From Pelecanus crispus (lineage: Eukaryota; Chordata; Aves; Pelecaniformes; Pelecanidae), in assembly GCF_030463565.1 (NCBI RefSeq), contig NC_134662.1:1736001-1800000 (forward strand): a stretch of DNA of 64,000 nt, read 5' to 3'. How positions within the stretch are numbered: position 1 is the stretch's first letter; each line of letters starts with the position of its first letter. The notes under the pieces are model-generated. The model did not search any database. It worked only from the letters and a program-made list of their open reading frames with translations, and had not been told where the DNA came from. Of the stretch, positions 1 to 64,000 are shown piece after piece. The translations under genes and the position numbers were made by a program.

Positions 1-24
1 CTTTATGGGCCAGGCTGCCCTTCT

Positions 25-254
25 GGGGCAAACTGAAGGAGGACAGATTTCAACTGGACTTAAAGATGTCTTACAATGGAAGTGGTGATACTCTAGAACA
101 GGTTGCTCAGAGAACAATCATTGGAAGCATTCAAAGTCAGGTTGGATGGGGCTTTGAACACCATTACCTAGTGAATGATGTCCCTTCCCATTGCAGGGGG
201 TTGGAACTAGATGATCTTTAAGTGTCCTCTCCAACCCAAACCATTCCATAATTC
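25..254 (+). mobile_element. CR1 LINE 3' fragment
   Basis: The segment follows the 3' end of avian CR1 elements. It has the region that normally reads as one amphipath-poor stretch ending in a GGTTGGAACTAGATGATC core, then CCAACCCAAACCATTC, and a decayed terminal ATTC-type octamer. Element sense is the plus strand. It is 5' truncated, as most CR1 copies are, and has several mismatches to the avian consensus as I remember it, so it is not among the youngest copies. It lies just beyond the poly(A) site of the minus-strand myosin gene. Confidence 0.85.
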
Positions 255-339
255 ATGAAAAGCCCCAGGAATGCCCTAGTGATGGTCCCTCGCACCACAC
301 TGCAAACAGCTCACCCACCCCAGACAGCCTCAGACTCTG

Positions 340-588
340 AAGTTATCTGCAAAGACTTTTATTAACTTCAAAGTATTAAAAAGCGGCCAAAACCCACAGC
401 GCAGGACTGCCACGGTCCCTGGCTGTGCCACAAACAAGGCACCCAAGTTTCAATAAACAAAAAGCTTCCCAGAAGAACAGCACACATAAAAAGTGCTGCA
501 CCTCCAGCCTTCATGGCCTTCCCACACCTCAGGGGGTTCAGACATCCTTCAGTGCGGCACCAGCAGTTGCCCAGGGCTGGACCTGGGC
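340..588 (-). other. 3' UTR of the class V myosin gene
   Basis: This stretch follows the TGA stop at 589-591 on the minus strand. It has no continued reading frame and ends near an AATAAA signal at 358-363. The length of about 250 bases is short for a vertebrate 3' UTR. An upstream alternative end cannot be excluded. Confidence 0.6.
358..363 (-). terminator. poly(A) signal AATAAA of the myosin gene
   Basis: A canonical AATAAA on the minus strand lies about 230 bases past the myosin stop codon. It is the first such hexamer after the stop, and cleavage would be expected near 335-345. Confidence 0.6.
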
Positions 589-3316
589 TCAGAGGCGGAC
601 AAGGAAGGCCAGGTCGAGGGTTTCAGGGATGCGGAGCTCATCCAGGTGCAGGGGGGAGGGGGTGAAGGGCAGGTGCACAGGGAAGAGGTGGCCAGTGTCC
701 ACCAGGAGCTGGCTGGGTCCCTCTCCATACTGGTCCTGCAGCTGCTTCTGTGGGGACACAGTGTTTGCATTGAGGGCTGCCCCAGTAAGGGGGCCCCTAT
801 GGGACGGTGTGCCCAAAGCACTACACCCCGTGTCCTGCTTACCTCCACGCTGCTGATGAAACTGGGGCTGATGCGTTCCTCCAGCCCAACAGCTGGGGTG
901 TAAGCCCGGAGGATCTTCACAACCTGGAGAAGATGGTGGGGAGCATGAACGGGGAAGGGCTGGGCACATTCAGACACTTCTCGGCATGGCATGTTCCTCA
1001 CCCGAGTGCATCTCTGGTGCACCCAGGGAGGCCAAGGAGTCCCAGGATAGGATGAGTGCCCAGCAGGCAGCGAGCCCCAACCCCCCCAGTACCTGCTGGG
1101 GTGACAGCACTGTGCACAGGCTGCAGAGAGCTCCAGCATCTTCCTCTGTCACCTTCTTCACCTGCAGCAGCTGGGCAGCCTGGACCAGGGGCTCCAGCAC
1201 CTCACAGGCCCCACTCTGCTGCAGCCCCTCTGCCCGCAGCCACTGCTCCAGCTGGCTGACGTTGTACCTGCCCGGGGAGACCAAGTCAGGGGGAGGCATG
1301 GGCCATGCCCCAGCTCCCCCAGGTACCCCTGTCCTGCATGGGGACTGACCTGAGCTGGATGCCACGGCTCCAGGAGCACGTCTCCTTTCTCAGCAGCAGG
1401 TAGTTGAGGGTGGTGCCACTGACAAGGAAGAGGAGCTGGCGCAGGGCCTGGTGCCCCACACTGGGGGCCAGCCCATGGCGGTCCAGCGCTGCACGGAAGG
1501 AGCCCAGCTGCTGCAGCAGCTCAGGCAGGGTGTGAGCAGGGGTTGCCAAGGACCGGCGGTGGCCAGGAGGGCAGGAGGAGGACGACAAGCCCTGTATGGG
1601 CTCGCTTTCCAGCATTGCGGCAACTAACAGGTAGAAAAGGCTCATCATAACAAGGCAGAGACCCTGCATTGTGCCTCGAGCAGCCAGTACACTGCTCCTT
1701 GGCTCTGTGTCCCAGCTGAGGATGCAGGGGCTGATGACACCTCCAGGATAGCTGACCCAGGCTAGCCCAGGGGCTGGCCCTGCTCCATGAGGCTGCAAAG
1801 CAGGGCATGGGGGAATAGATGCAGCCCAAGGTTCCCAGGGTGCTGAGCTCACAGTTCCCAGGGTACTGAGCCCACTTGAGCTCCCCAACCACCTCCCCCA
1901 AGCCAGGAGGCTCAAGGAGCAGATGGTCCCTCATAGAAGAGGGTCCCACAATTCACAGCCTACCTTCCCCCTCTGGGTACAGCCTCTGAACAGAACAGGC
2001 AGTTCACACAGCTGAGCACAGCACTCCCTCCCTGAACAAGTGTCCCATGAGTGCCCTGCAAGCCCCCCAAGCCCAGGCCATACCAATCATGGGTTTGAGG
2101 CACTTCTCGGCAGTGCGGATGAGCTGCTGGTACAGCTGGACAGCCAGGGCACCCAGGCTGCGGCAGGAATTCTGGGGGTCCACATTCTGCAAGCGATGCT
2201 TGTTCTGCCGCGCCGTGTTCCCCTGCCAGTAGCTCTGTGGGCACAGGCTGGGTCAGAGCCAGCATCACCAGGGGACACAGCTGGGTCCCCAAGCAAGCAT
2301 GGAGCAGCATCAGCCCAGCACATCCCTGCCTACCTGGGTTGGGGTCAAAGAGGATGTGGCCCTAGGTGGGGACAAACCCTGTCCCCACTAAGCTCCCACC
2401 CTTCCCAGGGAGATGGCAGACCCCCTGCAGCCCAGCCCTACCTGATCCTGGCTGTACTGGCGCAAGCAGTTCAGGAACCGGCAGGTGTTGGCAAGCCAGA
2501 GTGCCACCATGTTAAAGTCATCACTGTGCTTCTGCAGGAGGGAGCAGAGAGCACTGGGGTCAGCAACGTTCTGGCAGTGACAGCATGGTAGCTCTGCAAG
2601 CCACGCAGAGCTAGCTGCAGCCTGATGAGGGCTGTGGGGGTACAGAGCTGTCAGACCCTCTCGCAGGAGCCCTGTGGTGCCCAGGGGCACCCCTCACCCC
2701 AGGAGATGCTCAGGCTGGACACTGCAGTCAGGCACACACTGTGACCTGGGGGCCAGGCTGCTGCCCCAGTGCCATCCCCACCTTGGCCAGTGAAGCTCCT
2801 GCTCCTCAGCCCAACCCACAGCCTCAAGCCCAGCACCTTCATAACCCTTTTGATGGCATCAATGGCTGCATCCAGGAGCGAGCGGGCCCGTGGCTCATCA
2901 CAGCAGTGGTCTGCATGCCGGAAGCACAGGAAGAGAACGTAGGCTGGCAGGTCTGGGAGCACCCCAGGGATGCTCTGTGGTTTGTAGTCTGCAGGGGAAA
3001 GCAGGCCAGTTGGGATCCAGGCAGCTATGGAAAACTGGTCCCGAGCCAGACAGGATGCTGCCCCAGCAATATGGAAAGGATGAGCCTCATACAGAGGTTG
3101 GCAAGAAACCCTAGCAGGGACCAAGCTGGGGTAAGGAGTCCCCATATCTCCAAACCCTACCTGTGATGATGGCCTTGATAATGCGCCCTTCATCCTCCAT
3201 CTTCCACACTAGCATGGCCTGGGACAGCCCAGTCAGAGATTGGACCGTGGGGGACCGGGACAGGACCACAGCAGATGCTGCCAACTCCTGCACTGGCCTG
3301 GTAGTCTCTCTCTTCA
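589..3316 (-). CDS. MYO5B-like: Myosin globular cargo-binding tail, exons 30-37
   Basis: Exons: 3161-3316, 2837-2988, 2442-2531, 2084-2234, 1350-1623, 1093-1267, 843-923, 589-747. This is the DIL-type globular tail domain of class V myosins, which binds cargo adaptors and folds back on the motor. Family landmarks are present: [92 protein letters not shown] and the closing [16 protein letters not shown]. The linker after IQGLS is [16 protein letters not shown], where paralogues carry a KPTG-(Y/F/L)-RKRSSS phosphosite-like loop, so regulation there may differ. The C-terminus is FLVRL. Confidence 0.93.
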
Positions 3317-6300
3317 CTGGGGGAGAGAAGCACAGGTCACATCCTGCTGTGTCCTGGGCTGTGGGACCCAGATGAGGTCCCCTCAGCTCAGTCCAAGCAG
3401 ATGTTCCCCAGCATCTCTGTCTGGGGGGGACTCTGCTCCCCATGTTCAGGCTGCACAATGCTCCAGCCTCAGACCAGACTGGTGACCCTCCAGCCAGCCC
3501 CATGCCTCCCTCCCATGCAGGCACTTGCCTATGAGCTCCTGGATCTGCTTCGCATAGGCTCTCAGCTGCTTCTTGAGCTTCTGTGTGGTCCTCTCCTGCT
3601 TCTCCAGCTTCTGGGACAGCTCCTGGGCAGGGACAACCCCAGTAAGGCTCATCCAGCCTCCCTCAGCTGGACACCCCTGCAGCACCCACTGAGTGGAGCA
3701 GAGCTGGGGGGATGCAGCAGGGTTCCCCACATTGCTCTGTAAGGGGCTGCTGCAGCTCACCACAGGGCAAGGGGGTGGAAGCAGCCCCAAGCCTGGTCCT
3801 GCCCCGCTCCCCTCCCCGCCCCCCCTTACCCAGTTCTCCTCCTTGAGCTGCAGGACATGGTGCTGCAGCTCTTCCTGCCCCTGGTGCCGCTGCAGGTCCT
3901 GGATGAGGGCTGCCTGCTGCTGGCTCAGCTGCTTGAGTGAGCAGATGTCAAGGTGCAGCCCTTTGATCTCCTCCTCATGCTGCTGCTTCTCCTCCTGCAG
4001 CTGACTCACCAGCAGCCTGCACACATGCACCAGGGGAAACTGAGGCACCAGCCTCCTTCAGCTGCCACACCCCATCCCTTGGGGAGGCTGCTGAGGAGGT
4101 ATTTGTCCCCTAAAGCCTCAGAGCTGGGAACTCTTCCCCCAGCCCAGGCACCCTGAGGGCAGCACAGCCCCAGCTGTGCTAACAGAGCATCTCCCCTCCA
4201 GCTGCACTGAGCCTCAAGCACACGTGGCACAGCCCAGGACCAGGCTGCATCAGCCCTGCCCTCTTAGGAGGCTCCTGTTGAGCCCAGGGCATCCAGTCTG
4301 CTCAGGCAGTCGGTGTGCCTGTGCGCAGAGCAAGGTGGCATGCTCCAGGCCCCCAGGAAAACACAGCTGGGTGCGCTGGAGAAAAGGGAAGGAGAGCCAG
4401 GGCTACCCGACACCCAGCTGGGCAGCGAGGGGCAGGCTGCCCTTGGTCTCCCAGCCCAGCTGGGGATCTGGTGCCAATAGCATGCGAGGAGGTGGCTGCT
4501 TCAAAGAGGACTTGCAGCTGCCCAGCACCACAGCACTGCAGAAGCCAGGCAGCTGCAACCCAAGCTGTGGCTGACTAAAACACCAAGGAAAGCCCCACCA
4601 ACAGTGTGGGTCTGGCAGCCCATTGTAGGGAAACCAGCCTCAACTGGGGACCATCTCCCTGGGACCACGCTCACCTATTGGCAACCTGTACAGCATCATA
4701 TGCATTCTTCAAGTCATCATCCAGTGCAACCTTCTCTGGGCTCCTGCCCAGCCCCAGCATCTCAGCTATGTTCTGCAGCAAGAGGAGAGCAGGGTGAGGC
4801 CAGCGCTGCCAGCCTGGATCAGAGCCTGCTCACAGCGGTGGGGCAGGGGCTCACCCTGCGCTTGAGGAAGTCCAATGGTTTCCTCTCCTCCGGTTCCACG
4901 GGGGCCTTGGACCTCCGCAGCTCCTCCCGGGTCCGGGCCAGCTCCTCGTTGACAGCATTGAGCTGCCCCAGGAGGAGAAGGTACGCCTTCTCAAAGGGAT
5001 CCTGGCCCACACTGCTGTTCAGCGGCACCTCACCGCTGGGCTGTGTCTGCAGCCCCTCTGGCACCAGCTGCCAGTGCTCCTCCAGGCCCTGGGTGCAGAG
5101 ACACGGTTTGGCACAGCAGCCCAGCACTGGGCACTGGTGCCAGAACACCTGCAGGCACCCCTCCCCAGTGGGACCAGCTCCCAGCCAGGAGCCCCAGGGT
5201 ACAGCTGTCCCCATGGCCAGGGGAAGGGACAGTCCACTTGTCAGCCCCACCCCACCATCCCCACCAGTGTCACCACTAGCCTCAGCCTGCTGGTCGGAGC
5301 CATCTCGTGAGGGAGCTGTGGACATGGAAGACAAGCAGCTGCTCTCAGAGCCCAAGAAGCTCTCTGACGAAGGGGACCGTCTCAAGGTGCTTTGCTGAGT
5401 GGGGACAGAAGGACAAGGTTGTTCCCCAACACCCCAAGTCTGAAGTGGGGCAAAGCAGCGACAGCCTCAGGAGGATATCTTGGCTTGGGGATCCCCCAGC
5501 ACGTCAGCTAGGGAGCCCACTGCTGCAGCGGGTGCCCTGGATCAGCCAGCGCTGCCTACTCCCCACAGGGAGCCGAGGGAGAGGTTGCCCTGAGCCCCGC
5601 TGCATCCTTGCCAGCCCCTCACCCTGTAGAAGGCCACCTCATCCCGCAGGTTCTCATAGCCCTGCTCCAGGCGGGTGTACTCCTGCACCAGGCTCTGGTA
5701 GCGCGCCCGCTCCTCCTCCAGCTCCTGCAGCAGCCCCTGGCTCTCCCGTGCCACACGCTGATGTTGCTCTGTGGGGATGGACACAGCAGGGAGTGAGGAC
5801 AGGCAAAGCCAGGACCCCTCTCTGTGAGGGGACATGAGGGAACACACCAAGCCTGCAGGACCAGCCCATCCCAGGGGAATGGGATGAGAGGATTTTGGAG
5901 GACACATTTTACCTTCCAGATCCTGTGACTGCTCCAACATGCGCTGGATCAGGGCATCCCTCTCCTCGCCCAGCTGCAGCTTCACACCTTCCACCTCTGC
6001 CAAGCGCTGCAGGAAAGTAGAAGGGCAGGTACAGCCAGAGCCTGCCCGGGGCCAGCCCTGGCTGCCAGAGGTCTCCTCCAGACACCACACCACAGCAGGG
6101 AGCACGGCATGCTGCCAGGTCCCTGGAGACCCCCGTGGAGCCCTGCAGAGCAAGAGCATCCCCCTGACAGACAGACCTGCCTGAGCTCCTCGACCTCCTG
6201 GGCCAGGCAGCTCTTCATGCGGTGCTTCTCCAGCTCAGCCAGCCGCTCCTGCAGCTGCTGGACCTGGGTGTCACGGGCCGCATCCTCCCTCAGCCGCTGC

Positions 6301-9300
6301 ATCTCAGCCTGCAGGCGCTGCACCTCTTCAGCATGGGCAGCGTTCAGCCCCGAGAGCTGCTCCACCAGCCGCTGCTTCTCCTGGGCCTTGGGCCAATGGG
6401 CAGAGCACATCAGGCAGGAACAAGGACATACCCCATGTGTCTCCCATCAGTGAGAGCCCATGCATACTCAGGCTGCCCTTCTGCAATGAGCTCCATTTCC
6501 CACCCATCTGTTTGGAGCCCTGAGCCTCCTGTATCACCTCAAACAGAGCTCAGGCCTAGGACAGCAGCTCTCCATGACATGCCATCCCACATGGAGCCAC
6601 ATATGAGCTTTACCATGCCTTTACAGCCCATTACCCACCTCCTGGCCAGCCCCAACAGCAAGATTTTCCAGCCCTACTTCCCCCAAACCCCAGACACAGG
6701 ATGACACCAGAGGAGCCCTCTCTCCCCCTCCACAGACACCCCCAGAAATGGAGTGGTGACAGCCGAAGCAGAGATGCTCACCCAGATGGCAACAGCAGAT
6801 GCTGCCGGCAGGAGCATGGTAGGAGCGTCACACCATGACAGAACTGTTCCCAGCACATGACACTGTGCTGCAAGGCTTTACCCAGCCAAGGCCATCCCCA
6901 GGGCCACCAGCCCCACATCCATAGGGAGCATTGAAAACCCAAGAATGAGACCCAGATGCACAACTCCTGCCTGGGGACACATGCCAGGCAGGGTCAGCTC
7001 CCATCCCAGGGCTGGGAGAGGACTGAAGACAAGAGCAGGCATGGTGTTGGCTGCACAGAGTGTTAAGAAGTGATCAGCAAAAAGCAGCTGCCCCACACCC
7101 TGGGACCCACAAAGGGCTGAAGCCAGCACCCACCTGCTCATCCAGCCTGCACTGCAGCTGTATCACCTTGATCTCCATGCCCTTGTGCAGCTGCTTGTAG
7201 TGCTCGACTGAGCGTGCCTCAACGCGCAGCCGCCGCAGCTCCTGGCATGCCCGCACCCGGCGGTAGCAGCACTGCAGGTAGATGACAGCCCCACGCAGGC
7301 GGGCATAGTGGGTCCGGGCCAGCCAGCCCCGGACAGCAGCCTGGATCACCACGGCTTTCTGGTGCCACACCATCTGTGCAAGGAGAGATAGGGCACTGGC
7401 ACCGCCAGCAGCACAGCCCCCCCAGCTGGGATCGGGACACCCACTGCCCTGCCAGGCTCCTACCTGTTGGTAAAGATGCCGGGCAAACATGCCCCGGGCA
7501 AAGGCTTGGATGGTGATGACAGCCTGGCGCATGCATAGGTAGGAGCGCCGGGCCAGAACCATCCTCAGGGTCTTCTGCAGCACCACAGCAGCCCTGGTCC
7601 TTCGCAGCATCCTGGCAGATCTGCAGGGAGGGCAGAGAGCTGGGCAGAGGGTGGCAAAGCCTGCAGCCCAGCTCATACCACAGGGACACTAGGGTCAAAG
7701 CCCAGAGCCAGTACAACTGCCAGCTCATCCCAGGCTGAGCTCTGTCTCAGCTCATTGCAGCTCCCTCCAAGCCCTGTTACCTGCTCACCTCCGGGCCAAC
7801 ATGCCCCGGGCATGGCGCTGCAGGCAGACTGCCGCGGCACGTGCCCGTCCAAAGCGCCTCCGTGCCAGCCAGCCCCGCAGATGCCTCTGCAGCAGGGTGC
7901 AGGCTGCCCTCAGCCGCTGGTACCGCAGCTCCTCCAGGTAAGCCACTTGGCCAGCCCGGAAAAAAACCTTGCTCTTCCCACACTGGTACTTCCTGGGGTC
8001 CTGCGTGCAAAGATTGAGTCAGCCCCAGGGACAAAGCATACCCCAACCAAGCTCCCCCAAAAGCGATGCTCCTCACACCACTGATGTCCCCATCCAACCT
8101 CCCTGGAGGCAGAGTTCCTCCCCAGCTCACTCATTTCTGTACCCCACTGGGCACCCACACAAGGGGAGAAGCATCTGCAAGGGATACTCTGGTACCACAG
8201 CTGCACCCCCCAAGCAGGACCCTTACTTGGAGCAGCCTCTCAAGGGCAAGGCTGCAGATCTGCTTCTCATGGGTGCCCATCAGCTCCTCTCTGCTCACCA
8301 GAGCCCTGTACCTCTCTAAGAACTCCTGGTATGTCCACCTGTGGGGGACAGAGGGGGGTCAGAGGTGCTGTGGCCAGAGAGAGGGAGAGCACTGAGGGTG
8401 CTGCTGAAGCAGGGGGGTACCTGGAGGGGTAGCCTGAGGCACTGATCCGGATGGTCTCCAGGACCCCGCAGGCTCGTAGCTGCTCCACTGCTCGCCTGGA
8501 GTCAAACCTAGGGCAAAGAGGGGCTGATGTAGAATGGGTCGCAGCCAGCTTGGCACGCTCCGAGCTATGCAGGACCAGGGCAAGAGGGACAGCAGTGCCC
8601 CACCATGTCCCCATCCCCTCCAGCCTCCCTGGCCAGGCACTCACACAAAGGGCTTCTTGCCATCATTAGGTTTGATGCAGCGGACATAGTGCGGTGTGGT
8701 GCTGCCCAGCATCTCCATCAACCGGTTTAGGGAAGCTTTGAACTGCAGAGGACAAGGCAGGCATGGTCAGGGCCAGCAGGAACATCCTGGGGCTTGTGGG
8801 GTTCCCCAGGCCAGGACACACACAGGTCCCCTTGGGGCTACCCCAGCCCTGGTTGTCTGGGGCCAGCCCACATTTCCCCCCCAGCCCATACCTGGCTGGA
8901 GATAGACTTCTTGCTCTTTTGGCTACTGGGCATCGATCTGCGGCTGGGGCGACCAGCCATCCTGGGCCCACTGGACCTGCGGGACTGCAGGGACATGGGG
9001 CCATCCCCTTCCTCCAGGAAGAGCTCAGCAAGCAGGGCAGACTGCACAGAGCAGAGCTGTGAGAGCCTGGCAGACATTGCAGCGAGCATCACCCAATACC
9101 CAGAGAGCCATCACCACCAGGAGACACTGCCCCGAAAGTTCACAGACCCCACAGAGGCCAGCCCAGCGCACAGTCCTCCGCCCTGCTACAGCCCAGATGT
9201 GCCAGATCCAGCTGCACCCCTGCCTGCTGCTTCCCACAGGAAAAGCTAAGTGCAAACCATAGACACCTTCCCAGGTGTGCTTGAGAGCCCTCCAAAGTGT

Positions 9301-12300
9301 CCCTTACCTTCTGCCAGGGCCACGCAGGGTGGAAGGGAGAATGACAGTGTTACTGACCTGGAAGCAGCAGGACCCTCCAGCCCTCTCAGCAGGGACATGG
9401 CCAAGGTGCCCCCCAAGATTTGGAAGCCCAAGGCAGAGGAACAGGGTGGAGAGCACCCACATCTCAGGGCACCTTGACCATCCCAGCACTGCACGGGGCT
9501 GTGCCAGCAGGCAGACAGGGGTTTACCCTGCATGGCTTACACCTCCTACACCATCAGTCCTTCCCAGCCCCAGGCTCCTGGGGCCACAAGCCAGCCAGGC
9601 TCTGCCCTACATTGCCCCTGCACAGGGTGGCTCTCACCTTGCTGGCTCGCAGCAGCCCCACCAGCTCCTCAGGGACAGCATCCCTGTTCTTCTCCACAAA
9701 CCCATCACACTGGTATTCCACCTGGCAGGAGACAAGGCAAGCACCAGCATCAGCCTGCAGCTTCCCATACTGGTGTGGTGCAGGGCTCTGCTTGGACACA
9801 GTCCAAGGCTTTTGGAAGAAGTCCTTGCAGGAGTCAGAGCTGGTGGTGGCCACGCTCCTGCCCTGCTGCAAGGCTACTGCGGGGAACCATCACAGCCACA
9901 GTTTCCATATTTTTACCCTTGCTTAAAGAGTTGCAGCCCAGCACTTTGCAGCAGCAGAGCCAGCAGGATCCACTTCCCAGCCTGGGAGGGTGCAGACAGC
10001 TGCCACAGCCACTCAGGACAGCGAGAGGCTGCAGGAGCTGCCACCACCAGCTCTAGACAGCACAGGCTGGGTGCCCATTGGTGCAGAGCCCTTGCCACCC
10101 ATGGCTGTACTGCCACAGCTTTCCCTACCTTGCCAGCGAAGTGGCAGACAATGAAAGCATCTGTGGGCCTCTTGGGCTTCTGGAAGTGGGAGCTGCCGAG
10201 ATGGGTCTGGTAAAGCTTCTGGGCCCAACTCCCATCACTGCCTTGGGGCATCTGAAAAGCAAATGGGTCAGAAGGGGCAGCAGGGACAGGGGGGTCCCCT
10301 GCGTGGCCACGGCAGCCTGCTCCCAGCACCCCTTGCCCACCTTGCACTCCTCATTCAGCAGGTTCAGGATGCCAAGCTGGCCCTCGATGAGCTCAATGCA
10401 TGGCTGGTTGTCACAGAAGTCAACGAAGACCCAAGGGATCTCCTCGGTCACATACTCCTCCTGCTCCAGCTTGAAGACATGCTGGAGGGCAGGGAGAGCA
10501 GAGCAGGACTGAGCCAGGAGAGCAGCCCTACTCCTGGAGCAGGAGAACTTTGGGAGAAAGGAGGGGACCATGCCCAACTCCAGCAGCCTCCCAGAGCCCC
10601 ATGTTTGCAGGGATGGAAGCACCAGCCACATTCAAGGCAGAGCGCACCAGAAGCAACATTGCAGCAGGGATGTGCAGGGCCCACCCTCACTAGCTCCCAT
10701 CAAGGACACACATCTGGGTGACACCCACCAGGTTGAAGAGCTGCTGCAGCTTCTCATTGGCATAGTTGATGCAGAACTGCTCAAAGCTGTTGAGATCAAA
10801 CATCTCAAACCTGTGGGCAGCAGAGGTCTGCCTGAGGCAGCTGCTGGGCAGAGCCACCCCAGCCAGCCATGAGCTCCAGGCACAGCCACCCAACTGGCCC
10901 CACTGCAGGGACAGGTACTGCCCCACGTCCCAGCTGGAGCAGTTGGTGGCTGCAGACCCACAGCCACAGCTGATGCAGAAGCAGGACCATGTTGTTCCAG
11001 GCAGCCCAGGAGAGGGGAGCTGCTCTTACCCGTAAATGTCCAGGATGCCAATGGAGGTACGGTGGCTCTCCAGCGACCGCAGGGCACGGTTGACCCTGCT
11101 CACCATCCACCTGAAGACCTGCCCATACATATGCTTGGCCAGGGCATCCCGGGAGTTGAGTGCTTGCTGCCTGGAGAGGGGCTTCAGATAGGTCTCACCA
11201 GCAGTGACCAGCTTGCGGTGGCAGAGCCAGCGCATCACCTGCGATGCCTCGATGCCCAGCAGTGCACAGAACAGCCCTAGGGCCTCATCGGCAGGCTGCA
11301 AAGGGACAGACCCTGTCACCGCAGTATTGCTGAGGTGTGGCTCCTGCAGCCAGCACAGCTCAGGGGCCAGTTTGGGATGCAGGGTGTGGGCAGCAAGCTC
11401 TCGCCCACCTCCACGAAGCAGCCATCCCCACGGCGGTCCCTCCCTCTGACTGCAATGTTGCCCAGGTGCAGGATGGCAGCCAGGATGCTGAACAGCTCCA
11501 GCTGGTCAGCCTCAGGGACACCTGCAGTCACAGCACAGGCATGAGGGACTTCCCAGGATTCCCCCACCCCATGCTGCCCCGACCCCCTGCATCACACAAA
11601 CCGGAGGGATGGAAATGGCCAGTAGATAGCCGGGCTCCCCAGCATGGGGACGCCTGGCACCAGCACTCCTACACCAGCATTGGGGTGAGGGCAGTGGGAC
11701 AGCCAGCCCTGGGGACCAGCCCTGCCTGCCCTCTCCCCACCCGTGCCCAGCCAGGACAGTACCCAGGACCGAGAAGGCGTGCCGCGTGCTCTCCAAGTCG
11801 GCTGCATCGTCGGTGCGCTGGGCAGCAGTGCACTGGCCCTGGCAGGTGTAGTGGAAGGCCTCTGCCCCACCTGCGGGCGAGATGGGCAGGTTGTGCTGGT
11901 TCACAGCCTGACACCACAGAGCTCCCAGCCACCCTTATCCCACCCCAGGGTGCCCAGCAGCAGCAGAGCCTCCATCACCCGGCTGGGGAGGGCAGGAAGG
12001 CCTGGCACTGCCCAGCATGGGACAGGCTGGCAGCAAGCTGTGCCATGGGGCTCATCGGGAGAAGTGGGGGCACTCACGGAGACCCAGGCCCTGGAGCTCA
12101 GGCAGGGCGGCTGAGGCACAGAGCTGGTAGAAGATGTGGTAGTTCCTCTCCACTTTTGCCTGTGGATGAGCAAGAAAAATCACTGAGAAGCCAGATCACC
12201 TCGGGCCACCCTGCTCCCTCTGCAGCAGTGCTGCAGCCCCAGGTCTGGGAACAAGGGACACCTTCCCCTCTCCCAGCTCAACTCAGCAGTGCTGAGGTTG

Positions 12301-15300
12301 CTTCCCTGGGAGATGCCCAGGAGGAACGTGCTCCTGCTCCAAGGACTGGGGCTGCCACTCAGCCCTGTCCCCATGCCACCCCAGAAACCCACCTGGAAGG
12401 TGACACGGGACTTCTCCAGCAGGTAGGTTTTGATGGTGGCCCCTGTGACATGCGCTTCGCTGAAGCCGATCTCTATATACTTCCCAAAGCGGCTACTGTT
12501 GTCATTCCTGGTTGTCTTTGCATTCCCAAAGGCCTGGCAGGGAAGGAGGGCGGGAGGTTTTAGCTAGCCCCAGATCTCCAGGTACTCTGGAGAAGTTCAG
12601 TCCCTGCCACCCATTTTACAGGGGGAGACAGAGATGGCATCACATCAGGGATACCAGCCATGAGGAGCACGGGGAGAGCCTGCAGGGACACCCCAGCTGT
12701 CCCCATGCAGAGCCTGGGGACCCAAGGAACCTACCTCCATGACAGGGCTGGAGGCCAGCACCTTTCCCTCCATGCTGGAGTCCCCTAGGCAGCCCCCAAC
12801 AGTGGTGAAGTATCTCATGGCATACTTGGCCGACACAGTCTTTCCTGCACCCGACTCACCACTGATGATGAGGGACTGGTTCTTCCCAAACCTGCCAGAG
12901 AGGGACATGAGCTGGGCACAGCCTGTGACCCAACAGGACCGCTTTCCACAGACATGCCACAGTCCAGAGCAGGCTTCAGCCCTTCCCCACTGCAACCCCA
13001 GGGATGCTCCCATGTGAAGCTCGCACCTCACCATCTGCTTGTATGCCTCCTCTGCCAAAGCAAAGATGTGGGGATCCATGTCCCCCACTTCACGGCCACT
13101 GTAGGCATAAATCACCTCCTCCTCATAGATGGGCAACGGCTTGTAGGGGTTGATGGCCACAAGGATGATACCTGGAGGAAGAGGGTTGTGCAGAGAGCAG
13201 GGACAGGAGGGGCACGTGTCCCAGGGAGCTGCAGGGAAGGGGCACAGGCTGGGGAGCAGGAGGAGGTGATGGGGCTCACCACAGTAGGTGTAGATGGCAT
13301 TGGCTTCCAGGAAGCGCCGGCGGAGCGAGTGCAGCACAGCCGGCTCGTGCAGGTAGCTCAGAGCCACCAGGTCATCGGCATCTGAGAGGTAGTCAGGGTT
13401 GCAGAGAGGTGGCAGCTGGAACTCGATGGGGTAGGCCAGTGCCTGCAGGGATGGAGATGGAGCAGCACACGTGCTGAGTTGGGTCAGCCGGCCCCACAAA
13501 GGCAGGATGGGTCTGTGGGGACCAGCACAGCAGGAGGGATGCTGTCTGCAGGCCATGCTCGGGCTGTTTGTCACCAGGAATCATAGCCCAGCCAGCACGT
13601 TGAGCTGAGCTGGAGGCCTTTTGGGAAGTCAGGCAGGAGCAGGCAGTGAGGACCAGCTCACCGGGCAGTCACAGAACATGGGGCACAGTGAGCCAGACAC
13701 AGTCTGGGCTCCTGATGCTCAGACACCCCCAGGCAATGTTTGAGCTGAGGAGCCCAGGCTGGTTTGGGGGTGCAGAGGTGAACTATCTCCCATCTGGGGA
13801 TGTCCAACCATGTGGCAAGCACAGGATGGACCCGCTGGGCTGCACAGCTCCAGCCTTACCGAGCCATCTTCCAGGCGGAGATGGAGAATGGCATCTCCTT
13901 CCTTGTAGCTTCTGGTGATTTCTGCCACCCTCCAGACCTCGACACAGTCAGGGATCCACACCCAGGCACCCTGCAGGGACATGGAAGGGAGGGGACCCCT
14001 GCAGAGAGCCACGGCACGCATCTGGCCACCAGCCTCCAAACCAAGCACTGCAGCCCTCCCCATGGCTCTCACTTAGGACAGTCAGCCTGGTGCTCAGCAT
14101 CACCACAGCAGGGCAGGCCATGGGACCCAGCACCCTGCTAGGTGCCCCACAGCCCCTTGGCTCCTGCAGGCAGGGGTCCTACCCAGCTGCTGTCCAGATG
14201 TGCGGGAAGGTGCCTTTGCTGGAGCCCTGCTTCTCCCCAGCTCTGCTGCTCACCCCAGGAAGGTCAGCACCTCTCCTGCCCTCGGCACAGGGGGCTGTCT
14301 CTGCCCCATCCCGAGGATGCAATCACCCCTGCTGCTGCGGGGAACGTTTCTGGAAACACAGAAGATACCAAGCTGGGCATTTCTGAACTCCCAGCGTGCT
14401 GGGGATGCAGCTGCATGGTTTGGCTGGGCAGAGATGAGGCTCGAAAGCAGATGCATGCAGTACAGATCCTTTGTAACTACTGGGTGAATCCAGACACTGT
14501 CACCAGCTCTGCAGACCCAGCTACAGGCCAGAGCGCAGGGACAGTGATAAGAAAAATCACCCTGTGCCCTTTTCACCCCCCAAATTTGCAGCTCCCTGGG
14601 GCCAGCCACTGCAGGCAGCCTTGTGCAAGGGACCAGCTGGCACCCATGGGACCAGTGCTCCCTGCCTCTAGCACCCTGCTTGCTGGAGGCTGCTGTCAGC
14701 CTCAGTTTCCCCTCTCTGCAGACAGCATGTGCTGATGAAATGGGAGTTCTGCAGCATGGTGAACTCCAACTTCCCTCTGCACCTGGACCCGAGCACTAAT
14801 ACATCCCTCACACCTGGAAAAAGCCTCTTTGGAGCCACCCTGCAGGGAGCAGGATCCCACACTCAGCAGGACTGAAGCAGCACACCACCACAGGGGTAGA
14901 GAGGTAAAAACTGGGCCAAAACCCCTCACAACCCTGCTGCAGGCACCCCATCAACTGGCAAGAGGGTGAATACCTGGCCCTAAGCTGGCACAGGGTGACC
15001 TCATGTGCTCCCAGGCTGAGGAACCGCAGCTCCTGCTGCCCCCGCTCCTGGCACGGGCGCCCGCAGCCCCGCTCTGCGCCAAGCTGCCAGCCACCTTCTC
15101 AGCAGCTTCTGCCAGACTGCGGGGAACAGGGGCTGCTTCCAGGAGGCCAGTACCTCCTGCTGCTCTGAGCAGGCAGAGATGAGGCCATACTGCAAGCTTA
15201 AAAAGGTGGTGGGGGGGAAGGAATCGGTTGCAGATTTGCTCTCAGGCTGAGGTGGGAGCACGTATGCTTCCACAAACTCTGGGAGCTATCGCAGAGCAGC

Positions 15301-16761
15301 GACAGGGCTCTGACACATCCCACTCCTGCCCCAGTGGGCTGGGGCCAGCCTCTTGCTAGAAACCAGGGCCTGAAAAACCGTCCTGGTCGTGCCGATTTTG
15401 CAAATCCAGGGAAGTCGGCTTGCAGCAAATGCTTCCAGGTCTGCAGTGTGCGGAGCACGTGTGTTAAGGCATCATTAAAGTTGATCAGGCAAGCACTGAA
15501 TAGGGGGGGAGTCTGGGGAGGGAGAAGGAAGGGGCTGAACTTTGGGTTCACATCCAAGGAGTGATCAGAAGCCTGAGCGCCTGACTTTGCAGCTGAAATA
15601 AAGAGGGCAGGAAGGGGGTCGGGTTGCAGGGGCCGCTCAGCGGAGAAGCGACAGGAAGCCATTATCTTTTATGAGCAGCAGCCACTGGGGGGAGCGAAAA
15701 TTGCACGATGTACAGCTTCCCGGCAAGGCACTAACGGATTTTAGTCTGAAATCACAGCTGGACAACAGAGCATCCCTGCCAGCGCGCCCAGCTTGCCCCT
15801 CAGCCACTCCCCAGCTCTCCTCCAAGGGAGCGCCAGGCTGGCGCTTGAGCGGGCACCAACTGCGAAACCGTGCGGCCACGCAGGCTCCGCAGGGCGCTTG
15901 GCTGAGGCAGTTGCGCGGCCGGTTCGGTCCCAGCCCGGCCAGCTCTTTGGGACAAGGCAACCCACGGTGCCTTAAGCACGGAAACCCTCCTTGCCTCGCC
16001 CAGGTTGGCACCTCAATCGCACCACAGCGACGAATGCCGCACCTCCGGCCTCTGCAGAAATACCAGCACCCTCCGGCCCGCAGGCTCCTGTTGTACGTCC
16101 AGGGAGAAAGGGCCGTGCTTAGGGTCTGCCCGACAGCTGCAGCCATCATTTTTGATACACTGCAGCAGAAGTGAGAAGCCAGAGCCTGTCCTGCCGCCTG
16201 CTCGCAGCGGAAGCATCCTTGACAGGCAGAACTGAACTAAGGCGGAGGGAGGAAGACATGGGCCAGGATCCAGGGACAAAAAAAGCAGCTTGGCCAGTTG
16301 GGCAAGAAGCAGGACAGATGGGTGCCCAGGCAGCACCAAACCCTTCTTCTCACCTGTGACCAGCACCCCTGCTAGGTGCTGCACTTGCCATGGGTCCCTG
16401 CATGTCAGGGAGCCCTACGAGCAGCTGGGGTACAGCAGCACCCACGCAAGGCAGCCCACCCATGGCTGGACCCATGGCTGAGGTACCACCAGGCACCCTG
16501 CACCCCACAAGGTGCCACCAACCCAGGCACCAGCGGGGAGGAGACCCAGGGGGACACCCAGGCCACAGCACCTGCAGTCCCCGGGGTGCTGAGCCCCCGG
16601 GAGAGGCACAAGACCCCCCCGGGTCTGCAACAAGCACCCCAGACCCGCGGGCAGGGCCCCCCCGGCTGCAGAAGGAGACGCCCTCGCAGCTCCCTCCGCG
16701 GCACCCCGGGGTGGGACCCCCCAGGCCCCCTCACCTGCACGTACGGCTCCCCCGCGGCCAT
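589..16761 (-). CDS. MYO5B-like: Class V unconventional myosin (MYO5B-like paralogue), whole coding gene
   Basis: This is an actin-based processive motor of the family that carries vesicles and recycling endosomes. Thirty-seven exons can be read, from the ATG at 16759-16761 to the TGA at 589-591. Their phases all agree and sum to 5238 bases, or 1745 residues; human MYO5B is about 1850 and MYO5C about 1740. The product starts MAAGEPYVQ and has a motor (about 1-750), six IQ motifs (about 753-900), a coiled coil (about 934-1333) and a globular tail (about 1334-1745). The GESGAGKT P-loop is at 160-167, [10 protein letters not shown] switch I at 211-220 and DIYGFE switch II at 435-440. The neck end ([11 protein letters not shown] and MEIKVIQLQ) resembles MYO5A and MYO5B more than MYO5C, but overall divergence is high. 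The assignment to class V is secure. The exact paralogue is inferred from linkage to MBD3 and MEX3D. Confidence 0.94.
3529..6380 (-). CDS. MYO5B-like: Myosin coiled-coil and mid-tail exons 22-29
   Basis: Exons: 6177-6380, 5913-6006, 5623-5768, 5251-5394, 4855-5088, 4675-4772, 3830-4016, 3529-3622. Glu/Gln/Leu heptads run through exons 22-24 and 28-29, for example [15 protein letters not shown] and [11 protein letters not shown]. Exons 25-26 are Ser/Pro-rich and probably unstructured. The acceptor of exon 22 could also lie six bases upstream, at 6386, without a change of frame. Exon 29 ends at a GC donor (AG, then GCAAGT). The total of about 400 residues is shorter than in MYO5A or MYO5B. I see no equivalent of the family block around the alternatively spliced exons, nor of the segment that follows it, so either exons have been lost or small ones were missed. 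Confidence 0.85.
6387..7133 (-). other. Myosin intron 21
   Basis: This 0.75-kb intron lies between the last IQ exon and the coiled coil. It includes a Pro/His-rich plus-strand ORF with no family resemblance. No cassette exon in a compatible frame was recognised, although paralogous genes have additional coiled-coil codons at this place. Confidence 0.5.
7134..8000 (-). CDS. MYO5B-like: Myosin converter end and lever arm, exons 19-21 (six IQ motifs)
   Basis: Exons 7789-8000, 7464-7620 and 7134-7373. Exon 19 opens with the converter end, including the conserved [16 protein letters not shown]. Six IQ motifs follow, at [65 protein letters not shown] and [13 protein letters not shown]. Six is the class V number, giving the long calmodulin-binding lever that allows about 36-nm steps. 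The third motif has Met in place of the usual Gly after Arg, and the sixth is degenerate, as it is in paralogues. Confidence 0.93.
8227..13970 (-). CDS. MYO5B-like: Myosin motor domain exons 2-18
   Basis: Exons, 5' to 3' on the minus strand: 13860-13970, 13280-13442, 13027-13171, 12735-12891, 12393-12533, 12078-12159, 11763-11870, 11409-11521, 11030-11295, 10729-10810, 10341-10481, 10129-10251, 9638-9721, 8892-9041, 8645-8742, 8421-8507, 8227-8338. All have AG/GT borders and matching phases. The ATP site is complete (GESGAGKT, switch I and switch II). The TEDS-rule position, 16 residues before DALAK, is Glu, as in other class V motors, so no heavy-chain kinase switch is implied. Exon 15 is the loop-2 region; it is Arg/Lys/Ser-rich and little conserved, as expected of an actin-contact loop. 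The motif [12 protein letters not shown] and the SH1/SH2 helix [13 protein letters not shown] are intact. The motor should be an active ATPase. Confidence 0.93.
13971..16734 (-). other. Myosin intron 1 (2.8 kb)
   Basis: The intron separates the 27-base first coding exon from exon 2. It has no recognisable exon or transposon. A lower-GC island around 15330-15600, with AT-rich words such as CATTAAAGTTGATCAGG, stands out from GC-rich flanks and could be an enhancer, but nothing proves it. Confidence 0.5.
16735..16761 (-). CDS. MYO5B-like: Myosin exon 1 (start codon, 9 codons)
   Basis: The exon encodes MAAGEPYVQ and ends CAG before a GTGAGG donor, in phase 0. Human MYO5B and MYO5C likewise begin with a short first coding exon of the form M-x-x-x-E-L/P-Y-x-Q, which supports this start. 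The ATG sits in a good Kozak context, with GCC before it and G after it. A 2.76-kb intron separates it from exon 2. Confidence 0.9.
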
Positions 16762-16860
16762 GGCGTGCCCCCACCCCCCGCTGCTGCCAGCACTGCCCCC
16801 CTGCTGCCCGCAGCCCCTTTATGGCCGCTAATTGCTGCTAATTGGAAGGGGAGGAGGGGT
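16762..16860 (-). promoter_or_regulatory. Proximal promoter of the myosin with paired TAATTG sites
   Basis: Just upstream of the ATG, a TTTATGGC word (16818-16825 on the plus strand) is followed by two TAATTG words at 16829-16834 and 16839-16844, exactly 10 bases apart. TAATTG is a homeodomain core and TTTATGG resembles a CDX/posterior-HOX site. The AT-rich block is conspicuous inside very GC-rich sequence. The transcription start is not defined, so the block could also lie in the 5' UTR. Confidence 0.4.
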
Positions 16861-17391
16861 TACGGGTCCCGCCCCACTCCGCCTCCCGTTCCGCCCCACG
16901 GCCCCTCCCCGGCCAGAGGAGCTCCTGCGGGGTGCTGGGGCGGGTCCCCCCCCCCACTGCGGCACCCCAAGATCCCTCCCAGCTCGGGCCCCTTGTGCAG
17001 GGCATCTCGTGACCCCCCGTTCGGGACACCCCGAGAATCCCCATACGGGGCACCCCAAGACCCCACTTGGAACATCCTGAGAAGCCTCATCTGGGACCTT
17101 CCCCCCGCCCAGGACACCCCAAACTCCCTCCCTACCTGGGACACCCCAAGACCCCGTCGAGGGCACCCAAAGACCCATCCTATCTAGGACACCCCGAAAC
17201 TGCCCTCATCCAGGGCACCCTGGGCCACCCTGGGCCCGGATCACATGCGCCCCAGGTCCCCCATGCAGGGGACTCCAAGCACCCACGTGCCACCACAGCC
17301 CCCCGGCACAGGCTCCCACTCCCCTCATTATGGAGAAACTCCGGGGACGATGGAAACCTGTGACCACGGCACCAGCAGTGTACTGACAGCC
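16861..17391. other. GC-rich upstream spacer with decayed repeats
   Basis: This holds no gene. It contains irregular units of the form GGGACACCCCAAGACCC at about 20-30-base spacing between about 16960 and 17240, which look like an old, decayed minisatellite next to the well-kept one that follows. Confidence 0.5.
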
Positions 17392-19085
17392 CTCTGTGGG
17401 TGCTGCTGCCCGTGGGTCCCCATGGCCCATGGGTGCCACTCTCTGTGGGTGCCACTGTCTGTGGGTCCTCACTGCCCACAGGTGCCACTGTCTGTGGGTC
17501 CTCACTGTCCACAGGTGCCACTGTCTGTGGGTCCCTACTGCCCATGGGTGCCACTGTCTGTGGGTCCTCACTGCCCACAGGTGCTGCTGCCCATGGGTGC
17601 CACTGTCTGCGGGTCCTCACCATCCACAGGTGCCACTGTCTGTGGGTCCTCACTGCCCACGGGTGCCACTGTCTGTGGGTCCTCACTGCCCATGGGTGCT
17701 GCTGCCCATGGGTGCCACTGTCTGTGGGTCCTCACTGCCCGTGGGTGCCACTGTCTGTGGGTCCTCACTGCCCATGGGTGCCACTGTCTGTGGGTCCCTA
17801 CTGCCCATGGGTGCCACTGTCTGTGGGTCCTCACTGCCCACAGGTGCTGCTGCCCATGGGTGCCACTGTCTGTGGGTCCTCACTGCCCACAGGTGCCACT
17901 GTCTGTGGGTCCTCACTGCCCATGGGTGCTGCTGCCCATGGGTGCCACTGTCTGTGGGTCCTCACTGCCCACAGGTGCCACTGTCTGTGGGTCCTCACTG
18001 CCCACGGGTGCTGCTGCCTGTGGGTGCCACTGTCTCTGGGTCCCTACTGCCCATGGGTGCCACTGTCTGCGGGTCCTCACTGTCCACAGGTGCCACTGTC
18101 TGTGGGTCCCTACTGCCCATGGGTGCCACTGTCTGTGGGTCCTCACTGCCCACAGGTGCTGCTGCCCATGGGTGCCACTGTCTGCGGGTCCTCACCATCC
18201 ACAGGTGCCACTGTCTGTGGGTCCTCACTGCCCACGGGTGCCACTGTCTGTGGGTCCCTACTGCCCATGGGTGCCACTGTCTGTGGGTCCTCACTGCCCA
18301 CGGGTGCTGCTGCCCATGGGTGCCACTGTCTGTGGGTCCTCACTGCCCGTGGGTGCCACTGTCTGTGGGTCCTCACTGCCCACGGGTGCTGCTGCCCATG
18401 GGTGCCACTGTCTGTGGGTCCTCACTGCCCACGGGTGCTGCTGCCCATGGGTGCCACTGTCTGTGGGTCCTCACTGCCCACAGGTGCCACTGTCTGTGGG
18501 TCCTCACTGCCCATGGGTGCTGCTGCCCATGGGTGCCACTGTCTGTGGGTCCTCACTGCCCACAGGTGCCACTGTCTGTGGGTCCTCACTGCCCATGGGT
18601 GCTGCTGCCCATGGGTGCCACTGTCTGTGGGTCCTCACTGCCCACAGGTGCCACTGTCTGTGGGTCCTCACTGCCCACAGGTGCCACTGTCTGTGGGTCC
18701 TCACTGCCCACGGGTGCTGCTGCCTGTGGGTGCCACTGTCTCTGGGTCCCTACTGCCCATGGGTGCCACTGTCTGCGGGTCCTCACTGTCCACAGGTGCC
18801 ACTGTCTGTGGGTCCTCACTGCCCACGGGTGCCACTGTCTGTGGGTGCCACTGTCTGTGGGTCCTCACTGCCCATGGGTGCCACTGTCTGTGGGTCCCTA
18901 CTGCCCACGGGTGCTGCTGCCCGTGGGTGCCACTGTCTGTGGGTCCTCACTTCCCATGGGTGCCACTGTCTGTGGGCCCCTGCAGTCTGTAGGTGCCACT
19001 CTCCATGGGTGCTACTGTCTGTAGATCGCTGTTGCCCGTGGCTCCCAGCTGTCCACGGGTCCCCACTGCCCAAGGGTGCTGCTGC
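17392..19085. repeat. Minisatellite, 33-bp dimeric unit, about 50 copies
   Basis: The basic unit is 33 bp, made of two related half-units: GGGTGCCACTGTCTGT (16) and GGGTCCTCACTGCCCAC (17). A third short form, GGGTGCTGCTGCCCAT (16), is interspersed irregularly. Most units are identical or nearly so between 17430 and 18985, and the edges decay. Higher-order copies are visible: the rare TGTCTCTGGG variant occurs at 18031 and 18737 (706 apart), and the CACCATCC variant near 17619 and 18193 (about 575 apart). Because 33 is a multiple of three and no unit carries a stop, all three plus frames stay open for more than 500 codons. I regard these ORFs as by-products. The array ends about 630 bases upstream of the myosin ATG. 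Confidence 0.97.
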
Positions 19086-20264
19086 GGACCGGTCCCTGCT
19101 GTCCCCGCATGCCTGCGGTGGCCCGGCCAGCCTCGCAGAGCCGGGACGAAGCCTGGCTGACAGGCTGCCATGCGGAGGTGGCTGCTGATGGGTGCAGCTG
19201 GGGACAGGGTGACAAGAGGACGCCCAAGCAGGGCGGGAGGTGGGGGACGGCGAGCAGCACCACCTTGCCGGGAGCAGGAGCACCCGTGGGGACACGGAGG
19301 TGGCCAGACCCACAGCAGGGGGGTGGGTCCCTGGGCAGGGACAAATCCCCCCGTCGGGAGGAGGCAGATGTCCCCGGCAGTTCCTGTTCCTGCCCTGAGC
19401 ACCCAAGCTGGCACCCACTTTTTTCCCAGATGGCTTCACCAAGCCTCGGCAGCCCCGCCGTTCCGCCCCGGCACTGGCACGGCTCCGGGGATGCCAAAGC
19501 CATCCCAGAGGGTGTCAGCTCCGGTAACCCAGCACACCCCAGCGGAGGAGTGCAACGTGGCAAGCAGGGCAATGAAAACGTTGCCCTTCCCCCGTCAAAA
19601 AATTGAGCGCATTCTGCAACAGGGAACACACAAAGCCATTTTCTGATGAAAAAATAATGAATCCCTAATTGCCCGAGGGCTGTCAGCGGCATGTGGCTCA
19701 TTAACAAATCACGTAGGCGGGTTCGCGCCATGTGCAGCCTGTAGACACAGACCGGAGCTCCATTAATAGCGGAGCTTTCAGCCGGGGAGAAAATAGGCGC
19801 CCAGGCAGCCTTTCGGTAGTTACCGCTCCCCAAAGGGATCGATGGCACTTTCCGACAGCCGCCTCGAAAGCCCCGGCACGCTCGGGGAGAGCTGCGGCAG
19901 CAGCGGGTGCAGCAGCCCCGGCACAGCAAGATGCAGCGGCAAACCGTGCCGCGGTCGCCCGACGCCAGAGGATGGCACCCAGCGAAGCGGCGAGGCCCCG
20001 GGGTGCGTTTTCCCCATCAGCCCGTCCTGCGTTGCACCCCGGCTGCCCCAGGGAGTCCCGGCTCGGCCACGGGGTTTGCAGGAGGGTCCGTGCCCCCGGC
20101 ACACGGGAAGCGGAGGGTAAACACTGCCGAAAAGCAAACCGCTGGCAGACGTACGGACACGCAGACATGCAAGGCAAAGCCAGAGCAGGGCGGCCGGTCC
20201 GGAGGATGCTGGAGCGGGCGCTGAGAGGCTGCAGGCGCCGAGACACCATAGGTAGCACATGAAT
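19086..20264. other. Intergenic spacer between the myosin 5' side and MEX3D 3' end
   Basis: No gene is recognised. The block 19590-19770 is markedly less GC-rich than its flanks and carries several homeodomain-like words (CTAATTG, CATTAAC, CATTAATA), so it is a candidate regulatory element. The rest is GC-rich single-copy sequence with spurious ORFs on both strands. Confidence 0.45.
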
Positions 20265-21301
20265 TCATATATAGTAAAAAGTCTTTATTAAGAAGGCTTT
20301 GAAGTCAAAAAATAAAACTCTTGATACAATTTTCATAACCGTCAAGTCAGCTCAGCAAATATATAATCAGTACTTTAGCCATGTAAGGTTAAAGGTCCGT
20401 TATTTTCTTTTTAAAATAAAATATATTTTAGTTTTTAAAATTTATTCAATAAAGTACATATTTTCCTATAAATTCCCTACATATACATAAAGAGGTAAAA
20501 AATAAAAAAATAAAACTAAGAAAAAAAACCAAACCAAACCAAAACCAACCACAAAATAAAAAGGAGCTAGAAATCTGTCTGGTTTTTGCGACATGGCATG
20601 TTAACTGTGCCCCCTCCCTGTCCCGCGCACTTCCCCGCCTGGCCCGGCCCCTCCAGCCACGACCCCCGACCTCTCGTCATGCGTTTTTGGGCAGTTTTCA
20701 CATTGGCAAAATAGAAGATAGACCTGCGTTACAAAAAAAATATATATATATTTATAGAACCATCAAGAATCATCCAAAAAAATAACTACATACAAAAAGA
20801 ACGACAACAAAAAAATTATAATAATAATAGAATGATTTTAAAAAAATAAAAGACAACCCTTGCGTGTCCTCAAATAAAAAGTGCAACCGGACCTTTTCTT
20901 TCTGTTTATTTAACTTTGCAAACTGAATACTGTTATTTGGGAAGGACTGTTGAAGAACAGCTGGGCTTCCTCCTCCCAGCCGCTGGGTGAAGAGTTAAAG
21001 CTATTCTGTAAACATCAGTTTCCTCCTCTCCGCAGTTTCACACCCCTCTTCCTCGTTGTCTTCGTCTGCCCCCTCTTCCCCACCCCTCCCGACCCCCTGT
21101 ATTTCGGCCACCCTCCCGCCCCGCCGTCCTGCCCTCTCCGCCTCTCCAGCCAGCAAGCAGCAGCCTCTCCTTCCCCCCCCCTCCCCGTGCGCCCATCGGA
21201 TCCGTTATTAAATAAAAAGGTTGATTTAAACAGTTTGAAGTCCTTAAAAAGCTGTGTTGGGGTGGAGGGGAGGGCTGGCCGCCCCGGCGAGCCGCAGCCA
21301 G
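20265..21301 (-). other. MEX3D: 3' UTR of MEX3D
   Basis: About 1 kb of strongly U/A-rich mRNA sequence follows the TAG at 21302-21304. It contains long U tracts, a TATATATATA run (20739-20750) and many TTTATTTT words. The block is sharply bounded by GC-rich DNA. MEX3 mRNAs are known for long conserved 3' UTRs that carry their own control sites. The AU-rich composition suggests post-transcriptional regulation, possibly by MEX3 proteins themselves. Confidence 0.7.
20284..20289 (-). terminator. MEX3D: Poly(A) signal of MEX3D
   Basis: An AATAAA on the minus strand lies at the far edge of the AT-rich block that follows the MEX3D stop. The base composition changes sharply to GC-rich just beyond it (below 20260), as expected at a 3' UTR end. 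Several internal AATAAA-like words allow earlier ends. Confidence 0.6.
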
Positions 21302-22566
21302 CTAGGAGAAGATGTGGATGGCTTGAGTGGCGGGAGTGTGGCACGCGGGACACTCGGGCTCGGCTTTGCCGCAGATGCGCATGGCGCACTCCATGCAGAA
21401 GAGGTTGTGGCCGCAGGGCACCAAGGCGGCGATCACCTCGCTCTCGAAGCACACCATGCACTCGCGGGAGCTCTTGCGGTGCCCGTCAGAGCTGCTGGAG
21501 TCGGTGGGCGAGCCCGAGGCGGCGGAGATGCTGCCAGGCAGGGAGGAGGAGGAGGAGTAGCCGGTACTGTTGGAGAAGGAGGACAGAGAGCCTTGGGTGG
21601 GCAGCCAGGACAAGGTGCTGACGGGGTCGCTCTGGATGCGGCGCGCTAAGGGGTGGTCCAGGGCCGCGCCGCCGCTCTCGGGGAGGGTGGGCGAGTGGCG
21701 CGGCGTGGCCGTGCCGCTGTTGCGTCTCTGCGAGCCGCTGACGGAGGAGCAGCTGCTGAAGGCTTGCAAGGGGTTGCCCGAGCGCTCAAAGGGCGACCAG
21801 ATGGTGGTGGGCGTCGTGAGGTCGAGGGCCAAGAAGTCGAAGCCGAAGTCGCACTCCTCCGAGCCCAGAGGGGCCGGGGGCTCGCTGAAGGTGAAGCCGC
21901 TGCTGGTGCTGTAGGGGCTGGTGGGGCTGGCGTCCGCCACCCGCCCGCTGTAGTAGGACTCGGTGGAGGTGCTGCCCAGGGAGCTGAGGCTGTCGTTGCG
22001 GAGGGCGGCCGAGGGGCGGCGGGCAGGGTGGGGGGCCTTGGCCCACAGGCTGGCCGTGCTGCCCTGCAGGTCGAGGCAGACGTCGGTGCCGTTGGAGTGG
22101 AAGTCGTTGTCGGCATTGACGTCAACGAAGGAGCCTGTCCGCATGGTGATGTGCGCCTCGATCTCCTCCCTAGCCCGGTCCACGTTCTCGGGCATGCCCG
22201 TCACCTCGAAGACGGGCTCCTTGTCCCGGCTGGGTGTCACGATGTAGGTGTGCGTCTGCTGCTGGATCCGCTTGATGGTGGCTCCCTTGGGCCCCACCAC
22301 CAGCCCCACCACACGGTACGGGACCCTCACCTGGATGGTGGTCTGTCCCGGCAGGTTGGGGGGCCCCTGCATCGCTCCCGTCAGCCCGTTCACTTTGTTG
22401 CGTGTCGCCCGGATCATGGAGAAGTGCTCGGCGGCCGAGAGGATCTCCCTTTTCGCCATCTCCACGTCCTCCTTCCTCCCAGTCACGATGAAAACAGGCT
22501 CCTCGCCCCTGACTGGCGTCTTGATGTACGTGTTGGTCTTGGCACGCAGGGCTTTGATTTTGCAGC
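21302..22566 (-). CDS. MEX3D: MEX3D exon 2
   Basis: The acceptor CTCTGCAG precedes GCTGCAAAATC. The exon completes KH1, then encodes KH2 and a Ser-rich linker with probable phosphosites ([18 protein letters not shown] and runs of Ser near the RING). The RING follows, with Cys pairs in [17 protein letters not shown] and CPAC. The [14 protein letters not shown] and [10 protein letters not shown] stretches are typical of the MEX3 linker. Confidence 0.95.
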
Positions 22567-25500
22567 CTGCAGAGCAAGGAGAAGGGGAAAAAAATGACAC
22601 GTCAAAGCCGAGACCTCGTGGGGACCCCCTCCCGGGATGGGGAGGTGCAGGACCAGCAGGAACCACCAGCTCCCTTTGGTTCTGCACCTGCAGCATGGGC
22701 ACCCTTGGAGCGAGGGGTCCCCGCCACCTCAAAGGCAGCCAGGGGCTCACTGCTCGGTGCTGGGGGCTGCACTGCCTCGTCCGAGACGCACCAGGCTCCG
22801 GGCACCGGCCTGACCCTCTGCCACCACCTCCTCTACACCACGGTGGGGACTGAGGACCTGCAGGATGCAGCCCGGCTCCCGAGGGCTGGGACAACGCGTG
22901 GGCAGAGAGGGGCCAGGGCAGGCAGCCGTGGGGGCACTTTCTGGGCCGTTGAGGGGATAGGAAGCCCGGTTCACTCGACAGGTATTTTAAGGAGGTGCAA
23001 GGGAAAAAAAAGAAGACACTGAAGATGGAAGGGAAGGAAAAGGCTTGTGTGGAACCTGCAGGTTTGTCAACGCCTCTCAGCCAGCAGCCAAACCCGAGAA
23101 ACAGCCCTGGCTGCACCCCAACGGCAGCAGCGACAGCCCCGGAGGGACGGGGGAGCCAGGGCTCCCCGCGGGCGGGCGGCACAGGCACCCCCCGCCTCCC
23201 TCTCCCCGGCCCAAGGGAGGAGACCCCAGGGCAGGGAGGCTGCGCCCTCGCCGGCTGGGGCAGTGGTGCTCACGGGGCACCGGCTCTCCCCGTTCTGGAA
23301 AGACCTGCTTCCCCTGCACGAGGAACGTGATTCAGCAGGCAGAGCCCAGGCTGGGATGCAGGAGACCGGGGCTTCGCTGCCAGCTCTGCCGTCGCCTCGC
23401 ACAACCCCGGGCAGGTCCCTGCCCCTCTCCTCCTGCGGGCGAGCCGGGCTCCAGCTGCGAGTCCCCGCAGCACCCGTGCAGCGCAAGGCTCCTGCCCTCC
23501 TTCGGGACTGGTCACCGCTGCTCTTGCGAGGCACCGCCTCGGGCTGCAAGCGCAGCACCGCTCCCTGCAACCCCAGCCCTGCTAATTGCATCCGCTCTGC
23601 CTGCGCTCCAGTGCACGCACTTAATTAAATTCACATGAGCCAGGCGCACCGCACCGGGAGCTCAGCCTGGCTGGCCGCCCTCCACTCCCAGCACACGAGG
23701 GCGAGTGATCCCCTGTCTCCCACCTCCCACGCACCCCCTGAGCTTTGCAGGGCACCCAAAGCAAAGCCAGGAGCCCGCAGGGACGGAGGCTGCCCGATCA
23801 GAGCCCCAAGACTGTCCCTGTCCACTGCAAATGCTGCTGCTGCAGATCCACATCAATAACTAGCCACACGCCAGCGGGGAGAGCTCGACTCCTTGCAGAC
23901 ACGGCCAAGGCAGCCGCAAGCGCCCGGCTGGCTCCTCCGCAAACGGCTCGCTCGGGGCACTCCTCCTCCTCTTCCCAGACGCTCTCCGAGGAAGGGCAGG
24001 GCCGCTCTTCCAGCTGCAAGGCTGGAGAAGGGAGAGCCCCGGGAGGTTGAAGGGACTCAGCCAGGGTTGGGGTGGCGCAGGACTTTCAGGCAGCTCCGTC
24101 CCAACCGGGCAAATCGGCCCGCTCCCGCTAGCAGCTGGAGAGCAGAGCCCTAACGGGGGCCGTGCTATTCCTGGAGACCCGAGTGCGGTGCATTTACCAG
24201 GGCATTAAGCACCACAAATAACAAGAAGGAAAAAAACTGTCAAATGAAGTGAGCAGCAGCTGTCCTGGGTGTCCCTGCACGGCCGTTCGGCAGCACCAAC
24301 CCCTCCGACAGCCACATCCAGGGAGCCAAGGGGTGATGACACCCGCCTCTCCGGACACTTCCTCAAAAAACCTCGAAAGCAGCTTGCACCAGCCAGCGCG
24401 GCCCCCAGGCTGCCGTGGGGCGCTGGCAGCTCCACGCGTGCCCTGCCCGCTGCCTGCAAAGGCGCCAGGATGGCGACAGGCAGGTCGGAGCGGAATCTGG
24501 GAGGGGAGCAGGCAGACGAAGAGCCAGGCAGAGCTGGGGAGGCACGAGACCTGCTGACATCTCCCCCCTAAGCAGGGAAACCCTCTGGATTTCATACAAG
24601 CCAGGCTGAAAGCATTTGAAGGCCACCTCCAAGCACTTGTTGCAATGACACAAATGTTCCTCCCGCCCTGCATTGCCCCAGGGACTGGGGCAGCGGGACA
24701 AGCCCAAATTCAAGCCTTGTGCGACCAGCCGGGCTCGGCGAGGCAGAGGCAGGGCTGGGGGTGGCACAGAGCTGCCCTGTTCCCTGGGGCCGGGGAAGCC
24801 GCCGAGCGGCCGTGGGGACATGCAGTGGAGGAATGTGGGTGGAGAAGGGTTTGTTCAGGCTTTTCCTAATTTAGGACAACAACTGGAAGGTGTATTTATG
24901 GCTGGGGGCATATGGTGGGGAAAGCCATGGCCCGGTCACTGGGGCAGAGCAGAACCAGCACCATCAAAGGTGAAGTTTGTTTAAGCGTGTGCCAGCTTCT
25001 GCGTGGCTGTCCAGAGCGAGGTGCCTGCGACTCCCACGCTTCCCTCCCTGATTTATTCTGGTACCTGCTATAAGCTCTCCCCCTGCTCCGCTGCTTGGCA
25101 AACCGGGACAAGCACGGTGCAGGCGGGCAAGGGCAGCCAGGCCGGGAGCCACCGCGGGGCTCTGCCGGTGCCTCCCGGGGATGCCAGCCTCACACCCGAC
25201 GTCCGAAATTTGCCCTTCGCAGCAGGAAGCGGCAATTTCAGGATCCAAAGGTATCGGCAGCTGCCAGGAGCTGCACACAGGAGCTGCTTGGGAGCCGTGT
25301 CCCACGGGTGGCACGGCGCAGCGAGGCTCTTCCTCACCCTGCTCCATTGCGCCAGCTCCACCGGTGGGACTGAACTGATGCTACGGCAGCGCAAAATGGA
25401 GGAAGAGTTTATCCGGCTGCTCCTTGTAAGCCCCTCCTAGGGGCAAAACCAGAAACCTGGGTTAAAAATTAAAGGGGTGCCCGGCTTGGCCAGCTCCACC

Positions 25501-28500
25501 CTCCTCAAACAAGCAGGGCAGGAACCACACGCAGGACCCGTGGCTGCTGGACGCTGCCGGGGCCACTGTGCCTGTGCCGCCTGTGGCACAGCAAAATGCG
25601 CCACGGGTTGGAGCTGGTTTTTCCAATCCTGGCGTAAGGAGGATGGCAGCAGGTCCAGGGCAGCGGGGGTGCTGGCTCGCCTCCCTGCCCGCCCGCAGAG
25701 CTGCACGGGGAAACACTACAGAAAAGGAGGCATCAGCCGGGGAAGCTGCTTGCCCGAGGCCACGTGCTGGCACCTGCACCAGAAACTGCACTTGCAGCGC
25801 TTCACAGGAGGAGCCCCCGTCATCGCGACACAGCGGCGAGTGCTCCTGGACGGGCACTTTGGGGACGTGGAGGGAGCAGAGCCGGGACAGCACCGTGGCC
25901 CCACCCAGGGACCAACCTGTCCCACTGCTGCTCCCAGTCCCAACCTCCACCTAAGCCACCCCTCAGCCACGGGGACTCCCAGGCAGGAGGTCCTAAAAGC
26001 CCCGACCGTGAAGGATGGGCAGCCTCCCCGGGCAGGGATTCAGTAAAGCATTTAAACCCACACGGCACAGCGAGCTACAGGTCTGCAACACCAGGAACTG
26101 GTGAAGAGACCCAACCTCACAGCAGTACGACCCCTGCCCACGCTCGGGGAGACGCCGACACCCTACGGCCAAGCCCTCCGAAGCCCCCCCAGAGCCAGAT
26201 GTACTCGAACCACACGATGCAGGTGGTTTAACCAGCAACCTGCAACTGGGGGAATGATCTGCACCAGTAGGAGGTATTTCAGATAGAATCATAGAATCGT
26301 TTAGGTTGGAAAAGACCTTTAAGGTCATCCAGTCCAACCATCAACCCAACACCACCATGCCCACTAAACCATGTCCCAAAGTGCCGCGTGATGAGTCTCC
26401 GCAAGCCCCCACCCCAGCACGCTGTGAAAATGCCATCCTGGATGGCTGCATCCCTCTGAAATCGGTGCAGCACCTCGCTGGAACGAGCCCGTGCCAGATG
26501 TGGGCTGTGGAGAGGACCAGGAGCCGCCCGGCACTGCCGGCAAGCCCACCGCCAGCACGCCCTCACCCTGGCATTGCTGGATCGAGCACCTTACCTCAAC
26601 CGAGTGGCAGCAGTTGGCATTCCCATGTTTCACCTTGCCAAGGGCTGGCGCACAGCATTAATGACGAGGGAGGAGGAAAACAAGGTGCCGGACTTTGCTA
26701 CGAGTCTATAAACAAGGTGGCTTTAAAAGCATTTTTCAGATCCAAAAGAAAACACCCCCAGAACCAGGGGGGCCACAGGGAGAGCAGACCTAGGGGTGCT
26801 GCAGCCCCAACAGATCCCTTCTCAACACCAGAGCCTGGGTTTCACCAGAGCCCGGGAGCGGCTGTCGCCACCTTACAGCTCTTTGCAGAGCTCCGAGTCC
26901 CCGTGGGCCCAAACTCATCACAACCCGTGGCCATGCTCAGCTGCAAGCAAACACCCTCATCCCAGGGATCTCAAGCACACGCAACCCCGAGTCACAGCCC
27001 CTCGTGCCACCGCCCAGCTCTGCCTGCAGAGACGGCACCGACGGAGGGGTGCAAGCTGGGCGCTCCTCTCAAACCCTCCCGTCTCCAGACTCCACACCCT
27101 TCTCTTCCTCCCACTGTTGCCACCTCCAAGCCGCTCCCGGCACGCTCTGCTCCACAAAGCTGCCCCACGGAGCCGCAGCGCCCTTGCTGGACCCGTCCCA
27201 CCCACCCTTGGGCTGAGAAATCACGAGTTTTGGGCAAGAAACAGAATCCCAGGGGACTCTCCCTGGGATGATGCAGTAATGGAGGCAGCATCCCAGGAAA
27301 GGCAGCTGCTCTCCCTGAACGTCCTCTCTCGGCACCACCAAAGACGCCTTCGCCCTCTGTCAGGAGCCCCAGTCAGATCGGGGCTGCGACTACCGCAAGA
27401 GCCCATGCAAACCAGTACAGCGTGGGCTGGGAAGCGCCACTCCATCCTCTGCGCTCCCGCTGTTACCCAGGCAGGAGAGAAGAGACCCGATGCAGCTCAT
27501 CCACTCGCTGATCCCCAGCACGGCCCGGCCAGCACCCGCTTTGACGTAAGGTGGCCTCCTCCACGTAAGGAGGACAACACCAGCCGATCCCCTTGGCCAG
27601 ACGACGTCTCTGTTTGCCTAAGGAGCTTTGCACTTGCAGTGCCCAGCTCCAAACTATGAAAACCCAAGAAAGAGCAAACGGAGCTTTTCCGGAGGAACCT
27701 TTGATGGCATCAACCAGGAGGACCGTATTCATGGCAGCCTCCGCAGCCCAGGAGCCGGCTGACGCCTTGCTCCCAGCCCTGTGGAGCATGCTACCCGCTG
27801 CAGAAAGACGTTGCTCTTCCTCTTCCCCAGCTCTGCAGCATCTCCTGGCCTCAGATCCGGCATTACGGCGCTCCCGGTCCCCTTCGTTACAGGCGAATGG
27901 CACAGGATGCGCCAGGACTGGGGCCAGACGTGGAGGAGAACACGTTGCACTTCCATCGCATCTCATCTCCCCTCTTGCTGAGCGCTTCTTCCCACCTCTC
28001 TGCAAACAGTAATTAATTCATCCTTGCAACCACACTGCGGGAGGCAGGCACATCACACCTTTGTTTCTTCTCCAGACACTGGGAAAAGCGAGGCAGGGAG
28101 GCTGGGCTCCTCGCCTCGGGCCAGAGAGGAGGAGGCCAGTGCCAGAGCCAAGATGCGCAGGCAGATACTTCAGCGATCAGATCAATCTGTGCGACTGACT
28201 TCAGGAGTTTCTGGCTCTGCTACGACCCAGAGAGGTGGGAGGAGGCAGCCAGGCCAGCCTCAAAGGACGTGGCATGATAGGCAGAGGACAGCAGAGAGCA
28301 GCAGCCCAGGGCTCAGAAATACGAGAGGATTCATTGCAGTCCCAGCAATCCACTGCAAGTTTACAGATGCTCAGGCTGGCCCAGAAACCGAGGCCTGTGG
28401 TCTCCCTGTGCATCCTCCAAGCGCCAAAACGCCTGCTGCGCTCTGGCAGGGCTGCCGTATTTCATCCTTCCCTGGATCTCCCCTTCGAGCATCCCAGCGT

Positions 28501-31500
28501 CTTCTATAAACGGCAACTTTCCCAAATCCTTCGCAAAGCTGCGAACAGTCCCCGCGTGTCGCAGATGGGGAAGCGGAGCCCGAGAGAGGAGCCGTGGCTG
28601 GCTCCGTCCCATGAGAGGCACGTCGCGTAGGAGGGGAGAGTAGAGCCCAGGGCTCTCAGCTGCACCGGCTGCCCCTCGTCCTCTTGGCCTCGCTGGGGCA
28701 GAAGCTGCTGGAAATGCACCTCCAAAGCCAGGACACCAGGCAGCAACGCCGGCACGGTGCCGACGTGCAACAGCCGGGGCAACTCCAACGTCCAGCCTGC
28801 CCCATGCTCCCCATCTCCCTTTTCCCTGGTGATTTCTGTTATCGCCATCGCTCTTCTTGCCGGATAGCGAGATGAGCCCACACCGCTGCAATCAATGCCC
28901 ACAGCACTTTTTGGAGACGGTCCCTCCCACGGCAGGAGTCATGAATGGGCTTGCACGCAAAGGCACGGCCACGTAAGCGCGCCAGGCCATGGTGCCTTTC
29001 GGTAGCCGTGTGGGCAGGGAGGAGAAAAGCCGCAGATCCCGGCTGGCAGACGCCGCTCCGCGCCATCACCGATGCTGATCCGGACGAGGGGCCACGGCCA
29101 CCGCCCCTCCAGCTCAGTCAAGAAAACACAATTTGCTTTATGTAACAAAAGATTTACCTGCTGAGCTGCTGCTGCTCCCTTCTGCAAAGGGTTAAATTAG
29201 TGGAGCTAGAGGAGAGAAATTGAAGAAAAAGGAGGAGAAATTGCGTCCGACTGCCTCTGTCCCACCTCAGCCCCCATAGGACCGCCGTGCATTGGTCTGA
29301 CGGGCAAAGCACTGCCCCGGTTGCCGGGACCTCCCGGCCGTGTCCCTGCTCACCCCCGTGGCAGCGAGGGGCTGCCGGGCTCTGGGGACAGCAGGACCAG
29401 CCCCAAAGCACCCCAAGAGCCGCCCCTCAGCACACGGTGTACGGGGGGAAACCCAGCCTTGCTGCAACTCAAGACCCTTCCAGGGCACCCGATATCCGTA
29501 TCTTCCTACATTCCAGGTGTGGCAGCACCACAAGCGCCCGCTCCGTGGGTCATGGCTGGGCTGGGTAGCGCAGGAAAGACAAGAGCAACACGGCCTGAGG
29601 GAGTCCGACCCAGCCCCGCAGCGTCACCAGCGGCACATCTTGCCACCGGAACGATGCCAGGCCCGGCGAAGCACCCCACGGCTTGGCTCCACGCTGCTGC
29701 ACAGCCAGAGCCCCGCTGCCACGGGGCTACCGAGGACCCAGGGGGACTCGCACGGGGGGATCCGGGGACCAGAAGGACCCGGCAGCCAGCACGGGTGCGG
29801 GAGGATGAGGCGAGCGAGGAAGGCTCTGCTCGTTTCTGAGCTCGGTGCGAGACCGGGAGAGGCAGGCGGCTGCGAGCGACCTCGGTATTGCCCCTGCTCG
29901 GGCTGCACCGGCCTGGCACGTCCCTGACTTCGCAGCGGAGAGCAGCCGGAGCACAGGCGCGCCTGACAGCCCCGTCCCCTCGGATGCTGCCCAGCCGCAC
30001 CCCCGCCAGCGGGAACAGGGAGGGCCAAATACCGAGCCCCCCTTCACGCCAAAACCCCAGCACAATGGGGCCACGGCACGGCATCCAAACAGGCCGGGAG
30101 CTGCAGAAAAGTCGAGACCAAGAGAGGGGCAGGGAACACATGGGGGAAAACCCCCGGGAAGAGCTGTTCCTGCCCACGGCCTGGGGCAGCAGCAGGCAGC
30201 TCCAGCCCGTCACTGGCCCCAGGCCCCCCCCGAGCCTACCGGTGGGACACGGCGCTCCCCACGTGAGGAGGGGCTCCTCACACTGGTACAATAATTGCTT
30301 TTGCAGCTCTTTTCCCGAGCCCGTGGAGCTTAGCGAGCACCCAAACTCCGCACGAGGCGTTTGGGGCAGGTACCCGGAGGCACATTTAACTCACTGGGGT
30401 GCCGGAGGCGCAGCACTGGGGCATCACCGCAGCCGAAACACCCAACCTCAGCCACTGCCAGACAGGGTGCCAGCCGGCAGCTGGCTGGCCCGAAAGCAGC
30501 CGCTCCTGAGCTCGCGGAGCCAATGCGTTTCCCGGCGGAGGCCAGACCCCGTTACGGGTTTGCTTTCAAGTTGCCGCACCCCGGGGGTCTGCAGAGCCCG
30601 CCGGCGGGGCCACCAAATCTCGGTTCCCCTCCAGCCCGGGAGAAGGAGGATCCTCCGGAGCGGGGCGCGGCGCTCCGCTCCTCCGGCGGCGCAGCGGGCT
30701 TCGCCACGCCGCTCGGCCGCCCTGGCTGGGCTCGGCAGCCCGGTGGGAGCCCGCAGCCGGGGCGGTGGGACCGGTGAGGGGTGCGTGGAAAGTTGGGAGG
30801 CCGGGAAGCGGGGACGGCTGGGAGGCAGCGCAGGCCAATGGGAAGCGCAGAGCATGATGTCACCACGCTCATCACAGCATGGCTCTTGCTAACAAAGAGA
30901 ACAATGAGGCTGCCCAGCTCCCCGCTTCCCCCCAGGAAAAAATGCCCCCCGGCCGCCCGGCCCGCAGCCCCCTGCCCAGGGAGGGATGGGAGCCGCGGGA
31001 GCGAGGGCGCGGCCGGGGTGCCAGCACCCTGCGTGGCAAAAACACCCCGGGGGTCAGGCTCCCCGTGAGCCCAAGTGCCCGTCGCCACCGGGATTCCTGC
31101 GGGCAGCAGCTCCCTTCCTTTTTATTTCATTTTTTTTTTTTTAAATCCTCTTCCCCGAGGTCTTTTTTTTTTTGGTTTTTTTTTTGTTTGTTTGTTTTTT
31201 AAAAGGCGAAACTTTGGGTTAGGGCTATTTCGGATTTCCTCGAGACAAAGCCCACGGCAGGCACACCCACCCCGGGGGAGGGCTGGGGCTGAGGCGTGCC
31301 CGGGCGTCCTTTTGTGACAGCTGAGCGCGAGTGGGGCTCCCCCGGCCCCGCCGGCGCCTTCACCGCCGCTCGGACACGAAGCCACCGGCACCCGGCACCG
31401 TTTACACGCCAACTCTTCAAGACGCGGGGCTGGGCGGGGGGGTGGCGGCACTGGACTGGGACGGAATCAGCGCTTTCGCCCGCGCTGCCTGTGCCGCCGG

Positions 31501-32311
31501 CTGCCACGGCCTCGCGTGGCTCCGGGAGCTCCCGGTGCACGCAGGGTGCCCGGCCCCGCCGCCCCCCCGAGCGCGGTGCGGGTCGAGAGGGGCGCGCCGG
31601 GGAGCGGCGCGGGGCCGCGGGATTCGCCGCCGCGAAGTTTCCGCCTCCGCGCTGCCGGGCGCGGAGACAAAGCCCCGAAAGTGACCGAAAGGCGGCGGGG
31701 CCGGGCCGGGGCGGCCCGCGGGGGGAGGCGGCGCCGCGGCCCCGGGGCCCCGGGGGGCGGGCGAGGGGGGGTCCCCGCGCGGGGCAGGGGTTACCTTGCC
31801 GGCCCACGATCTCGGCGACGTGCTCGGAGCTGGGCACGGGCACGCACTCGGTCATGTTCACGCTCTTCTTCCTGCTCCCCAGCGCGCCCAGCGGCTCGGC
31901 CAGCAGCGCGGCGGGCGGCGCCAGGTGCGGGGCGAAGTTACCGAAGGCGGCCGGGGGGGAGGCGGCGCCGGCGGCCGGGGGGGAGCCGCCGCCGCGCTCC
32001 CGCGCCTGCAGGCCGCCCGGCCCCGCGCCCCCCGCCGCCGCCTCCGGCTCCTCCGGCCCCGCGCCGCCCGCCTCCGCCGCCCGCAGCCCGCGCTCGCCCG
32101 CCTCCTCCAGCCCCAGCAGCGAGAGCTGGTCCAGGGCGAACCTCAGGGCGGCGGCTTCGTCCTGCGCCGGCGGCCCCTCCCGCTCCCGCCCGGGCTCGGG
32201 CTCCGGCGGCGGCTCCTGCCCGGCGGGCGGCGGCGGGCTGAGCAGCGCCAGGCAGCGCGGGGGGCCGCGGGCGGGCTGCCCGCCCTCGGGCTGGTAGATG
32301 GAGCCGGGCAT
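21302..32311 (-). CDS. MEX3D: MEX3D, KH/RING RNA-binding E3 ligase
   Basis: Two coding exons (31795-32311 and 21302-22566) join in phase 1 to give 593 residues. MEX3 proteins are phosphoproteins that bind mRNA through two KH domains, shuttle between nucleus and cytoplasm, and can ubiquitinate partners. KH1 spans about 158-220 ([16 protein letters not shown]) and KH2 about 248-312 ([18 protein letters not shown]). Both have the GxxG loop, and the intron cuts inside the KH1 loop codon, as in other MEX3 genes. A C3HC4 RING fills the last 52 residues and ends HIFS. The start ATG (32309-32311) gives [11 protein letters not shown]. The D paralogue is assigned by linkage to MBD3. Nothing suggests a defect. 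Confidence 0.95.
26284..26395 (-). mobile_element. CR1 LINE 3' tail
   Basis: The sequence opens with the AGAATCATAGAATCG terminal repeats and continues TTTAGGTTGGAAAAGACC, then CATCCAGTCCAACCATC and CCATGTCCCAAAGTGCC. This is the reverse complement of the avian CR1 3' end, so the element points to the minus strand. It is close to the consensus I remember, so the copy is fairly young. Similarity fades after about 26395. Confidence 0.93.
31127..31200 (+). repeat. T-rich simple sequence
   Basis: Runs of 11, 10 and 9 T, with TTTG repeats, lie in the MEX3D intron about 600 bases from the exon 1 donor. They could be the residue of a poly(A) tail of a minus-strand insertion, but no element body is recognisable. 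Confidence 0.6.
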
Positions 32312-32870
32312 GGCGGCGGAGCGGCGCTGGCCGGTGGGAGCGGGCCGGGGCGGTGGCGGTGCCCGCCGCACGCCGCTCTCTGCGCGCCCCCCGCCGCGCC
32401 GCCCCCGCCCCCGCCCCGCCCCGCCCCGACAATGGGCCGCGCCCCGCTGCGCGCATGCGCCGGCCGCGCCCCGCCCCCTCCCGCGCGGCCCCGCCCCGCC
32501 GCAGGAAGGGGGCGGCCACGCCCCGCCCCCGCCGCGCGCCCCAGCTCCGCCCCCGCCGGCGCCCGGACGCGGCCCGGCCCTCGGCTGCCGGGAGCGGGGG
32601 GGCCGGGAGAGGCGGGGCCGCGGGGCTGCCGGTGGGCTCCGGCGCGCCTCTCCCCGGCCCACGCGGCCCCGTCGGCCCCGGCTTCCACGGGAGGCAGCGA
32701 GAGCGCAGCGGAGCCGCGCACGGCTTTGCGCAGCCCGTTCCCGGAGCGGAGCAGAGCGCAACCGGGCAGCGGAGCGCCCGCCGGGGCGGCAGCTCCCCGC
32801 GGCGCCCGGGAGGCTCCTCCCGTCCGCCCGTGCCACGCACGCCGGGACCACGGCGCTGATCGGGCGCGCG
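31400..32870. promoter_or_regulatory. MEX3D: CpG island at the MEX3D 5' end
   Basis: Very high GC and frequent CpG span exon 1 and about 550 bases upstream of the ATG. GC boxes (CCCCGCCCC types) are dense at 32390-32560. No TATA box is seen, so a dispersed CpG-island promoter is likely. The exact start is unknown. Confidence 0.7.
31795..32311 (-). CDS. MEX3D: MEX3D exon 1
   Basis: This exon codes for residues 1-172 plus one base. The first 140 residues are low-complexity Ala/Gly/Pro/Glu sequence, with one conserved helix-like island, [16 protein letters not shown]. The conserved [19 protein letters not shown] block leads into KH1. The donor is GTAACC. The exon lies inside a CpG-dense island, and open shadow frames on the opposite strand are a composition effect. 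Confidence 0.93.
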
Positions 32871-35800
32871 AGGCTGCGAGCTACAGCACAGCCACGCTCC
32901 CTTCTTCCCCAGTTAGGAAAGTTAAGAGAACGTAACATCTTCGTCCTTTCTCCCACCTTCTTCCTTGGGTTGTGTAGCTCCCGTTTCCCGAGGGTTGTCT
33001 GCTGCCACGCTCAGCAAGGCAGGTCTCGGCTTCTGGCAGAGCCACAGCAGCTGCAGCAGCTTGCATGCCCCGAGACCACGGGGGTCTCCAGCACCTTCCC
33101 AAGCCTCCCTCGCCGGCAAGCTGCCACAGCAGCTCCCTGCTGCGATGGTTTCTCCCCACAAAAGGCGGCCGGCCGACTGAAACACAAATACCTGGGCATC
33201 TGGCCCACCTGGGCCATCCCTTCACAGGGACCTTCCACCGACAGAGCTTTAGGAACCCCTCCTGGCAGTGACGGCACAGCACCCCGATTCACTGTAACAG
33301 CATCAAGACCAATTCCCATCCCACCCGCTACCTCAAGTGCCCAGATGCCTAAATTCCATAGGCCCTGTTCTCAGTTTTTCCCCATTTTCATATAACTCTT
33401 TCCCAATCGCTGCCTTTGGGACTAATTTGACCATTCGGCTTGGGACTGTTTTTAATTGCAAGAACCATCAGCGCCTGGTCCAGAACCCCCCCACTTCAAA
33501 ACACCCACTCTTGTTCACATTTCACAGATCCCGGGAAAGATTTAAGTCCTGCCGGTCAGCGGCCCGGGCACACAAGCCACGTGGCCTGCCCTTGTGCTGC
33601 CACGTTTTGCTCTTCAGCTGGCGACTCCCCTACGGAGAAGGACTTCCACCTTCTGATACTCTGAATGGGTCACCTTAAACTTCTCTGGGATCTCTCCAGT
33701 GAGGCAAGAGCCACCGGGAGCTGCCTCCTTCCTTCTTTCCATTTCTCTTACCTGCCAACCAAACCTAGTATCTTCCAGCCGCTGAGAAGTGTCACGAGAA
33801 CAGGTAACAAGCTTCCTCTCCTCCGGTTTTACCTTCAGAGGTCTTGGCAGTGAGCTCTTTCTGCACGGCTGCTGCAGAGGAAGACTACAGCAACTTCTGT
33901 TTTCCCCCAAAGCGTTCAGGGCTCAATTTCACGGGGATCTGTCCGTATCCATCCAGACCCCTCGGTGCTTACACAGATGCATCGGCACGAGCACAGCTCT
34001 GTGAATCCTCCCATCTCAGACTTGCCTTCCCCGTGCCGCGGAGCTGTTCAGAGAGCTGGCAGGCTCCAGGCGCGTTACGGAGAGCTCGCACCTACTGCGG
34101 ACTGAAGCTTCTCCTCCAGGGACAGACGCGGCAAAACCAGCAGATTTGAGCTGTGCAAGCTGGCTGCGAGACATCTCCCCCTCTCACTTCCCAAAATGTT
34201 TAACCTAGTAAGTTGAAACACCCCACTAAACTACTAAAAATAGTGGATTTTCCATTACTTGAGACAGAACGGTACAACCCTGCTCTTCTGAGCTTCTCCC
34301 ATTTCCAGGAAATGTAGAAAATTCTCATTAATGACCAACACTGCTACCTTCTCTGGGCAACCTGCACCGACACAGACGACTACACCTGTCCCAATGGCTC
34401 CTTACGTCCTTGCTGCAAGCCCAATACTGGCCACACTCCTTGCCACCGCAGGCACCATGAGAAGTGCTGTACATCGGCTTTCAAACTCACCTCAGGAACT
34501 GCACCGCTGGCTCCACACGCTGCCATTTTTGCCTACTCTGTGCTTGAGAGAGTCCTTTTTCGAAATTACTGTGTCCAACAACGCCCAGAGAAACTGCCAG
34601 TTGCTATTTTAAGTGCTTTTGGCAAACCTGGTTTTAGATGTTATGCCTCTGATCTGTTCCATTTTCAGCAGAACTAGCTCACGCTTTCTTCTCGGATTCT
34701 TAATTTCACTCGTGACACCGAGTTGCCTTTGTATTTTTTAACCCAAGTAATTAGCAGGTCTTGAAGAGACTTGCGTCCCTCATTAACAGAGAAAATGGAC
34801 TATACAAATTAGAGAAGTTCTTTAGCACAATTCTGTTTCTTTACCGAAACACAACCATACAGAAGATCCAAGTTCCCTGAACACAAGAGAAGAGAGACGG
34901 TGCGCGCTTGCTGCTTCCAAGCCCATCCCTCCCGGTGGTTTCCCCATTTCCTATCAGGGCTCATTCACAATTGCTTCTGCTGCCTGTAATCATTCGGTCT
35001 CTGATCACCCACAGAACTAAGAACTAAAGTGGCCAACGCAATCCCCTGTGTATGTACAGGGAATTAAAGAACACTTTGCTAAAGCAAAGCAGAGGTGTAA
35101 CAGCCCGTTAGGCTGTTTTCTGTACGGGGAAACAGAGCAATGTAACTACAGCAGAGTAATTAGTACCACCACAGCTACGCAAGCCTAACTTCCCCAAGTA
35201 CAATCTGCAACAGCCACTCTTATTCCAGGTCAAGTGTGCAAAGGCAGAAGTTACAAATAGAGTATCTATTCTGCTCTAAAGACCATCCTTTTGTAGATCA
35301 ACCCCTAAAGAGGGGATTACTGAACACATAGGAGGGACCCACACACACAACAAACCAAAAAACCCCACAGTTTCCCATTTGCCTAAATCACAGCACATTA
35401 GCCAAACGCTAAAAATGGGCTCCAAAGTTTAGGGGCAAAAAATACTTTTAGAGGACTACCGTAGTTGTTCCTCTTGCTCTTTAGATTGAACTCTGCTTTC
35501 TGTACTATTCTTCAAGCACATGCAAACATCATGCAAAAAATACAGGCTTTGAGCACAGCACAGAAGAGGTGGTGCTGCTTGGAAAAGAATTATAAAAAAG
35601 TCCTTACTTGTGTGTGGGAAGGCTTAAGGGAATATTTCAGCACATCAGGAGCTGAATCACTGCATGTAGGTGGAGCCAGACAGATTGACAAGATCTGTAA
35701 CTTGAAAAATGACCTAAGTCTGAGATCAATCATCTCACGGAGTAGCTGACTGAGGGAACAACGTACGGAGCCGGCTCAAGGTGATGAGGCTCACGTCAAC

Positions 35801-38800
35801 ATGACATGCAAAAACTGTATTAGAGGCACATGCTACAACTGACCAACTGTTGTACAACTCAAAACACGGACAACTGCGATCCCCTCTGCACCAACAGGCC
35901 CAGCAGTCTTTTTTCAGTTACCTCTTAGTATCACCACCACAGCATTATCTTAACACATTTCCCTACTACAGCAGCACGTAAAAAAGGCACTTTGGAGGAA
36001 GCCATTAGCAAACACCTCTTTTTTGTGCATTAGATTAATGAAGAATCTAGCTTACAGGTAATGACTTCTCAGAAGTTGTGGAGCAGCCACTTGGTGGAAA
36101 ACTAAGAATTAATCGCAGATCAGACAAAAGCATGAAAAATAAAAGATGGCACACCAAGCTTTCAAGCTTTACAGCCCTTCAGGTCACTAAACCCCATAAA
36201 ACGTGCTTGATAGGCTAATCCAGACATAGAACTGGACTCAAATTACAAACAAAACCAAGTAATAACATTTTAGTATTCAACTCCTTCCGAAAGCCCAAGC
36301 TTGGGGGTCTATTCATCAGAAGACCTGTATTTTGTATATGCAAATGAAACCAGATTCCTACAGCTAAGCAGTTCCTGAATCTCGCCACTAAAGCAAACCA
36401 TTTAAGAGGTTGTTCATTGCCCTACTATTCCAATTTTGCATGGTCTCAAACTATTTCCATTTGTGACTCTGCAAGGGAAGAAAAAGCCACTAAACATTAA
36501 GAGATTTATTTAATTAAATAAATATTAATTTACCATGCTTGGTAAATATTATAACACTAACTGCTAGTAATAAATATCAGTACTCATCAATACTAAATTC
36601 AATTGCTAGCCAATAACCCTGACAATTTCAAGTGCAATTTGGTGGGTCATTCTGAAGTTTGAAATGTTTTTCTCTCCTCATTCTTATAAATGCTCTATCA
36701 CTGTAAACATCATTTAGCAAATAATGTTCTGTGCTGTTCTCTCATAAACTCCAGCTTGTCACGGGGTCAAACTGAAGGGTAATGGTTTTCCCTCATTAGT
36801 TCAAAGGAACAGAGTTGATCCCTGCTAATCTGAGAACAAATGCAAGTTTTTAGCTCACTGCATCCCATACAGGACATTATTTTCCATGCTGCAGGATTAG
36901 TACGCCACCTTCTCATGTTTATCGGTACACTTATTTAAAGCAGGGACCTAAAACATGCAACACAAGGAACCTCGACCAACAACAAAGGAAAAGGCTGTCA
37001 TGAAGCAGTTCCCATGTAAGCAGAAATTTCTGTTCAGAGTGACAACAGCTAAGAATATGCATTGTTATTTGATAAGAGTAAGTGGTATCATGCAAAGATT
37101 TGCATGGGAATCTGGACTTTGTTCTGGAGATTGTTCTTATGGATGTAATCCCAAATCAATAGGATTGTCTGACTGGAGAGTTAATCCTGAAAAAACTTAC
37201 TTTTTCTTCATTAAACATTCTCCTGCCCCCTCCCCTTTTAAACATGTTAATCCTACCTTCTTTTTGAGGACTGGAAGAATCAGTCTAGGTAGGATGGGCT
37301 CTCTTTAAAGCAAGACAAAAAGGCCAAGACTCAGAACTGCTGAAAGACTGGTTATCCTTTCAGATGTTCTGCTCTACCTACCTCCTGCAAAGTAGCAAAG
37401 AGTGTGTGTGCGTGTGTGGGGAAACCAGCCAAACCCAGGTAACCAGGTATGGAGTCAGAAGGAAGAGCTGAGTGTACAGGTAGGTTATCAGACCCCAGGA
37501 ACAGATTCAAACAGAAGGCAGCGAGGAATCCGGGTACAGACGACATAGCCACGCTTCCTTTACGTGCAAGACCTTGCATTTGAGGACCGCGGGCCTCCTG
37601 CCATCGGCACCGGCTGCTCCAAACCCGTAAGTGCTGCTGGGGAGCCTGGAAGGAGTCACCGGGTTAGGCACACTGCTCTTTCATCGGCAAGAGCTACCGG
37701 GGGGGTAAGTTGCTAAAATACACTCCCACATACAGAAGTTAACAGCTGCCACAGAGGTAACATTCAGTGGCAAACAGGAGGGAAGAAAGGCAAGAATATA
37801 TTTCATAATGATCTTAAAAGAACACTTAGAAGTTGGTAAGCAGGAGCCAAGACAAAGTTAGACAGGGATGAGTAAGTATTAGGTCAGGAAATTTCAGGAT
37901 AGAAGATCAGAAGTAATATCCAACAACAGAAATAAGCCTGGAAAGAAAGCTGCAGGTGAACAGCTTGTCTGTTTTGAAGGATAAAGTCTTAAACCAGGCA
38001 GGCTGCCACTCCATGGCTACACAACACATGCTACAGAGACAGAATGACCCAGCAGCTCTGTAGAAGGTACAGTAGCATCAGTGGATTTAAAGTCTTTTAA
38101 AAACACATGGATGCAGCCTTGAGCTGTGCAACTGGGTGCCTTTCACAGGACTGGCACGAATACTAATTTGATGCAACGGAACTTTTTAACTAACAGGATA
38201 GCTTGCTGTCCTTTCCCTCTATTCCTCAAACTACCACAGCCAGCTTGTACAAGATTAGTTTTCAGCAAGACAGCTGCAAAATACATGTAATTTTTTTTTT
38301 TTTTAAACCTTCACTCATACTCGCATTCAACATTTTCCTACTTTATAGAAAAGAGCAGTGGGACAGTCTCTTAGAGCTGTAAAGAAGCAAAATTACCTCA
38401 ACCAGTAGGTGATAAACTAGCATTGACGAAAAGCTTTCATTCTGCAGAGTCTGCCCTGTACACACTGCATGCTTTCAGTTTCCACAGTAACTCAAATGTG
38501 TTTTACTGATGAAAATACGTTTCCGATTTGGAAAGTTAATTTCAGGTAGCCTCCTTTCACATGGGAAGTAGAACAAGAGTATACATTTATCCATGAATTC
38601 TAACCTCAAAAATATTTCTCATGTAATATTATCACTAGAAAACAACTTGCGGCCGTGCCACCAAAGCCTCCATACGCAGGGTTCTACATGCCTACATTCC
38701 CGGAGTCCAGCCATGTCATTCACGACTGTTTTCCCTTCCTGACGTGCTCAGTTTACAAGCAAGAAAACTCCTCCCTTTCTTGCTCAACAGCCCGTTCAGC

Positions 38801-41800
38801 AAGTTCAATTTCAGATGTGAATCAAGCTAACTTTTCCTGGGCCGAACCAGCTACAAAAGCTCTGCAGGCCAAACTCAGACTGCACCAACATCCACGCAAA
38901 TTCACTATTTTTATTGATTGCACAAAATTTCATCCAACTGGAATTCAGTAAAAACAACACTGGTAAAACAAACAGGGAGATAATTACATTCCCTTTAACT
39001 TTGTTAGTTTTGCAAAACAAAGCGGAGGAAAAAATTCAGCCATCTTAATGGAACAGCTCCAACACACTTTGCACAAGACAAAATCAGAGGTTTTAAATAA
39101 CAAGGAGTCTCTGTAAAAAGTTACCTTTGCCGAGTAAAACGGCATTCTGAGGGTTTTCATCTCATCTACCAACATCAACCAAACCAGTCCGTCCCCCCAT
39201 CTCCTCCAACCAGTGCCCTCTAGAATTAGGCAGGCTGCTGTTTCCAGATAAAACAAGAAAAACCTGACTGGGCATGACACAGCATAAGAAATGTAGCTTT
39301 TGTGAACTCAGGTGGTATGTATCCAAAATTACACTGGCTACAGAAAAAGATGCAAAGCCTTAGCTGTACTGGACAAGATCCTACTCCTTACGGAAGCTGC
39401 ATAAGGACCATTAAAATATGCTCATATATTATCTCCAAAGAGGATTAAACTCTATCAATATAACTGTCCGTCCACAGAGCTTGGTACTGTTGTTTTAGTA
39501 GAAAATAATCAAAGCAGTATACCAGTGCAAACAGTGTGCAGGACAAACATAAGGCTATTTGCAGCTCCCTATTACATACATTTATAATATCTGAGGGCAA
39601 CAGGAAGGTGTCATTACCATTGACGGAAAGAATTACCGGTTTCGAAAGCATCCCCTCGCTAGTGCCTCTCCAAGCAGGTGAACTTGGTCTCAGGCAGAAC
39701 AACGGAAAAAGCCACTGTTAATATGTTCTCACGTAACAACTGCTGTATATTAATAAAGGTAGATTTTGCCGCCGTTCCACTCAATTACTTTTCTTAAGTA
39801 TGTTCTTTACTAATGATCTGCTCAACAAGATATACCTCAAGTAACAACTACTTTCTGCATCTTGGGGATACATTCAATGATGGCAGACCACTATATGACC
39901 ATCAGTCACTCCATGGCAGTAGGCTGTGGTAAGACAAACTAATCCAGTTGTTATTGCAGCAGCATGAGAAAGACATCACAGCCATTTAAAAGGAATACTT
40001 TATTTACTTACCTGTCTTGATAAGCAGGTAAAGTTAGTTAACTTTCTCTGGTTGCGATAGGAGTCCTGGGCCCCTTTTTGGTACTTTGAACAATCAAATC
40101 CTCCATACGAATGAAAACATTAATCAACTTTTTAAAGGACTGAAGGAAAGAAAGCAAGCTGGACAGGGAAAGTAGAATGGTGAAAACAAAAGAGTTGGCA
40201 CACAAGTTGGCAGCAATTTAGACTTGATATTCAATGTATCAAAATAGTAGTATCACTTCTCAATCATCTAAGTTCTGGTGCTACATATGCTTACAATATA
40301 TTTAGATTCAAATAAAAGTAAAGACATCACTAGATATTAAACAAGTTTAAAAAAAAGAAATAGCGTCAGAACAAGATTGCCATAGTCAAAAGAACACCTC
40401 TCGTATGGGTTATAAACTGCTAGAGTTGGGATTCAAAGGACCGTATCAGCAACTTGCCCGTTCGACGGGACACCCTGGCAGCCTCTTACTTGGTGAGGAC
40501 ACAGGAAGACTGCAGCAAGAACGAACTGGCTTTCCACAAGTTTCACTCTGTATTCCCTCTGCTGGGTCCCAAACATCAAGATCCAAATCTCAGAATGGAG
40601 CTCACAACAAATATGCAAGAGCGTGTCTGCTGAAATAACTGGAAGGGGCGTAGCACAAAAACTCCAGGTAGGGGCTTGACGCAGACTAGAAGAATCTCTA
40701 CTTTGTGAGAAACATTTAATTCAACACGATGAATTACAAGAGGACAGATTTACAGAATAATAACCGTAACAGACTGTTTAAAAAGGAAAATAATTTTCAC
40801 TGGCTGCAGTACCAGGTAAGGTTCCCCAAAGCAATACCCGGTAGAGCAGCAGCAAAGTACAATTCAGTCTTCTTGCAGTACTCCAAATGAGCAATATCAA
40901 AGATTTTTCTGTTTTCAAATCTTTAAGAAAAAGAGTTAATATTGTATCAATCACTTTGGCATGGGTTACTTTTCAAGGAGCTTAAACCTATCCAGATCAC
41001 TAAGCTGAACTACTCCCAAAGGCTATTACTTTCCAGGCAATTCCCCTGGCCCCTTGCTGTCGCTGCTAATCATTCTTACACGATAAAGGCTCTGGGAGCT
41101 ACTTTCTTCCCCAAGTTTTGGGATACCAACAACTTGTACAATTGGTTAGTGGCACAGTATTTAATCCACCACTTTATACTGTATTCTCAGCTGAGACATC
41201 CATGCATGAATTACGCAATGGATACCCTAAGACTAAAATAACTTTTGCAACCTAGTCAACACATTCTCCAAGCTATAAACTCTCATCTTCCTCCCCTCTC
41301 CCTATCCTCCCTCCCCAGATAAATCCATTTTTAGCCACAAGTTACCCCAATATGCTCACAGATGTACTAGAAGAGACTGAGGAATCAATCAAGGTACCCA
41401 TGGTGAAGCCAAATACTTATAAACACATTAAGGCAGGTTTCACATCATTTCATTTTTGGACACAAAATGCTGGTCACTTCACTGCACATGCAAATAAGAA
41501 AGATTTAATACTTAATAAAAAGCTTTAAATTCGTTTTTAGATATCAATTATAGAAAAATCAACCTTTTTCCTTTCTTGTTTTAAAAGAGGTCAGAACATT
41601 ACTGCACACGAAAGTAGATGTGAGGACACACCTGTTGGAATGGATCCCCTTCCCTCCACACACACAGAAACAGAGGTCAGGGTTCTTGGCACCAGAAGAG
41701 AATGGAGGAAGTCTTCCTCATTGTCAGTCAGAAATAAGTCATCCTTCCATTCTGAGTTGAGAAGGTCCTTCTGACTGGACTTAAACCAAAGCAAAATATA

Positions 41801-42320
41801 CCACAGAGTGGGTATATTTATCTTCAAAACTATTCGGCTATGCTTGGACATACACACAACTCCGTATCAAAAACGTGCACCGTAGCGCATTCAGTGTGGT
41901 GCTGGAACTAACTAAAAAACCAATTGCCATTGATGTAAGACCAATTCCTCAAGTGTAACTTCCCCTACCAATCAAAACGTCAGGTGGAAGAGGCACTGGC
42001 AGTTCATCTCCCAGACTACACTTCCAAGACCAATGTGGTCTTGCGAGGAAAAGGAAATTCAGTGACCCGAATTGACACATGGAATGACAATCCACAACAT
42101 AAAATGACCTCCCTACAGTCTGGTACAAACAGGTAGCCCACAGCAGAGTAGCCAAGGAGTGAAACAGCATCTCTCTCACTTGTGTTGGGAGAGAAAATTG
42201 TTTCTATGGGTCATTGTTAAAGGTACTTCGATAGAAAAGCTTAAAAATGTATCACCTATCACTGACCCACAACAAAAAAAAAAAAAAAAAAGACGACAAG
42301 AAATTTGGTTCCTAGTATTT
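32871..42320. other. AT-rich intergenic region between MEX3D and MBD3
   Basis: About 9.4 kb without a gene I can support. GC content drops sharply compared with both flanking promoters. Short ORFs (33-39 kb) have no recognisable domain. A TG-rich tract lies near 37405-37422 and a T run near 38290-38304. Exon-like segments with usable splice signals are visible near 41627-41782 and 41958-42047, but their phases do not join and they match no family known to me. Confidence 0.5.
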
Positions 42321-42343
42321 TCCCTCCCACCATTTTATATTCC

Positions 42344-42349
42344 TTTATT
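42344..42349 (-). terminator. Candidate poly(A) signal downstream of MBD3
   Basis: An AATAAA on the minus strand lies about 95 bases past the stop of the exon-like segment at 42445-42603. It is a plausible end for the MBD3 transcript or for a separate small gene. Confidence 0.4.
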
Positions 42350-42444
42350 CCCTCCCACTTTTGCATTCCTGATCACCCTACCCCTTTAGAAAAAGGAGGG
42401 GGAGTAGAGTTTAGTCAAGTTCCATCTTCAAAACTACCCAGCAA

Positions 42445-42805
42445 TTAATGAACCATCAGCTTCTCAACGTTTCCTGAAGTGTACATCAAAATGCTCATAG
42501 GTACAGTTGGATTGTTGGTGCAATTTACTCGGCAGACACTCTTGGCTTTGTTGTGCTGACCCTGCTGACAGGGTTTATACTGGGAATTCTTAGATGGAAC
42601 TCCCTAGAAGAAAGAGAAAAAAAGACCTTGTAAGTCAATAAGAACTTTTTATGTCTTTATAGCAAGTGAGCCCTTAAGAGAATAAAGCACCATTGCCATA
42701 ACATATCTATTTCTTTACCTCCTGTTTTTCACCTTTAGCAGACAGTTTGTTCTGGTTCTTTGCTGTTGCCAGACCTTTGTAGTAGAAAGGAACGCCAGAC
42801 ATTCG
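42445..42805 (-). other. Two exon-like segments: MBD3 3' UTR exons or a small unrecognised ORF
   Basis: Segment A (42719-42805, 87 bases) follows CTTTATGTGGACAG and ends GAG before GTAAAG. Segment B starts at 42603 after an excellent acceptor (a long pyrimidine tract ending TTCTTCTAG). If joined they stay in one phase and encode 80 residues from an ATG in A, beginning MSGVPFYYKG and ending EKLMVH, followed by TAA at 42445-42447. I do not recognise this protein. The MBD3 stop exon ends with a donor a few bases after its stop codon, so a non-coding last exon is expected about here. The 3' UTR reading is the simpler one. Confidence 0.45.
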
Positions 42806-44241
42806 CTGTCCACATAAAGCTACTGTTAGTGATGTGGTAAACCAGGAAAATACAGAGAGCCCAGATAGAAGATGGTATCTCCCAAAGGCCAAACAGATTT
42901 TGTGTTATAATCAACCTTCCAGCTTGAAGGATTGCTTAACATAAATCACTCCTCCTTCTCCCTGAAATACAGCTGCCACTCCCTCCAAAGCGGTTTTCTT
43001 TTCTTTTGCTATTCATCCTAAAAATTCTTCCCCCCCATTCTTGACTCTTGCCTCACAGGCTCTGGAGTCTACATAACGAAGCACCCAGGGTATTGGCTAT
43101 CCTACTTCAGTGACAGAACACTAATTGATTTTCTTAGGCTAAAACTTAAAACGATCAAAAATTAAAATCAGTGCGTTCTGTTTTCATCTCACTGCATGAG
43201 CTCCGCTGACGATACATACAGTGCTCCTGGCTAGGGTTACATCAAAGGAACACAGCAAGGAAAAACTCTGCTTCGTAGCATGGTGCGCCATCCCTATCTC
43301 GTGCAGCATAAAACATTTAAGGGAGCTCCTGTTGGTGTATCTTGACTTGGCCTTATATATCTGCTTTTTTCTGCATTGCTACACAGTAACGATTCATTAC
43401 TCAGAGCTATTGTGGTTTACAAGGCAATAAAAAAAAATTCTAGTTGCACCTTTAAAAAATTGCACTGCACAAGTGAAAGTCAGACATATACTGGAGAACT
43501 GTGATACTTTTAAGGGATGTGCAATGTAAAGTCACATTTCTGTGAATCCTGTAGTTACTACTGTTACACTATCTTAAACTTTTCAGACGTTTCCAGATTT
43601 TGAATATATATGTTCTTCTGTTACTTTCAATTTATAAATTTCCACCACATATAAAGTTTTTTTAGCAACTTCCCTCTTTTGATGGTCAGGTTGCCTTTTT
43701 TTAACTTTCTACAAATATTATTTAAAAAATTCCACAAAGGTGCCCTCTAATATACCCTGCAAGAAAACACGTACTAAAAATGCAAAAGTGAGAAAAAAAA
43801 GGCAGGCGAGGGAGAAACTGAGTCCGTAAGATGGCAGCTGTCCTTTCTGCCCACAGCGTCCTCTTGCCTGTCACAGGAAGTAATAAACAAACAAATAGGG
43901 GGGAAAAACTGACATCAGAAGACAAATAAATTTTTAAGAACTGATCCACTTTCAAGACAGAATCCTTCAAGTGCTTACATACGCGTTCTGGTTACACATT
44001 TAGCCCATGTGACACAGACATAAGGCCCAGAGCTCTCTATGGCAACGCAAGCACCCACCAGACGTCACACACATCAAAATATTTGATTTTTTTTTTCCTG
44101 AAAGCATGGCTACTGCACCTTTAAAACTGCACGCTAAAAAGCAAAGATTGGTCAGTATATACTAAGATTCCTTCCGAAAACATTTCTGCCTTCAGTGAAG
44201 TACAGTTTAAGGTGAGAAAGGATGCTGCCACATTACCTGGA

Positions 44242-44434
44242 CTATACATTCTCCATCTCCTGGTCATGGTCCTGCTCCTCCTCCTCCTCTTCCTCTTCTC
44301 CTTCTTCCTCGCCTCCCTCTTTCTCTGAAGGAGCTTCCCCATCTCTTGCTATTTCCTCTACATGGGCAAGCATGTCAGCCATCAGCGCTTCCTCCAGCCT
44401 CTTTCGCACCTGCTGCACCAGCTCCTCTTGCTTC
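44242..44434 (-). CDS. MBD3: MBD3 exon 6 (coiled coil, acidic tail, stop)
   Basis: The exon opens RKQEELVQQVRKRLEEAL, the coiled coil that heterodimerises with GATAD2A or GATAD2B. It then runs into a Glu-rich tail and ends MENV before TAG at 42 hundred higher coordinates, precisely 44242-44244. A GTAATG donor lies five bases after the stop, so the transcript continues into at least one non-coding exon, as in mammalian MBD2/MBD3 genes. Confidence 0.96.
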
Positions 44435-47400
44435 CTGCCCCAAATCAATGAACACGGACATCAATCCTCAAAGTTGCCTCTTTCAAGGGAAAGGAATCTT
44501 ATATCCCTCACACACGAGCCTGGGCAGACAAGCATGGCTTTGAAAGAGCCCTCCAAGAACTGCATCGTAAAAAAATGCCTGGCATTATACTATAAGTGAA
44601 GTTGAAAGAACTTTAAACAGTTGTCCAATATTTTCTATTACAAGCCCTTAGCACTGATTGTACCATTTTTAATTCTGGCTGAAATTTTCCTAATCTAGCA
44701 GCTGACTCAAGACTTTTTTTTTTTTTTTTAAATTCCTAGTACTAATATGAATTTAAACAAGAAAAAGTCAGCCTACCCTGCTCGGATTTCCAAAATGAGA
44801 CTGGAGAAAATTAAGTTTCTGACCATTTCAATCTTTTTGCTCATTCTCCTTTTGAGTCACAACCTTAAATTTGCTCCTTTTCTGTCAAAGTCATAGTAAA
44901 GAAAAGAAGTGATCAACAGTCTCTGGCTCATGGGACTCCTACTTCATCTCAGCCACAGGAAATCATAAAGTTATAAACAGACCATTTTTCCTGGTCATTC
45001 ATGTGTAAATCAAGCAGAAAAAAAGTCATCCTGTAATTCAAAAAGATTTATCAGTCAAACAGTCAAAACAATTACTACCTTTAAATGCTGTTAATGAATG
45101 CAAATTAGCGTGCTTTCAGACTAGTCTTTGGCATATTCAGTTCCCTATCAAGAGCTTAAAGCTGAATTTGACCAGTCTTGATTTAGCAATACAATTCATT
45201 ACTGAAAGCAAGCTGTACCTAAATAAATCACATCCTTGTTCGATGCCACCACAGCACTTAGTGCTTTTATTTGGTCCTGTGCTGACAGAGTAATGTGAAG
45301 AGAATCAAATCACACTGTTCAGGATTTCTCCAATCCCTTCTTTGCTTAGAGGTGCCTTAATCAAAGTTACTCAAATTCAGACACCTTTTTCAATACAAGG
45401 AGACACACTCTGACATGAAAAACAAGTATGAACCTGAAATCTCAGGGTAACTGAGCATGGTCAAAATAAAAAATAATGGGCTTTAAGTACATGCCTGTAT
45501 GAGAGCAGCTTCATGTAACAGGTTTTCTTCTACTCTACTGATATAGAAGCATTGAAATTAATTCAGCAATAGTGCTCCATCAGACATTTAAACTTGCCAT
45601 TGAAAGGAAAAAGAAAGCAGGAGGTACTGTTTTACCACAAGAAACCGTGTTCCAAGACAGTAAGCGCTATTTCTAGTTAATACCTAATATCTTCATCCGT
45701 CACCATAAAGGCTTTGCAAAGCGGCTGTGAGGTGTTTAGCCAAACGCCAGGATTCTTCTCAACGGCCGCAGACAGCTGTCCAGTGATAGGCATAGTGCTA
45801 GTGTGCAGAGCACTAGCTATAGCAGAGAGAAGGGTTTCATCAGTGCAGCCAGGTCCAACCCCTGCAAGTGGGAGGAAAAGCGATAATCACCATTGCACAA
45901 GACAAAAAACAGCAAATCAGGACATCAGGCATTATTCAAATTTTAACGGCAAAGCACATACTGCCACTTAGAAAGCTAACACAACATAAATCTCAGTCCT
46001 AAACACTTCTAACAGCACCTGTACAACTCCCTCCAAGGTTATTTAAACCTAGATCAATTCCTCATTCCGTTACACAAAACAAACCCAAATTAGGAATGGA
46101 AGTTGTTTCCATTCTGCTTCTGGAAAATGAACAAAACAAAACAAAAAGTCAAGAACTTTGCTTCAGTGTTGCCTCAGGACGAAGGGCACCAAGCCTCCCA
46201 GCCAGAGTACTAACAGTTCCTGTGGAAGCAGGAATGGTCTGCAGCACTGAAGAACAAGGAGGTCAAACACAATACCTTCATATCACCGCTGATTGGTATC
46301 AAAATGCCACCCCTGGAGTTAAGGGCAGACTCTGATTACCTTGTAAACCTTTTGGAAGGTCCATTGTTTTCACCAGCTCTTCTGCAATGTCAAAAGCATT
46401 CAGTCCACTTAATTTCTTCTCCCAGAAGAGCTGACATCAAAGAAAGTGTTTATTGGCACAACACAGAAATGGAATTGACAACTACACAGAGCACCTGCTT
46501 ACTATCAGAAAAGGGAAGAACACTGCTGCAGACAATTTTATATCGGGTTTACTACAGAAGGGGTCTGCCATGTCTGACGGCAGGGAACACTCCTCACTGC
46601 CAGTCCCACAACTCTGTCCGGATTTGCTGCCTTGAAAAAGACTTTCTTTTCTTCCAGGGACTGGTACATTTGCTGCTTCTGAACTGCAACAGCAAGTCAA
46701 GGCTTGCTGGCTTTCATCTAAGCACACATAGTGTGGGACAGCCTTTTTTTACACTCCTATTTCTCTCTTGCTGTCTCACACATACCACAGAAGTTAAGGA
46801 ATGCAAGAACTGCATCCAAACTCTTCCCAAGGTAAAGCATTATTTTATTCCTCTCTAGCAGTTTCTCATGAGCACAACCAGGTCTAGTCCTTTACCGTAT
46901 TCTGAATCACAGGTTCTCCTCAAGCTTAAGAATACGTGAATGCATGGTTTGGTAGGAAGTCACCTAGATACACCTTCAGCTCTTGATCTATACGTCTAAG
47001 CGTGATCATCGAATAGCTGGAGTACGATTTATCTTGCAAGAAAGCAATTTTATCTAGATTTTGAGAAACTAATTTACCCCAAACAGTCCACCTGTCCCCT
47101 TTTCATGCCTGTCAAAATCTGAGTGCATGTGAACTCACATTACTTTTCCAATTACCAGCTCCCAACAAGGGGAATAGGGACAGTCACAGCCGGCACACAC
47201 GGGCTGGATATTCTCTAGCCTATGACTTTCATATAGGTGAATTTTAAGCCAGCGCATGATGGAACTTAACACTGCTTCCAAATTTTAAAGAAACATCTGG
47301 AGCCTGCTGACTAGAGGTTAAAATATACTACAGTCTGATAAAACATTTTGAAGTTGTAATTTAACTGACTCTTAGAGGTTTAATGCAGAGAAAGACACAA

Positions 47401-50400
47401 GAACGAGCAAGTTTGCCCTATTCTATGCTATATAATAGAAAATGAAATATATAAACCAATATGTATACATATTATACATACAGTATATATCATTTTATAT
47501 ATACATATATGCCTAAAAACCTCTAAAGGACCTTCTCAGAAAACAGACTCCAAAGTTGTCATGAAAAGAAAAAGGGTTACATAAGGAAAGCACAAGCAGA
47601 GCCTAGGAAGCTGCCTTACAACAAGTGGTAAGGTGAGCAGCGAAACTACACAGGTCAGATTCCATCTGCGTGTACTGGGGCTGATCTCTGCTGCCCAACA
47701 GATTGCACTCACGTATCAACCTCTTCCACAACAGGGATACAAATCGCTATCCAGCTCCGCGTTTTGCATATCGATGTCATATCTTTAGTGTCCTCTTTTA
47801 TTGCCTTAGCTAGCCAAGGGGGTTATGGGCACAGCAACAACACTATAAACATGCATGCTCTACTTCCTTAGGAAACCATGCTAGAACCCCACCAACCTGT
47901 TTAAAAAAAAAAAACAATCAAACAAACACCCCCCCCCCCCCCCCCAAAACCAAAACATACCACCCAACTCCATTTCAAACAGAGCCTAACTCACACTTCA
48001 CAAAAGTAGATTTTAAGTTTGCAGAAAAGGTTTTCAGTGTGAGAGGTGGGTATTTTCTAGGGTATTTTTAAATTTTATTGCAATCACTTTCCCTCTTGGA
48101 AAGATGTATTTTAATGCCACCAGACCTACAAGAGTTTAAACTGTACTGAACATTGATACCGATGACAGCATCTGAACAGACTAACGAAGCTGAACATGTA
48201 GTCTCCAGAAGGTATGCGGATGGCCTCGCTACAGGAAAGGATTCACAGAATCCCTGGTGTGAGCTCTGCGGAGGCAACAGGCTCCGGTAGTAGCAATGAA
48301 ATGAGAATGCCTTCCAAAGGCTGCTTTGAACAGGTACATCTTATTTTACCAGTGCCCAACTTCAAAGCCACACTTGTCCTAAGCACACTCGTTGCATCCT
48401 TTCACTAGATGAAATTAAGCTGAAAGATTTCCTTTAATTTTGGTGTATTCTCTTGTTTGCAAATACACAGTATGATAAGAAAACCACTTTGATTTTGTAT
48501 TAATAATGACATTCCAAGTGAATTTATGACCTTATTCATAGAGGTAGAGTTAACTACTAGTGACATACGCATCTGAAAAAAAGGCCCACGCAGGGGGGTA
48601 CAATCCCTTGCGCTACAGCACAACCACCACATTGTATGTGGTCCGTACAGGAACAGGGATTTCTTGAAACACAGAATTCTTATACAATTGGAACATTTGA
48701 CAGTGATGCTTATTACAATGCAAATGTCCCTTAAAGTGCTTACGACATCTGTCTAAATTTGTTGATAATACTTAATTTCAGCATTAAGGAAATGAAGGCT
48801 TAACTAAAACATAATTGTAATATAAACAATGGTTGGAGTCTAGTTATAAAACACAGTGCAGACAACATTAACTATATATTGGAAATGGGTTTTGTTCCGA
48901 TTTTAAAAGCTGGGAGCACTGTACGTTACTGTTTTTGAAATATCAGAGACTTCAAATTGCCGTGGACTATCTGTTCAGCATCACAAAGTTAAAGCGGTTT
49001 ATTTTGGGACCCTGCCAGCAGCAAAACCAGGAGTTTTTTAATTCTGGAGAAGAAGCTACTAAGCTGCAAGCCTTACCTGCCGGGGCTGGTCCACAGCTTT
49101 CTGAGGATCACTCTTCACCTTATTGCTGGGATGGTTTGTGATCTTTGTGACAGGTTGTTTGAATATGGAGGCTGTCTGTCTGACAGGCAGTGCTGTGTTC
49201 AAATCAGGCTTGCCCTAAAAATTTCAAACAAAAGGAGGGGAAAAGCCCACAAAAATATTTTCAATTTGCTACAACGCCGCTATAGCCATAAAGATGTACA
49301 GCAGGGAAAAGAAGAGTTCATGGACTTGAAAACTTGTCTGATCGCAAGCTATGCGAGTTAGACTGCTAAAAACGCATAACTACGTTCAAATCTTGCCTTA
49401 GACCTATCAAAATTAAAATAAGTTTTCCACTCTTTTGCATTCCACTTAACCTACTAGCCTCCTCTCACTCTAGTTTATACACATTGGTTTCATCCCAATT
49501 TTGACAGAATTTAGGAGTCAGAACACTGAGTTTGCACTTTGACAAGCCTGTAGATCTGTGGTAGATCACAGTAGACAAGTGACTGTAGAACACTAAACGA
49601 GAAGATTTTGACACAATACTTGTAATAATGAGAAAAAAATATGAAATGGGATTTAGAGAATGTTTTGTGAATCCAGAAACCATTCTGTTTAAATCCAGCT
49701 GTGGATGCCAATAAACAAATCAATACAGCTGGAACCTTGATCGCTTTTTTTACCTTCAGTTCTTAACAAAACTCAGTTTTCCCACGGAGCTCATAACAAT
49801 CAAGTTTTCACTACAGGACTGCATTTTATGTTAGCGGAAACATAGGAAGACCGTTCCTCGTTCCCGAGATCTAACATGCAAGTCTTGAAACGGCTGTAGG
49901 ACATACTTTGTTCTTGAGGATGCAGACACTGCGTCTGCTTAACATATTTATTCATGAGATGTAGAAAAGATGTATTCAGGACAAATAGTCTGAATCATCT
50001 GTGTTAATCCCTTTATAAGCCAATGATAACTATTCATACATTTATTGAAAGGTTTGGGCAGGATTTTTAGCCGATGAGACGTGTGTTAGCTGCTGGTCTC
50101 TGCAGCAAGGCATGTTTCTTTTAAAACATCACTACAGCACCTAGTGCTTTAAGTCAATGCTCCAATCACTCTGATGATGATGATTCTTGACTGGTTGACA
50201 TATTTAGAAAGTAAGCGTTATGCTCATTTCCACATTTAATGTTTAGGTACACAGACATAAGCTTTTGGGTTCTGAAAAACTTAAGAATGACTTGAGCCAA
50301 TCTATCCAGACAGGCAGTATACCAATGTCACTGTAATCTTGACTACCAATCAAAATTACCAGGTGCCAAACACAGACTCTTTTATTTTGTTCTACAAATA

Positions 50401-53400
50401 GGCCTCGCCATGCTCTTGCCTCTTCAGCTTTTTGCCCGAAACGCATCCCCTCCTTAGATCAGTTCCAAAGCCGAGATAGCAGCATGGCCTAGCCTACAGA
50501 TAGCTCCAGGGAGTCACTTGCCGGAGGCGGTGTTATCTCCTCATCCCTGCTGCTCCACCCCACTCTTCCCTCCTCCCCCAAACCAAATGCCAGAGCAGAG
50601 CGGAGCTGCTGCACAGCCACAGGAGTCAGCTGGAGATCCGGGGCTCTGGAGGAGATCGTGCTGGAGAAGACGATCTCACACTCCAGAGAGAAAGATGCCA
50701 GCCCTCTCTCCAGCCCTTCTGTACAAAGGATTTAGCAGTACCGCAATGTTCTTCCGTGCTATCAGTACCCTGGAAGAATCAGGGAATCGCAGTATTTGTC
50801 CAACACCCCATAACGGCGATTCTCATACAACTCCAGTTTCACACATTAATTACAGAATGCTTAATTTTCACGCTATCACAGATACTGTTCTGAGAGGCAG
50901 TCTGGCCAGTACAAAGCAGATGGAAAGGGGAAAGCTGCCGCTGCATCTCAGTCTTACTTTGGCTTGGTTGGAACAGTCATAGCGCATCCTCTGTCTGTTC
51001 TTGTTCATTTTATTCATCAACATCTTCCCTGTGCGGAAGTCAAAAGTGCTCAGGTCCATCGAGCTCCCCAGGTAGCGTGCCAGCTGGGGCTTGCTTCGGA
51101 ACTTTTTACCACTTGGGCTGAAAAAACACAGAAAAGAAGCAAGGAGGGAAATTAAAACGCTCTGGACTTCAATACCAGCGCTCGCTGCAACTCAGGAGAG
51201 GCAATTTTTATTTCCTTCATGAAAAACAACGCGTGCTGAACTTCCAAGAATGAAGCTCACATTAAACGCTAAATGGATATTACTGCTTCCATATCAACTC
51301 CTTCTTATGATTGCTGTGGAAGAGACAAATTAAGAGCAGACCATGTTAAAATGTTTTTATACGTAAAGAAGAAGATTCAGACCAGGTATAATTCACACAA
51401 TAACCAACATGGTTGCACAGATGTACTTATCACTTGGTTGTCTCAAATAATAAATGTCCATTTTCAAGCATAATTTCTTCTCCCAGGAGTGTTACGTTTG
51501 ACTAGCACCACAAACGTCTCCTCGGACTCCTTTTTCCTCCCCCTTGAATAGCACATTCAGGTTTGATTACAAGTCTTTGGTAGCATTCTTAACACTTAAC
51601 TTCAGGATTACACAGTAGCAAGGAGAAAGAACAGAAGTTAACTGCTGACAAGCTGCAAAGCAAAGAATTACAAAGCTTAAGTGATGCAAAGAAAAAGGTC
51701 AAAATCTTGGAAAACATTCCATTAATGGCAAAACAGAAGAGAGATTCTTTTCAAACACCTGGTTTCACATGAAAGACTACAGCCTGGCAAGCAGGCACAA
51801 ATTACTCCAACTCCTCGTTGTTGTTGGGTTTGGTTTTTTTAAGTAATATAACATAACCTTTTGCACTACTACAAAAAGCACTGCTAGGTAAGCTCTTTTA
51901 TTTTTTATGCATAAAGCAAAAATAAGCCAATGTGTTGTGACTGCAGCGTAGAACTATACAGACAACAAGCACAAAGTATTCTCCACATTCTCATTTAGCA
52001 TCATAGCAACACCTCTTTATTCCCTTAATTTCTCTCATTTCTAGTTTTCTGCATCTTGCAACTTGCATATTCAATCTTAGTACCCATCTGGTAGAAGCTC
52101 ACTCCACATACATCTATCACACTAAACACTGGTTAGCTGGGTGAAAGGCATTTTAAGACCAAAAATGCCAGTTACCACTCCACCCCTATTCATCCATTTT
52201 CTTCTTTTAAAGAGCGGTTAGTGGTGTCGGAACATTTTTTTTTCAGCCATATTGCATGGAAGAAGGGTGATCTCCTCCCTAGCCTACAAATACCCTCTGC
52301 TCTCAAGGGCCAGGGAAGATTCAGGCCATCTCATTTAGAAGACGTAAGGTCACATCCCAGCGAGACCTCGCTAACAGGCTGCCCGCTGTACCCAGTGGTG
52401 GCTCCTGTCAGTTCAACAACTCAATTCAAAGCAACTTCACAATATCCAAGCGTTGAACTTGAGAGGACTAGAAGCAGTACCTACATAATAGAGGCTCTAT
52501 TTTTTCTACTGAGAAGTGGTATCAATGCAACTTATACCTGCCAGAGACAAATTAATGGCAATGAGGTTCAAATGCTTTCTGCGGACAGTTGGAGCTCTGT
52601 GATCACCTGCCGTTATTCCTGAAGCCAGAAATGCAGGCTACTTGTTGCAAGATTTCTACTTGAAGGCCAAGAATAACTTGAAATAATAAAGTTGTGACAG
52701 GATGAGAGGAAAGAAGTATTATTATTTCAGCAGCACAGACCCTGCTCTACCTCAGTGGTGGTGTTCACACTGGTAAGATACTAACAACCTCTCTAGGGTC
52801 TTCTCAAAGGAAAAAAGCTCCAAGGAAAAAGCCTCTTTTCAACACAATATCTGCTTCCTTGAAGCCTTTATTAGGGGAAAGGCCTGAAAAAATAGCATAA
52901 CCATAAAATGTCTGGTATGGGACAGTGGCAAACCAATTAGCTCAAGTTAGACTGCATATGCAAAAAAACAGATTAAAAAAACCAGAAAGTACCAAACTGT
53001 TAAAAACTCTCCAAAAACTGAGAGACAAGGTTAATATGAATTATACTAAAACTGAAATCTGAAGAAGCCTCTCAAAGGATTTACGACTGAAAGGCTGTGG
53101 TCATCCCACACACAGCACCTGCTTCAGAAGCTCCTGGCCCCAACTGCTCCCGAGCTGCTTATCCTGCCTCGTATCTACTCCCCGCACCACCACTGCTCAA
53201 GCACCAAAGCATTCATGCAAATGCACAGTTAACCAGATGGGGAAAAATAATCCATCTTTAGAGGGTAGGGAGAAGAGAAGGAAACACACCTCAGCTGGAC
53301 CAGTTTGCTACGGAGCCGCACAAACACTTAGGCCAGAAAATGACATAGAGAGTTGGAATAAGCAGACAGGAACAGAGCCTGGGTCCAGACTCAAATTTGA

Positions 53401-56400
53401 AACCACTTTTTAAAAATACAAAGGGAGTTATATGCTTCAATCCAGAAAAAGGAATAACCAACTCCAGCAGCTTTTAGGCCAGAGCCATCGCTGCCTTCAG
53501 TGAAGCCAAGAAGAGAAACTCCTACTGTATGAAGAATATGACACTGCTTCCTCTTCCAAGATCCACAGCTCCAATTTACAGTTTAGTATCTCAGTAATTT
53601 TAAAAATAACACATTACAGTGAATTGCGCACTGCACAATTGCGCAGCGCAACTTCCACAACACAGCCAGATACATTCAGAGACAGTATTTTAAATGCAAC
53701 ACAGCCCTTCAGCTTTTTTGTGTAGTATGTGTTCTAGTAATTTTGCAAAGAATCTGAAAAGCTGCTCAAAGTCCACATATGTCTAAAAAAAAAAAAACCC
53801 ACCTGAAATGACTCAGAGTCCTGTCTCTTCCTGGGGAAGCTTGGCCCAAAGGAAAAGCACTGAAATGTTCAGAAGAAAAACTTTTATTCTGATTATGTCT
53901 TGAAAAAGGCAATACTGTACCAAGCTTCTCTGGAACAATGGCAGACCGGGGAACGAAGCTACAACTCAAAGCTGACGGCAAACTTGCTCAGTAAACACGA
54001 ACAGAAGGGAAGTGGCTGGTGTGCTCTGGAGCTCCTGGGGTCCGCCTGGCAGGAGCATGCCTGGTAGGACACAGCCACTGAGGGCACCTACAGACCAGGA
54101 CGGGGAGAAAGGCAGCCGAAAACCCACGCCACTTCAGCAGCGGGATTGCTCGCTGCATGTCACAACGCACAGAAACAGTAAACCAGCATTTGTGAATTCT
54201 GAACGTTGTTAAAATGCTCGTGTGCCCTTTAAATGTCACAAAATTTTATCTCCTTCTACTCCAAAGCAAACACTTTGCTCTGCACTCCTGGTTTTGATAT
54301 ACAAAGACTTTGAAGAGACCCGGAAGAGAGACATCTTGGTGCAAAGCTGCAAAAACCAACCTCTCCTAAATCATACTGCAGGCACTGATACTGCGAGCAC
54401 GCTGCACTTGGCTGCTGAATTAAGGTCTTTCACACTTCACCGTGTTACGAAAAAGCAAGGCAACTACAAAGTTGCAAACGATTTTACATGCTCGTCCATC
54501 AAAAGGTCCAGCACATTATCCCCTTGCCCTGCCTGCCTCAGCACTAACAAAACGAACCCGAAGAGGACCGAGGGGTGGCATGACCAAACCCAAGCCACCC
54601 TCATTTATTATTCTCAGACTTTTTGGGCGCGGATTAAGCTGAATGCGTGGCAGCCTATTGAAGGGCCAGGGGCTGCCAGGTGCCCGCTGCTCTCCATGTG
54701 CAGCTCACCCTTTGTTTCCTGCCTTATATTCTTGAGGAGAGACCGACTGCAAGCCCAGGCCCTCTCCCCTCCTCCCTCATTACACAAGTCTCCTCCCCTC
54801 CGCTCTCCCCATTTAGCCTACGCAGGATCTGCACAACTTGGAAAGCAAGGGACAAAAGACAAAAAAAAAAAAAAACAAACCTGAACAAACCCAGGCGTCT
54901 CCTGCCTTTTAAAGAAATGGAGGCAGGAAGAAGCTAGGTAAAAAGGGTGATCAATAGCATATGCCCAAAGCCTCATTTCCTCGGTGGGGGGTGATGGGTA
55001 TAATGCAAAATGTTTTTCCTTCTCCGTTTCAATCGTGCTCCCTCCTGCGTGGAGCTGGGGAGTCAGAGCCCACCCCAGCCTCCCTCGGCTGCACTTCTCC
55101 CCCCAGCCCTGCTCCAGGCCCTTCGGGTGCCGTACAGCCCCGACACTGCTTCCTAGGGAGAGACGCGCGCCCTGGGACACCTCGCACGCTGCCGCCGTCA
55201 GCCCCCCCCTCTCGCAGCACCTTCACGTTATCCCTGGCTGCAGCATCTGCACCAAGTCCTGCCTCAGCCGTCCCACACTCCGACAACTCGGTTATCCCGG
55301 GACAGGCTAGCACGGACATACTTGCTGCTCTCACCAGCGCACATAAAAAGCACCGGTGTGAACAAGCAAGAGCCCTCCAGCTGCTGTAACCCACCTCACA
55401 TCTTCACACATCCGCGCAGCAGCATCTCCCCATCCCTCCACGAACGGGTGCCCTCAGCTCTGCACGGAGCAGCCTCGGGGGATCGAGCTGTCCCTTGCCA
55501 CCGCAGCCGTCCCACGCAATATTTATGTGCGCACGGAGGCCCCGCACCACTGCCAGCAGCAGCAGCGTGTCAGGGATGCTCCCTGCCCCGCAGGGCAACG
55601 GGGTTGTCTTTGTTCAGTAACTCGGGCTCTGACCACAAAAAAAAAAAAAAAAAAAAGAAAAAGACCCACCACATCACCAAAAAAACCCCCAAAAAACCAA
55701 CTTTGATACACACAATACACGCAAAACGTCTCAGATTTCCAGAAGCACCCCACCCCTCAACAAGAACCCAAGCGGCAGTCCCGCGACGCAGGAATGAGCC
55801 CAGTATGACCAGTCATTTTTATAGGGCTCATCTCAAGCATCACGAGAGCTTCCCTGAGGGAGCTGCGACTAAAACAGAACAATCAAGAAAGAGCAAAGTA
55901 CCGTCTCAGTAAAAGCATTCTCCTCCACAATTTTTTTGGGAAAAAAAGGAGTATACAGACCAAAACATACTTGGGGGGGGGGGGGTTATGTAAAAAGATT
56001 TTCTTCAACTTTTTACATAGGTGCTGCACAGGTAAGAAATTCACCACAAAACAAGCTTCACCCAAGAGATCTGTTAAGTTTGCTAGAACAGCAACGTCAA
56101 CAACTCCTCGAGGCAGAGACGAGCAGCGACCCCAAACTTCTCAGACGCTTGGTCATCAAACCTTCAGCAGAAAAACGCTACAAAGAAAAAGCCACACAAA
56201 GCAGCACTAAATTCTCCTTCCCCGAGGTGAGAACACTGAGTTTGGAGAGAGCCTTTGCAGCCAAAACTCTCTCAAAGACAACCTACCGCTTTCACAAAAT
56301 CCCTGATACGCTTCCCTTCCTGAAATCCTGCATCCCTGCCCCTTTCCTGCTCGCTCTGAGTTTGCCCCCCAAGCCCCACCACATCAGCCAGGCACCCGCG

Positions 56401-58106
56401 TGGGCTTCCCAACTCTTAAGCCACGGGCAGACGGCAGAATGCACTCCAGTTAAAAAGTTTCTGCACAATCAACAGCTGGTAAGCGCGAGGTTATAGGAGT
56501 GTTTCTAAAAACCTGCCCTTACACCTTGAGAAGGGTTCGATTTCCAGCCAGCAACCGGCTTGCACAGACTCACATCTCACGGGCTGAACATACACGGCAC
56601 AACCCATTTGTCCTGTTGCCCAAAGCAGAACTCATATTCGACAGAAACCTTCCCGCAGAAAGCACGTGCTGCCAGTGCTTAGAGTTACAAAAAGAAACCT
56701 CCCAACAGAAAGCGCAGTAGCCCTAAACAGCGGTTCAGAAAGGCAGTAACTGCCGCCCCGCCGCTGAGCGCCTCGGCTCAGCGTTAATTCTCGAGGCTGG
56801 TGATTGCACACGAGAGCACTCGTTTCCAAACCACGCATGCAATTTTCCACAAACACTTACTCCATCTGTACATTCGGCATAGCCGGACAAAAATATCATC
56901 CAGGTAAACAACAGGTAGAAATAGCAGAGGTATTAATAAATTGCCACACGGGTATTTTCCACTCTGAGGTAATGCAAAACGCAACAGCAACCAAAAATTA
57001 GTGCAGCAGGGCCCTATTATACCTTTGATCTCTGTCCAAATTGATATAAAGGGAAAATCCATTGTGACTTGGGAATAAAAACATGCTACTTATCCTCTCT
57101 CGCCCTCTTTCTCAAGTTCAGCTCCGAGACCGCAACTTTACAAATAATTTATTGGAAAAACGGGGATCTTTGAAGCTTTCGGCTGCACCTCCTCTAGCTG
57201 CTGCCGGTGATCTCTTCTTCTCCCTGCAGACTCCAAGCTGCAGCGGCGGAGCCGGCACTTCCAGCCTCCCGCTCTCAAGGATGGCATTCGCTGGTTCACT
57301 CGCTACCCGGCACGGCACGCTTTTCTCAGAACCGTAATCCGATTTAAAAAAAATGAAATCCAACGCGTGCAGAAGCCGATCGCGTACGTTTTGCCGACTA
57401 GAAGGGCCAGATGAGGACACCTGGATAACTCCCGCTACGCTCTTCCAGCTCCCGATGGATCTAAGTTTCACACATCAGCTGGCGGGTGCACCGGGGCTGC
57501 CCGGTACGGGCGCAGGAAGGATCCATATGGCCCACCTAGGGCCATATGAGGCATCCGCCGGTATTAATAGAAATCCCTGGGGCAGAGCGAGCCGCTCCCC
57601 AGCCATGCGCTTCCCCCAGGAGCAGCACCCACAGGATAACGCGCCCCCAGCCCTGCCCCGCGCTCCCACCCACAGCAGCAGCCAACGCTCCCCTCCTCGC
57701 CCGACCCCGCATTCCCCAATGCGCACAAAAAGCGGCGGACGGAGCCCCCCAAGGCGGGCAACCACTCTCCCCGACGCCCTGGCCACTTCACAAACGCCTT
57801 ATTTACTCGACATTAAGCCAAGATAACTGTATTTGCCAGGCGTCAGCCGCCCCGCGGGGACGAGCGGGGTACGAAGGGCCGCGGCCCCGCTCCACGGCGC
57901 CCAGCACCGCTCGGCCGGGCGCTGACAGCGCGGCGGGGCCCCCGCGCCCCCCGCAGCCCCCGCCCCCGGTCCACCTGTGGCCACCGACGGGCCCGGCCCG
58001 GCCCGCCCCCGGCGCCCCGCCGCGAGGGAGCGCGGCCCCAGCCCCCCCCGGGCCCGGGGCAGAGGCGCCGCGGCCCGGCCGAGCGCTCCCACCTCTTCCG
58101 CTCCAT
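44242..58106 (-). CDS. MBD3: MBD3, methyl-CpG-binding-domain protein of NuRD (short-form architecture)
   Basis: MBD3 is a core scaffold of the NuRD chromatin remodelling and deacetylase complex. Six coding exons give 774 bases, or 257 residues: 58093-58106, 50958-51117, 49077-49214, 46340-46430, 45684-45861, 44242-44434. All phases agree. The product runs MERK then SPSGKKFRSKPQLARYLG, so the first half of the MBD fold is absent, exactly as in the mammalian MBD3b splice form (about 259 residues). The rest is nearly identical to mammalian MBD3: the NuRD-binding intrinsically disordered region, the C-terminal coiled coil that pairs with GATAD2 proteins, and an acidic Glu tail ending MENV. A separate exon for the missing part may lie unseen in intron 1. 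Confidence 0.94.
45684..45861 (-). CDS. MBD3: MBD3 exon 5
   Basis: This encodes GVGPGCTDETLLSAIAS through FMVTDEDI. It is conserved with mammalian MBD3, including HTSTMPITGQLSAAVEKN. The donor is GTATTA, in phase 2. Confidence 0.97.
46340..46430 (-). CDS. MBD3: MBD3 exon 4
   Basis: This encodes LFWEKKLSGLNAFDIAEEL through KGLQ plus one base. It follows a TGATGTCAG acceptor and has a GTAATC donor. The residues match mammalian MBD3 (Asn-Ala-Phe), not the Ser-Ala-Ser of MBD2, which supports the paralogue call. Confidence 0.97.
47929..47945 (+). repeat. Poly(C) run
   Basis: Seventeen C in a row after an A-rich tract in MBD3 intron 3. The exact length is likely to be unreliable in any assembly. 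Confidence 0.9.
49077..49214 (-). CDS. MBD3: MBD3 exon 3
   Basis: The 46 codons GKPDLNTALPVRQTASIF through KAVDQPRQ are the disordered NuRD-recruiting segment shared by MBD2 and MBD3. Both splice signals are canonical and both borders are in phase 0. Confidence 0.97.
50958..51117 (-). CDS. MBD3: MBD3 exon 2
   Basis: The acceptor TTTTTTCAG precedes CCCAAGTGG. The exon encodes PSGKKFRSKPQLARYLG, then SMDLSTFDFRTGKML and NQAK, the C-terminal half of the MBD and the linker. The donor is GTAAGA. It is highly conserved with mammals (MNKNRQRMRYDCSNQ against MSKSRQRVRYDSSNQ). Confidence 0.96.
51118..58092 (-). other. MBD3: MBD3 intron 1 (7 kb)
   Basis: A long intron, AT-rich at its far end and GC-rich toward exon 1. 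I looked for an exon encoding the missing MBD half (family signature G-W-x-x-E-E-V, then R-K/R-S-G-L-S-A-G, then V-F/Y-Y) and found none by eye. It contains an A-rich tract at 55638-55680 and a 13-G run at 55973-55985. Confidence 0.6.
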
Positions 58107-58795
58107 GGCGGCCCGGCCCGGCCCGCGGCCGCTCCCTCCTGGCTCCGGCCGCCGCCGCCTCCCGCCGGCTCTTCCCGGCGCCGCGCTCTCCTCCCGCCGG
58201 CGGCTGTTCCGCGCTCCGCCCGCTCCCGCCGCCCCCCGCCGAACCGCGGCTCGCCCCGCTCCCGCCCGCCGCCCCCCCCCCCGAGCGCGGCCTCCGCCGC
58301 CGCGGGCGCCCGCCGGGCCCTGGCGCCGCTCCGCGCTCCGCCGCGGCCCTCCCGCCTCCTCCGCTCCGCGCCGCTCCGCCCGCCCCCGCCGTTCCGCGCC
58401 CGCCCCTTCCCACCGCGCCGCCTCCCGCCGCCGCCGGATCCCTCCGCCCGCGCGCGCCGCGCGGATATAGTCCCTCCCCGCCGCCCCGCTCGGCGGGAAG
58501 CCGCCCGGCCCCCCCCCCCCCCCCCCCCCGCCGCCCCGCTCCCCTGCGGGCCCTCCCGGCCCGGCCTTACCCCAGCGCCGGGCGCCGCGGCCCCCCCCCG
58601 CTGTCCCGGCAGCGCCGCTTTGGGCATCCTCCCCCGCGGCCGCCCCGGCCGGACTGGCGGCCCGGCCCCGCGCCCCCCGCTCGCGCCCCCTGCAGCCCCG
58701 GCCCCGCGCGGCACCCCCCACCCCCACCCCCCCCCGGGACCCGGGCCCGGCACCGGCGCTGGAGGCGGCCCCGCCGGGACGCGGAGCACGGCCGG
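57550..58795. promoter_or_regulatory. MBD3: CpG island promoter of MBD3
   Basis: An extremely GC- and CpG-rich block surrounds exon 1, with no TATA box. A 21-base C run at 58509-58529 is G-rich on the transcribed template's opposite strand and could form a quadruplex about 400 bases upstream of the ATG. The transcription start is not defined. Confidence 0.7.
58093..58106 (-). CDS. MBD3: MBD3 exon 1 (MERK)
   Basis: The 14 bases from ATG to AG precede a GTGGGA donor. In mammals the long form reads on through this donor as W-E-C-P-A-L. Here the following bases read WERSAGPRRLC and do not encode the MBD helix-strand region, so only the spliced short form is supported. The join to exon 2 is in phase 2 and makes Ser5. 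Confidence 0.8.
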
Positions 58796-58797
58796 GG

Positions 58798-59900
58798 GTG
58801 CCGGGCACGGCCCCACGCAGCGGGCACGGGCAGAGGCGGCCCCACGGAGCGGGCACGGGCAGAGGTGGCCCCACGGAGCGGGCACGGCCCCACGGAGCGG
58901 GCACGGGCAGAGGTGGCCCCACGGAGCGGGCACGGCCCCACGGAGCGGGCACAGCCCCACGCACCGGGCATGGCCCCACGCAGCAGGCACGGGCAGAGGC
59001 GGCCCCACGGAGCGGGCACGGGCAGAGGTGGCCCCACGGAGCGGGCACGGGCAGAGGTGGCCCCACGGGCAGTGGGCACGGCCCCACGGGCACAGGCGGC
59101 CCCACGGAGCGGGCACGGCCCCACGGGCAGTGGGCACGGCCCCACGGGCACAGGCGGCCCCACGGAGCGGGCACGGCCCCACGGGCAGAGGCGGCCCCAC
59201 GCAGTGGGCACAGACCCATGGGCAGAGGTTGCCCCGCGCAGTGGGCACAGCCCCATGGGCAGAAGTAGCCCCACGCAGTGGGCACAGCCCCACGGGCACA
59301 GGCGGCCCACGGGGAGAGGTGGCCCCACACAGTGGGCACGGCCCCACGGGCAGAGGTTGCCCCGCGCACTGGGCACAGCCCCACGGGCAGAGGTTGCCCC
59401 GCGCAGTGGGCACAGCCCCACGGGCAGAGGTGGCCCCACGGGCAGAGGTAGCCCCACGGGCAGAGGTGGCCCCACGCAGCGGGCACGGCCCCACGGGCAG
59501 AAGTGTCCCCACGCAGCGGGCACGGCCCCACGGGCAGAGGTGGCCCCACGCAGCGGGCACGGCCCCACGGGCAGAGGTGGCCCCACGCAGCGGGCACGGC
59601 CCCACGGGCAGAGGTGGCCCCACGCAGCGGGCACGGCCCCACGGGCAGAGGTTGCCCCGCGCAGTGGGCACAGCCCCACGGGCAGAGGTGGCCCCACGGG
59701 CAGAGGTGGCCCCACGGGCAGAGGTGGCCCCACGGGCAGAGGTGGCCCCATGCAGCGGGCACGGCCCCACGGGCAGAAGTGTCCCCACGCAGCGGGCACG
59801 GCCCCACGGGCAGAGGTGGCCCCACGCAGCGGGCACGGCCCCACGGGCAGAGGTGGCCCCACGCAGCGGGCACGGCCCCACGGGCAGCAGGCACGGCCCC
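58798..59900. repeat. Minisatellite, 37-bp dimeric unit, about 30 copies
   Basis: The unit is two related halves: GGCCCCACGCAGCGGGCAC (19) and GGCCCCACGGGCAGAGGT (18). Near MBD3 (58.8-59.2 kb) the units are irregular, with GGAGC variants and missing halves. From 59460 to 59900 they are almost uniform. A rare AAGTGTCCCC variant occurs at 59501 and 59777, which reveals a 276-bp higher-order duplication. No unit holds a stop on either strand, which creates spurious ORFs of more than 700 codons on both. The array begins about 690 bases upstream of the MBD3 ATG. Confidence 0.97.
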
Positions 59901-59995
59901 TGTGCCGATGTCGCCTCCCGCGGCGCCCGAGCCCCCGCATGGGAGAGCCGGTCTGTTCTGCAACACGGGCCCCCCTCGGAGGGGCTTTTTCCGAG

Positions 59996-60062
59996 ATCAC
60001 CGAATCGTTGAGGTTGGAAAAGACCTGTACGATCATCCAGGCCAACCATCAACCCAACGTGC
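59996..60062 (-). mobile_element. Short CR1 LINE tail
   Basis: A 67-base match to the reverse complement of the CR1 3' end (ATCACCGAATCGTTGAGG, then GGAAAAGACC, ATCATCCAG and CAACCATCAACCCAAC). It is diverged from the copy at 26284 but of the same type, and it sits about 95 bases from the end of the 37-bp array. Confidence 0.85.
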
Positions 60063-61769
60063 TTTTCCTGGGTTCATTCCGCACGTTCAGGGGCACCGCG
60101 CTGCGGAGCGCCCGTACCCCTTCTCCTGGGACAATGTCCAAAAAGAGATCCATACGGAAAAAAAAAAAAACAAACCAACCACCAAACCCCACACCCAACA
60201 AACCAACAAGGAGGAGGAAAATCTGCTCTGGAGGAGATGGTGTGAAGATAAAGCAGGCAAAGTCTTTCAGGAAAAAGTGTAAACCACAGCCTGTTACAGA
60301 TGGCCAAACCATCCCCCGCAGCGCGCCGGGAGAGGCGGCTGCCTCCCGCTGCTGGCTGACACCTACCTGGACACCCCAGCTTTGAGAGGGTACGACCCAG
60401 CCCCCTGTTTTAGCAGCTGGCTGTGCCTCGCCATTACAGTAGCCACGTGCTGGAAAACGCTAAGCAGCCTGCCTTCCAAAGCAAGCCAGAGTAATTAATT
60501 TTCCTTCAACGAACAAATGACACGCTAGGTTTTTGTTAAGAATCCTGCACGGACCAGCAGTCCTGAAGCAATCACCGTCAGACTTCAAAACAGCAGCGTC
60601 CGCAGGAGCGCACCCGGGTCGTGCACCCGGATCCGGCCACGACGGCAGGGCTCGCCGCTCTCCCGGCCACAGACGCGAGCGCGGCTCCGGCCACCGCTCA
60701 GCTCTTCTGACGCTGATTTCGTCTGTTTGAACCTCCAGCGCTTCCTCCAGCCCACATCTGTGCAACAAGCTGTCGGTAGTTTTACTTACTTACTTTTTTT
60801 TTTTTAAAAAACAGGGCTCACTCATTTGTTTCAAACTCCCTTATTTGGAAAGCAGCAGGGAGCACAAGGAAGGATGCAAGCCGCGTGTCGCGGGCGAGAG
60901 GAAACCCAGAGTCCCCCGCGCACGGGGTGCAAGTTGTCCAGACTTGGGGTAGAAATTGAAAACAACTTCAGAGAGCTGGGTGAGTCTGTAGGTGCTGGGT
61001 TGCATTTGCTTCGTATAGAAATATTTTTACGATACATGACGGTGGGGATTTTGTCTTTAATTTAATCAATATGGAGCCTTCTGTTGCCCTGAAGGCATTC
61101 CACCTCTCTAGGGACTGGTTTGGGGTTTGTTGGCTTGTGTTTAACGTTGTCTCCTTCTGGACTCACACTTACGAAATACCTTGCTCTGCTATCACTGTTA
61201 TTTCCTGCAATCTTGAACGCACAGATCAGAAAAGTTCTAATAGCCAGTATTGATCAAACCCACATTATTTTTCATAAATGCAGCTCCCCTTTGTTAAAAA
61301 AAAAAAAAAACAAAACAAACCCTAGTCACAACCCAGCCAAACTCATACTATTCTAACCAAAAACTTGTACTGAAACACAGCTTCTTGATTAAAAATGAAG
61401 TGTACAAAGGGAAACTGAGGCACAGAGTGATGCGGTTGGCTCTCATTTAGCACAGCAAATGGGAACACTGGGAGCAGAACTCAGTAAGGGTGAGACGCTG
61501 CCCACCTGAAAGCGGAGTCCTGACCCCCGCACGCCACGAGGTAACCCACTCTGTCCCGCTGGTACCTACACCTGGGAGCAAAAGCTGGCAGAGTCCTGCC
61601 CGTATCTCATCCCTCTGCTCCAAAACACCAGCGATCCTCAGCACCAGGGATGGAAACCCCATACCCCCTCTTTCACACTAATTCCTTCATTGTTTCCTCT
61701 TTCTCCGATTAAAAATCAAAGCCACGAAGAGGAGCGAACCTTTCACTAAGAAATGAGATTGTGCAAGAC

Positions 61770-62160
61770 ACGCCGTCCACATTTGGACGCTGCGTTTTGA
61801 GAAGGACATGGAGTGACTGGAAGCAAGCCAAGAGGAGAGCAATGAAAATCATCAGCTGTCTACAAAATGACCTGTGAGGGACGAGGAAAGAACCAGGGCT
61901 GTTAGTCTCAAGATAACAGGTGAGATCTCATCATAGCCTTGAAATATGTAAAAGGGAAAGAATTACTGGGCTTGTATTGCAGGACGGGAGAGAACTTCCT
62001 TTTTCTAAAGATGTAAACTGAGAAGTTAAGCACAGAAACAGACCACGCAGAGGACTCTAATCTCCCTCAATGGCATTTTTTAAGAATAAACTGGAAAAGC
62101 TGGGGATCGGATCCTGCTGTGGGGTGGGACGGAGAAGGTGACCTCTTAAACGTCCACTGA
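61770..62160 (+). mobile_element. Old CR1/L3-like LINE fragment
   Basis: The order of words (AGAGGAGAGCAATGAAAATCA, then TGACCTGTGAGG, AAATATGTAAAAGG, CTGGAAAAGCTGGGG) follows the 3' region shared by CR1 and L3 elements. Identity is low and there are indels, so it is an ancient copy. Both ends are uncertain. Confidence 0.5.
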
Positions 62161-62936
62161 AACTCAAGCTCAGGGTAACAGTAGTTAGAAAATCAGTTTT
62201 CACTGACAGCTGGTGCAGCAACAGCTTGCAGCAGGGAAGGCATTTACTCTCCTAGGACTGCATGAAATGTTTGGGTAGAAACTGTCTCTTGAGCCCAAAG
62301 GAAAATATTCCAGTGTTCCTTTGGGAATGCTGCAAAGGTACAGACGATAAGGTCTTTGCAGATGTCGCCACCAGCTGAAAGCGTATTCAGCTGCCAGAGA
62401 GCCCGTGTTGTTCAAGGACTAGCAGACAATCCAAAAAAAAAAATCACCAAAATCAGTTGTTGTCAGCCATGGAAGCAAGCAACAGGATATCCTGACAGAA
62501 AAAGCTCTTCCACTTAGCCCTGCAGATAACTCTAGTTGAAAGCTTTCTGCTCTGCAGCCTCATATCCCAGGCCCATCAGCAGAGCTTATTTCAGAGCAGG
62601 ATTCACCCGGGAGCGCCCAACCTACCAGCCCCTGCGGAGGGGCAGAACCTGAGGCTGGTCCAGGAGACGACTGCAGGAGGAGACCAAGAAGGGCTGAACG
62701 TAGCAGACTGACAGCACTGAGGTGGTTGCAATAACGACTCCCTGTCCCATCGCCACTTACACCTGTCACGATGAAAGTGAAGCGGAGGTACCAGCATGGA
62801 CAAACACTTAGAAGAGGCGGGCAGGAACGCAAGCCCTCCTTTTCTTAGAGGCGGTTTTGACGTTACACCGTTAACCCAGAGCGGAAGGTGCTTTCCGATT
62901 TCTGCAAATCCAAAGCCCGGTGAGCTTGGCCGCCGC

Positions 62937-62951
62937 TGTGCCCTCTAGTGG
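62937..62951 (-). promoter_or_regulatory. CTCF-like motif
   Basis: The minus strand reads CCACTAGAGGGCACA, which fits the first 14 positions of the vertebrate CTCF consensus CCASYAGRKGGCRS. It lies about 4.8 kb upstream of the MBD3 start. Binding is an inference from the motif alone. Confidence 0.5.
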
Positions 62952-64000
62952 GACTCTCCAGGTTTTGAAGGGGAAGCTCTTCCTCTGGCAGGTCGTCCGT
63001 TGTCTTTTAACTAATTTGTTCATATAATGTATGTGACATTTGGTTAGCTCATTCTGAAAAATAATTAACTATTAGAAAAGAGGCAATGCTAGGATATTAA
63101 AAATTAGAAAGATCACTCGTGACACTTGAACAGTGATTATTTGAATTTTAACAGAAATGTGCCCAAGGATGCAAAAGAGATTCTATACTCTATTCTAATA
63201 CAGTATTTCTGAAGAGTGCTTGCTCTTGTGGAAGGAGAATTACTAGAAGTTAAATCAGTTTTATGCACTAATCCTCATGTTAATTAGAGACAAAGCCATC
63301 ATTTGAAATGCTGCAAAAAACACAAGCAGCTAAACAATCGCCAAAGGGCAAACAAATCCAAAGCCCGTACATTTCTTGCAGTGCCTGCCTGTGCGGGCAG
63401 CTGGTATTTTGAATGTTTTTCTCCTTTAAATATCTTCTAACCTCATCTGCCGTGCACAACGCTATCGCTGGGGCTTTGCTAAAGGTAACTCTCACTAACG
63501 AGAGCTGCAGACTGACAACGCGGGGGGACCAGGGTCCTTAGGGGAACGGGCAACACAGACAGCCCCTCAGTTCAAGGCCTTCTGAAGAACTCTCTCAGCC
63601 GTGGCAGCAGAGGCTCGCCCGCCCACGGGAACAAGCCAAAACTAGATCATTTCTGAAGTCAGCAGCAGCGTATTATGCCCGTCCTGTCTAGACGTGTTGA
63701 ACAGGTAAGTAAGAGCAGAGGCTCTTAACTGTTCAAGTCTGAGCTTACACTCCTGATGATGTGCAAGTACAGGCTAATATAATGTCCACTTTCAGGTGTC
63801 CTTTGGATGAAAACGGATCGATATCAACATCCCTCTATATAGTGCAGGGCTGCTGCTGTCAAACCTCCATTCTTGCCATTTCAAGGCTTTGGCCTTTTGG
63901 GAGTCAGCCAGGAGTTCAGGAGCGCTGCTGGAGCAGGGGAGCGGGACAGACCGAGGAAATAGCACAGTTATCCCGTTACACCGTAAGCTTCTGTACCGTC

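What the first reader, a model, noticed from the sequence alone, without database searches (positions are those of the whole stretch)
589..16761. A class V myosin next to MEX3D and MBD3: a probable whole-genome-duplication partner of MYO5B that is absent from the human locus
The sequence shows a complete class V myosin on the same strand as MEX3D and MBD3. In human, MYO5B, MBD2 and MEX3C are all on 18q21, while MBD3 and MEX3D are at 19p13.3, where I know of no myosin V. The simplest account is that the ancestral trio was duplicated and birds kept this fourth myosin V while the mammalian line lost it. The protein is full length with an intact motor, so it is not a pseudogene.
Basis: partly seen in the sequence, partly recalled or inferred. 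Interest (0 to 1): 0.75.

Follow-up and report, generated by a model that had tools for sequence, protein, structure and literature searches.

The report
Fourth class V myosin gene
This genome, very probably a bird's, carries a complete, fast-changing fourth class V myosin motor gene, the segmental-duplication twin of MYO5B, beside MEX3D and MBD3, a spot where humans are not known to have a myosin.

Summary
Minus strand 16761..589 encodes a complete class V myosin: 37 exons, 1747 aa in my tidied model, no internal stop or frameshift. Motor nucleotide-binding motifs are intact; six IQ motifs and a DIL/globular tail follow. MEX3D and MBD3 lie on the same strand.

The same genome has three other class V genes: MYO5A and MYO5C in tandem on C7, MYO5B on C46. 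The window gene is sister to the (bird, human) MYO5B pair; placing it inside MYO5B is rejected by AU in six of six tool-derived runs (0.00025-0.0086), though not always by the SH test.

Decisive: MYO5-MEX3-MBD-TCF-ONECUT keep order and relative orientation on C20 (here) and C46. So this is the segmental duplicate of MYO5B, most likely from 2R. Mammalian loss rests on prior knowledge; no other vertebrate genome could be searched.

New: the tail keeps the Rab11-site residues checked but changes three of eight SPIRE/melanophilin-site residues, predicting altered activation. New member of a known kind; no description seen in the paper listings searched.

The parts
589..16761 (-). Whole coding span of the fourth class V myosin (called MYO5x here), 37 exons, ATG 16761 to TGA 589
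7940..16761 (-). Motor domain (exons 1-18 and part of 19): [23 protein letters not shown] intact
   Evidence: genome bounds approximate
7134..8000 (-). Neck: six IQ-pattern matches (exons 19-21), same spacing as bird MYO5A
3529..7373 (-). Coiled-coil region (exons 21-29), shorter than in MYO5A; joins of exons 23-27 uncertain
589..3316 (-). Globular tail / DIL domain (exons 30-37); Rab11-site residues kept, three SPIRE/melanophilin-site residues changed
358..363 (-). AATAAA polyadenylation-signal match 226 bases past the stop
21301..32899 (-). MEX3D (exon 1 within 32899-31793, exon 2 from about 22552); syntenic anchor
   Evidence: bounds approximate
44245..58106 (-). MBD3; syntenic anchor (5' exons of the model uncertain)

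Best explanation
The gene is a protein-coding fourth vertebrate class V myosin. It was made together with its neighbours by duplication of the chromosome segment that also carries MYO5B, most simply at the vertebrate (2R) genome duplications (segmental origin shown by collinearity and tree; the date is inferred). It has stayed in the lineage of this genome and was lost on the mammalian side (loss rests on established knowledge of mammalian gene content). Mechanism, inferred from residues: a two-headed, calmodulin-bearing actin motor with an intact ATPase site. Its tail can still dock Rab11-type vesicles as MYO5A and MYO5B do. The SPIRE/melanophilin groove and one residue of the tail-motor contact have changed, so it is probably switched on differently from its sisters.
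For: 1) Intact 37-exon frame, 1747 aa; 33 of 36 introns share column and phase with bird MYO5A, so it is not a retrocopy. 2) Three other class V genes in the same genome. 3) Sister to bird+human MYO5B in six of six tool-derived runs (LG, Q.plant, LG+C20, Dayhoff-6 on the concatenation; LG, LG+C20 on the tail); nesting inside MYO5B has AU 0.00025-0.0086. 4) Five families (MYO5, MEX3, MBD, TCF, ONECUT) in the same order and relative orientation on C20 and C46. 5) P-loop, switch I and switch II intact; 311 of 366 motor columns invariant in six other sequences are kept (0.85), about what fly keeps in the same leave-one-out test (0.857). 6) W1711, Y1719, Q1753 and E1791 kept; F1591V, E1595N, Y1596S and E1789G changed (residue roles from passages of PMC5021521, except Y1719, recalled).
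Against: No orthologue from another species and no transcript could be obtained, so purifying selection and expression are untested. The terminal branch is long (0.60-0.72 against 0.056-0.059 for bird MYO5B plus a 0.13-0.15 MYO5B stem, concatenated amino-acid runs), GC3 is 0.777, and 55 of 366 otherwise invariant motor sites differ: constraint may be relaxed. The SH test does not reject nesting inside MYO5B for the tail alone (0.107, 0.119) nor (0.081). Window+5C is not rejected by AU in 4 of 6 runs (range 0.040-0.127). With recalled fly as outgroup, window sister to (5A+5B) is not rejected (AU 0.062); motor alone supports window+5B only 68.4/71 and the neck alone does not resolve it. Tail scores for MYO5B and MYO5A are close (416 and 410 bits). 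C7 gene order differs from C20 and C46. Bird MYO5B itself has F at Y1719, so single residues are weak predictors.
Confidence: 0.82

Rival explanations
1. A later, sauropsid- or bird-specific duplicate of MYO5B that moved next to MEX3D.
For: MYO5B is its closest relative; the SH test does not exclude nesting for the tail alone.
Against: Nesting with bird MYO5B is rejected by AU in six of six tool-derived runs (0.00025-0.0086) and (2.6e-8, with recalled human 5A and 5B). A later jump would not recreate five-gene order and orientation.
Confidence: 0.04
2. Same segmental duplicate, but now decaying: an intact-looking gene with little or no function.
For: Long branch, 55 of 366 otherwise invariant motor sites changed, GC-rich composition and CpG ratio of only 0.47-0.50 around the start.
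Against: 1747 open codons, 36 usable introns and intact nucleotide-binding motifs after an old split. Neutral decay over that time should leave stops (inference).
Confidence: 0.07
3. An old duplicate closer to MYO5C, or to the MYO5A+5B stem, grouped with MYO5B by chance.
For: Window+5C not rejected by AU in 4 of 6 runs; window sister to 5A+5B AU 0.062 with recalled fly.
Against: Window+5B is the best topology in the unrooted runs and in the fly-rooted concatenated tree; the collinear partner segment carries MYO5B.
Confidence: 0.06

Closest known systems
MYO5B (vertebrate class Vb)
   Same: Closest by tail score (416 bits to 4j5m, MYO5A next at 410) and tree; collinear neighbourhood; Rab11-site residues.
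   Different: 50-51% tail identity, hardly above MYO5A's 49-50%; several-fold longer branch; three SPIRE/melanophilin-site residues changed.
MYO5A and MYO5C
   Same: Same domain order, six IQ pattern matches (compared with MYO5A), 33 and 30 of 36 intron positions and phases.
   Different: Separate clades. MYO5C has C at two of the Rab11-site residues (W1711, Y1719) that the window gene keeps.
SPIRE3 (partner family of MYO5)
   Different: An actin nucleator, not a motor. No link to this gene has been shown, and the window tail's SPIRE site is altered.

Membership tests
Class V myosin | Myosin motor with intact P-loop, switch I, switch II | tested here: met
Class V myosin | Six IQ motifs in the neck | tested here: met
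   Six pattern matches at the spacing of bird MYO5A (the sixth matches only because the pattern allows C at its last position); Pfam reports 2 stretches passing alone
Class V myosin | Coiled-coil stalk for dimerisation | tested here: inconclusive
   Crude heptad scan gives 878-971 and 981-1053 but also flags stretches inside motor and tail; joins of exons 23-27 uncertain
Class V myosin | C-terminal DIL / globular tail | tested here: met
   DIL 106.8 bits; solved MYO5B, A and C tails are the top hits
Segmental (2R) duplicate of MYO5B | Sister to MYO5B, outside the bird+human MYO5B pair | tested here: met
   AU rejects nesting, SH not always
Segmental (2R) duplicate of MYO5B | Conserved neighbourhood with MYO5B | tested here: met
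   Five families, order and orientation
Segmental (2R) duplicate of MYO5B | Present in other jawed vertebrates; absent or decayed at human 19p13.3 | not testable with these tools
   No other vertebrate genome held; one viral scan (tail alignment) and one prokaryote scan (exon 10) confirmed no relative
Rab11-binding MYO5 tail | W1711, Y1719, Q1753, E1791 (MYO5A numbering, counted back from the C-terminus) | tested here: met
   4 of 4 kept; binding itself not tested
SPIRE/melanophilin-binding MYO5 tail | R1528, I1535, K1539, N1590, F1591, D1592, E1595, Y1596 | tested here: not met
   5 of 8 kept; F1591V, E1595N, Y1596S; binding itself not tested

The most novel reading that the evidence does not exclude
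A lineage-restricted Rab11 motor whose SPIRE/melanophilin switch has been lost or re-aimed, so that sauropsids run a second MYO5B-type recycling route with its own activator (perhaps another lineage-restricted partner such as SPIRE3), which mammals dispensed with.
Probability: 0.2. Interest if true: 0.75.

Novelty: new member of a known kind. Interest (0 to 1): 0.52.

Why it matters
The three-member MYO5A/B/C view is drawn largely from mammals. A fourth member gives a natural comparison for what MYO5B can do without. It supplies the missing MYO5 of the MEX3D-MBD3-TCF3 segment, and it makes two questions testable: why mammals lost it, and whether Rab11 docking can be kept while the SPIRE/melanophilin site changes.

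Tried and rejected
Retrocopy or processed pseudogene: rejected by 37 exons and shared introns (both gene models were made with the same MYO5A guide, which leans them towards agreement). Collapsed or mis-assembled MYO5B: rejected because MYO5B is on C46 with different sequence. W-linked MYO5B gametolog: a chicken paper lists W-linked Myo5bl beside MBD2 and TCF4L (PMC9103786, one passage), but this gene lies in the MEX3D/MBD3 context and falls outside MYO5B. Chicken MYO5BL (gene 430574, PMC5176321, one passage) could not be assigned to a locus. Teleost myo5bb, named in PMC3621135, could be a candidate orthologue; not testable here. Relatives in viral and prokaryote collections: none confirmed, in one scan each. 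KIND-domain (SPIRE-type) hits at C2, C8 and C1 could not be resolved to SPIRE1/2/3. Structure prediction was not run.

Papers: ten searches, using MYO5D, MYO5BL and myosin-Vb-like spellings, ohnolog terms and others. No description of a fourth vertebrate class V myosin was seen in the listings; two of them were capped (20 of 5,488 listed; 10 of 53), and one search found nothing. PMC3621135 read whole: names myo5a, b and c in vertebrates. PMC2375034: 12 of 16 places, no statement on a vertebrate class V count seen. PMC5021521: 12 of 62 places. PMC11231147: 12 of 24 places and 2 of 2.

Full report
What is there. The minus strand of 16761..589 reads as one gene. I tidied the coiled-coil joins by hand: 5241 coding bases, 1747 aa, TGA at 591-589. 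Donors are 35 GT and 1 GC of 36, acceptors AG in 36 of 36. Pfam finds Myosin_head (840 bits), IQ and DIL (107 bits). Six IQ-pattern matches lie at the same spacing as in this genome's MYO5A; the sixth needs a C that the pattern allowed. An AATAAA lies 226 bases past the stop. MEX3D and MBD3 follow on the same strand.

The genome. The window is C20:1736001-1800000 of a 1.31 Gb, 310-contig assembly. It is very probably a bird: its MYO5A is identical to the solved 2dfs chain (chicken, recalled) over the first 103 residues, compared by eye. DIL-domain exons give 10 matches: C7 (two adjacent genes), C46, C20, plus C3 and C11, which I take as non-myosin DIL genes. Spliced models on C7 are MYO5A (1855 aa) and, beside it, MYO5C (1737 aa, coiled coil uncertain). 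Parts of MYO5B come from C46: exons matching 6-12 and 19-21 and most of the tail, without its last exon.

Tree. With only tool-derived sequences (four genes of this genome; solved mammalian 5A, human 5B tail, human 5C), the window protein is sister to (bird 5B, human 5B) in six of six runs (concatenated: LG, Q.plant, LG+C20, Dayhoff-6; tail alone: LG, LG+C20). The split of window+5B from 5A+5C has SH-aLRT 91.6-97.3 and UFBoot 88-97. AU: window inside 5B 0.00025-0.0086; window+5A 0.0016-0.0486; window+5C 0.040-0.127, not rejected in 4 of 6. The SH test is weaker: inside-5B is not rejected for the tail alone (0.107, 0.119), and window+5A and +5C are not rejected in any of the six. An earlier tail tree gave 88.8/86. 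Adding recalled human 5A, human 5B and fly gave 99.1/99 unrooted and 98.4/88 with fly; by block with fly, motor 68.4/71, tail 92.2/75, neck unresolved. With fly, window sister to 5A+5B was not rejected (AU 0.062) and the deep root was undecided.

Synteny. On C20: MYO5x(-) 1.737-1.753, MEX3D(-) 1.758, MBD3(-) 1.780-1.785 (matched exons), TCF(-) 1.817-1.821, ONECUT-type CUT(+) 1.982 Mb. On C46: CUT(-) 0.897, TCF(+) 1.653, MBD(+) 1.887-1.898, MEX3(+) 2.920, MYO5B(+) 3.231-3.326 Mb. Order and all five relative orientations agree. C7 holds MEX3, MYO5C, MYO5A, CUT and TCF copies in another order; C22 holds a MEX3 copy and no DIL hit. This is the pattern of a duplicated chromosome segment, and the recalled human positions (18q21, 19p13.3, 15q21) fit. 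Dating it to the 2R duplications is inference.

Is it alive? The frame, splice sites and nucleotide-binding motifs are intact, and 33 of 36 introns match MYO5A in column and phase, 30 of 36 MYO5C. Of 366 motor columns invariant in six other class V sequences, 311 are kept (85%); left out in turn, fly keeps 85.7% and the vertebrates 97.5-100% (three of the six are recalled). The branch is long, GC3 is 0.777 against 0.507 and 0.386, and G/A/R/P residues make 26.8% against 19.8% and 16.9%. So the protein is fast-changing, perhaps partly through base composition, but its frame is not broken. No orthologue or RNA was available.

How it probably works. Using residue roles from passages of PMC5021521, the tail keeps W1711, Q1753 and E1791 of the Rab11 site, and Y1719 (my recalled addition); MYO5C has C at W1711 and Y1719, and this genome's MYO5B has F at Y1719. 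In the SPIRE/melanophilin site 5 of 8 residues are kept; F1591V, E1595N and Y1596S are changes at positions where the other seven sequences have F, E, and Y or F. E1789, at the tail-motor contact, is G (on an alignment that includes recalled human 5A, human 5B and fly). I therefore predict Rab11-vesicle docking with altered activation. This is inference.

Literature. In the listings seen I found no account of this gene; PMC3621135 gives three vertebrate types. PMC11231147 reports SPIRE3 kept in birds and reptiles and lost in mammals and euteleosts, a suggestive parallel only. Genome databases may well already carry a gene model under a generic name such as myosin-Vb-like (recalled, untested).

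Verdict. Observation confirmed; interpretation supported for origin; mammalian loss and distribution across birds untested here.

Noticed in passing
window 17397-19085: Minisatellite array (33-115 bp units) beginning about 640 bases upstream of the myosin start codon.
   Followed up: no
window 58808-59887: GC-rich tandem repeats (17-115 bp units) upstream of the MBD3 exon 1 model.
   Followed up: no
window about 115-265: Sequence resembling the 3' end of an avian CR1 repeat (recalled) past the 3' end of the gene.
   Followed up: no
G000:C7:14464256-14613905: MYO5C and MYO5A lie head to tail on one strand, about 4.3 kb apart.
   Followed up: partly
G000:C2, C8, C1 (KIND-domain hits): KIND-domain exons at three loci, possibly SPIRE genes; a third SPIRE would fit the sauropsid SPIRE3 report.
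   Followed up: partly
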